38,643 bases of DNA from positions 1 through 38,643 of the forward strand of contig JAGAAC010000002.1 in the NCBI GenBank assembly GCA_017615475.1, given 5' to 3'. The stretch comes from Clostridia bacterium. GTDB taxonomy: Bacteria; Bacillota; Clostridia; Christensenellales; Aristaeellaceae. How positions within the stretch are numbered: the first letter of the stretch is position 1; each line of letters starts with the position of its first letter. Below the pieces are notes generated by a model. The model was given only the letters and a program-made list of their open reading frames with translations. It searched no databases and had not been told where the DNA came from. Below, piece by piece: positions 1 to 38,643 of this stretch. The position numbers and the translations under genes are program-made.

Positions 1-180
1 GGCCGAAGGGACCCTGCTGTCCGGCGGGACGGCCGTACTGACCGGGTTGTCCGGCGGGACGGCCATACTGTCCCTGCTGTCCAGCGGGACGGCCGTATTG
101 ACCGGGCTGACCGGCAGGACGGCCATACTGTCCCTGCTGTCCGGCGGGGCGGCCGAACTGTCCGGGCTGACCGGCGGGAC
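1..180. repeat. Six tandem 30-base repeats inside infB
   Basis: Six head-to-tail 30-base units fill positions 1-180 exactly (1-30, 31-60 and so on). On the minus strand each encodes the decapeptide RPAGQ[Q/P]GQ[Y/F]G. Gln and Pro alternate at the sixth position for most units, giving a higher-order 60-base period. The array is in frame and probably continues past the left edge. It is a coding collagen-like repeat in the IF-2 linker, not a CRISPR array, because there are no spacers. Confidence 0.9.
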
Positions 181-712
181 GGGCAGGCCTGGCAGGCGGA
201 GGATTATCTCCTGGACGGCTCATAATCTGGCCGATAGCAGGCTTCTTCGGTGCGGCAGGACGGGTCGGATCCGGATCATCAGGTGTCGCGACATAGGATT
301 CAACCTTCTTCGCAGGCTTCTTTTCCTCCTGAGGTGCCGGTGCGGCGGGTTTCTCCGCCGGTGCAGCTTCAGCAGGCTTCTTTGCCGGCTCCTCTGCCTT
401 TTTGGCAGGTTTTTCCGGGGCAGGTTCAGCCGTTTTGGCAGCTTCTTCCTTCCGGGCCGCTTCCATCATCTGCTTCTCATCATCGTCCAGCATGGTGAAC
501 GCTTTGGTGTGCGCAGACTGAGCCTTCAGCTGTTCCTGCTGACGGCGGCGGGCAGCCTCCTCTTCGGCCTGTCGGTTCATCTCCGAATCCAGCCGTTTCA
601 GCGCGTCAAAAAGACCGTCCGCTTCCTTCCGGATTCGTGTGGCTTCCTCCAGGATGCCGGAGGCTTCTCCAACCAGTTCTTTCGTAGCGTCTTTCAAATT
701 CACATTTGCCAT
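1..712 (-). CDS. infB: Translation initiation factor IF-2, N-terminal part (runs off the left edge)
   Basis: IF-2 is the GTPase that brings initiator tRNA to the 30S subunit. Only the first 237 residues are here, so the GTPase core is outside the window and the call rests mainly on gene order (rimP-nusA-ylxR-ylxQ-infB) and on the typical low-complexity linker. The protein starts MANVNLKDATKELVGEASG. It then has a helical, probably coiled-coil stretch (about 10-65), a long Lys/Pro/Ala/Glu linker (about 85-150), and a Gly/Pro/Gln repeat block from about residue 178 to the edge. The usual IF2_N helical subdomain at the extreme N-terminus is not recognisable. The start codon ATG at 712-710 is preceded by GGAGGG about 9 bases upstream. 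A spacer of about 100 bases separates it from ylxQ. An unrelated repeat protein in the same position is possible but unlikely. Confidence 0.82.
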   Translation of the reverse strand, partial: MANVNLKDATKELVGEASGILEEATRIRKEADGLFDALKRLDSEMNRQAEEEAARRRQQEQLKAQSAHTKAFTMLDDDEKQMMEAARKEEAAKTAEPAPEKPAKKAEEPAKKPAEAAPAEKPAAPAPQEEKKPAKKVESYVATPDDPDPTRPAAPKKPAIGQIMSRPGDNPPPARPARPAGQPGQFGRPAGQQGQYGRPAGQPGQYGRPAGQQGQYGRPAGQPGQYGRPAGQQGPFG

Positions 713-730
713 GCGATGCTGTTTCCCTCC

Positions 731-779
731 GCCGTTCTACGGCATTTCTTAATTCATCATGCTCTGCGCATAATGATGA
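731..779 (-). other. Inverted repeats in the ylxQ-infB spacer
   Basis: The roughly 100-base gap between ylxQ and infB holds two small inverted repeats on the transcribed strand. One has arms ATGATGA/TCATCAT (754-760 with 773-779). The other is GCCGT-AGA-ACGGC (731-743), directly upstream of the infB Shine-Dalgarno. They could fold near the infB ribosome site. Neither has a T tract, so a terminator is unlikely. A function is only inferred. Confidence 0.35.
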
Positions 780-811
780 GTACGCTTTCTTCTTCCCTGC
801 CGGTTTTATGC

Positions 812-1117
812 TTATGCATCTTCCGTCAGTTCTCCGCGGATCCTGTCCGCGAAACCGCCTTTGCTGATTCCAAGGGCCATGTTGTCTTTCCCTGTGGCCT
901 CGGCGATCATGCCTGCAGGCAGGATCATCACCGGAACATCCGACCGGCTGCACATCTCCTGTGCTTTCTTCCGGCTGTTTGGACCGGTTTCTCCGTCCAG
1001 CAGCAGGATACCGCACTTCCCGGACCGGATCAGGATCCGGCAGGCATCCATTCCCAGGGACGCCTGTCTGGCCCTCAGGGCAAGTCCGAGCATTCCCTTC
1101 AGCTTCGTTTCATTCAC
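812..1117 (-). CDS. ylxQ: L7Ae/L30e-family ribosomal-type RNA-binding protein YlxQ
   Basis: A 101-residue protein of the L7Ae/L30e/S12e fold, whose members bind kink-turn RNA; the Bacillus orthologue YlxQ (RplGA) is poorly characterised. Visible signs are the N-terminal GMLGLALRARQASLG stretch, the LLLDGETGPNSRKKAQEMC segment in the middle, and the family's usual length of about 100 residues. It starts with GTG (1117-1115), which overlaps the stop of ylxR as GTGA, implying translational coupling. An AAGGGG ribosome site lies about 9 bases upstream. It is the fourth gene of the rimP-nusA-ylxR-ylxQ-infB operon, which places it with the ribosome-assembly and antitermination functions. Confidence 0.88.
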   Translation of the reverse strand: MNETKLKGMLGLALRARQASLGMDACRILIRSGKCGILLLDGETGPNSRKKAQEMCSRSDVPVMILPAGMIAEATGKDNMALGISKGGFADRIRGELTEDA

Positions 1118-1404
1118 GATTGCGGTTCCCCTTCACTGCTCAGCCGTTCCATTTCCGCCGTCAGTGCTTCGCTGATCTCAGGAGTCAGGGTAATCTCCAG
1201 CTGTCTTTCAAGCTGTTTCTGCCGGATTGCGCGCCGCAGGCATTCAGCCTGCCGGCAGACATAAGCGCCTCTGCCGGAGCGTTTTCCTGTGATATCCAGG
1301 ACGGCTTCCCCTTCCGGGGTCCTCACGATCCGGATCAGTTCACGCTTGTCTTTCATTTCCCGGCAGCCAACGCACATCCGCATCGGGATCTTCTTCGGCT
1401 TCAT
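1114..1404 (-). CDS. rnpM: YlxR/RnpM nucleic-acid-binding protein
   Basis: A 96-residue YlxR-family protein (DUF448). The Bacillus subtilis member has been described as RnpM, an RNase P modulator, and the family is generally taken to bind RNA. Residues 7-17 (PMRMCVGCREM) give the family's signature CxxC (C11, C14). GRGAYVC at 44-50 and a fourth cysteine at 55 complete the usual conserved set. The C-terminal third is a charged helical extension. ATG at 1404-1402 has AAGGAG about 7 bases upstream. The stop TGA overlaps the GTG of ylxQ by 4 bases, so the two are probably translated together. Confidence 0.9.
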   Translation of the reverse strand: MKPKKIPMRMCVGCREMKDKRELIRIVRTPEGEAVLDITGKRSGRGAYVCRQAECLRRAIRQKQLERQLEITLTPEISEALTAEMERLSSEGEPQS

Positions 1405-1439
1405 CAGGTATCTCCTTCAGTCCGGATGTGGATTCCGGA

Positions 1440-2627
1440 TTACATCGTATCGTCGTCGCCGCCGATCTCAGCGTCATAGTCCATGGTGAAGCTGTCATAG
1501 GCGGGAGTTTCCACCTGGACGAATTCGGTCATTTCGCCGTTTTCATCCACCATGTCGTCCATTTCGGCAGCCTGGCTCTGGCTCTTGATATCAATCTTCC
1601 AGCCGGTCAGTTTCGCGGCCAGACGCGCGTTCTGTCCTTCCTTGCCGATGGCCAGGCTGAGCTGGTTGTCCGGCACGATCACGCGGAAAGCCTTCTCGTC
1701 TTTTGCCTGGTAAACGCTCAGCACGTGAGCGGGATTCAAGGCGTTGGCCACAAACTCTGCCGGGTTGCTGGACCATTTGATGATATCGATCTTTTCACCC
1801 TTCAGTTCTGTAACAACACGGTCCACACGTCCGCCGCGCTGTCCCACGCAGGCGCCGACCGGATCGATCATCACGTCCGCGCTGTGTACGGCAATCTTGG
1901 TACGGCTTCCGGCTTCACGCGCGATGTTCTTGATCGTTACGATGCCGCCGGCGATTTCCGGAACTTCCATTTCAAACAGGCGCTTGACCAGGTTAGGATG
2001 AATCCGGCTGACATAGACCTGGGGAGTATAGCCGGCATTCTGGCTGGTTTTGTGCACCTCAAGGATGTACACCTTGATGTGGTCGCCGTCATGAAGCTCT
2101 TCACCGGGGATCATCTCATCCCGTTCCAGTACGCCTTCCGTACGGCCCAGGTCGATATAGGCTGCCTTGGGCTCAATGCGCTCAACGATACCGGTCAGGA
2201 TCTCGCTTTCCTTTTCGATGTATTCGTCATAGATCTTGCCCCGTTCCGCTTCACGGATATGCTGGATGATCACCTGTTTCGCCGTCTGGGCTGCCACACG
2301 CAGGAATCCGTTCGGAGTCACATCGACTTCCGCGATATCCCCCATCTGGTAGGAGGGGTTGATTTTCTGCGCTTCCTTCAGGCTGATCTGGTTTGTGGGA
2401 TCTTCGATTTCTTCATCCTCAAGGATCAGCTTGCGGGCATAAACGGAAATGCTGCCGTCCTGGCGGTTTACGGTGACATCCAGGTTGTTGGGAGCGGTTT
2501 CGCTCTTCGGCAGGTTCTTTCTGTAAGCGGCCTTCAGGGCCTCCTCAATGGTCTTGAACAGGGTTTCCTCGGGAATCTCTTTTTCCTTTGCCAGCATTCT
2601 GATGGCTTCTATGACTTCGGATTTCAT
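1440..2627 (-). CDS. nusA: Transcription termination/antitermination factor NusA
   Basis: A 395-residue NusA, the RNA polymerase-associated factor that controls pausing, termination and antitermination. In order it shows the N-terminal polymerase-binding domain (about 1-125, with [16 protein letters not shown]), the S1 domain (about 130-200, [16 protein letters not shown]), and two KH domains (about 205-345, including [20 protein letters not shown] and [19 protein letters not shown]). An acidic tail ends in GGDDDTM. Length fits the short Gram-positive form without C-terminal AR repeats. I chose ATG at 2627 because AAAGGA lies 7 bases upstream; the in-frame GTG at 2645 would put that site inside the gene. 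It is second in the operon, 36 bases after rimP. Confidence 0.95.
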
Positions 2628-2663
2628 GTTGCTTTCCTTTCTCACGTCTCCGTGTTGTTCTCT

Positions 2664-3167
2664 TTACTGACTGTCGTCCGCTTCGCTGTCTCCGGAGAGA
2701 TCGACGTCCTCGATCCCTTCCATGTCAACAACGGGTTTCACAAGCGCGGCGGCTTTGCGCGGAATAAGCGTCCGGCCCTCCGCCGTGTCGATAACGATGT
2801 TTCCCTCCTCAAGCCCCGCCAGGACGCCGGTATAAACCTTTGTTCCCTCGATGGGCCTGAACAGCCTGATTTCGATTTCGCTGCCGAGGTTCCTTTCATA
2901 ATCCCGGTCCGTTTTCAGCGGTCTGTCTATGCCGGGAGAAGAAACCTCCATGAAATCGTAATCCACGCTGTCAGCTGCGGCCCGGACTGCCTTGTGATAT
3001 GCTTCACAGTCGTCCAGGCTGACGCCTTCATCCCTGTCGATGTAAAACCGCAGATACTTTCCGGTTGGTTCACGGTCCATGCAGAGATCCACCAGTTCAT
3101 ATCCCATTTTCTCCGCAATCGTCCGGGCTTTTGCTTCAAGGCCGGACAGTGCTTCCGTTTTGGCCAT
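2664..3167 (-). CDS. rimP: Ribosome maturation factor RimP
   Basis: A 167-residue RimP, needed for 30S subunit maturation. It has the N-terminal alpha/beta domain (about 1-85, GYELVDLCMDREPTGKYLRFYID then SLDDCEAYHKAVRA) and the conserved VSSPGIDRPLKTDRDYERNLG join to the C-terminal Sm-like domain (about 90-155). It ends in an acidic tail. ATG at 3167 is preceded by GGAGG at 7 bases. It is the first gene of the nusA-infB operon, which is the standard bacterial arrangement. It is preceded by a leader of about 187 bases and a near-consensus promoter. Confidence 0.95.
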   Translation of the reverse strand: MAKTEALSGLEAKARTIAEKMGYELVDLCMDREPTGKYLRFYIDRDEGVSLDDCEAYHKAVRAAADSVDYDFMEVSSPGIDRPLKTDRDYERNLGSEIEIRLFRPIEGTKVYTGVLAGLEEGNIVIDTAEGRTLIPRKAAALVKPVVDMEGIEDVDLSGDSEADDSQ

Positions 3168-3354
3168 CTGTCAGTCCTCCATCCTTTTCGGGCAATGAAA
3201 AAGAGCGGAAAACAAGCCCTCCATCAGCCTGCTCTGACCGTACGGAAAGGATGCTCTCCGATGGTCTTCGAAGGCCTTCAGGCTGTTTCCGTTCTTTACG
3301 TTAAACCCTTCTTTCAAGGCGCAGTGCCGCTGATTAATCGTATGGAAACCATAC
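3168..3354 (-). other. Untranslated leader of the rimP operon
   Basis: From the predicted start point near 3354 to rimP the transcript has a leader of about 187 bases with no convincing gene. It starts with a perfect hairpin (3339-3355). Near its end a weak pair AGAGC/GCTCT followed by T5 on the minus strand could act as a leaky terminator, though the loop is over 20 bases. It does not match any riboswitch or rimP-leader class that I recognise. Confidence 0.4.
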
Positions 3355-3355
3355 G
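3339..3355 (-). repeat. Perfect hairpin at the 5' end of the rimP transcript
   Basis: CGTATGG-AAA-CCATACG is a perfect inverted repeat with 7-base arms and a 3-base loop. It lies at the predicted +1 of the rimP operon, so the mRNA would begin with a hairpin. A hairpin at the extreme 5' end is a known way to protect mRNA from 5'-dependent decay; whether it does so here is inference. Confidence 0.6.
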
Positions 3356-3382
3356 TCCGGAAGTATAGCATACTTCCGGACG
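3354..3382. repeat. Perfect palindrome across the rimP promoter spacer and -10
   Basis: Arms CGTCCGGAAGTAT and ATACTTCCGGACG (13 bases each) flank the 3-base centre AGC. The palindrome covers most of the -35/-10 spacer, the whole -10 hexamer and the region to +1 of the minus-strand promoter. That is operator geometry. The 3-base loop and lack of a following T run on the minus strand argue against a terminator for the GH31 gene upstream. Confidence 0.7.
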
Positions 3383-3390
3383 CTTTTCAA
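3362..3390 (-). promoter_or_regulatory. Sigma-A promoter of the rimP-nusA-infB operon
   Basis: On the minus strand TTGAAA (3390-3385), a 17-base spacer and TATACT (3367-3362) match the vegetative consensus closely. A TGC extended -10 precedes the hexamer. Predicted start is near 3354. It lies between the end of the GH31 gene and rimP, both on the minus strand. Confidence 0.82.
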
Positions 3391-3431
3391 GCCTTATTTA
3401 TCAATTATTTCAGGGATTTTCTGGGGCTTTT

Positions 3432-5459
3432 TCACACCTTTTCGTACACGGGTATCTGATCGATCGGTGCGGGGGCTGTCACAACGCGTCCGCCCTCCAG
3501 AACGGCGCCGCTGTTCAGGTCTTTCCACCGTCCCTCCGGCAGGTATACTTTCCTTTCCCGCTGATGCAGTTCCAGGACGGGCGCCACCAGGTATCTGCTG
3601 CCGAACATATACTGGTCCTGCAGGTCCCAGCAGGCTGCATCCCGCGGGAACTCAAAGAACATGGTCCGGATCAGCGGCGCGCCCGTCTCATGGGCCTCCC
3701 TGTACAGATCCCGGATATAATCATGCATGGAAATACGCACATCATAATACTTCCGCATGATACGGTAGTTCTCTTCCCCGTAGCTCCACAGTTCGTTGGG
3801 CTGGCCGGTGTGGAGATAGCCGCCGCCCCAGTCCCGGTCATCAAGCGGAGGAATTGTGAAGGGACCGCGGTCCCCGTGCATCCGGAGCACCGCGCTGAAA
3901 ACCGCGAACTGATACCACCGGATCAGCAGTTCCCGGAAATCGGGATCATTCACGTCATCCGTCATGAAACCGCCGATATCCGTTGTCCACCAGGGAATGC
4001 CGGCAAGGCCGATGTTCAGGCCGGCCTGAAGCTGCTCCCGGAAAGATTCAAAGGTGCTGGGTACATCTCCGGACCAGAGGACGTTCCCGTATTTCTGGCT
4101 GCCCGCCCAGCCGCAGCGGAGCAGGTTAACCGCGTCCGTGCCTTTGTCGGCAGCCATAGGTTCATAGAATGCCCTGGAGAACATCTGGGGATACAGGTTG
4201 CTGCAGCTCAGGGCCGGACCGGCGTAATAGCGGTAGTTGTCAAAATCGTATACGCCGTAATCGGGTTCTGAATTATCCAGCCAGAATCCGTCTATGCCGA
4301 GATCATAATAATTCTTTTTGCAGACATCCCAGATATACTGCCTTGCTTCCGGATTGAACGGATCAATCTCAACGCAGTCCCCCTGGTAGTCATAGGTCTG
4401 GGCCGCGCCGCGCTCTGTCCGGATCAGCAGGCCCCGTTCCATCATCGGTCCGAAGTTTTCGCTCCGGCGGTCCACGCTGGGCCATACGGATACGATGACC
4501 CGGATCCCCATGCTGTGCAGTTCATCTACCATCGCCTTGGGATCCGGCCAGTAGGTTTTGTCAAACTTCCAGTCTCCCTGCAGGGTCCAGTGGAAGAAAT
4601 CGATCACGATCTGGTCGATTTTGATACCCTCCCGCTGATACTGCCTGGCAACAGAAAGCACCTCTTCCTGGGTACGGTAGCGCAGCTTGCACTGCCAAAG
4701 TCCCATCAGGTTCTCAGGGAACATCGGAGCACGCCCTGTTACGGCTGTGTATCTGGAAAGGATCTCTTTGGGGTCTTCTCCGGCGCAGATCCAGTAATCC
4801 ATCTGTTTCGTGCTGAAAGCGATCCATTCCGTCAGGTTGTTCGCGAAGGTCACCCGGCCGACTGCCGGATTGTTCCACAGGAATCCGTATCCAAGGGAAC
4901 TGATCATAAAGGGTACGGAAATCTGGCTGTTGCGCTGAGCCAGTTCCAGCATGCTTCCCTTCAGGTTCAGGCTGGGCTGCTGGTACTGGCCCATGCCGTA
5001 AATTTTCTCATCCGCGTTGGGATCAAAACGGACGGTAAGCCTGTATTCGCTTCCGCCGGTGTTTCCCTTCCACTCCCGGTTTGCGATTTTCAGGCAGCGG
5101 CTGGTGCGGGCGATCGTTCCGCCGTAGAACCGGAAGTATTCCCGCAGGATCAGCTTCCCGTCCCGGTAAAAGCTGACCACGCCGGCAAAATTGACCGTTG
5201 CCCGTATCCTGCCGTTTTCAATTTCCGCATAGGGAGCAGCATATCCCGGTCCGTCTGCGGCGCCCTGGTTTTCGCTGCGGCTGATCAGGATCCGGCAGTC
5301 CGTTTCTTCCGGTGCCTCAGTCAGCGCGAAATCAGAGCCGGCCTGTGTGTCATACATGAACGCGCGGACCCGCAGCGAATCCTTCCCCCAGCCTTCAATG
5401 CGCAGGGTTTCACCGCCCCTGCGGGCAATCAGGGCATTTCCTTGTGCCTCAAATATCAT
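3432..5459 (-). CDS. Glycoside hydrolase family 31 (alpha-xylosidase/alpha-glucosidase type)
   Basis: A 675-residue GH31 enzyme, a retaining alpha-glycosidase that removes alpha-xylosyl or alpha-glucosyl units. It has an N-terminal beta-sandwich (about 1-230), the TIM barrel (about 240-580) and a C-terminal beta domain. The catalytic nucleophile is D395 in GFWLDNSEPDYG and the acid/base is D465 in LWSGDVPSTF, followed by the GIPWWTTDIGGF motif. The LDxxEP form of the nucleophile motif resembles bacterial alpha-xylosidase-like members more than the WxDMNE maltase type, but the substrate cannot be fixed. There is no signal peptide, so it is cytoplasmic. GGAGG precedes ATG 5459. It starts 14 bases after glgB ends, so the two are an operon. 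No good terminator follows, so some read-through into rimP is possible. Confidence 0.9.
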   Translation of the reverse strand: MIFEAQGNALIARRGGETLRIEGWGKDSLRVRAFMYDTQAGSDFALTEAPEETDCRILISRSENQGAADGPGYAAPYAEIENGRIRATVNFAGVVSFYRDGKLILREYFRFYGGTIARTSRCLKIANREWKGNTGGSEYRLTVRFDPNADEKIYGMGQYQQPSLNLKGSMLELAQRNSQISVPFMISSLGYGFLWNNPAVGRVTFANNLTEWIAFSTKQMDYWICAGEDPKEILSRYTAVTGRAPMFPENLMGLWQCKLRYRTQEEVLSVARQYQREGIKIDQIVIDFFHWTLQGDWKFDKTYWPDPKAMVDELHSMGIRVIVSVWPSVDRRSENFGPMMERGLLIRTERGAAQTYDYQGDCVEIDPFNPEARQYIWDVCKKNYYDLGIDGFWLDNSEPDYGVYDFDNYRYYAGPALSCSNLYPQMFSRAFYEPMAADKGTDAVNLLRCGWAGSQKYGNVLWSGDVPSTFESFREQLQAGLNIGLAGIPWWTTDIGGFMTDDVNDPDFRELLIRWYQFAVFSAVLRMHGDRGPFTIPPLDDRDWGGGYLHTGQPNELWSYGEENYRIMRKYYDVRISMHDYIRDLYREAHETGAPLIRTMFFEFPRDAACWDLQDQYMFGSRYLVAPVLELHQRERKVYLPEGRWKDLNSGAVLEGGRVVTAPAPIDQIPVYEKV

Positions 5460-5473
5460 CCGGTCTTCCTCCG

Positions 5474-7501
5474 TTATTCGCTGATCCGTTCCAGCACCAT
5501 GGCCGTACGGCAGGGACTGTAGACAGTAAACCCGAGCCCTCGGCCTTCTGTGTAGGCGGTATCATAAATATATTCATGATCGATTAATCCCGGCCCGCCG
5601 AACCGTTTTTCATCCGTGCTCAGGATCACTTTATAGGCGCCTTCTCCGGTCGTATGCGCATGCAGGAAGAAGCTCTGTTCAGAATAGCTGTTGTGGAAGT
5701 TGAACACGAACAGCAGACCGCCCCGGCTGAAACTGATAATTTTCCGTTCCGGGTCAATCCACAGGCTGACAGCGGCAGGATCGTCCAGCAGTTTCCTTTC
5801 TCCCGCCAGTCTGATCATGGCTCTGTCAAAATCATTCAGCCACGCAAATTTCAGGTCGGGATTGTCCACCAGTGACCATTGCCGCCGGCAGTACTTGTAG
5901 CTCCATCCGTTTCCTTCCCGCGGGAAATCGATCCATTCCGGATGGCCGAATTCATTGCCCATAAAGTTCAGGTAACCGTTTCCGCCGAGGCTCATCGTGT
6001 AAAGCCTGATCATTTTATGGAGCTCAATGGCCCGGTCCATCGTCAGGGAATGATACTCCTTCGTCATCCCCGTATACATTTCAGCGTCCGCCATACGGAA
6101 GATAATGGTTTTATCGCCCACCAGCGCCTGGTCGTGGCTCTCGCAGTATCCGATGATTTTTTCCTGGGGTCTCCGGGTTGTCATTTCATACCAGAGGCCG
6201 TTCATGTTCCAGTCTTCGTCCCGGGTGTCCTTCAGCAGTTTGATCCAGTAATCGGGTTCTCCCATGGCCAGGCGGTAATCAAATCCGATGCCGCCCTGCT
6301 CAATCGGCAGGCACATGCCGGGCATGCCGCTCATATCCTCCGCAACGGTTGTCGCGTTCGGATTCACCTCATGGATCAGCTCATTCGCCAGCTGCAGGTA
6401 GTTCAGGGCCTCCAGGTCCGTATTGAGGTTGAAATACATATCATAGTTTGTAAAAGCGCTTCCCAGGCCGTGATCATGGTAAATCATGCTGGTGACACCG
6501 TCAAAGCGGAATCCGTCAAAGTGATATTCCTCCAGCCAGAACTTCAGGTTGCTCAGCAGGAAATGCAGAACCTCCGTACGTCCGTAGTTGAAGAGCTTTG
6601 TTCCCCATGCGGGATGCCATCCCTCACCTCCGGCAAGGAAATACTGGTCCTCTGTTCCGTCCTGGAGCTGCAGTCCTTCCCCGACGTTCGGGCAGGCATG
6701 GCTGTGAACCACATCCAGCAGCACACGGATCCCCATGCTGTGGGCAGTGTTTACCAGGTGCTTCAGGTCCTCCGGAGCACCGTACCAGTGGGAAGCCGCG
6801 AAAAAGTTGGTCACCTGGTACCCGAAGGATCCGTAATACGGATGCTCCTGGATTGCCATCAGCTGTACCGTATTGTAACCCAGATCCCTGATGCGGGGCA
6901 GAACATTTTCGGCAAACTCCCGGTAGGTTCCGATTCCCTCCCGGTCCTGGCTCATACCCACATGGGCTTCATAAATCAGCGGCGCTTCCGGTTTTATTCC
7001 GGCGAAGCCGTCATCCGTCCAGGGATACTCTTTTCCGGGATCCCATACCTGTGTGCACAGGATGCTCGTCTTTTCATCCATGGCCACTTTCATGCTGTAA
7101 GCCGGCAGCCGTTCAAACCAGTTGTCCCCTTTTCGCACCCACAGTTTGACATTCTGCCCTTCTTTCAGGCTGTCCTCTCCCTGCAGGGCAATTTCCCAGA
7201 CGCCGTTTTCACCGCGGTCCAGGGGATGGCTTTCCCTGTTCCATTCATTGAAATCTCCCATCAGGCGGACTTCATCCGCACCGGGCATCCATTCGCGGAA
7301 AACCCAGCCGTTCTTTGACCTGTGAAAGCCGAAGAAAAGATAACCGTTGGCGAAATCCTTCAGTGAAAGCGCATCGCCTGCAAGCTGCCGGCGTTTTTCC
7401 TTGAACCGGTCCATCCGCAGCTCAATGTCACTCCCATAGGGAGCAAGCCATGGATCAATCTCTGTGATCTGATAGGGTGCCTTCAGCTTTCCGGTATCCA
7501 T
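5474..7501 (-). CDS. glgB: 1,4-alpha-glucan branching enzyme, eukaryotic-type (GH13_8)
   Basis: This 675-residue enzyme makes alpha-1,6 branches in glycogen-like alpha-glucans. A CBM48-like N-terminal domain (about 60-165) precedes the GH13 barrel. The barrel carries all four conserved regions: DVVHSHA, GFRFDGVTSM (nucleophile D334), AEDMSGMP (acid/base E388) and YCESHDQ. The N-terminal sequence, the FNYGRTEVLHFLLSNLKFWLEEYHFDGFRFDG run, and GNEFGHPEWIDFPREGNGWSY resemble animal, plant and fungal branching enzymes (GH13_8) rather than the usual bacterial GH13_9 GlgB. ATG 7501 has GGAGG 9 bases upstream. No glgA, glgC or glgP is nearby. It sits between a secreted repeat protein and a GH31 enzyme, which suggests a role in shaping or recycling a storage glucan. 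Confidence 0.92.
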   Translation of the reverse strand: MDTGKLKAPYQITEIDPWLAPYGSDIELRMDRFKEKRRQLAGDALSLKDFANGYLFFGFHRSKNGWVFREWMPGADEVRLMGDFNEWNRESHPLDRGENGVWEIALQGEDSLKEGQNVKLWVRKGDNWFERLPAYSMKVAMDEKTSILCTQVWDPGKEYPWTDDGFAGIKPEAPLIYEAHVGMSQDREGIGTYREFAENVLPRIRDLGYNTVQLMAIQEHPYYGSFGYQVTNFFAASHWYGAPEDLKHLVNTAHSMGIRVLLDVVHSHACPNVGEGLQLQDGTEDQYFLAGGEGWHPAWGTKLFNYGRTEVLHFLLSNLKFWLEEYHFDGFRFDGVTSMIYHDHGLGSAFTNYDMYFNLNTDLEALNYLQLANELIHEVNPNATTVAEDMSGMPGMCLPIEQGGIGFDYRLAMGEPDYWIKLLKDTRDEDWNMNGLWYEMTTRRPQEKIIGYCESHDQALVGDKTIIFRMADAEMYTGMTKEYHSLTMDRAIELHKMIRLYTMSLGGNGYLNFMGNEFGHPEWIDFPREGNGWSYKYCRRQWSLVDNPDLKFAWLNDFDRAMIRLAGERKLLDDPAAVSLWIDPERKIISFSRGGLLFVFNFHNSYSEQSFFLHAHTTGEGAYKVILSTDEKRFGGPGLIDHEYIYDTAYTEGRGLGFTVYSPCRTAMVLERISE

Positions 7502-7520
7502 CTTTTTGTTCCTCCGCCTT

Positions 7521-8720
7521 TTATTCGGCCTGGACCTGTTTCCCGTTCAAATCATAATAGCGTGTGGATGAGAGTTGTTTGAATTCATTGTAAAAATATC
7601 GGATTTCACTGTAGCCGCCAGGTGTTTCCGCCGCCAGGCCGTCTGTTCCGAGGAAGGTGCGGCTGACCGTCACGCCGTCAGCATCCCGGGCATCCCGATA
7701 GCCGGCATAGCCTCCGCTGCATTGTGCGGGATTTCCTTCCGTATCCTGATACATGACCTTTTCAATCCCGCCCTGCTGGTCATAGCTGTACAGAATGCCG
7801 CCCACGCCGAGGCTGTTGTTGGTCCGCTTTCCTTCACTGTCCAGGAAGCTTTCCCGGATGATCCTGTCATCCTTCATTTCCCGTACAAGCGTGGCAACGC
7901 CGGCTTTGTCGGTGATGATTCCGCCGCCGGCGTCATAGCGGGTCAGCTTCACAATGCTGCTGCCCTCATAGGTATATTCTTCCCGGGCATATCCGGCGCC
8001 GCGGTCAGTCAGCTGACTGTTCACGTCATAATAAGCGATACCGGTGACCCTTCCCTGGTCATCCCGGTCTTTCACGCACCTGAACCAGCCGTCCGGGCCT
8101 GTTGCCGGGGAACCGTCCGCATGGTCATAGCGGGTGCTCAGCACCTGGTAACGCTTGTTCAGTTTCTGCCGGATCACGGCATAGCCCTGGGCGTTATCCA
8201 CCGGGTTTCCCTTCTCATCGCGGAAGGTCTTGCTTGTCATGGTCTTGTTGCTGTACTGGGTCAGCACCGAGGCGTATCCGAGGGACGGAACGGTTACCGC
8301 CCGCTTGTTCAGTCCGGTATAGGTCACCAGCTTGACAGCGCCGAACCCGGTGTATGACATGGTTACCGAGGCATATCCCCACCGGTTCAGGGTTCGTTCG
8401 CCCTTCCGGTCCTGGTAATCAATCTGGATGACATTGCCTTTTCCGTCTTTGGTCACAACTTTGCGGGAATAACCGCCCGTTGTCTCCACAGGCTGTCCGT
8501 CAGTATCCAGGTACTCCTCTGTCGTGACTTCCCTTTTATAGGTATACCGCACGGAAGCATAACCCTCCGGTCCGGTAGTCGGCTGGTCATTGTCATCCAG
8601 CCAGACTGTCTCGGTCACTTTTCCGTTGTTTTCAATGTCTCTGGAATGAATCTCGGCTGCCGCGGCCGCCGCTGTTATGCAAAGGATAATGGTCGTGATA
8701 ACTGTCAGAATTCGTTTCAT
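7521..8720 (-). CDS. Secreted protein made of about 11 repeats of 32 residues (YD-like, GYA motif)
   Basis: I do not recognise a named family. The 399-residue product starts with a signal peptide (MKRILTVITTIILC then an Ala run, probable cut near residue 22). The rest is about eleven and a half degenerate repeats of 30-33 residues, consensus roughly [YF]xDxxGxPxxxxxGYAxxxxxYDxxGxV. The aromatic-Asp-Gly pattern resembles the YD/RHS type of beta-rich repeat. No catalytic motif, LPXTG anchor or membrane segment follows. I chose ATG 8720, with AGGTGG upstream, over the in-frame GTG at 8735. It is the first gene of a three-gene run with glgB (19 bases downstream) and GH31, an odd pairing of an exported protein with cytoplasmic glucan enzymes. 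A surface carbohydrate-binding or structural role is inference. Confidence 0.75.
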   Translation of the reverse strand: MKRILTVITTIILCITAAAAAAEIHSRDIENNGKVTETVWLDDNDQPTTGPEGYASVRYTYKREVTTEEYLDTDGQPVETTGGYSRKVVTKDGKGNVIQIDYQDRKGERTLNRWGYASVTMSYTGFGAVKLVTYTGLNKRAVTVPSLGYASVLTQYSNKTMTSKTFRDEKGNPVDNAQGYAVIRQKLNKRYQVLSTRYDHADGSPATGPDGWFRCVKDRDDQGRVTGIAYYDVNSQLTDRGAGYAREEYTYEGSSIVKLTRYDAGGGIITDKAGVATLVREMKDDRIIRESFLDSEGKRTNNSLGVGGILYSYDQQGGIEKVMYQDTEGNPAQCSGGYAGYRDARDADGVTVSRTFLGTDGLAAETPGGYSEIRYFYNEFKQLSSTRYYDLNGKQVQAE

Positions 8721-8788
8721 TCTCTGTTTTTCCACCTGTTCTGTTTATTTCTCCGCCATGCGGCAGTCTTTTCAAATATCGTCATGTC

Positions 8789-8817
8789 AGTATACCAAAA
8801 AGCCCGGCTTAAAACAA
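8789..8817 (-). promoter_or_regulatory. Promoter of the repeat-protein/glgB/GH31 run
   Basis: On the minus strand TTGTTT (8817-8812), a 17-base spacer and TATACT (8794-8789) lie about 70 bases upstream of the repeat-protein ATG. The -10 is near consensus and the -35 is weak. The divergent mnmM promoter lies about 60 bases away. Confidence 0.6.
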
Positions 8818-8875
8818 CCGGACTTTTGGCGGAAGACGGAAAGCCTGTCCCGTATTTGTCCATGGCATCCTTTTC

Positions 8876-8904
8876 TTGACAAAACAACCCGCTTCAGGGA
8901 TCAT
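8876..8904 (+). promoter_or_regulatory. Promoter of mnmM
   Basis: A consensus -35 TTGACA (8876-8881) is followed after 17 bases by GATCAT (8899-8904), a 4/6 match to the -10 consensus. The start codon is about 34 bases downstream. The -35 is convincing and the -10 is weak. Confidence 0.5.
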
Positions 8905-8937
8905 TAAGCAGAAACATACGTCAGGAGTTTTATCCGC

Positions 8938-9507
8938 ATGAGCTATGAACTGAAATCCGCCAGGTTCCTGGCAAGGGACGTCCTTATGCAGGCCTTGAAG
9001 CCGGGAGATGCTGTGATTGACGCAACCATGGGTAACGGCCATGACACGCAGTTCCTCTGTGAGACCGTAGGCCCTGCCGGCCGGGTATATGCCTTCGATG
9101 TGCAGGAGCAGGCTGTCGCCTCGACCGAAGCGCTGCTCCGCCGGGAAGGGTTCACGGACCGGGCAAGCCTCTTCTGCTGCGGCCATCAGTGTATGGATCA
9201 GTTTGTGCATGAGTCCGTCCGGGCTGTGGTGTTCAACCTCGGTTGGCTCCCGGGCGGCGATCACTCGGTCACCACCCGCTGGGAAACAACCCGGGAAGCG
9301 GTCACAAAAGCGCTGGATCTCCTGCTGCCCGGCGGTGTGCTGGTCCTCTGCGCCTACCCCGGCCATACGGAGGGAGACCGGGAGCGGAATGAGCTGGTTC
9401 CTTTCCTTTCCTCCCTTTCCAACAAGACCTTCAATGTGCTTCGCCAGTCCTTCCTGAACGCCGGTCCCGGTGCGCCGGAATGCTTCGTTGTCCAGAAGAT
9501 GGGATAA
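8938..9507 (+). CDS. mnmM: tRNA mnm5s2U-type methyltransferase, YtqB/MnmM family
   Basis: A 189-residue class I SAM-dependent methyltransferase of the YtqB family (often annotated rRNA methylase). Bacillus YtqB was identified as MnmM, which completes the 5-methylaminomethyl group on wobble uridine of tRNAs. SAM-binding motif I is VIDATMGNGHDT (26-37), motif II is FDVQEQA, and the family hallmark NLGWLPGGDHSVTT is present. Length and architecture are normal for the family. It is a single-gene unit with its own promoter, ending at a strong terminator. The family call is firm; the exact tRNA target is by homology. Confidence 0.88.
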   Translation: MSYELKSARFLARDVLMQALKPGDAVIDATMGNGHDTQFLCETVGPAGRVYAFDVQEQAVASTEALLRREGFTDRASLFCCGHQCMDQFVHESVRAVVFNLGWLPGGDHSVTTRWETTREAVTKALDLLLPGGVLVLCAYPGHTEGDRERNELVPFLSSLSNKTFNVLRQSFLNAGPGAPECFVVQKMG

Positions 9508-9521
9508 TCCAATCACTTGCA

Positions 9522-9563
9522 AAAAAACCATCCCCGGGCCGTTCAGCCCGGGGATGGTTTTTT
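9522..9563. terminator. Strong bidirectional terminator between mnmM and the AGCS symporter
   Basis: Arms CCATCCCCGGGC (9528-9539) and GCCCGGGGATGG (9546-9557) enclose a 6-base loop. Six As on the left and six Ts on the right extend the stem to 18 pairs. It gives a T tract in both directions and serves the two converging genes. Confidence 0.95.
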
Positions 9564-9569
9564 CGGAAA

Positions 9570-11183
9570 TCAGTCGTCTTCATCAGTGGGCGGAGCCGCT
9601 TCCTCTTCCTCCTGGATATCCTGGAATGCGGAGTACATCGGCTCAATCTGGCGTCCGCGCAGGTGGCGGTCCACATAATTCTTTGTGATCTTCGCCACAA
9701 CGCCGGACAGGGCGATCACGCCGATCAGGTTCGGGATCATCATCAGGCCGTTGAACGTGTCAGCCAGCTGCCATGCCAGGTTCTGGCCCATTGTCGCACC
9801 ACCGAACACGAGCAGCACAAAGAGAACACGGTAGATGATCGTCCACTTTTCACCCAGCAGGTACTCGCAGGCCTTGGTGCCGTAATGGCTCCAGCCCAGC
9901 ACTGTGGAGAAAGCGAACAGCATGATCGAGACCGCGATGAACGCCGATCCGATAAAGCCGAACTGCTGGTTGAACACAGCGGATACAATGTTCGCTGCTT
10001 CCAGCTTGACCACAGCGCCCGCCTGTGTCGTGAATGTTGGACTGACCAGTGCGCCGGTATCCAGGTTGATCAGACCGGAAGACAGCACGGCAAAGGCAGT
10101 CAGCGTGCAGACAACGATCGTGTCGGCGAACACTTCAAAGATACCCCACATACCCTGCTTGACCGGTTCCTTGACATTGGAGTTGGAGTGGACCATAACA
10201 GAGGAACCGAGACCGGCTTCATTGGAGAACACGCCTCGTTTCATACCCCATTCGATGGCAAGCTTGATTCCGTAACCCACCACGCCGCCGGCTGCCGCTT
10301 CCATGCCAAATGCGCCTCTGAAGATAGAGGAGAACACAGCGCCAATCTGGTTGATGTGGAGGATGAAAATGGTGATCGTACCGATCATATACAGAATGAC
10401 CATAAAGGGAACGATCTTCTCCGTCACGGAGGCGATCCGCTTCAGGCCCCCGACGACCACCAGGCCGACCAGGATCATGATAACCACTCCGGTCACCCAG
10501 CCGGGTATGCCGAAGACAGCAACCATATTTTCAGAAATGGAATTGACCTGGGTCATATTGCCGATGCCGAAGGAAGCGACAAGGCAGAAGAAGGAAAACA
10601 GGCCAGCCAGCACAAGGCCGATCCACTTGCAGCCCTTCCTGGAGCCAAGTCCGTCACGCAGGTAGTACATGGCGCCGCCGGACCATTCGCCCTTGGAGTT
10701 CTTGCGGCGGTAGAAAATGCCGAGCACGTTTTCGGAATAGTTGGTCATCATGCCCAGGAAGGCCATCACCCACATCCAGAAAACAGCGCCTGGACCGCCT
10801 GATATGATCGCCGCGGATACGCCTACGATGTTACCGGTACCCACTGTTGCAGCCAGGGCAGTGCACAGGCTCTGGAACTGTGAAATACTCTTGTCCGCGG
10901 TATGGGAAGTCACATGCTTGTCATGGAAAACAGCGCCGATGGTCTTCTTCATCCAGTGGCCGAAATGGGACACCTGGAAAACCTTCGTCAGCACGGTCAT
11001 CAGGACGCCGACAAATGCCAGCAGGACCAGGGCGGGAACCCCCCATACAACGGCGCCCACGGCGTTGTTCACCCTGGCAACACCGCCCAGGAATCCGCCG
11101 CCTGCTTCTTCAGCCACAGCCGTTGCGCTCATCAGGAGAAGCCCCGGAAGGATCCACGGAATACACTTTGTCTTTTTGGTCAT
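9570..11183 (-). CDS. Sodium:alanine/glycine symporter, AGCS family
   Basis: A 537-residue AGCS-family (AlsT/DagA-like) Na+-coupled symporter for alanine or glycine. About eleven hydrophobic segments run from residue 5 to 500. Family motifs include ALAATVGTGNIVGVSAAI, WSGGAMYYLRDGLG and RGVFSNEAGLGSS. The first hydrophobic segment ends in SATAVAEEAG and may be a cleaved or short extra N-terminal helix. A hydrophilic acidic tail (QEEEEAAPPTDEDD) ends the protein. ATG 11183 has a GAGGGTGGG purine-rich ribosome site. It is transcribed alone from a promoter at 11268-11297 and stops at the bidirectional terminator. Substrate is by homology only. Confidence 0.93.
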   Translation of the reverse strand: MTKKTKCIPWILPGLLLMSATAVAEEAGGGFLGGVARVNNAVGAVVWGVPALVLLAFVGVLMTVLTKVFQVSHFGHWMKKTIGAVFHDKHVTSHTADKSISQFQSLCTALAATVGTGNIVGVSAAIISGGPGAVFWMWVMAFLGMMTNYSENVLGIFYRRKNSKGEWSGGAMYYLRDGLGSRKGCKWIGLVLAGLFSFFCLVASFGIGNMTQVNSISENMVAVFGIPGWVTGVVIMILVGLVVVGGLKRIASVTEKIVPFMVILYMIGTITIFILHINQIGAVFSSIFRGAFGMEAAAGGVVGYGIKLAIEWGMKRGVFSNEAGLGSSVMVHSNSNVKEPVKQGMWGIFEVFADTIVVCTLTAFAVLSSGLINLDTGALVSPTFTTQAGAVVKLEAANIVSAVFNQQFGFIGSAFIAVSIMLFAFSTVLGWSHYGTKACEYLLGEKWTIIYRVLFVLLVFGGATMGQNLAWQLADTFNGLMMIPNLIGVIALSGVVAKITKNYVDRHLRGRQIEPMYSAFQDIQEEEEAAPPTDEDD

Positions 11184-11267
11184 ATGATTCCCACCCTCTC
11201 AGAAAAGATAATAGAAAACAACGTCTCCGGACAATCTGTCCGAAAACGCCTTTGTCTCTTGCGCAAA

Positions 11268-11297
11268 ATTTTACAACTTGCTTTCTTTGGATGTCAA
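11268..11297 (-). promoter_or_regulatory. Promoter of the AGCS symporter
   Basis: On the minus strand TTGACA (11297-11292), an 18-base spacer and TAAAAT (11273-11268) lie about 85 bases upstream of the symporter ATG. The 361-base gap 11184-11544 holds this promoter, the divergent aguA promoter and the aguA leader, and no other gene that I can support. Confidence 0.7.
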
Positions 11298-11426
11298 TTC
11301 TTCAGGACTCCGGAAACAATGAAAATACAATGATTGTTCCGTTTTCAGGTGTGTTATGCATTTGTCAGGTGTTTCACTTTCGGCTGTTTTTTACGGAAGA
11401 TTTTTCCCTCTTTCGTCATTCCGCAC

Positions 11427-11455
11427 TGTTCAATACATCATTTCAGGAGTATAAT
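11427..11455 (+). promoter_or_regulatory. Probable promoter of aguA
   Basis: A perfect -10 TATAAT (11450-11455) stands about 90 bases upstream of the aguA ATG. The matching -35 at 17 bases is weak (TGTTCA, 11427-11432), so activation by a regulator is plausible. Confidence 0.5.
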
Positions 11456-11467
11456 ATTATGATAAAA

Positions 11468-11511
11468 ACGGCATACAGGGAACATGAAAGAATCCGGTTT
11501 CCGGATGCCGT
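11468..11511 (+). other. Inverted repeats in the aguA leader
   Basis: The aguA 5' leader contains ACGGCAT (11468-11474) pairing with ATGCCGT (11505-11511). A nested ATCCGG-TTT-CCGGAT (11492-11506) shares two bases with the outer arm, so the two helices partly compete. No T tract follows, so a terminator is unlikely. Confidence 0.4.
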
Positions 11512-11544
11512 ATCATATTATTGTTCCTGAAAGGACTTACACCG

Positions 11545-13371
11545 ATGAATTTATGGCTCCGGCAACTGAAAAAGGATATCCCTGCCGATCTTCATACGCC
11601 TGCTGAACTGGCACGTTTTGAGCTTGGTTCCGCCCTTCCCGGCCTGAAAACGGAACTCCGGGTACAGGCTTCCATGGGCGACGCTTACAGGATTGACCCG
11701 CTTGATGACGGTTCTTTCCTGCTGACCGGCGGAAGCACCGGCCTGCTTTACGCGGCCTACCGTCTGATCACAGACCGCCTCTGCGGACAGGAGATCACCA
11801 GTCCGGTTTCCTCCTCACCGAAATATGCCCTGCGGATGATCAACTGCTGGGATAACGCGCACGGCGAAATCGAACGCGGCTACGCCGGCCGGAGTCTCTT
11901 TTTCCGGAACGGGCGCCTGGACTATGACGCGGACCGGATCCGTACCCTGGGCAGGCTTCTGGCCTCCGCCGGGCTCAACGTCCTGTGTGTCAACAATGTG
12001 AACGTGCATTACCCCGCGCAGCTCCTGCTGGAGGATTATCTTCCCGACCTTGCGGCGCTTGCGGATCTGTTCCGCCCCTTCGGCGTTAAACTCATGGTTT
12101 CTGTGGACTTTTCCCAGCCCATGCGCCACGGGGTTGCGACCGCCGACCCGCTGGATCCCGCTGTCCGTGCCTGGTGGCAGGATACGGCAAAGCGGGTTTA
12201 TGCCGCTGTTCCGGATCTTGCCGGTTTCCTGGTCAAGGCGGACAGCGAAGGCCGTCCCGGTCCCTTTACCTACGGCCGCAACCATGCGGACGGCGCCAAT
12301 ATGCTGGCGGAAGCCCTCCGTCCCTTCGGCGGCGTCGTAGTCTGGCGCTGTTTCGTTTACAACTGCCGCCAGGACTGGCGGGATACGAAAACCGACCGGC
12401 CTAAGGCTGCCTGGGAGCATTACGCCTTCCTGGACGGTACCTTCGCCGACAACGTCATCCTGCAGGTCAAGCACGGTCCCTTTGATTTCCAGGTCAGGGA
12501 ACCCCTGAGCCCGCTCCTGCTGGGGATGAAAAAAACAAAACTGGCCATGGAACTGCAGCTGGCCCAGGAATACACCGGCCACCAGATCGACCTGTATACC
12601 ATGATCCCCATGTGGAAGGAACTGTATGAGGAACTGCCGGCGGACAATATCATGTCCATTGCGGCCGTTTCCAACCTCGGTGATGACGAAAACTACACCG
12701 GCCACCCCCTGGCGGCTGTCAACCTTTATACCTTCGGCCTGCTTGCCTGGGATCCTGATGTGGACATGACGGCTGCCGTTACCCGCTGGTGCCGCCTGAC
12801 CTATGAACTGGACCCCCTCCAGGAGCAGACCCTTGTTGAATTGCTGCTTTCTTCCCGCCGGACCTATGAAAAGTACACGGCGCCCCTCGGCATCGGCTGG
12901 ATGATCACACCGCATGACCATTACGGACCCAATCCTTCCGGTTATGAATATGATCTCTGGGGCACCTATCACAAAGCGGACCGGAATGCCGTCGGCATTG
13001 ACCGCACGCATTCCGGTACCGGATACCTGGATCAGTATCCGGAATCCTTCCGCCGGAAATATGAGGATCCTGCCGTCTGTCCGGATCTGTTCCTGCTCTT
13101 CTACCACCGTCTCCCCTATGATTTCCGTATGCGGGACGGCCGTACGCTGATCCAGCGGATTTATGATGACCATTTTGAAGGCCTGGAGGAGACGCGTTCC
13201 ATGGCAGACAAACTGCTGTCGCTTCCCTTCCCTGAACCGGATGCCTCCGTCATCCGCGACCGCATGAACCGGCAGCTGTACAACGCCCGGGAATGGTGTG
13301 ACATCATCAACACCTTCTTCCATCGTCTCAGCGGTGTCCCGGACGCTCACGGCCGTACCATCTATGACTGA
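11545..13371 (+). CDS. aguA: GH67 alpha-glucuronidase
   Basis: This 608-residue GH67 enzyme removes (4-O-methyl)glucuronic acid from the end of xylo-oligosaccharides (aldouronic acids). The three domains are an N-terminal alpha/beta domain (about 1-95), the barrel (about 96-420) and a helical C-terminal domain. The acid residue is E235 in KADSEGRPGPFTYGRNHADG. D314 in KHGPFDFQVREP and E342 in QEYTGH are 28 residues apart, the same spacing as the catalytic pair D365/E393 of the Cellvibrio enzyme. It is shorter than the usual roughly 680 residues, with losses at the termini. There is no signal peptide, fitting intracellular cleavage of imported oligomers. I chose ATG 11545, with AAAGGA 9 bases upstream, over TTG 11521. 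No xylanase or xylosidase gene is adjacent. Confidence 0.93.
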   Translation: MNLWLRQLKKDIPADLHTPAELARFELGSALPGLKTELRVQASMGDAYRIDPLDDGSFLLTGGSTGLLYAAYRLITDRLCGQEITSPVSSSPKYALRMINCWDNAHGEIERGYAGRSLFFRNGRLDYDADRIRTLGRLLASAGLNVLCVNNVNVHYPAQLLLEDYLPDLAALADLFRPFGVKLMVSVDFSQPMRHGVATADPLDPAVRAWWQDTAKRVYAAVPDLAGFLVKADSEGRPGPFTYGRNHADGANMLAEALRPFGGVVVWRCFVYNCRQDWRDTKTDRPKAAWEHYAFLDGTFADNVILQVKHGPFDFQVREPLSPLLLGMKKTKLAMELQLAQEYTGHQIDLYTMIPMWKELYEELPADNIMSIAAVSNLGDDENYTGHPLAAVNLYTFGLLAWDPDVDMTAAVTRWCRLTYELDPLQEQTLVELLLSSRRTYEKYTAPLGIGWMITPHDHYGPNPSGYEYDLWGTYHKADRNAVGIDRTHSGTGYLDQYPESFRRKYEDPAVCPDLFLLFYHRLPYDFRMRDGRTLIQRIYDDHFEGLEETRSMADKLLSLPFPEPDASVIRDRMNRQLYNAREWCDIINTFFHRLSGVPDAHGRTIYD

Positions 13372-13438
13372 TATTCCGCACTGCCTGAATTTGTAAACTG
13401 CCCTATCCTTCTTCACTGCTTCACCGGAGGTGAAAAGA

Positions 13439-14905
13439 ATGCCCGTCTGGATGAACTGGCTGGACAGCGGGGATTCCGCTGTGCCGGTAACGATCATCTC
13501 CATCGCGCTGATGCTGGCTGCGGGATTCCTGATGACCCGCATCACGAAAAAGCTGCGTCTTCCCAACGTTACTGCCTATATTGTCGGCGGTATACTCGCC
13601 GGTCCCTATGTCCTGAACCTGATTCCGCAGACCATTGTGGAAGGAACCTCCTTCCTGCCGGATATTGCCCTGGCTTTCATCGCTTTCAGCACCGGTGAGT
13701 TTTTCCGTTTATCTGCCCTGAAGAAAAATGGAGGAAAGGTCATCACCATCACAGTGCTGGAATCCTGCGGCGCTGCCATCCTGGTGTTCCTGGTCTGCTA
13801 TCTGGTCCTCGGGCTCAATTTTGCCTTTTCCGTGGTCCTGGGCGCCCTGGCTACCGCCACAGCTCCCGCTTCGACCATTATGACCATCCGCCAGACCGGT
13901 GCGAAGGGAGATTTCGTGGAAACCCTGCTGCAGGTTGTAGCGCTGGATGACGTAGTAGGCCTCGTCCTGTATTCCATAGCGATTTCACTGGCCACTGCCT
14001 TTTTTTCCAGTTCCGGTTTCCGTGTTTCGGCCGTATTGATTCCCCTGGGAAAAACCCTGCTCCTGCTGGTTCTGGGCTGCGGCTTCGGGCTGCTGCTCAA
14101 GTGGCTGATCGGCACCCGGCGCAGCACGGACAACCGTCTGATTATCGCGATTGCCGTTCTCTTTTCCTACTGCGGCATCTGCGCGGTGGTCGATGTTTCT
14201 CCCCTGCTGGGCTGCATGGCCATGGGCATGATCTATATCAACACCGCCGATGATGAGCGGCTTTTCCGCCAGCTGAACTATTTCAGTCCGCCCATCCTGC
14301 TGCTCTTCTTTTTCCGAAGCGGTCTTTCCTTTGATCTCGGATCCCTGGTCAATCAGTCTGAAAGCGTCGGCGCCGTACCGCTTCTGCTGATCGGCGTCAT
14401 CTATTTCCTGGTCCGTATTCTCGGCAAATACCTGGGAGCCTGGACCGGCTGCCGCCTTGCGGGAAAGCAGCCCAAAGTCCGGAATTATCTCGGGCTGGCA
14501 CTGATTCCCCAGGCAGGAGTTGCCATTGGTCTGGCGGCGATGGGGGCCCGGGAACTCGGCGGGGAAATCGGCCATGCGCTGGAAACCATCATCCTGACCT
14601 CCAGCGTATTGTATGAACTGATCGGCCCCGGCGCCGCAAAGCTTTCCCTGTGGCTTTCCGGCTCCTATTCCAACGAGCTGGAGCAGATGGCTCCCGTACC
14701 GGAAACAACGGAAACCGGCGAAAAGAAATCCGAGCTGGAACTGCTTATTGAGCGGATCCAGAAGATCCAGAGCGAACTGCCGGTTCATCCGGAAACAGAA
14801 AACGAAAACGCCTTCACAGAGGCTGCGGAAGAGTATTACCGCGAGCAGACGCAGCCCCAGGCTGTCCGTAACCGCCGTACAGGACCCCGGCACAGTCTTT
14901 TCTGA
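13439..14905 (+). CDS. CPA2-family cation/proton antiporter
   Basis: A 488-residue monovalent cation:proton antiporter (CPA2, NapA/KefB-type membrane domain). About twelve hydrophobic segments span residues 14-415. VVALDDVVGL contains the double aspartate D170-D171 typical of electrogenic Na+/H+ antiporters, and ATATAPAS (138-145) is in the unwound-helix position. A hydrophilic, probably coiled-coil tail (about 420-488) replaces the TrkA-N domain of KefB types. ATG 13439 follows GGAGGTG by 6 bases; the in-frame GTG at 13430 overlaps that site and is rejected. It lies 67 bases after aguA and 52 before mgtC on the same strand. The ion is inferred. Confidence 0.9.
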   Translation: MPVWMNWLDSGDSAVPVTIISIALMLAAGFLMTRITKKLRLPNVTAYIVGGILAGPYVLNLIPQTIVEGTSFLPDIALAFIAFSTGEFFRLSALKKNGGKVITITVLESCGAAILVFLVCYLVLGLNFAFSVVLGALATATAPASTIMTIRQTGAKGDFVETLLQVVALDDVVGLVLYSIAISLATAFFSSSGFRVSAVLIPLGKTLLLLVLGCGFGLLLKWLIGTRRSTDNRLIIAIAVLFSYCGICAVVDVSPLLGCMAMGMIYINTADDERLFRQLNYFSPPILLLFFFRSGLSFDLGSLVNQSESVGAVPLLLIGVIYFLVRILGKYLGAWTGCRLAGKQPKVRNYLGLALIPQAGVAIGLAAMGARELGGEIGHALETIILTSSVLYELIGPGAAKLSLWLSGSYSNELEQMAPVPETTETGEKKSELELLIERIQKIQSELPVHPETENENAFTEAAEEYYREQTQPQAVRNRRTGPRHSLF

Positions 14906-14957
14906 CAGTAATCTGCATTTCGTTCCTATCCCATTTTCCTGAAGGAGGCACCTGATC

Positions 14958-15698
14958 ATGAATTCATCTTTTATCATGAATGACCCGATTGCGCGTTTAC
15001 TGGGCAGCTGGTCGGCTGATATCACCATCGGCTCCATCTTCCTGCGCATCCTGCTCTCCCTTTTCCTTGGCGCGGTCATCGGCTGGGAGCGTTCCAACAA
15101 GCGTCATTCAGCCGGCCTGCGTACCTTCATGCTGGCCTTCCTCACCGGAACCCTGGCCGCCATCCTGGACAGCTATGTGAACGCGGCTTCCTCCGGAAGG
15201 GGATTCTTCCTGCTTTCGGCCGGCGTAATCATCGGCGCCGCCATCATCACGGTCCATTCTGTATTCTATTCCTCCAAAAACCAGATCAAGGGACTGACCA
15301 CCGCTGTCGGCCTGTGGGTCTCCATCGTCATCGGAATCTCGCTCGGCATCGGCTGCTACACCGTTGCCATTGCGGCCTATGCGGCACTGCTGTGCATCCT
15401 GTTCTGGTTCCCGCCGCTGGAGCTTGCCTTCAACAACCGTTCCAATCATTTTGAGGTTCACCTGGAGCTGACAAGCAGCGTCTGCCTGCAGGATTTTGTT
15501 ACCGTCATCCGCCGGCTGGGCCTCACCATCGATGAAATTGAGCAGAATCCCGCTTATGTCGGCAGCGGCCTTTCCGTTTACAGCATTTCTATTTCCGTCA
15601 GCAGTGAAATGCTGAAGAAGTATAAAACCCATACGGAAATCATCGAGGCGCTCAAATCCCTGGATTATGTGTATCACATTGAGGAAATGAGGACATAA
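14958..15698 (+). CDS. MgtC/SapB-family membrane protein
   Basis: A 246-residue MgtC/SapB family protein. The N-terminal part has about four to five membrane segments with the family signature GWERSNKRHSAGLRT (about 43-57). The C-terminal cytoplasmic domain (about 160-246) has the ACT-like alternation of strands and helices seen in longer MgtC proteins. MgtC proteins are linked to Mg2+ limitation and acid survival; the biochemical role is unsettled. GAAGGAGG precedes the ATG. It lies between an antiporter and a phosphatase-fold protein on the same strand, suggesting a small ion-homeostasis group. Confidence 0.88.
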   Translation: MNSSFIMNDPIARLLGSWSADITIGSIFLRILLSLFLGAVIGWERSNKRHSAGLRTFMLAFLTGTLAAILDSYVNAASSGRGFFLLSAGVIIGAAIITVHSVFYSSKNQIKGLTTAVGLWVSIVIGISLGIGCYTVAIAAYAALLCILFWFPPLELAFNNRSNHFEVHLELTSSVCLQDFVTVIRRLGLTIDEIEQNPAYVGSGLSVYSISISVSSEMLKKYKTHTEIIEALKSLDYVYHIEEMRT

Positions 15699-15716
15699 AA
15701 AAACGGAGGTGAATTC

Positions 15717-16787
15717 ATGAAGATGATCGGGAAAACCCTGAAATGGATCATCCGCGTTATACTGGCACTGGTCCTGCTGCTCGCCGTGGCGCTGGGTGTT
15801 TTCACCGCGGCTGAATACAGGCCTGCTGATACAGAGGTCATCATCCCAGACCGGCAGGCTGAAGCGGTCCTCGAAACCGGGAAACCCCTTTCCGTCGTTT
15901 CCTGGAACTGCGGTTACGGAGCGCTGGGGGATAATGCTGATTTCTTTATGGACGGCGGAACCTCTGTCTATACAGCGGATAAGGAGCGTGTGGAAACAAA
16001 CCTCTCCGGTATCCGCGATACGCTGAAATCCCTTCAGCCGGACCTGCTGATCCTGCAGGAAGTCGATATCGGTTCTGCCCGAAGCTACGGAATGGATGAA
16101 CGGACCGTCCTCCGCGATATCCTGCCCGGTGCTTCTGAAGCCTTCGCCTATAACTTCAATACGCTCTTTGTTCCCTTTCCGCTTCCGCCCATGGGGCACG
16201 TGGAAAGCGGTCTGTTCACCCTGAGCGCTGCTGAACCGCGGACAGCGGAACGGATATCGCTGCCGGTGCCCTTCTCCTGGCCTATCCGGCTGTTCAATCT
16301 GAAAAGGTGCCTGCTGGTCAGCCGTTTCCCCGTCCGGGGAAGCGATAAGGAACTGGTGCTGATCAACCTGCATCTGGAAGCCTATGATTCCGGTGAGGGC
16401 AAGGAAGCCCAGACCCGGCAGCTGGTCTCCCTGATGCAGGAGGAATATGCCAAAGGCAACTATGTGATTGCCGGCGGTGATTTCAACCAGCGTTTCACCA
16501 ACATTGACCAGAGCGCTTATGCGGTTTATGAAGGCATGTGGCAGCCCGGTGTCATTGATGCCGAAGCCTTCGGCAGCGATTTTGCCCTGCTGATGGATCC
16601 GTCCTCCCCCACCTGCCGCTCCCTGGACCGCGCTTATGCCGGTGCAGAAAAGGCTGGATTCCAGTTCTACCTGATCGACGGGTTTATCGTTTCGGGCAAT
16701 GTGAAAACCGAATCGGTCGAAACCCTGGATTACGGGTTTGTCTGTTCCGATCACAATCCTGTCCGGATGGTCTTTACCCTGGACTGA
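15717..16787 (+). CDS. Membrane-anchored endonuclease/exonuclease/phosphatase-fold protein
   Basis: A 356-residue EEP-superfamily phosphodiesterase or phosphatase. One N-terminal membrane segment (about 9-31) leaves the domain outside the membrane. The catalytic set is intact: SWNCGYG (N64), LILQEVD (E115), INLHLEAYDSG, IAGGDFNQ and the final SDHNPV (H346). The fold includes sphingomyelinases, inositol-phosphate phosphatases and nucleases, and the sequence does not say which substrate is used. GGAGGTG precedes the ATG, 18 bases after mgtC. A terminator follows directly, closing the transcript. Confidence 0.88.
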   Translation: MKMIGKTLKWIIRVILALVLLLAVALGVFTAAEYRPADTEVIIPDRQAEAVLETGKPLSVVSWNCGYGALGDNADFFMDGGTSVYTADKERVETNLSGIRDTLKSLQPDLLILQEVDIGSARSYGMDERTVLRDILPGASEAFAYNFNTLFVPFPLPPMGHVESGLFTLSAAEPRTAERISLPVPFSWPIRLFNLKRCLLVSRFPVRGSDKELVLINLHLEAYDSGEGKEAQTRQLVSLMQEEYAKGNYVIAGGDFNQRFTNIDQSAYAVYEGMWQPGVIDAEAFGSDFALLMDPSSPTCRSLDRAYAGAEKAGFQFYLIDGFIVSGNVKTESVETLDYGFVCSDHNPVRMVFTLD

Positions 16788-16808
16788 TCCTGTATTCTGT
16801 TTTCCCTC

Positions 16809-16835
16809 ACGCCGGGCCTTTGCCCGGTGTTTTTT
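16809..16835 (+). terminator. Terminator after the EEP-fold gene
   Basis: ACGCCGGGC (16809-16817) pairs with GCCCGGTGT (16822-16830) through one G-T wobble. The loop is 4 bases and a T run follows (to 16835). It is a standard intrinsic terminator 22 bases after the stop codon. Confidence 0.92.
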
Positions 16836-16892
16836 GATGCCTTGCCGTGAACCCCTTTTCCTGCCGCCTTCCGGCATGATGATATTTTCCCC

Positions 16893-16921
16893 TTGCCGTA
16901 AGGAGCACATGGTCGTATCAT
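16893..16921 (+). promoter_or_regulatory. Probable promoter of the GH38 gene
   Basis: TTGCCG (16893-16898), a 17-base spacer and TATCAT (16916-16921) precede the GH38 ATG by about 90 bases. The rest of the 16836-17011 gap shows nothing else that I can support. Confidence 0.5.
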
Positions 16922-17011
16922 GGAAACAGAAGGAATGATGCGTTCCCGCCTGTGCCTGACAGAACCGTATACCGACTTTCCCGTCATCTGCTTATATGAA
17001 GGGAGATTCCT

Positions 17012-20000
17012 ATGATCAATGAACTGTCCGAAGAGCTGAATCATGTGATTGATGCCCTGGCAGAGGACTTTTATCATCCCCTCGGTCCGATCCCGCTGGA
17101 AGGGTTCACCGCGGACCGGGATATGACGCTTTCTGAAGCGGAAAGCGCATCCCGTGTTTCCTGGCCGGAAGGAACCGTATGGGGTGGCCCCTGGGACTAC
17201 GCCTGGATGTTCGGATCCTTTACCGTTCCGCCGGAGGCTGCCGGCGAACGGATTGTCATGGATCTAAATCCCGGGGGTGAAGCCACGGTTTTTGTCAACG
17301 GGGAACCCTTCGGAACGCGCAGGGCAGACCGGCTTGACCATCTCCATCATTTCATTGTGGACCAGACCGTCTGCAGATGTGCTTCAGGCGGTGAAACCAT
17401 TTCCGTTGCCATGGAGGTTTACGGCGGCACCCCGCTGCCGGCTCATCCGTCCCGGCCTGTATTTCCTGAAAACGGAATCAGCTTTTCCCATACAGAAGCA
17501 TCCTCTGTCGGCCGGAATACCTTCGGCTGGTGGAATGAGGAAGCTTACCAGCTGTGGCTGGACCTGACCGTTCTGCGGGATGTTCATCATTACCTGAATC
17601 CCGACGACAGCTTCCGCGAAGCACTTGAAAAGGGGTTCACCGAACTTCTGGACACCCTGGACCTGGAACAGCCGGTCAGTAGCCGGCGGAAAGCCTGCAC
17701 CGCTGCCCGGGTTCTGATGGCTCCGCTTGTTCATGCGCATAACGGGACCTTTGCGGCATCCATGGGCGTGATCGGCAATTCGCATCTGGACCTTGCCTGG
17801 CTCTGGCCCATGGCCGAAACCCGCCGGAAAACAGCCCGGACCTTTGCCGCGCAGCTGCGTCTTCTGAAAGAATATCCGGAAGCGCTTTTTCTGCAAAGCC
17901 AGTGTGCCGAATATGAGCTCTGCCGGAAGCATTACCCGGAGCTTTTTGAAGAAGTCAGGAAAGCCGTTGCGGAAGGCCGCTGGATAGCGGACGGCGGTAT
18001 GTGGGTCGAACCCGACACCAATCTTACCGGCGGTGAATCACTGGTGCGCCAGTTCCTGTACGGTCGGCGTTATTTCAGGGAAGTGCTGGGCGTGGAAAGC
18101 CGGGTTGCCTGGCTTCCGGACAGCTTCGGTTACAGCGCCGCCCTTCCCCAGATCATCAAAGGCTTTGGAATGACCGGCCTTACCACCCAGAAAATCTTCT
18201 GGTCCTATAATGACGCGGAGCCTTTCCCCCACCACGCCTTCCTGTGGCGCGGCATGGATGGTTCCCTGGTTCCGTCCTTCCTGCACATGTTTTACGAAAC
18301 GCGTACCGATGCCGCCACGGTCCACAGGCGCTGGGTCGACCGCCTGGAGCGGGACGGAAGCTGTGATTTCTATCTGCCCTTCGGCTATGGCGACGGCGGC
18401 GGAGGCCCGACCCGGGATGACATGGAACAGATCCGGCGCCAGAAGGACCTGCAGGGAGCCCCGAAGCTTTACTGGATCACGCCGGAGGATTATCTCAAAA
18501 AACGGGATAACGGTTCTCTGCCGGTTTTCCGTGGAGAGCTGTATTTTCCCTGCCATCGCGGCACTTATACCACCCAGGCCCTGATCAAGAAAGGAAACCG
18601 CCGGGCGGAGCATATGCTCCGTGTGTGGGAAATGCTGGCCGCCATGGCCGCGTTTGCCGGCCGTGCGGACTACCCGGCTGCCTCCCTGGAGGAAAACTGG
18701 AAGCTGCTCCTGACAAACCAGTTCCACGACATTCTGCCCGGCTCCTCCGTTTCCCGTGTCTACGAGGAAGCGCGTATGGATATCGCCAGGATCAGGGATA
18801 CAGCCCTCCGCGGTTCCAAAAACGCCTTGTTGTCCTTCTGCCGGAACGGTCAGGGACTCACCGTTTTCAATCCTTCCTCCCATCGGGTAACCAGGGTAAT
18901 CCGGGCGGACAGCCGGTTTGCCGAAGGTGCTGTGACCCGGGAGGGAATCCGTTTCCAGGCCGCGGAATATAAGGACGAGGCGCTGGTCCTGGCCAGTCTG
19001 GAACCCATGTCCGCCGTCACGATGTATCCGGCCAAGGTACCTGTCCACAGCCGGGCCACCGTCACGCGTAAGGGGAAAAGCTACGTGCTGGAAAACTCGA
19101 ACCTCCGGGCCGTGGTAACGGACCGGGGCGAACTGACTTCCTTTGTTCTTCTGCAGGACGGCAGAGAACGGATCCGTTCCCGCTCCAACGTTTTCCATCT
19201 GTACCGTGATCTCCCCCGCCGTTTTGACGCCTGGGACCTGGACAGCCGGACAGAGCACCGGGAAATTTCGCCTGATGCGGTCTGTACAGCGGAAATCGTC
19301 TGCCCCAGCGGCATTTTTGCGGAACTGAAGATTACCACCCGTTTTTCCTCTTCTGTTATTACCCAGTGGATCCGCCTGACCGCCGAAGAGGAACAGCTTG
19401 AATTTATCACTGAGGCCGACTGGCAGGAACGCCACCGTCTGCTGAAGGTTACTTTCGACACGGGAATCGGTGCCGATCAGGCGGATCATCAGATCCAGTT
19501 CGGCTATCTTTCCCGTCCCGCCCATCGTTCCCGTCAGTATGATACCGACCGTTTTGAAGTCTGTGCCCATGCCTGGACCGCGCTGCGGGATACCTCCCGA
19601 GGGGCAGCTCTCCTGAACGACTGCAAATACGGTGTTTCTGTCAATGACGGGGTTATCGGCCTCAGTCTGCTTCGCTCCCCGACATGGCCGGACGCCGAAG
19701 CGGACCGCGGCCGCCATCGTTTCATCTATGTTTACCGTGCCTGGAACGGTCCGCTTGAAACCTCCGGGGTTACCGAAGCAGCGGAGGTGCTCAATGACCC
19801 GCTGATCACCGTACCGGGTTCTTCCGTTCCGCTGCGCCTGCTGTCCTGCAGCGATCCCTCGGTCTCTGTGGAAAGCGTCAAGCTGGCGGAAGACGGTTCC
19901 GGGGATCTGATCATCCGCCTGTTTGAAAGCATGGGAGGTTCCCGTACAGCCGTTATCCATCCCCATCTCCCCTTCGGCGGTGCCCGCCTTTGCTCCCTGG

Positions 20001-20200
20001 CGGAAGTTCCCGGCGATATTCTGGCCGTCAGGGACAACACCTTCACTCTTTCCTTCCGACCTTTTGAAATCATCACCCTGCGCCTTTGCCGTCGGGCAGC
20101 CCCGCCGACCTATCATTCCCTTGGTAATGACAGGAATCTTTGGCCCGGTCTCTCCGGAATTCTGGCCAATGATGCAGACGACAAAACCCCTGAATCCTGA
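17012..20200 (+). CDS. GH38 alpha-mannosidase
   Basis: A 1062-residue GH38 enzyme, a retaining zinc-dependent alpha-mannosidase. A jelly-roll-like domain (about 1-245) precedes the catalytic barrel. Zinc ligands are H258 and D260 in NSHLDLAWLWP, the nucleophile D370 in AWLPDSFGYSAALPQI, and H572-D573 in NQFHDILPGSS. The helical middle and C-terminal beta domains (about 600-1040) complete the normal length for bacterial and cytosolic members. There is no signal peptide, so it acts on imported mannosides. It has its own promoter and a probable terminator. The adjacent importer-plus-kinase cluster on the same strand is the likely supplier of substrate and consumer of product. Linkage specificity is not readable. 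Confidence 0.93.
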   Translation: MINELSEELNHVIDALAEDFYHPLGPIPLEGFTADRDMTLSEAESASRVSWPEGTVWGGPWDYAWMFGSFTVPPEAAGERIVMDLNPGGEATVFVNGEPFGTRRADRLDHLHHFIVDQTVCRCASGGETISVAMEVYGGTPLPAHPSRPVFPENGISFSHTEASSVGRNTFGWWNEEAYQLWLDLTVLRDVHHYLNPDDSFREALEKGFTELLDTLDLEQPVSSRRKACTAARVLMAPLVHAHNGTFAASMGVIGNSHLDLAWLWPMAETRRKTARTFAAQLRLLKEYPEALFLQSQCAEYELCRKHYPELFEEVRKAVAEGRWIADGGMWVEPDTNLTGGESLVRQFLYGRRYFREVLGVESRVAWLPDSFGYSAALPQIIKGFGMTGLTTQKIFWSYNDAEPFPHHAFLWRGMDGSLVPSFLHMFYETRTDAATVHRRWVDRLERDGSCDFYLPFGYGDGGGGPTRDDMEQIRRQKDLQGAPKLYWITPEDYLKKRDNGSLPVFRGELYFPCHRGTYTTQALIKKGNRRAEHMLRVWEMLAAMAAFAGRADYPAASLEENWKLLLTNQFHDILPGSSVSRVYEEARMDIARIRDTALRGSKNALLSFCRNGQGLTVFNPSSHRVTRVIRADSRFAEGAVTREGIRFQAAEYKDEALVLASLEPMSAVTMYPAKVPVHSRATVTRKGKSYVLENSNLRAVVTDRGELTSFVLLQDGRERIRSRSNVFHLYRDLPRRFDAWDLDSRTEHREISPDAVCTAEIVCPSGIFAELKITTRFSSSVITQWIRLTAEEEQLEFITEADWQERHRLLKVTFDTGIGADQADHQIQFGYLSRPAHRSRQYDTDRFEVCAHAWTALRDTSRGAALLNDCKYGVSVNDGVIGLSLLRSPTWPDAEADRGRHRFIYVYRAWNGPLETSGVTEAAEVLNDPLITVPGSSVPLRLLSCSDPSVSVESVKLAEDGSGDLIIRLFESMGGSRTAVIHPHLPFGGARLCSLAEVPGDILAVRDNTFTLSFRPFEIITLRLCRRAAPPTYHSLGNDRNLWPGLSGILANDADDKTPES

Positions 20201-20221
20201 CAGCCGTAGCAGCATCCTTTT

Positions 20222-20279
20222 CCGGTTTCGGATCAGCCGTGATCAACCCCTTTTATACGGCATCAGAACCGGCTTTTTT
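20222..20279 (+). terminator. Probable terminator after the GH38 gene
   Basis: CCGGTT (20222-20227) pairs with AACCGG (20267-20272), followed by C and six Ts. Inside, GCCGT (20236-20240) pairs with ACGGC (20257-20261). The branched shape and long loop make it less certain than the other terminators. Confidence 0.5.
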
Positions 20280-20326
20280 CGGTGTCCTTTTTGTATACGG
20301 AATGCAGGAAAATCAACGTTTTCCGA

Positions 20327-20355
20327 TTGACAAAGCCATCGTGGAAAGGTATACT
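20327..20355 (+). promoter_or_regulatory. Sigma-A promoter of the importer/kinase operon
   Basis: TTGACA (20327-20332), a 17-base spacer and TATACT (20350-20355) are a near-perfect vegetative promoter. Predicted start is near 20362, about 49 bases before the binding-protein ATG. A strong core with an overlapping palindrome suggests control by repression. Confidence 0.88.
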
Positions 20356-20370
20356 TTTTGTAACAAAAAG
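20354..20370. promoter_or_regulatory. Operator-like palindrome over -10/+1 of the importer operon
   Basis: CTTTTTGT-A-ACAAAAAG is a perfect 17-base palindrome overlapping the last two bases of the -10 and the start point. Bound repressor would block initiation. Its half-site ACAAAAA also occurs in the palindrome next to lacI at 35248-35269, but there the half-sites face the other way. A second small hairpin, GCAGC/GCTGC, follows in the leader. Confidence 0.5.
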
Positions 20371-20410
20371 CAGCCGGTTTCGCTGCGAAAAAATCATATG
20401 GAGGTTTGCT

Positions 20411-21673
20411 ATGAAGAAATTCCTTTCTGTCATTCTTGCCCTGTCTCTGTTCCTGTCGCTGGCGGTTGTTTCCGCCCATGCGGAGGACATTACGCTGGAC
20501 GTCATCATTGCCCAGTACGGTGACAACACGCAGAACTGGTTCCTGGGCGAAGGAATGGACGGCTCCAACTTCGTCAAAAAATTCGAGGAAGCCAACCCCG
20601 GCATCAAGCTGAACCTGGAAGTTGTTTCCTGGAATGACCTGTACACTGTTGTTTCCACCCGGATCAGCAACAACAACGCGCCGGACATCCTGAACATCGA
20701 CGTGTTTGCTGACTACGCGAATGAAGGCCTGCTGCTTCCCGTTTCCGACTACTGCCCCGAAGAGCTCTTCAATGATTTCTTCCCGCAGTTCATTGAGCAG
20801 TCCGTGATCGACGGAACCGTCTGGGCAGTGCCGGACCTGGCTTCCGCCCGTGCTGTGTTCTACAACGAAGACCTGCTCAGGGAAGCCGGCGTGGACAAGG
20901 TTCCGGAAACCTGGGCTGAGCTGGAAGATGCTTCCCAGGCAATCCTGGATGCCTTCGGCGGTGATGTGTACCCCTGGGGTATTGACATGACCACGGACGA
21001 AGGCCAGGCTGCTTTTGCCTACTATGTCTGGGGCAACAACGGCGGCTTCGTCGATGAGAACGGCGAATGGGCCCTGAATACAGATGCCAACGTCGAAGCA
21101 ATCGAATATGCCATCGGCCTGGTTAACAAGGGCTTCACCAATCCGAACCCCGCAACCCAGACCCGCTATGATATCCAGGATATGTTTGCCGCCGGCAAGA
21201 TGGCCATGATCATCGCTCCCAACCAGCTGCCCACCTACATCAAGTCCAAGGAAGGCACTGTGGAGCCCGGCACCGCCGCCCTCCCGCATAACGAAGGCGC
21301 CACCTCCAGTTCCGTCGGCGTTATGGACCGTATCATGGCCTTCCGGGATGACAGTGCTCCCGATCAGGCTGCCCGTAATGAAGCCATCGGCAAGTTCCTC
21401 ACCTTCTTCTATGATCCGGCAAACTATGTTGGCTGGGTTTCCATGGAAGGCTTCCTGCCTGCTGTGAACTCCGCTGTCGGTGCCCTGGTGGAATCCGATC
21501 CTTCCTTCCAGGCCTGGCTGGATGTTCTGGGAAGCGCCAAGTTCTATCCCACCACCAAGGCGGAATGGAACGACGTGAAGCAGGGCGTCATCGCTGTCGA
21601 GCAGCAGGCGCTCACCGGCGGAAACGTGAAGGATCTGCTGGATGCGCTGCAGGCTCAGATTACCGGTAAATAA
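20411..21673 (+). CDS. ABC importer sugar-binding protein (family 1)
   Basis: A 420-residue extracytoplasmic solute-binding protein of the MalE/UgpB type. The signal peptide is MKKFLSVILALSLFLSLAVVSAHA, with a signal peptidase I site before EDITLDV. There is no lipobox cysteine, which is unusual for a Gram-positive binding protein. The body has typical features: FVKKFEEANPGIKLNLEVVSW, a hinge region around APDILNIDVFADYANEGLL, VWAVPD, and FYNEDLLREAGVD. I chose ATG 20411, with GGAGG upstream. It heads an operon with two permeases and a sugar kinase, and a stem-loop follows its stop codon. With GH38 just upstream, mannose-containing oligosaccharides are the likeliest ligands, but that is inference. 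Confidence 0.92.
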   Translation: MKKFLSVILALSLFLSLAVVSAHAEDITLDVIIAQYGDNTQNWFLGEGMDGSNFVKKFEEANPGIKLNLEVVSWNDLYTVVSTRISNNNAPDILNIDVFADYANEGLLLPVSDYCPEELFNDFFPQFIEQSVIDGTVWAVPDLASARAVFYNEDLLREAGVDKVPETWAELEDASQAILDAFGGDVYPWGIDMTTDEGQAAFAYYVWGNNGGFVDENGEWALNTDANVEAIEYAIGLVNKGFTNPNPATQTRYDIQDMFAAGKMAMIIAPNQLPTYIKSKEGTVEPGTAALPHNEGATSSSVGVMDRIMAFRDDSAPDQAARNEAIGKFLTFFYDPANYVGWVSMEGFLPAVNSAVGALVESDPSFQAWLDVLGSAKFYPTTKAEWNDVKQGVIAVEQQALTGGNVKDLLDALQAQITGK

Positions 21674-21686
21674 TTCCGTATCATCC

Positions 21687-21718
21687 GGGAGGCCGGTAGC
21701 CCCGGCCTCCCTCTTTTT
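21687..21718 (+). terminator. Attenuating stem-loop between binding protein and permease genes
   Basis: GGGAGGCCGG (21687-21696) pairs perfectly with CCGGCCTCCC (21702-21711) around a 5-base loop, and CTCTTTTT follows on the transcribed strand. Placed inside the operon, it is expected to give the binding protein more transcript than the permeases. Confidence 0.85.
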
Positions 21719-21735
21719 ATGACAGGAGAAGGATC

Positions 21736-22623
21736 ATGCGTTCAGTTTTTGTCCGTCATCGTTGGGAACCCTATCTCTGGATTCTTCCCAGCATCCTGCT
21801 GATGCTGGTTTTCGTTGTATTTCCGATCGGTATCGTCTTCCGACTGGCTTTCAGCCGCATCAGCCGTGCCGGCGTTGTCGGTGAATTTATCGGACTGAAG
21901 AACTTTCAGGACGCTGTTTCCTCCACCGCCTTCCCTCAGGTAATGCTGAACACCGCTTTCTGGGTAGTCTCCGTTGTGGGGCTGTCCACCCTGATCGGTT
22001 TCACCTGCGCCATGGTCCTCAACCAGCCCTTCCGCGGCCGGAAAATCGCCCGGTCGATCATGGTCTTTCCCTGGGCCGCCTCCCTTGTTATCCAGGCTTC
22101 CGTATGGAACTACATCATCAAGATGGAATACGGCAACCTGAACAACATCCTGCTGAATCTTGGCTTTTTGCAGAATGCGGTGAACTGGCGCGCCTCCTAC
22201 CAGATTGAGTTCATCTGGGAGTGCGCTGTCGGCATCATCGTCACGATCCCCTTCGTCACCTTTACCGTTCTTTCCGGTTTACAGTCCATTGACGCCTCCT
22301 ACTATGAAGCAGCTACCGTGGACGGTGCCGGCTTCTGGAACAAACTGCGCCATGTGACCATTCCCCTTGTCAAACCGTCTCTCACGGTATCCACCGTGCT
22401 GAACATTATATATGTTTTCAATTCCTTCCCCATCATCTATACCATTACAAAAGGCGCACCCGCCAACAAAACGGACACCATGGTCACCTACCTGTATATG
22501 CTGGCCTTCTATGACCAGCGCAAAGGCCCGGCCACCGCGCTTTCGGTGATTGGTTTCCTGATCCTGTGCGTTGCCTCCGGCTGCTATATGCTCATGACCA
22601 TGCGGAAGGAGGATTCTCTCTAA
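21736..22623 (+). CDS. ABC sugar importer permease, MalF/UgpA type
   Basis: A 295-residue inner-membrane permease with six membrane segments. The cytoplasmic EAA loop EAATVDGAGFWNKLRHVTIP (about 195-214) contacts the ATPase. Length and pattern are those of MalF/UgpA-type subunits without the large MalF periplasmic loop. AGGAGAAGG precedes the ATG. The stop TAA overlaps the ATG of the next permease by one base (TAATG), so the two subunits are translationally coupled. No ATPase gene is in the operon. Confidence 0.93.
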   Translation: MRSVFVRHRWEPYLWILPSILLMLVFVVFPIGIVFRLAFSRISRAGVVGEFIGLKNFQDAVSSTAFPQVMLNTAFWVVSVVGLSTLIGFTCAMVLNQPFRGRKIARSIMVFPWAASLVIQASVWNYIIKMEYGNLNNILLNLGFLQNAVNWRASYQIEFIWECAVGIIVTIPFVTFTVLSGLQSIDASYYEAATVDGAGFWNKLRHVTIPLVKPSLTVSTVLNIIYVFNSFPIIYTITKGAPANKTDTMVTYLYMLAFYDQRKGPATALSVIGFLILCVASGCYMLMTMRKEDSL

Positions 22624-24185
22624 TGAAAACGCTTTCCGCCAATCCGGTCCCCCGCCGCAGGATCCTGCTGCTCATTCTTTCCGCGCTGCTCCTGACAATA
22701 CTCCTTTGTTCCCTCACCTTCCTGCGTTTCTCATCCCAGCTGTATGTCAAACGTTCTCCCAACACCTTTGTGGGGGATGAAAAATATAAAACCGTCCGGC
22801 AGGAAGTGGAGCTTCAGCTCGAAGATTTCCGTACCCAGGGAACAGACGCGGTGATTGAGGAGCAGGTCATCGAGCGCGTCAACAGCAAAAATGAAACCAC
22901 TTCCCTCGTCATCTTCACCATCTGCGCCGCCAACAGCCGCAGCGGCTGGAACCTGCTGTCTGCCGGCCTTCCCTCTTCTTACCTGCTTGCTCTGATTCTG
23001 GTGCTGTCCGCCGCCGCGTGGCTGCTGACACTCTGTTCATCGTTCAGCGGAAACCGGGCTTTGGGCATCGCTTCCTTTGCGTTTTCCCTGGCTGCGTTCT
23101 TCCTGATCCCGGTCATTTTCAACCGGCTGAACCTGGACCTGTCCCGAACGGCAGCCCTGGCGCAGTCAGGCGGTGACACCGCTGCCCTGGACCGTCTCCG
23201 TCCGGCGCTGGATCGTTTCCTTTTTGGCAGCACCGCCGGAGATCAGCTGGATTCGATGCTGTCCGCGCTGAAATACAATATCTGTGCGGCGCCCTTCCTG
23301 CTGCTCCTGCCTGCGTTTATCACTGTCTGCGCCTCTGTCCTGGCAGCCTGCAGGCCCCTGAAAAAGACTCTTCTGCGCGTTGCGCTTTATGTCAGCGTGA
23401 TCCTGTTCTCGCTGTTTATACTCTATCCCTTCTTTGTCATGTTCATCACTGCTTTCCGCAGCAACACGGAAACGACAGACATGTATTTCCTCCGGATCCT
23501 TCCCTCCCGCTGGGTTTTCAGCAATCTCGGGGATATCCTGAAACGCAATGTGCTGCGGTACCTCGGGAATTCCCTCCTGATTTCAGGGGGTGCCACAATC
23601 ATCGCCCTGCTCTGCGGCATTCCTGCCGCCTATGCCATGGCGCGCATGGATTTCCGGGGAAAGAAAGCCTATCTCGGTTTCGTCATCATGAGCCAGATGT
23701 TCTCCCCGGTGGTGCTGCTGGTCGGTATTTCCCGCCTGATGAACACCCTGCACCTGAACGACACCCTCATGGGCCTGATGTTCATCAACGCGGCGTTCAA
23801 CCAGGCCTTCGCCATCTGGCTGCTGCGGGGCACCTTCGTCTCCATTTCCTCAGAAATGGAACAGGCCGCCTGTATAGACGGCTGCAGCGTCCTGGGTGCC
23901 ATGCTCCGTATTCTGCTGCCCATGGCTGCCCCCGGTATTGTTACAACCCTGATTTTCGTTTTTATCAACGCCTGGAACGAGTATACGGTTTCCACGGTGC
24001 TGATCTCCACCCAGACAAACAAACCCATCACCGTCGGCATCACCCAGTTTTCCTCCTTCAACATGATTGAATGGCAGTACCTGTTTGCGGCAGCCCTGCT
24101 GGCAACGGTTCCGGTCATCATCCTCTTCATGCTCATCGAGAAACACCTGGCCGCCGGCCTGACCGCAGGAGGAGTAAAAGGTTAA
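22623..24185 (+). CDS. ABC sugar importer permease, MalG type, with a 245-residue N-terminal membrane extension
   Basis: The C-terminal part (about 249-520) is a normal MalG-type permease: six membrane segments, the LRYLGNSLLISGG and GIPAAYAMARMDF motifs, and an EAA loop in divergent form (EQAACIDGCSVLGAMLRIL, starting EQ rather than EA). The first 245 residues are extra. Membrane segments at about 13-34, 119-138, 146-167 and 222-243 surround two extracytoplasmic loops of about 84 (35-118) and 54 residues (168-221). Positive residues (R11-R13, CRPLKK) put the N-terminus and the join inside. MalG-type subunits are usually about 280 residues. The reading frame is open and uninterrupted, so this is a real fusion. 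The extra loops could contact the binding protein or the sugar; that is inference. Confidence 0.88.
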   Translation: MKTLSANPVPRRRILLLILSALLLTILLCSLTFLRFSSQLYVKRSPNTFVGDEKYKTVRQEVELQLEDFRTQGTDAVIEEQVIERVNSKNETTSLVIFTICAANSRSGWNLLSAGLPSSYLLALILVLSAAAWLLTLCSSFSGNRALGIASFAFSLAAFFLIPVIFNRLNLDLSRTAALAQSGGDTAALDRLRPALDRFLFGSTAGDQLDSMLSALKYNICAAPFLLLLPAFITVCASVLAACRPLKKTLLRVALYVSVILFSLFILYPFFVMFITAFRSNTETTDMYFLRILPSRWVFSNLGDILKRNVLRYLGNSLLISGGATIIALLCGIPAAYAMARMDFRGKKAYLGFVIMSQMFSPVVLLVGISRLMNTLHLNDTLMGLMFINAAFNQAFAIWLLRGTFVSISSEMEQAACIDGCSVLGAMLRILLPMAAPGIVTTLIFVFINAWNEYTVSTVLISTQTNKPITVGITQFSSFNMIEWQYLFAAALLATVPVIILFMLIEKHLAAGLTAGGVKG

Positions 24186-24186
24186 T

Positions 24187-25281
24187 ATGAATAACTGTCC
24201 TGAAATCCTGAATGCCTTTGCCCTGCCGGAAGGAGAACGCTCCGCGGTTCCCTTCGGCAACGGCCATATCAATAACACTTTCCTGATCCGTATCGCCGGA
24301 ACCGGGAAACAGTATATCCTGCAGCGCATCAACAGCTATGTTTTCACCCGTCCGAAGGATGTCATGGAAAACATGCAGCGAGTCACCGCCTTTCTGCGCG
24401 GAAAAATCGCCGCGGAAGGCGGAAACCCGGATCGTGAAACCATCACCCTGGTTTCCTCCCGTTCCGGTGAGGCCTATGCGGAGGATCCGGAAGGCCAGAT
24501 CTGGCGTGTTATGCTTTTTGTGCCGGACACTTTCAGTCCCGAGCTTCCGGATGACCTGAACATCCTGGAGGAGTGCGGCGGTGCTTTTGGCCGTTTTGCC
24601 CGGCTTCTGGACGATTTCCCCGCCTCATCGCTGCATGAGACGATTCATGCCTTTCATGACACACCGTCCCGGCTCCGCCAGCTGGAGGACGCTGCCAAAA
24701 ACGATCCCCTGGACCGCCTGAAGGATATCCCGGAGGAAATGGCTTTTGCCCGGTCCTGTGCGGCGGAAACAAGGGTGCTCACGGATGCCCTCTCCGCCGG
24801 GAAACTTCCGCTCCGCGTAACGCACAATGATACCAAGGTCAACAATGTCCTGCTGGATAAACAGACGGAAAAGGCAGTCTGTGTCATTGACCTGGATACG
24901 GTGATGCCGGGGCTTCTGGCTTATGACTTCGGCGACGCCATCCGGGTCGGCGCCTGCAGTGCGGCGGAGGATGAGCAGAACCTGGATCTTATTCATCTGG
25001 AGCTGCCTAAATACAGGGCTTTCTCCCGCGGTTTCCTGTCTCAGCTGAAAGGAATCCTCTCGCGGGATGAACTGCTTTCCCTGGAAGCCGGTGCCCGGAT
25101 CATGACGCTGGAGAACGGGCTCCGTTTCCTGGCTGATCACCTGAACGGAGATGTGTATTTTAAGATTCACCGCCCCGGTCAGAACCTGGACCGAGCCCGG
25201 GCGCAGTTTGCCCTCTACCGGGATATGGAAAAACACAGGACCGAGGCACAGAAGATCCTGCTGGAGCTTTACGGCGGATAA
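24187..25281 (+). CDS. APH-fold sugar kinase, N-acetylhexosamine 1-kinase (NahK)-like
   Basis: A 364-residue aminoglycoside-phosphotransferase-fold kinase. Closest known type by length and motifs is NahK/LnpB of bifidobacteria, which phosphorylates GlcNAc/GalNAc at C1. The Brenner motif is THNDTKVNNVLLD (H213, catalytic D215) and the metal site is IDLDTVMPGL (D235, D237), followed by DFGDAIR. An N-terminal nucleotide-binding lobe carries PFGNGHINNTFLI and YILQRIN. It starts one base after the permease stop, with GGAGG upstream, and closes the importer operon. It implies that the imported or released sugar is trapped as the 1-phosphate. Substrate could be HexNAc or another hexose such as mannose. 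A paralogue lies at 28002-29060. Confidence 0.82.
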   Translation: MNNCPEILNAFALPEGERSAVPFGNGHINNTFLIRIAGTGKQYILQRINSYVFTRPKDVMENMQRVTAFLRGKIAAEGGNPDRETITLVSSRSGEAYAEDPEGQIWRVMLFVPDTFSPELPDDLNILEECGGAFGRFARLLDDFPASSLHETIHAFHDTPSRLRQLEDAAKNDPLDRLKDIPEEMAFARSCAAETRVLTDALSAGKLPLRVTHNDTKVNNVLLDKQTEKAVCVIDLDTVMPGLLAYDFGDAIRVGACSAAEDEQNLDLIHLELPKYRAFSRGFLSQLKGILSRDELLSLEAGARIMTLENGLRFLADHLNGDVYFKIHRPGQNLDRARAQFALYRDMEKHRTEAQKILLELYGG

Positions 25282-25300
25282 TGCCACCCCTGCCGCAGAA

Positions 25301-25326
25301 AGTTTCCCGAACGGGAAGCTTTTTTT
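25301..25326 (+). terminator. Terminator after the first kinase gene
   Basis: AGTTTCCC (25301-25308) pairs with GGGAAGCT (25313-25320), with one G-T wobble and a GAAC loop, followed by a run of seven Ts. It ends the importer/kinase operon 20 bases after the stop. Confidence 0.9.
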
Positions 25327-25393
25327 CTGAATCCCGTTGAATAGGTGGTTCTATCTTTTCAAACAGAAGGTGTTTATTGTCTTTTCGGCTTGC

Positions 25394-25399
25394 TATCAT
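25394..25399 (+). promoter_or_regulatory. Probable extended -10 promoter of the secreted ChaN-like gene
   Basis: TGC followed by TATCAT forms an extended -10 about 60 bases before the start codon. The -35 position has only weak similarity (TGTTTA, 25371-25376). It lies just beyond the upstream terminator, where a new promoter is required. Confidence 0.45.
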
Positions 25400-25457
25400 G
25401 AACATATATACAGGAGGATTGATTCCTTCCTACCCTTATTTTATTGCGGAGGTCTGA

Positions 25458-26513
25458 ATGATGAAAAAACTGCTTTCTGCCATGCTTTCTGTCTGTATGC
25501 TGTTCCTTTGCTGTATTGTCCCCGTTCACGCGGAAACATCCGCGTCGGGAAAGATCATGCTTTACGGTGAATCTCACGCGGATCCCGGCTGCCTGGAAAA
25601 GGAACTGGCAGCCTGGTCTGACTGCTATGCTGACGGAATGCGTGATCTTTTCGTTGAGCTTCCTTTCTACGTGGCTGAATACCTGAACCTGTGGATGCAT
25701 GCGGATTCAGATGAGATTCTCGAACAGTTTTATGCTGACATTGAAGGAACGGACGCCCATGCCCCCTGCGTTCTTGATTTCTATCGCAGAATAAAAGCCG
25801 ACTTTCCTGAAACGGTTTTTCACGGAACAGATGTCGGTCATCTGTATTACACGGCCGGTTTACGCTATATTACACTTCTGGAATCAGAAGGCAGGAAAGA
25901 CAGTGAGGAATACCGTCTGGCGGAGGAAATAATCGGACAGGGCATCACCTACTACACCATGCAGGCTGAAAACAAGAACTCCGCCTTTGTTTACCGGGAA
26001 AACCAGATGGTGGAGAATTTCCTGCGGGTTTATAATGAACTGGGTCAGAAGGACGTTATGGGAATATACGGTTCCGCCCATACAGGCCTGTTTTCCCGTG
26101 ATATAACCGGTTCCGTTCCCTGTATGGCCGCTCAGCTGAGGAATCATTACGGAACCCTTGTTTCTTCAACCGACCTGACAAAAGCTGACATCATCAGCAC
26201 GGATACGGTGACCCTGAACGGAAAGGAATATCAGGCTTCCTTCTTCGGCAGTCAGGACATCTCATGGGCTGAAGGGTATCTGACTCGGGCCTTCCGGCGT
26301 GTGGAAAATGCCTATGAGGACCTGAAGGATGCTCCCCGCACCGGCAATTATCTTCCGGCCCACAACTACATCATGGATATCAGTGCGGGCGAAGTGTTTA
26401 TCGTCGATTATACAAAACAGGACGGTTCTCTGGAGCGTATGTACTTCCTTTCGGATGGCAGCACTTACGATGAAGGCGTTCTCAATACATACCAGATCCT
26501 TCTGAATGAATAA
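25458..26513 (+). CDS. Secreted protein of the EreA/ChaN-like superfamily
   Basis: A 351-residue exported protein with signal peptide MMKKLLSAMLSVCMLFLCC...PVHA, cut before ETSASG. Three motifs in the usual order point to the EreA/ChaN/TIKI superfamily of metal- or haem-binding hydrolases: LYGESH (E38, H40), LFVELP (E67) and MGIYGSAH (H208). No closer family is recognised; length is between ChaN and erythromycin esterase. The C-terminal 100 residues look like an added beta domain. Two ATG codons are adjacent; GGAGGT is 4 bases from the first and 7 from the second (25461), so the second may be the true start. It is a single-gene unit between two converging sugar operons. Confidence 0.7.
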   Translation: MMKKLLSAMLSVCMLFLCCIVPVHAETSASGKIMLYGESHADPGCLEKELAAWSDCYADGMRDLFVELPFYVAEYLNLWMHADSDEILEQFYADIEGTDAHAPCVLDFYRRIKADFPETVFHGTDVGHLYYTAGLRYITLLESEGRKDSEEYRLAEEIIGQGITYYTMQAENKNSAFVYRENQMVENFLRVYNELGQKDVMGIYGSAHTGLFSRDITGSVPCMAAQLRNHYGTLVSSTDLTKADIISTDTVTLNGKEYQASFFGSQDISWAEGYLTRAFRRVENAYEDLKDAPRTGNYLPAHNYIMDISAGEVFIVDYTKQDGSLERMYFLSDGSTYDEGVLNTYQILLNE

Positions 26514-26530
26514 TTTCCGTAATACAAAGA

Positions 26531-26568
26531 CCGGGAACCGCAAAGATACGGTTCCCGGCCTTTCTGTT
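26531..26568. terminator. Bidirectional terminator between the ChaN-like gene and the phosphohexomutase gene
   Basis: CCGGGAACCG (26531-26540) pairs with CGGTTCCCGG (26549-26558) around an 8-base loop. TTTCTGTTT follows on the plus strand and TCTTTG on the minus strand. It sits between two converging genes. Confidence 0.85.
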
Positions 26569-26575
26569 TCCTGTA

Positions 26576-27988
26576 TTATGCCAGTCCTGTAAAATCAGCC
26601 ATTTTCCGGACAAGCGCTTCCGCTTCCTTTTGTGTCGGTGCTTCCGCAAAGATACGGATCCGCGGTTCCGTACCGGAAGGCCGGACAATCACCCATCCGT
26701 TTTCAAAATAGACTTTGCATCCGTCCATGTAGTTGACCCGGACGACAGTCTGCTCAAAGGACGGAAGCTTATTCTCCTCCATGACCAGCTTGTGAATGGC
26801 TTCCTTCTTTTCCGGCGTCAGGGCCCAGTCATATTCAGCGGAGTGCATTTCACCGTAACGGTCATACAGGTCCTGCACAAGTTCGCTCAGTTTTTTGCCG
26901 CTGACGCTCAGCATCTCCACCAGCAGGCTGGCGGCATACAGGCCGTCTTTGCCGGCAATATGTCCCCGCACCGTCAGGCCGCCGGAGGATTCACCACCGA
27001 TCAGCGCATCATGGGTCTCCATGCCCGCGGAGATATGTTTGAATCCCACAGGCACCTCAATGCAGGTCTCCCCGTGAGCTTCCGCAATCCGGTCCAGCAG
27101 GTGCGTGGTGGCAATGTTCCGTACCGCCGGGCCCTTCCATCCCTTCTGCTCCAGCAGATAGGAATACAGCAGTGCCAGTGTTTCATTGGCGGTGATGTAA
27201 TTGCCTTTTTCGTCAATGATGCCCAGCCGGTCCGCGTCGCCGTCCGTGGCAATGCCGACGTCGGCGTTATGCTCCTTCACTGCGTACTGCAGGTCCACCA
27301 GGGTGTCCGGATTCGGTGCCGGCAGATGGCGGCCGAAGAAAGCGTCATGGCGGTCATTGATTACATCCACGTCGCACCGGGAGGTATACAGAATGGTCTG
27401 CAGGCCGGTCAGGCTCACGCCGAACATCGGGTCCAGCACAATCCGCAGTCTGCGTTTCCGGATGGCATCCGTGTTCACCTGCTTCAGGATGGAATCGAGA
27501 TAGGCGTCCCGCGGATCGATGATCCTGATGATGCCGGCCGCCTTTGCCGCTTCAAAATCCATGCTGTGTATTTCGTCTTCTGTCAGCTGGTTTGCTGTCA
27601 GCTGGATGGCTTCCGTCACATCCTGCGCGGCATCCCTTCCGCCGGCCGTGAACAGCTTGATCCCGTTCCAGACAGCCGGGTTGTGGCTGGCTGTGACCAT
27701 TGCGCCGTAAGGAAGTTTCCTTTCCTTCACCGTAAACATGATCTGCGGTGTCGGGCAGCTCATGTTGACGAACCAGACGGTCACGCCTTCCCCGGCAAGT
27801 ACTTCGCAGAACCAGATCAGGGCTTCGCGGCTCAGGAAGCGCCTGTCGTATCCGACACACAGGCCTTCTTCCGCGCATTCCTCCTGCTTCATTCTGCGGG
27901 CCAGCGCCCCGGCCACCCTCCGGATGTTTTCCCGTGTAAACCCGTCTCCGATGACGGCTCTCCAGCCGCCGGTACCGAATTGAATCAT
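26576..27988 (-). CDS. Phosphoglucomutase/phosphomannomutase family enzyme
   Basis: A 470-residue alpha-D-phosphohexomutase, which moves phosphate between C1 and C6 of a hexose. All four domains are present. The phosphoserine is S101 in TASHNP, the Mg2+ loop is DGDADR (249-254), the sugar loop is GGESSGG (331-337), and the phosphate clamp is RPSGTEPRIRI near the C-terminus. The family includes glucose, mannose and N-acetylglucosamine mutases, and these motifs do not settle which. It is the last gene of the minus-strand operon, 13 bases after a NahK-like kinase. That order makes conversion of the kinase's sugar 1-phosphate to 6-phosphate the natural reading. GGAGG lies 7 bases before ATG 27988. 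Confidence 0.92.
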   Translation of the reverse strand: MIQFGTGGWRAVIGDGFTRENIRRVAGALARRMKQEECAEEGLCVGYDRRFLSREALIWFCEVLAGEGVTVWFVNMSCPTPQIMFTVKERKLPYGAMVTASHNPAVWNGIKLFTAGGRDAAQDVTEAIQLTANQLTEDEIHSMDFEAAKAAGIIRIIDPRDAYLDSILKQVNTDAIRKRRLRIVLDPMFGVSLTGLQTILYTSRCDVDVINDRHDAFFGRHLPAPNPDTLVDLQYAVKEHNADVGIATDGDADRLGIIDEKGNYITANETLALLYSYLLEQKGWKGPAVRNIATTHLLDRIAEAHGETCIEVPVGFKHISAGMETHDALIGGESSGGLTVRGHIAGKDGLYAASLLVEMLSVSGKKLSELVQDLYDRYGEMHSAEYDWALTPEKKEAIHKLVMEENKLPSFEQTVVRVNYMDGCKVYFENGWVIVRPSGTEPRIRIFAEAPTQKEAEALVRKMADFTGLA

Positions 27989-28001
27989 TTTATGCCTCCG
28001 T

Positions 28002-29060
28002 TCAGATCCCGTTCATCATCTGTCGGATGATGCCGTCTTTTTCTTCCATTTCCGCGGTCAGTGCCATCTGGGTTCTGGTCCGGTCCAGGTTATGCTCCGG
28101 CCGCTCAATATGATAATAGGTATCGCCGTTCAGGTAGTCCGTCAGGAATCTCACCGCGTTTTCCAGTGTGATGATCCGTGCCCCGTCCGGCAGTGTTTCC
28201 TTTTCATTCTTCGTCAGTTTGTCTCCGCAGGTGCCCAGGAACCCCTCCGCATAGGCCTTGTAAAGATTCAGGTCCATGTGCACTTTCCGGAGATCCTTTT
28301 CATCTTCCGCAGCGGTAGACGCGCCGAAACGGATGGAGTCGCCGAAATCATTGGCCGCCAGTCCCGGCATCACCGTATCCAGGTCCAGGATGCACAGCGG
28401 CTTCCTTGTCTTTTCATCCAGCATGACATTGTTCAGTTTCGTGTCGTTATGCGTCACGCGAAGCGGCAGTTCCCCGGCTTTCAGCATCTGCTGCAGCAGG
28501 CCTGCTCCCGCTTCCCTTTCCAGCATAAAGTTGATTTCAGGCCCTGCGGTCTTTACCCTCCCGGCCCGGTCTTCCCGGATGGCCTCATGCAGGGCCCGGT
28601 AGCGGTTCGGCGTGTCATGGAATCCAGAAATGGTTTCTGTCAGCCTGTCCGCGGGAAAATCAGCCATCTGCTTCTGGAATGTGCCGAAGGCAGCGCCGCT
28701 GTTCCGGAAATCCGCCGCAGTCTCCGCCTTGTCCAGGCAGACCCCGCCGGTCACATACTCATACATCCGCCACAGTTCTTTCCGGTCGTTCAGGATATAA
28801 TCCCTTCCGTCCCTGAGCTTTACCAGTGTCATCACGTGCCGCGGATCGGGGTCCTTTTTCCGCAGGTGTCCCGTTACCATCAGGATATTGCTCATCAGGC
28901 CTTCCGGATCCCGGAAGGTCTCTGTATTGACCCGCTGCAGGATATACAGATGGGGCTGGTTGGTCACCACCAGCCAGGTCTGGTTGATATGGCCGGATCC
29001 GAAAGGTACGCACCGGATAATGGTTCCTTCCGTGCGGAACTGTTCCGCCGTTTCACGCAT
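28002..29060 (-). CDS. APH-fold sugar kinase, NahK-like (second copy)
   Basis: A 352-residue paralogue of the kinase at 24187-25281. It shares PFGSGHINQTWL, YILQRVN, SGFHDTPNRYR, LPLRVTHNDTKLNNVMLD (H204, catalytic D206), ILDLDTVMPGL (D226, D228) and the C-terminal LNGDTYYHIERPEHNLDRTR. Similarity runs the whole length but is clearly below identity, so it is an old duplication or separate acquisition with probably a different sugar preference. It is followed by the phosphohexomutase gene and preceded by the binding-protein gene with a stem-loop between. The ribosome site (GGTGA) is weaker than in neighbouring genes, which with the stem-loop would lower its output relative to the binding protein. 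Confidence 0.82.
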   Translation of the reverse strand: MRETAEQFRTEGTIIRCVPFGSGHINQTWLVVTNQPHLYILQRVNTETFRDPEGLMSNILMVTGHLRKKDPDPRHVMTLVKLRDGRDYILNDRKELWRMYEYVTGGVCLDKAETAADFRNSGAAFGTFQKQMADFPADRLTETISGFHDTPNRYRALHEAIREDRAGRVKTAGPEINFMLEREAGAGLLQQMLKAGELPLRVTHNDTKLNNVMLDEKTRKPLCILDLDTVMPGLAANDFGDSIRFGASTAAEDEKDLRKVHMDLNLYKAYAEGFLGTCGDKLTKNEKETLPDGARIITLENAVRFLTDYLNGDTYYHIERPEHNLDRTRTQMALTAEMEEKDGIIRQMMNGI

Positions 29061-29096
29061 GGTTTTTCACCGCTTTCAGGTTTTTTTCGCAAAACA

Positions 29097-29124
29097 CCGG
29101 CAGGAGGAGCCCTCCTCCTGCCGG
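29097..29124 (-). terminator. Stem-loop (attenuator) between binding protein and second kinase
   Basis: CCGGCAGGAGGA (29097-29108) pairs perfectly with TCCTCCTGCCGG (29113-29124), loop 4. On the minus strand it is followed by TGTTTTG, a short T tract. It is probably a partial terminator or a 3' stabiliser for the binding-protein message. Confidence 0.75.
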
Positions 29125-29158
29125 CAGTGACTGTGTTTTCGGTTTTCAGGTTAATTGC

Positions 29159-30616
29159 TTATTTCCCGGCCATGAACTCTTCCAGCTGGCGGTTCACTTC
29201 ATCCACATATTCGTTGATGCCGGCCGCTTCCAGTTCGGCAATGGCTGCCGGATAGTTCTCATCAAAGTCCACATATCCGTAGAGGATGGGAGCCAGTTTC
29301 TTCCATGCTTCGGAGCAGGAAGTCTGGATCAGCTTGACATTTTCGTCATTGAAGTTGAAGCCGAACATGGCGGAAACCTGAGCGTCATTGTCCCAGTTCA
29401 GATAGTTCTCGATGTATTCCTTGCTCACATCGCTGGAGAACACCTGATAGTTGGCGTTCCGGAACATCCACTCGTAGAAGAATCCTTCTCCGGCCGCGGT
29501 CTCACTGATCAGCACCAGTCCCCCGTTCTCGTCCAGGTCCCAGTCCTTGCCCTTCTCGCCGTACAGGCAGAACAGGTAGTTCTCCTGGCTGCCCCACAGC
29601 CAAGCCAGGAACTTCAGGGCACCTTCAGGATTCTTGGCGGAATACGGAATGCACAGCACTTCGCCGCCGGCGGTGTTGATGTAACGGGGCTTTTCCGGCG
29701 CCAGCAGGTAGTTACCCATCACAGCGTTGGGATCAGCCGTCTTCACCTTGTTTCCGATCTCCAGGTCCTTGGCCAGGGAGCCTTCCACCCAGAGGTACAG
29801 GCCGGTCTGCACGCGGGACTCACGTTCGTTGTACTTGATGGCCAGTTCATCCTGGTACAGGCCGTCCAGGAACATTTCTCTGTTATACTGGGCTACCTTC
29901 TTGAAGGCGTCGGTGTGGGCATAGCTGTAAGCCTTATGGGTATCCTCACCGAAGACCACCAGATCCTGGTACGCGACCCAGAAATACTGTTCATCGGCGA
30001 AATAACGGGTCAGGGGCTTGAAGATGATGTCCCCGGGGCCGCGGAATTCGGGGAACTGGTCCTGCACGCGCTCGGCGTATTCACGCAGGTCCTCGGCCGT
30101 CTTTACTTCGGTCATGCCGACTTTCTCCAGCAGGTCCTGCCGCAGGCAGACAAACTGGAACATGGCGGAGGACGGCGCGTAAGCAGACGGAATGCCGTAC
30201 TGGACACCGTTGATCTTGCCGCCGTTCATCTGGGTTTCCGGCAGAACGTCCTTCATGTAGTCCGGCCAGGCCTTGGCGATCAGATCGTCCAGGGGCTGGG
30301 CTTCCTTGTTGTTTACCATGCTGGACAGGTCCGGCAGTCCGTCCCAGTACAGGTCGATGGTTTCATTGGCCGCCAGCAGGATTTTCTTCTGGTCCCAGTA
30401 GGAATCCCAGCTCAGGAACCGGAAATTCACCTTCATATTCAGGTCTTCCTTCACCTTTTCGGCAAAGGCGCCGTTAATAAACTCGGAAAACGCGTCGGTT
30501 TCTTCACCGGGATACAGGATCGTGATTTCCTCCAGTTCGTCTGCCTGCGCCATCAGCGGCACAGCCAGGGTCAGCACCAGCGTCAGCGCCAGTACCATTG
30601 CCAACAGTTTCTTCAT
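29159..30616 (-). CDS. ABC importer solute-binding protein (LplA/DUF3502 type)
   Basis: A 485-residue solute-binding protein of the LplA type that pairs with LplB/YtcP permeases. The signal peptide MKKLLAMVLALTLVLTLAVPLMAQA has no cysteine, so there is no lipid anchor site, as in the other binding protein of this window. The body includes LNMKVNFRFLSWDSYWDQKKILLAANETIDLYWDG and IPYSAKNPEGALKFLAWLWG, typical of this group, and a C-terminal helical segment. AGAAGGAGGG precedes the ATG. It is the fifth gene of the minus-strand operon, after the two permeases. Related importers carry aldouronates or other complex oligosaccharides; the ligand here is unknown. Confidence 0.92.
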   Translation of the reverse strand: MKKLLAMVLALTLVLTLAVPLMAQADELEEITILYPGEETDAFSEFINGAFAEKVKEDLNMKVNFRFLSWDSYWDQKKILLAANETIDLYWDGLPDLSSMVNNKEAQPLDDLIAKAWPDYMKDVLPETQMNGGKINGVQYGIPSAYAPSSAMFQFVCLRQDLLEKVGMTEVKTAEDLREYAERVQDQFPEFRGPGDIIFKPLTRYFADEQYFWVAYQDLVVFGEDTHKAYSYAHTDAFKKVAQYNREMFLDGLYQDELAIKYNERESRVQTGLYLWVEGSLAKDLEIGNKVKTADPNAVMGNYLLAPEKPRYINTAGGEVLCIPYSAKNPEGALKFLAWLWGSQENYLFCLYGEKGKDWDLDENGGLVLISETAAGEGFFYEWMFRNANYQVFSSDVSKEYIENYLNWDNDAQVSAMFGFNFNDENVKLIQTSCSEAWKKLAPILYGYVDFDENYPAAIAELEAAGINEYVDEVNRQLEEFMAGK

Positions 30617-30638
30617 GTGTTTACCCTCCTTCTATTTT

Positions 30639-30661
30639 CATAATATGCTTAACGCATTATG
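30639..30661. repeat. AT-rich inverted repeat upstream of the LplA-type gene
   Basis: CATA-AT-ATGC and GCATTATG pair around TTAAC with a two-base bulge. It lies 23 bases before the binding-protein ATG, in the 82-base gap after the permease gene. It could be a processing or stability hairpin. A promoter here is not convincing. Confidence 0.35.
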
Positions 30662-30698
30662 AATCTTTTTTGTCAGCGCGCTATGATCACGCTGTCCG

Positions 30699-31628
30699 TT
30701 ATTCCTTGACCGCTCCCGTCAGAATACCCCGTACAAAGTACCTTTGGATGAAAGGGTACAGGAAGATGATCGGCCCGATGGTGACAATCGTGACAGCCAT
30801 CTTTGCTGTCTCCGCGGGAAGCTTGAGGCCGGCCGCGGCGCCTGCCGGAACACGGCCGCTGTTGATCGCGTTCACATTCGACATCATTTTGTACAGGAAA
30901 TACTGCAGCGGGAACAGATCCCTGTCTTCAATGAACATCAGCGCATGCCACCAGTCATTCCAGTAACACAGGGCATACATCATTCCGACCGTCAGCAGCG
31001 CCGTAACGCTCAGCGGCAGGGCGATCCGGAAGAAGATCGTCATATGCCCGGCTCCGTCAATCTTCGCAGCTTCATACAGGCTTGGACTGATGGCCTTGAA
31101 GTAGGTCCGCATCAGGAACATGTTCCATACGCTGAACATCATCGGCAGGATCAGCCCCAGGATATTGTTATGCAGCCCGTACCATTTGGTGCAGATCACA
31201 TACCAGGGAACAAGTCCCGCGGAAAAGATACTGGTAAAGTTGCAGATGAACGCGATCACGTTCCTGTATTTCATTTCCCGCAGGCTGATGGCGTAGGAAA
31301 TCATGCAGGTAACCAGCATGGAGCCGAATGTGCCGACAGCCGTGATAAAAATCGTTACAAGGTAAGATTTTGCGATCCTGCCGCCGCTTTGATCAAACAG
31401 GTAGGTATAGGTATTCAGCGATAACTGGCTGGGGATCAGCCGGTATCCTTCCTTTACAACTGTTTCATCAGGCGTAAAGCTGACCACCACTGTCAGCAGC
31501 AGCGGATATAGGCAGATCAGGCCGAAGAACCCGACAATGATGTAGGCGATTATTTTCGCCCACCGGTCTGCGCTGGTCTGGCGGATGTGGCCGGGATGGT
31601 GCTGTTTGGAATGAATAATCGTACTCAT
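30699..31628 (-). CDS. ytcP: ABC importer permease, YtcP/LplC type
   Basis: A 309-residue permease of the YtcP/LplC group with six membrane segments. The EAA loop is YEAAKIDGAGHMTIFFRIALP, and the C-terminal LYPFIQRYFVRGILTGAVKE ending is a hallmark of this group. I chose ATG 31628 because its codon shares one base with the stop of lplB (TGATG), implying coupling. The longer open frame upstream lacks membrane character and overlaps lplB. It works with LplB and the binding protein just downstream. No ATPase is encoded in this operon. Confidence 0.92.
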   Translation of the reverse strand: MSTIIHSKQHHPGHIRQTSADRWAKIIAYIIVGFFGLICLYPLLLTVVVSFTPDETVVKEGYRLIPSQLSLNTYTYLFDQSGGRIAKSYLVTIFITAVGTFGSMLVTCMISYAISLREMKYRNVIAFICNFTSIFSAGLVPWYVICTKWYGLHNNILGLILPMMFSVWNMFLMRTYFKAISPSLYEAAKIDGAGHMTIFFRIALPLSVTALLTVGMMYALCYWNDWWHALMFIEDRDLFPLQYFLYKMMSNVNAINSGRVPAGAAAGLKLPAETAKMAVTIVTIGPIIFLYPFIQRYFVRGILTGAVKE

Positions 31629-32611
31629 CAGAACAGTCCCTCCCCGTCGTTGATCTTCTTTGCCAGGGCATTGGCAAGGATGATCAGGATCAGACCCATC
31701 ATGCTCTGGCACAGGCCGATGGCGCTGCTGAAGCCGAATCCCATCGTACGCATGGAGGTATAGACATAGGTATCAATAACCGAAACCTCATCCAGCAGCG
31801 TACCGTTCTGGCCCACCAGGCCCCAGATCATTCCCATGTCGCCGTAGAAGATCCTGCCGATGCTCAGCAGTGTCAGGACCACCACAGTGGACTTCAGCAT
31901 GGGAAGCGTCAGATACCGGATCTGCTGGAACCGGCTGGCCCCGTCGATGGTGGCGGCCTCGTACAGGCTGCCGTCAAACTGGGCCATGGCCGCCATATAA
32001 ACAATGGAGTTGTAACCGGCCCATTTCCACACATCCAGGAAAATGATGATGGTTCTCCAGTATTTTGCTTCCGCGTACCACCGGATGGGTTTGGCTCCCA
32101 AAACCATCAGGGCACGGTTTGCCACCCCGTTGGCGCCGGTTGTAATTAGTTCGCCTGTTTTCCGGTCTATCCGGAAATTGGCCGTCAGGAAACCGTACAA
32201 AACAGCGCCGATAACCACCCAGCTCAGGAAGTAAGGGAAAAACATCGCGCTCTGGCTGATTTTCTTGAAAGGTCCGTTCTTCACCTCGTTCATCGCGATG
32301 GCGATGGAAATCGGAACAATTGTCCCGAAGATCAGTCCCCAGAAGTTGATGAACAGTGTGTTCCTCACTGCTTTCCAGAAATAGGGATTGCCGTTCAGGA
32401 AATAGGAGAAATTCTCAAATCCCACAAAGGGGGATCCGAAGATGCCGTCCTTCACATTGTAATTGGTGAAGGCCATATACATGCCGCCCATGGGCAGGTA
32501 GGAAAACGCCAGGAGCAGCAGCAGAGCCGGTATGCACATCAGGTACAGCGTCCGGTTATGCTTCATTTCCCAGCGGAAACCGCGTTTCGTGGGCAGGATT
32601 GTCTTCTGCAT
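31628..32611 (-). CDS. lplB: ABC importer permease, LplB type
   Basis: A 327-residue LplB-type permease. The N-terminal cytoplasmic stretch leads into six membrane segments. The group's features are YLPMGGMYMAFTNYN after the first segment, and the EAA loop YEAATIDGASRFQQIRYLTLP. A charged extra segment (about 155-190, FRIDRKTGELITTGANG...) between membrane segments is typical of LplB proteins. AAAGGAGGAG precedes ATG 32611, 29 bases after the acyltransferase gene. It forms the channel with YtcP. Confidence 0.93.
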   Translation of the reverse strand: MQKTILPTKRGFRWEMKHNRTLYLMCIPALLLLLAFSYLPMGGMYMAFTNYNVKDGIFGSPFVGFENFSYFLNGNPYFWKAVRNTLFINFWGLIFGTIVPISIAIAMNEVKNGPFKKISQSAMFFPYFLSWVVIGAVLYGFLTANFRIDRKTGELITTGANGVANRALMVLGAKPIRWYAEAKYWRTIIIFLDVWKWAGYNSIVYMAAMAQFDGSLYEAATIDGASRFQQIRYLTLPMLKSTVVVLTLLSIGRIFYGDMGMIWGLVGQNGTLLDEVSVIDTYVYTSMRTMGFGFSSAIGLCQSMMGLILIILANALAKKINDGEGLF

Positions 32612-32640
32612 GAATCTCTCCTCCTTTCTTTTTCATCTGT

Positions 32641-33870
32641 TCAGGTTTCGTAAGGGTTTTCCCCGATCCGCGGAACCTCTTCCCGCAGCAGGAACATACC
32701 CGTGGTATGGAACCGGTCTCCCCGGGCCCATACTTCAAACATACCGCGTTCCAGGCTGTTTCTCGGCGTCAGTTTCCGGTAATCCGCGCGCTCGTCTCCC
32801 AGAACCTCCAGGCGGATCATCCGGTCTCCTTCCTCCACGGGGTAGCAGTAGAACTGCCGCTGAACCCGGACAATGTTCCGGTCCGGCTTAACAATTTCCC
32901 TCAGGCCCGGATCATACAGCCAGCTTTCGCTCCAGAACCCGATATAGTGATACTCGGGATAATACCGGTCATAAAAGGCCAGCGCCTTTTCGCAGCTGCT
33001 TTTCACCCGTTCCGGCGTGTAGCCTTCCCCGCCCGGGATATGCAGTGCCAGCAGGAAATCGTCATCTCCCAGCGCTTTGCGCCAGGTTCTTTTGTCCAGT
33101 GTAACGACTTCCTGTGAAACAAGTCCTTCCGGCAGGACCCGGTTGCCTTTTACGGTGTCCTCCGTTTCCTCAAATACGGTGGTAAAGGCTTCCGGATCAT
33201 AAACATCGTTCACGCCGTCAATCTGGCCGTCCTGCCGGATCCTGACCCCCGCGTGCCACAGGGCAGTCACTTCTCCGGTTTCTGTGTTCCGCCAGGCTTC
33301 CGGGGATCCGCCCCAGCGGTAAGGGATAAAGTAGAAACGGTCCAGGAAGAAGATCTGGCAGCAGTAAAAGTTCATATCCCAGGGGTAATCGTCAAAACTG
33401 ATATCCCCGGTCTCAACGTATTTCTTCAGCTGCTTCCGGGTCATCCGTTCCGGAATATCCGCGTCGTATTCTTCCGGAATTCCCCGCTCCCGCAGGGCTT
33501 TCCGTCCTTCCAGTACGCACAGCTGGGTATACAGGAACGCGTATGCCTCTTTGGCAAACCCGGTCAGGCATTCCGGCCTGGGCTGGTGGAATTCCACCGC
33601 GTGGCACCGGACCAGCCCCCGTACCGCGTCTTTTGCCATGATGCGGGCAAGCTCCACCAGTTCCGGTACTTTGTTTGCCTCGTCCAGCGCCTCCAGCAGC
33701 GCCTGCTGCCTGTCTGCCGGAACATGGTTCGTTTCCAGCACACTGAGGAGGATCTCCCGAGGCAGCAGTTCCTTTTCATCCGCCTCCAGGTCGCTGATGT
33801 GTTCTTCCATCGCTTCAGGGATGATGTTTCCTGTAACCTGAAGCAGTTCGTTCAGTCTTTCGGTTGTCAT
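32641..33870 (-). CDS. GNAT-like acyltransferase-domain protein (NAT_N/GNAT_C type)
   Basis: A 409-residue cytoplasmic protein. It resembles the 'acyltransferase domain-containing' proteins of gut Firmicutes, which have an all-helical N-terminal part and a divergent GNAT-like C-terminal part. Visible anchors are DRFYFIPYRWGG near the middle, LLALHIPGGEGYTPERVKSS, and the GFWSESWLYDPGLREIV plus NIVRVQRQFYCYP stretch. The acceptor is unknown for the family. There is no signal peptide or membrane segment. ATG 33870 overlaps the stop of the Gfo/Idh gene by 4 bases (ATGA), so the two are translationally coupled and probably act on the same compound, perhaps acylating an oxidised or amino sugar. 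The family assignment is from memory of motifs. Confidence 0.62.
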   Translation of the reverse strand: MTTERLNELLQVTGNIIPEAMEEHISDLEADEKELLPREILLSVLETNHVPADRQQALLEALDEANKVPELVELARIMAKDAVRGLVRCHAVEFHQPRPECLTGFAKEAYAFLYTQLCVLEGRKALRERGIPEEYDADIPERMTRKQLKKYVETGDISFDDYPWDMNFYCCQIFFLDRFYFIPYRWGGSPEAWRNTETGEVTALWHAGVRIRQDGQIDGVNDVYDPEAFTTVFEETEDTVKGNRVLPEGLVSQEVVTLDKRTWRKALGDDDFLLALHIPGGEGYTPERVKSSCEKALAFYDRYYPEYHYIGFWSESWLYDPGLREIVKPDRNIVRVQRQFYCYPVEEGDRMIRLEVLGDERADYRKLTPRNSLERGMFEVWARGDRFHTTGMFLLREEVPRIGENPYET

Positions 33871-35129
33871 GCCTGCGCTGTCCTTTCATACTTCCGGCGG
33901 AAATCTGTGATGCGGATCACCTTTCCTGTCAGCCGGGCTTCTTCTGCCGCGCAGGCCATCATGTGGCTTTCAACCGATTCATGGATATCCGTGGCGGATT
34001 CGTTCAGTTTCCCTTCCAGCATGGAAAGGAAGTCTTCCACAATGCCGCTGTCTCCGCCGCTGTGTCCGCTGGTGCTTTCCTCCGGATGAATGATCTCGGT
34101 CTCAGCCTCTTCCTTCCAGTTGCTTGCGAAGCGGGTGATCTCAATCACATTGTCAGCTTCGCTGGCACGGATCTCTCCGTTTTCACCCATGATCTTGATC
34201 GTCCGGGTCATCCTGTTGGTGAATCCGCTCAGGTTAAACGTTGCGGTAACCCCGTTTGCGAAACGGAGAATAGACACCTGATGGTCGCACACGTTGTTGT
34301 CGCAGTGGTATACGCAGCGGCCGTACGGTCCGGTCCGGATCGCTTCCCGGAGGCCTTCGTCGCTCTGGTCTTCTGTCAGCACTGTAGCCGGCCACTCACC
34401 GGCAATCGGCAGATAGCAGCGGTAAGCGCTGAACCGGCAGCTGTCCTTCAGCGGGCATTCCGCGCAGCGTTCCGCCGCGTTCTCCGGTGCGTTTTCTGCC
34501 TTGAAATAGGTCAGGTCTCCGAAGGAGGAAATGCTTTCGCATTTGCTTCCTGTCATCCAGACCAGCAGGTCCATGTCATGGCAGGATTTCTGCATCACCA
34601 GCGGGCTGGCCAGGTCGCTTCTTCTCCAGTTGCCCCTGACAAAGCTGTGGGCAATATGGAAATTGCCGATATTCTCGTTATGCTGGATGGTAATCACCCG
34701 GCCGATTTTCCCGTCCGTAACCGCCTTTTTGAGCGCCCTGAAAAAGGGGCTGTACCGAAGCACATGGCACACTGTCACATGCCGGCCGGTTATGACGGCA
34801 GTTTCCTCGATAGCGAGCGTTTCCGCCGGATCCGGCGAAATCGGCTTTTCCAGCAGCAGGTGATAGCCCTTTTCCATGGCCGGAACCGCTTCCCGGAAAT
34901 GGTCCCGGTCCATCGTCGCGATGATGGCGGCGTCTCCGAGCTTCGGCTGGTCCAGCAGATCTCCCCCGTTCACGAAACGGTATTCCGCCGGAATGCCGAA
35001 CAGATCGCCGGCAATCTGGCGCTTCACCTCATCCGTTTCCGCGACAGCAGCGATCTCATGTCCCATTTCCAGGGCATATTTCGCGTAGATCATTCCCCGC
35101 TGCCCTGCACCGATTAATACAAACTTCAT
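33867..35129 (-). CDS. Gfo/Idh/MocA-family NAD(P)-dependent oxidoreductase with a cysteine-rich insert
   Basis: A 420-residue oxidoreductase. The Rossmann domain has GAGQRG (7-12) and the EKP motif (94-96). The catalytic-domain SCHDMDLL (H184, D185) is in the usual position. An insert (about 205-285) carries seven cysteines, C222-x2-C225-x5-C231-x6-C238 and C272-x3-C276-x4-C281, a layout able to bind zinc or an iron-sulfur cluster. Members oxidise sugars or inositols, and some (GH109, GH188) cleave glycosides by a redox mechanism. It is the first gene of the LacI-flanked operon, which has an importer, kinase and mutase but no classical glycosidase. GGAGA lies 8 bases before ATG 35129. Substrate is unknown. 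Confidence 0.9.
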   Translation of the reverse strand: MKFVLIGAGQRGMIYAKYALEMGHEIAAVAETDEVKRQIAGDLFGIPAEYRFVNGGDLLDQPKLGDAAIIATMDRDHFREAVPAMEKGYHLLLEKPISPDPAETLAIEETAVITGRHVTVCHVLRYSPFFRALKKAVTDGKIGRVITIQHNENIGNFHIAHSFVRGNWRRSDLASPLVMQKSCHDMDLLVWMTGSKCESISSFGDLTYFKAENAPENAAERCAECPLKDSCRFSAYRCYLPIAGEWPATVLTEDQSDEGLREAIRTGPYGRCVYHCDNNVCDHQVSILRFANGVTATFNLSGFTNRMTRTIKIMGENGEIRASEADNVIEITRFASNWKEEAETEIIHPEESTSGHSGGDSGIVEDFLSMLEGKLNESATDIHESVESHMMACAAEEARLTGKVIRITDFRRKYERTAQA

Positions 35130-35145
35130 ATCCGGTCTCTCCGAT

Positions 35146-35165
35146 GAAACTTTTGTTTTTGTTTA
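35146..35165. promoter_or_regulatory. Operator-like site in the minus-operon leader
   Basis: GAAAC at 35146-35150 and GTTTA at 35161-35165 flank a T-rich core. Read on the minus strand it contains AAACAAAAACA, identical over 11 bases to the left part of the palindrome at 35248-35269. It lies downstream of the predicted start point, a place where a LacI-type repressor can block elongation or loop to the other site. Confidence 0.45.
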
Positions 35166-35173
35166 CTAAACAA
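35159..35173. promoter_or_regulatory. Palindrome overlapping the -10 of the minus operon
   Basis: TTGTTTA-C-TAAACAA is a perfect 15-base palindrome that shares four bases with the -10 hexamer and covers the predicted start point. This is a standard repressor position. It overlaps the neighbouring GAAAC/GTTTA site. Confidence 0.55.
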
Positions 35174-35198
35174 TAGCATATGTTTCAGCCCCTGTCAA
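35170..35198 (-). promoter_or_regulatory. Sigma-A promoter of the Gfo/Idh-importer-kinase operon
   Basis: On the minus strand TTGACA (35198-35193), a 17-base spacer and TATTGT (35175-35170) preceded by TGC form a strong promoter, about 40 bases before the Gfo/Idh ATG. It probably drives the seven genes down to 26576. Confidence 0.85.
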
Positions 35199-35247
35199 CA
35201 GACAATTTTGGTCATTTTTTCCAGTTTTATCATTATTATATAAGCAC

Positions 35248-35269
35248 GAAACAAAAACATTTTTGTTTC
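35248..35269. promoter_or_regulatory. Perfect 22-base palindrome in the lacI/operon intergenic region
   Basis: Arms GAAACAAAAA and TTTTTGTTTC flank a CA centre. It lies 10 bases upstream of the lacI -35 and about 50 bases upstream of the divergent operon's -35. Size and symmetry fit a LacI-family operator. It is the best candidate binding site for the adjacent regulator. Confidence 0.65.
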
Positions 35270-35278
35270 ATAAACAGC

Positions 35279-35307
35279 TTGACACACTGTGTTTCTTCCT
35301 CTATGAT
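35279..35307 (+). promoter_or_regulatory. Sigma-A promoter of the lacI-family gene
   Basis: TTGACA (35279-35284), a 17-base spacer and TATGAT (35302-35307) lie about 110 bases before the regulator's ATG. The nearby palindrome suggests autoregulation. Confidence 0.82.
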
Positions 35308-35416
35308 TAAGGTAGTTACAGGAATCATCCGTCCTGTTTGATCATGTTTCTTTTCGGATGCTTTCTCCTGTGTATTGTTTTGTTTCAGGCCTTCTTTGCA
35401 GAAAGGACGAAGCTTT

Positions 35417-36427
35417 ATGGCAAACATCCGCGATGTGGCCCGGCTGGCCAACGTCTCCCCCGCCACGGTCTCCCGTATTCTGAATGACAATCAGATATAC
35501 AAGACCACCGATGAAACGCGGGAGAGGGTTCTGCGCGCCGTGACGGAGCTGGGTTACCAGGCTCCTGTCAAAAAACGTCCTGCCGCCCGCCAGGCTGAAA
35601 CATCCGGTTTCTCCGTCGGCGTGCTGCTGGCTACCACCAAGGGAAAGTACAGCGATCCGTATTATCTTGCCATTCTCAGCGGCATTGAGGACGAACTCGC
35701 CCGTCTCGGCGGAACGATATCCGTCATCCAGACAGAGCAGGAGCTAGAGGACCAGGCCATTCTCAGCCGCCTCCTGGGCGCCGGGCTTTCCGGGCTGATC
35801 ATGATGCGTCCCCTCTCCGAGCCGCTTTTCGAGCAGCTTCATTCCCTTATCCCGCATATTGTCGGAATCGATACAGGCCACATGCCCATCGATAATGTGG
35901 AATACGATCATCTCCGTGTCAGCAAAATGGCCGTGGAATACCTCTACAGCAAAGGCCACCGGACCATCGGCTACATCGGCGGCAGCGTCGGGAATGCCCC
36001 GCTGAAACGTTCGCGCCGTTACCGCAGTTACCTCGAAACCATGGCGGATCTCGGGCTGGAAGTGAAGCCCGAATGGGTATTGAATTGCGACTGGGACGAC
36101 CGGAAATGTGTCGCCCTGGTAGAAAAAACATATCACGAGCACGGCCTGCCCACCGCCTTCTATGCCGCCAGCGACCTCATGGCTATGGCCGCCCTGCGTG
36201 CCCTGTATCAGCTGGGCATCCGCGTTCCGGACCAGGTCGCTGTCATTGGTATGAGCAATATTGAGATGAGCCAGTACGCCAATCCGCCGCTGACCACCAT
36301 TGATGTCCCCGCCGTTGAAATGGGAATCACCGCTGCCCGGATTATTGCCGCCCGGGTCCGCGGGGATACAACCCTTCCCAAGCGCGTTCTGCTCCCTTCC
36401 CGCCTCATTGAGCGGGATTCCGTATGA
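35417..36427 (+). CDS. LacI-family transcriptional regulator
   Basis: A 336-residue LacI/GalR regulator. The N-terminal helix-turn-helix and hinge helix are clear (IRDVARLANVSPATVSRILND, then ETRERVLRAVTELGYQ). The periplasmic-binding-like core follows, with DPYYLAILSGIEDELAR, HRTIGYIGGS, FYAASDLMAMAALRALYQLGIRVPDQVAVIGM and LTTIDVP. I chose ATG 35417 (AAAGGA 9 bases upstream), since the longer frame lacks a site. It is divergent from the seven-gene operon across two or three operator-like palindromes, so it most likely represses that operon and itself, with a sugar or sugar phosphate as inducer. The ligand cannot be told from the sequence. Confidence 0.93.
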   Translation: MANIRDVARLANVSPATVSRILNDNQIYKTTDETRERVLRAVTELGYQAPVKKRPAARQAETSGFSVGVLLATTKGKYSDPYYLAILSGIEDELARLGGTISVIQTEQELEDQAILSRLLGAGLSGLIMMRPLSEPLFEQLHSLIPHIVGIDTGHMPIDNVEYDHLRVSKMAVEYLYSKGHRTIGYIGGSVGNAPLKRSRRYRSYLETMADLGLEVKPEWVLNCDWDDRKCVALVEKTYHEHGLPTAFYAASDLMAMAALRALYQLGIRVPDQVAVIGMSNIEMSQYANPPLTTIDVPAVEMGITAARIIAARVRGDTTLPKRVLLPSRLIERDSV

Positions 36428-36456
36428 CCTTCCCTTTTTCTTCTCCCCCATAAAAG

Positions 36457-36488
36457 CAGAGCCGGCCATCTTGGCCGGCTCTGTCATT
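36457..36488. terminator. Bidirectional terminator between lacI and the FbpC-type ATPase gene
   Basis: CAGAGCCGGCCA (36457-36468) pairs perfectly with TGGCCGGCTCTG (36472-36483), loop TCT. The plus strand continues TCATTTTG and the minus strand CTTTTAT. It serves two converging genes. Confidence 0.88.
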
Positions 36489-36507
36489 TTGTCTGGTTTT
36501 CTCCGGA

Positions 36508-37593
36508 TCAGGTGTTCAGCAGGTGCGCGCACTCGCTGCGGAAGGAAATGTATGCCTCGTCCCCCACCTGATAGGTTTTCCGTCCGATCGGGCAGTTATC
36601 CGCGATTTTGACAAGCGTATCGCCCACCCGCACATGGTAATTCTGGTAGGAGCCCATGAAGCAGCTCAGTTCCACCTTGCAGGGAAGCTGTCCCTGGTCC
36701 GCGATCTCGATGGCCTCCGGGCGAAGGACAATCTCGGCGCTGCCGGTTGTTTCCTTTTCGGAAAGCACCCTCACAGGATGACCGTAAACATCCGCGATCA
36801 CTTCTCCGCCTTCCCTGCCGGTAACCGTACACGGCAGGAAATTGCATTCACCGATGAAGTCAGCCACGAACTCGCTGTTCGGATGGTAATAGATTTCTGT
36901 CGGGGAACCCATCTGGGCGATGACGCCTCCCTTCATCAGGATGATATTGTCGGAGATGGCCATGGCTTCGCTCTGGTCATGGGTTACGTAAATGGCCGTA
37001 ATGCCCAGGGCCTGCTGGATCCGCCGGATTTCCGTACGCATCTGCACCCGCAGTTTGGCGTCCAGGTTGCTCAGCGGTTCATCGAAAAGCAGCACGCCCG
37101 GTTCCACAACCAGCGCCCTCGCCAGTGCCACGCGCTGCTGCTGTCCGCCGGAAAGCTGGTTGGTCATCCGCTGTTCCATATCGGACAGTTCCACCAGCTT
37201 CAGGATATTTGTGACTCTTTCTTTGATCTCTTCCTTCGGTACCTTCCGGAGGCGGAGTCCGTAGGCCACGTTGTCAAACACATTGTAGTGCGGGAAAAGC
37301 GCGTAGCTCTGGAAAACCATGGCCGTGTCGCGCTTGTTGGGCGTCAGCTCGTTGATCGGTTCACCGCCCAGGTAGATTTCACCCTCGTCCGGGCTTTCAA
37401 ATCCTGCGATCATCCGCAGGGTTGTCGTTTTGCCGCAGCCGGAAGGTCCGAGCAGCGTCACAAAGCTGCCGGGCTCAATTTCCAGGGCCACGTCATGGAC
37501 GGCGTAGAAATCCTTTCCCGTCTTGGGATCCTTGTAAATCTTGGAAATATGATCCAGGCGTACGCCTTTGGGTTCTTTCTTGTTCGCTGCCAT
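36508..37593 (-). CDS. ABC importer ATPase, FbpC/PotA type
   Basis: A 361-residue ATPase. Walker A GPSGCGKTT (49-57), Q-loop VFQSYALFPH, signature LSGGQ (147-151), Walker B VLLFDEP (167-173) and the switch histidine H205 in YVTHDQ are intact. A C-terminal TOBE domain (about 245-361) is present. Family members serve importers of Fe3+, spermidine, phosphonates or sugars. It starts one base after the stop of the FbpB-type permease, so it belongs to that transporter. It could in principle also power the two ATPase-less importers in this window, but MsmX-type multitask ATPases form a different branch. ATG 37593 has GAGAGGTGA upstream. Confidence 0.93.
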   Translation of the reverse strand: MAANKKEPKGVRLDHISKIYKDPKTGKDFYAVHDVALEIEPGSFVTLLGPSGCGKTTTLRMIAGFESPDEGEIYLGGEPINELTPNKRDTAMVFQSYALFPHYNVFDNVAYGLRLRKVPKEEIKERVTNILKLVELSDMEQRMTNQLSGGQQQRVALARALVVEPGVLLFDEPLSNLDAKLRVQMRTEIRRIQQALGITAIYVTHDQSEAMAISDNIILMKGGVIAQMGSPTEIYYHPNSEFVADFIGECNFLPCTVTGREGGEVIADVYGHPVRVLSEKETTGSAEIVLRPEAIEIADQGQLPCKVELSCFMGSYQNYHVRVGDTLVKIADNCPIGRKTYQVGDEAYISFRSECAHLLNT

Positions 37594-37594
37594 A

Positions 37595-38643
37595 TCACTT
37601 CACCTCTCCCTTGATCTTTTTGCTCGTGCCAAAGTATTTCAGAACTGTGTTCATAATCAGGATTGCCGCGTAGGTAATCATGATCAGAATGGTGGCGTAA
37701 GCACAGGCAACGCCGTATTCACCCTTCTCCGCGTATTCGTTGATGCGGCAGGTAATCAGCAGGAACCTTGGCGTCACCAGCAGGATCACCGCGCTGATGG
37801 CAGTGATGGACCGCACGAATGTGGTCACCAGACCCGAGAAGAAGGAATCCTTGATCAGCGGCAGCGTCACGGTCATGAACACCTTCCCGCTGCCCGCGCC
37901 CATATCATAGGCAGATTCCTCAATGGATTTGTCAATCTGCCGCAGGGCGGAGATACCGCTTCTGGTACCGACAGGCAGGGAACGCACCACAAAGACGATG
38001 ACCAGGATCAGGCCCGTACCGTAAATGCCCTGCAGGAAACCGGTCCGGAAAACGCCTCCTGCGAATCCGCGGATAAATCCGACACCCAGCACGGTTCCGG
38101 GAACAGCCATGGCCAGCATGGATACAAACTCGATAAAGCCTTTGGCTTTGAATTTCCGTTTGACCACAAGATACGAGATAATCATGGAAAGCAGCGCTGT
38201 CACAGGAGCAGCGATGATGGAGAGCACGAAGGAATCCTTGAACGCCTTCCATCCGCCCTCCCGGAACATCTGCTCAAACCACTTGAAGGAAAGGGAGTAA
38301 TCCCTGCCCCACAGCTTGAACAGCGCCCCGAAGGGAACCGCGATATACATCAGGATGACAAAAACGGAAACCGCGGTGCACAGCACCGTCAGCGGATAAC
38401 GGACGCTCTTGTCCTCAATCAGCATCCGGCCCCTGGAGGCCTTACCGGTCAGCGTGGCTGCCGTCTTCTTCTCCAGCACATACTTCTGGATCAGGAACAG
38501 CACCAGCGTCAGTCCCAGCAGCACCACAGCCATGGCAGCCGCACCGTTGATATCGTAGGTACCGCCGGTAATCCGCAGGTAGATGGTGGTTGCCAGCGTA
38601 TCATAGCTTCCGCCGATGATCATCGGGTTGGCAAAGTCCGCCA
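37595..38643 (-). CDS. ABC importer permease, FbpB type, C-terminal part (runs off the right edge)
   Basis: The frame stays open to the window edge, so the start is outside. The 348 visible residues are the second half of a double-domain FbpB-type permease. The characteristic ADFANPMIIGGSYDTLATTIY lies at the very edge, followed by an inter-domain linker and six membrane segments. The second EAA-like loop is EESAYDMGAGSGKVFMTVTLP. FbpB-type permeases carry both halves in one chain of about 550 residues. Partner ATPase is directly downstream; the binding protein is probably beyond the edge. Iron is the default guess for this family, but related systems move phosphonates, thiamine or sugar phosphates. 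Confidence 0.9.
   Translation of the reverse strand, partial: ADFANPMIIGGSYDTLATTIYLRITGGTYDINGAAAMAVVLLGLTLVLFLIQKYVLEKKTAATLTGKASRGRMLIEDKSVRYPLTVLCTAVSVFVILMYIAVPFGALFKLWGRDYSLSFKWFEQMFREGGWKAFKDSFVLSIIAAPVTALLSMIISYLVVKRKFKAKGFIEFVSMLAMAVPGTVLGVGFIRGFAGGVFRTGFLQGIYGTGLILVIVFVVRSLPVGTRSGISALRQIDKSIEESAYDMGAGSGKVFMTVTLPLIKDSFFSGLVTTFVRSITAISAVILLVTPRFLLITCRINEYAEKGEYGVACAYATILIMITYAAILIMNTVLKYFGTSKKIKGEVK

Follow-up and report, generated by a model that had tools for sequence, protein, structure and literature searches.

In bifidobacteria, the N-acetylhexosamine 1-kinase NahK is part of the LNB/GNB pathway. In the breakdown of heparan sulfate by the lysosomal HGSNAT-NAGLU system, terminal GlcN is acetylated and then removed. 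Enzymes of the Orf11*/Dbv8 family (teicoplanin-type N-acyltransferases) act on the amine of glucosamine, with the Orf11* product in its own pathway bearing a long-chain acyl group, and GH20 catalysis is acetamido-dependent. The operon compared here with such systems lies in a 38,643-nucleotide stretch of DNA (the window) from a 2.18 Mb assembly that is 70% complete.

Organization, conservation and control of the operon

A preliminary description of the window had pointed to seven minus-strand genes, separated by short gaps or overlaps and flanked by a LacI gene. The positions, strands and Pfam identities of the seven genes, spanning 26576-35129, were borne out, with only one permease start being moved. 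The first gene (33867-35129) encodes a Gfo/Idh/MocA oxidoreductase of 420 residues, identified by its GFO_IDH_MocA Pfam domains, conserved residues, model and fold, and overlaps by 4 bases the gene encoding a 409-residue N-acyltransferase with NAT_N and GNAT_C domains (32641-33870; Pfam and fold). These are followed by sequences for two ABC permeases with BPD_transp_1 domains, one LplB-like (31628-32611) and one YtcP-like (30699-31628), a solute-binding protein with a DUF3502 domain (29159-30616; Pfam), a NahK-like N-acetylhexosamine 1-kinase with an APH domain (NahK1; 28002-29060) and a phosphohexomutase with PGM_PMM domains I-IV, probably a GlcNAc-phosphate mutase (26576-27988). The start listed for the YtcP-like permease, at 31712, was too early, and the ATG at 31628 overlaps the preceding stop by 1 base; the remaining gaps between the acyltransferase and mutase genes measure 29, 82, 98 and 13 bases. 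No ATPase gene for the importer is found within 26576-35129. The divergent LacI-family regulator gene (35375-36427, plus strand; Pfam) adjoins the operon in most relatives. GH67 and GH31 genes are present elsewhere in the window. When six of the seven genes were compared with their orthologues in locus L050, 34-43% of third codon positions differed, as against 5-10% of first and second positions, and the operon genes are, to judge from these differences, under purifying selection.

Orthologous loci were collected from a contig scan (11), a search of the order (four full-length matches, including the window) and the addition of genomes G834, G856 and G846, giving 16 distinct acyltransferase loci once repeat places were counted a single time. 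The relatives carrying the operon are Clostridia-type MAGs, several from the ruminant gut. The Gfo/Idh gene precedes that of the acyltransferase in all 15 loci in which that side is present, the stretch of L053 beginning within the acyltransferase gene and lacking the Gfo/Idh side. The acyltransferase is likewise encoded in all 11 genomes with Gfo/Idh identity of at least 62%; none was seen in the stretches covering the five genomes in the 50-55% range (G179, G814, G717, G829 and G723), three of which are represented by contigs of only 4-8 kb. Because G717 and G723 keep genes for LacI, Gfo/Idh, LplB, YtcP and the binding protein together without the acyltransferase, the LacI regulator, Gfo/Idh and importer can be taken as the core. 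NahK1 follows in seven of the 11 genomes (G000, G284, G097, G834, G856, G846 and G703) and the mutase in five (G000, G284, G097, G834 and G856). In G254, on a 13.7 kb contig, the binding-protein ORF is shortened and neither NahK1 nor the mutase is seen; in G769, G800 and G806, the binding-protein gene is followed by neither NahK nor mutase, and unrelated genes (RecD2, CotH, aminotransferase) come after it in L054, L056 and L058. Thus, the conserved block proposed earlier, joining Gfo/Idh, acyltransferase, importer, kinase and mutase, is not a fixed unit: as read from gene content, the acyltransferase joined the core in one clade, and the kinase and mutase in part of that clade.

A predicted LacI operator, O1 (TTGTTTACTAAACAA; 35159-35173), precedes the operon and overlaps the -10 element of a sigma-70-like promoter (TTGACA-17-TATTGT; 35170-35198, minus strand), itself a consensus match only: four such promoter-like sequences were counted in the region, and shuffled sequence gave an expectation of 5.1, so that the number is not above chance. 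A weaker predicted copy, O2 (TTGTTTCATAAACAG; 35263-35277), lies 104 bases from O1, beside the lacI promoter-like site, and shows three mismatches from the typed operator pattern. That pattern has three matches in the window where 0.26 would be expected, of which the one at 8873 is probably due to chance; at up to two mismatches, the window holds only the two sites in front of the operon. Upstream of Gfo/Idh, every one of the 15 orthologous loci that include this side has an operator with zero or one mismatch, and so does L095; in L164-L167, none was found at up to two mismatches. A second copy at up to two mismatches, 103-104 bases away, occurs in the window, L033, L035/L049, L050, L157 and L158. 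As background, 15 sites at zero or one mismatch were counted in 744231 bases, an overestimate, since these bases include short loci of the clade itself. The predicted LacI operator in front of the operon is, by these counts, conserved. In G179, at a locus without an acyltransferase gene, the same operator divides Gfo/Idh from LacI, NahK1 and mutase genes facing it. The stretches around kinase or mutase homologues in G769 and G800 contain no operator at up to one mismatch. Co-regulation of the neighboring convergent operon was considered and dismissed, there being no operator at up to two mismatches in L034 or L036, the loci in which that operon is contained.

The Gfo/Idh protein and possible glycoside cleavage

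From the observed gene order and its conservation, the protein families, folds, operator and paralogue context, we infer the reactions and the substrate. Our preferred reading, put forward tentatively and rated at somewhat below an even chance, is of a LacI-controlled operon that would take up and break down a glycan containing an amino sugar, with an acetylate-then-cleave step by Gfo/Idh and GlcNAc-6-P as end point. An NgtS-like ABC system would import a small glycoside with a free-amine glucosamine residue, the amine of which would be N-acetylated by the Orf11*-type acyltransferase. Gfo/Idh with bound NAD would then open the glycoside by transient oxidation, as do GH109 and GH188, or else oxidize the sugar. 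NahK1 would make GlcNAc-1-P from GlcNAc, the mutase would turn this into GlcNAc-6-P, and NagA and NagB, encoded elsewhere, would finish catabolism. Acetylation followed by cleavage by Gfo/Idh is the weaker half of this explanation.

The subfamily to which the Gfo/Idh protein belongs is widespread in the order, with matches at E 1e-30 or better in 83 of the 294 genomes, and is marked by Cys222, Cys225, Cys231 and Cys272, carried on an insert of some 75 residues (205-281), and by a loop, SGHSGGD, that includes His356. The four aligned cysteine columns and the loop histidine (GHxGGD) are invariant in all 73 unique subfamily rows. Of the 77 subfamily ORFs, only 39 match a plain CX2CX5C pattern, since spacing or the slice searched differs from the aligned columns. 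The strict GHxGxD pattern is present in 63 of the 77 and in three of 22 other Gfo/Idh proteins, of which two are GH109_C proteins included as references; a third such GH109_C protein lacks the strict pattern. His356 aligns with the loop of a profile built from three GH109_C proteins, an equivalence of position only. The canonical EKP lysine and HD histidine are retained, whereas GH109-like proteins lack the EKP lysine. Glyco_hydro_109_C (PF21252) is absent from the Pfam matches of the protein at E 0.001 and is without a match in its own, 70% complete, genome.

When a model of the protein was compared by fold, GH188 enzymes took ranks 2-6, tied with scyllo-inositol dehydrogenase, 1,5-anhydrofructose reductase and YjhC; RgNanOx scored level with GH188 or a few Z lower, and WlbA, GnnA and glucuronide-3-dehydrogenase a few Z under GH188. 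No close PDB relative was found. In profile searches of the PDB, the best stretches fall within positions 1-218 of the Gfo/Idh profile and so carry little information on the second half, and none of the 60 PDB sequences listed spans the cysteine-rich insert in its best stretch. Redox cleavage of a glycoside, raised as a possibility in the preliminary description, is plausible in light of the modeled fold and the invariant loop histidine. The GH188 tie with inositol dehydrogenases means that the protein could also be a plain dehydrogenase. Also counting against the preferred reading are the missing GH109_C match, the EKP lysine not shared by GH109-like proteins, the 40 of 48 distant loci with neither NahK nor NanE/NagA/NagB, and the absence of NahK and mutase after the binding-protein gene in three of the genomes.

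The protein may instead prepare the imported sugar, as a conventional NAD(P)-dependent dehydrogenase of sugars, a 3-keto-forming enzyme or an epimerase, with cleavage falling to DUF4832/GH42-like, GH20 or GH38 enzymes nearby or elsewhere, a rival reading considered possible, if doubtful. It draws on the fold ties and retained lysine and histidine, as well as on the glycosidase-like genes that adjoin Gfo/Idh or its importer in L057, L059, L100, L102, L121 and L175. In L057 and L059, the gene directly after that for the binding protein encodes a DUF4832 protein that matches Glyco_hydro_42, and distant Gfo/Idh relatives adjoin GH43/GH2, GH3, GH129/GH101-like and arabinofuranosidase-like genes. 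The earlier statement that no classical glycosidase is present thus stands within the operon of the window, and not for L057 and L059 nor for the GH38-containing operon next door; the occurrence of the operon with a standard glycosidase in relatives, which had been named as evidence against redox cleavage, was in part encountered. Against a plain dehydrogenase, glycosidase genes are missing both from the operon and from the place immediately after the binding-protein gene in the window, L054, L056 and L058, and 19 of the 22 other Gfo/Idh proteins examined do not have the loop histidine motif. Identity with IolG was not seen, the protein scoring 62.4 bits on TIGR04380 (cut-off 355).

Candidate glycan sources and the convergent operon

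Across a GC-rich, terminator-like hairpin (26531-26558; a consensus match only, with 14 such hairpins in the region against 9.0 expected), the operon faces a plus-strand operon (17012-25281) that begins with a GH38 alpha-mannosidase gene (17012-20200; domain match), has a binding protein and permeases of its own and ends with the gene for a second NahK (NahK2; 24187-25281; domain and similarity), 46% identical to NahK1. NahK2 is also convergent with the operon in G284, G097, G834, G856 and L050. The minus-strand binding protein is distantly similar to NgtS (5swa, 5mlt and 5suo; E 8.7e-13 to 1.1e-12), whose crystallization with Man1GlcNAc and Man5GlcNAc is described in PMC5215778. Since mannose is given as a relatively good NahK substrate in PMC6264712, a reading of the region as an N-glycan utilization locus stays in play, in which GH38 would remove mannose, NahK1 and NahK2 would phosphorylate mannose or HexNAc, the mutase would be a phosphomannomutase and the minus-strand operon would import Man-GlcNAc-like pieces. 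Such a locus is nonetheless improbable, given that GH38 was seen beside NahK2 only in the window and G284 and is missing from that place in L050 and in G097, which retains the importer and NahK2; the G834 and G856 stretches stop short of the expected GH38 position, and no GH38 turned up in the stretches covered at the remaining orthologous loci. The convergent operon, moreover, has no operator, mutase paralogues accompany GH94 and NagA, the NgtS similarity reaches only E about 1e-12, and the N-acyltransferase is left unexplained. A GPI-anchor substrate (Man-GlcN-inositol), which would fit GH38 and free GlcN, was set aside, no direct evidence for it having been found. A sialic acid substrate was also rejected, NanE appearing only in distant loci L109 and L121 among those compared and not in the window clade.

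The acyltransferase, kinase and mutase

The acyltransferase combines NAT_N and GNAT_C domains with the Orf11*/Dbv8 fold, at 17-20% identity and rmsd 6.8-8.2. The free-amine substrate of the preferred reading is deduced from one activity of this family. The same domains are fused to a GH20 beta-hexosaminidase in five of the 31 distant acyltransferase loci fetched (recognized by Pfam in G000 and G179, and by full-length similarity in G284, G264 and G139), the G000 fusion adjoining a GlmS-like gene. In only three of the 31 (L043, L189 and L196) is Gfo/Idh encoded on the same strand no more than 2 kb away, with the two genes adjacent only in L196, a count that weighs against the preferred reading; all three proteins belong to another subfamily, which lacks the GHxGxD loop. 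The two genes of L189 are separated by one for a phosphodiester glycosidase (NAGPA), and an RpiR regulator follows. In G328 (L192), the acyltransferase sits among three sulfatases with SGSH_C; a heparan reading is weak, since the sulfatase checked there is nearest choline-sulfatase in the PDB.

In the assays reported in PMC6264712, bifidobacterial NahK at 0.75 uM converted 0% of glucosamine, as compared to 35-42% of GlcNAc, and 8-15% of glucosamine at 15 uM enzyme. Such poor use of glucosamine would provide a reason for an N-acyltransferase in the operon. Alternatively, the acyltransferase might not be catabolic, making an N-acylated amino-sugar product or serving as a sensor like the fungal GH3-acyltransferase Ngs1, described as a GlcNAc sensor in which an acyltransferase domain is joined to a GH3 domain that binds GlcNAc (PMC5063960). 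The GH20-acyltransferase fusions do resemble the Ngs1 layout; with the operon already having its own LacI and operator, and with the acyltransferase gene following Gfo/Idh wherever that side is present, this role is very unlikely.

The import and 1-kinase/mutase logic of the preliminary description was upheld, with one label sharpened: by full-length similarity to NahK in the PDB (4ocu; E 3.5e-91, residues 3-344 of 352), the APH kinase is specifically NahK-like. The mutase scored below the cut-offs for GlmM (180 bits against 447.55) and Arch_GlmM (334 bits against 439), and a separate GlmM over its cut-off is encoded in nine of the ten genomes checked. A 77% identical mutase paralogue follows NagA and GH94, in that order, in G179, and a 69% paralogue lies downstream of a GH94 gene in G800. 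Because the GH94 family has among its members both chitobiose phosphorylase, producing GlcNAc-1-P, and cellobiose phosphorylase, it is the NagA gene beside GH94 in G179 that favors GlcNAc for the paralogue. From this context, NahK1 and the mutase would most likely make GlcNAc-1-P and then GlcNAc-6-P. NagA was found in nine of ten genomes, being absent from the 70% complete G000, and a NagB-like gene in all ten, over its cut-off in four. Taken alone, the conversion of GlcNAc to GlcNAc-1-P and GlcNAc-6-P, as predicted from these sequences, is the firmer half of the explanation and is judged fairly probable.

Within 8.5 kb of Gfo/Idh, five of the 48 distant loci have a NahK-like gene and four have NanE/NagA/NagB-like genes, with one locus in both groups; 40 have neither. 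With one or two NahK copies in each of 12 genomes, roughly 0.8% of loci would be expected to have NahK nearby (a hand estimate), such that five loci correspond to P about 4e-5, or 3e-3 if 2% are expected, the loci being only partly independent.

Comparison with known systems

A bolder version of the acetylate-then-cleave pathway, in which Gfo/Idh would found a new family of NAD-dependent hexosaminidases with a four-cysteine metal or iron-sulfur site, paired with a glucosaminide N-acyltransferase as the bacterial counterpart of HGSNAT/NAGLU and with the GH20-acyltransferase fusions as its hydrolytic version, is unlikely. Were the preferred reading confirmed, a new bacterial way of opening amino-sugar-containing glycans would be at hand, and should Gfo/Idh prove to be a redox glycosidase, a new reading would be called for wherever a glycan-degradation locus seems to have no glycosidase. 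The GH20 fusions and the Gfo/Idh-acyltransferase pair also suggest the idea that gut bacteria re-acetylate de-N-acetylated glucosamine for acetamido-dependent enzymes and NahK. A literature search returned no publication matching this gene set, a statement that extends to that search only.

With the bifidobacterial NahK pathway, the operon shares a NahK-family anomeric kinase and ABC import; its proteins show no GH112, GalT or GalE match, a mutase being present instead, and Gfo/Idh and the acyltransferase are additional. With the NAD-dependent glycosidases of GH109 and GH188, it shares the Gfo/Idh fold, and the loop histidine motif resembles the GGHGG loop of GH109. Those enzymes differ from the operon protein in the GH109_C match and in having no insert of some 75 residues with invariant cysteines. 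The EKP lysine and HD histidine correspond by position to Lys107 and His193 of ArSqgA as described for GH188 (PMC10755693). Relative to the 2,7-anhydro-sialic acid oxidoreductases RgNanOx and YjhC, the operon protein has the cysteine insert and other partners, and no sialic acid families were seen among the 20 window proteins scanned. The acyltransferase shares domains and fold with Orf11*/Dbv8, lying instead in a transport operon, and the proposed order of acetylation and removal would follow the logic of HGSNAT-NAGLU. With pneumococcal NgtS-NgtP1-NgtP2, distant binding-protein similarity and two permeases are held in common. The operon is thus best described as a variant of known amino-sugar catabolic operons, one enzyme of which may be a new redox glycosidase.

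The Gfo/Idh insert

Residues 205-281 of the Gfo/Idh protein (33867-35129, minus strand) were found to form a cysteine-rich insert in which the cysteines are invariant, in a region that is poorly modelled. A metal or Fe-S site in this insert is possible.

The convergent operon and other glycoside hydrolases

The convergent plus-strand operon (17012-25281) encodes a GH38 alpha-mannosidase, a solute-binding protein, two permeases and a second NahK paralogue, NahK2. At the corresponding place in genome G097 (locus L036), GH38 is absent, while at that in L050, NahK2 is retained and GH38, the solute-binding protein and the permeases are gone. Situated between the two operons, 25458-26513 encodes a protein that begins with a signal-like stretch, matches no Pfam family and is conserved genus-wide (57-70% identity). 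Elsewhere in the window, GH31 (3432-5459) and GH67 (11521-13371) glycoside hydrolases are encoded, and in relatives, DUF4832/GH42-like proteins immediately follow the main-operon importer (L057, 13091-17951; L059, 11715-14072).

Acyltransferase homologues and a GH94 locus

In the window's own genome (G000:C112; L046, 9392-11434), NAT_N/GNAT_C acyltransferase domains like those of the main operon are fused to a GH20 beta-hexosaminidase, adjoined by a GlmS-like gene (SIS and GATase). In G328 (L192, 2043-9311), the acyltransferase gene lies within a cluster of three SGSH_C-type sulfatases, and in G308, of another lineage, a same-family acyltransferase has a different Gfo/Idh immediately upstream (L196, 8658-11083).

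In G179, consecutive genes (L210, 7973-14822) encode a NagA-like amidohydrolase, a GH94 phosphorylase, a phosphohexomutase and a histidine kinase, a row possibly corresponding to a chitobiose phosphorylase pathway.
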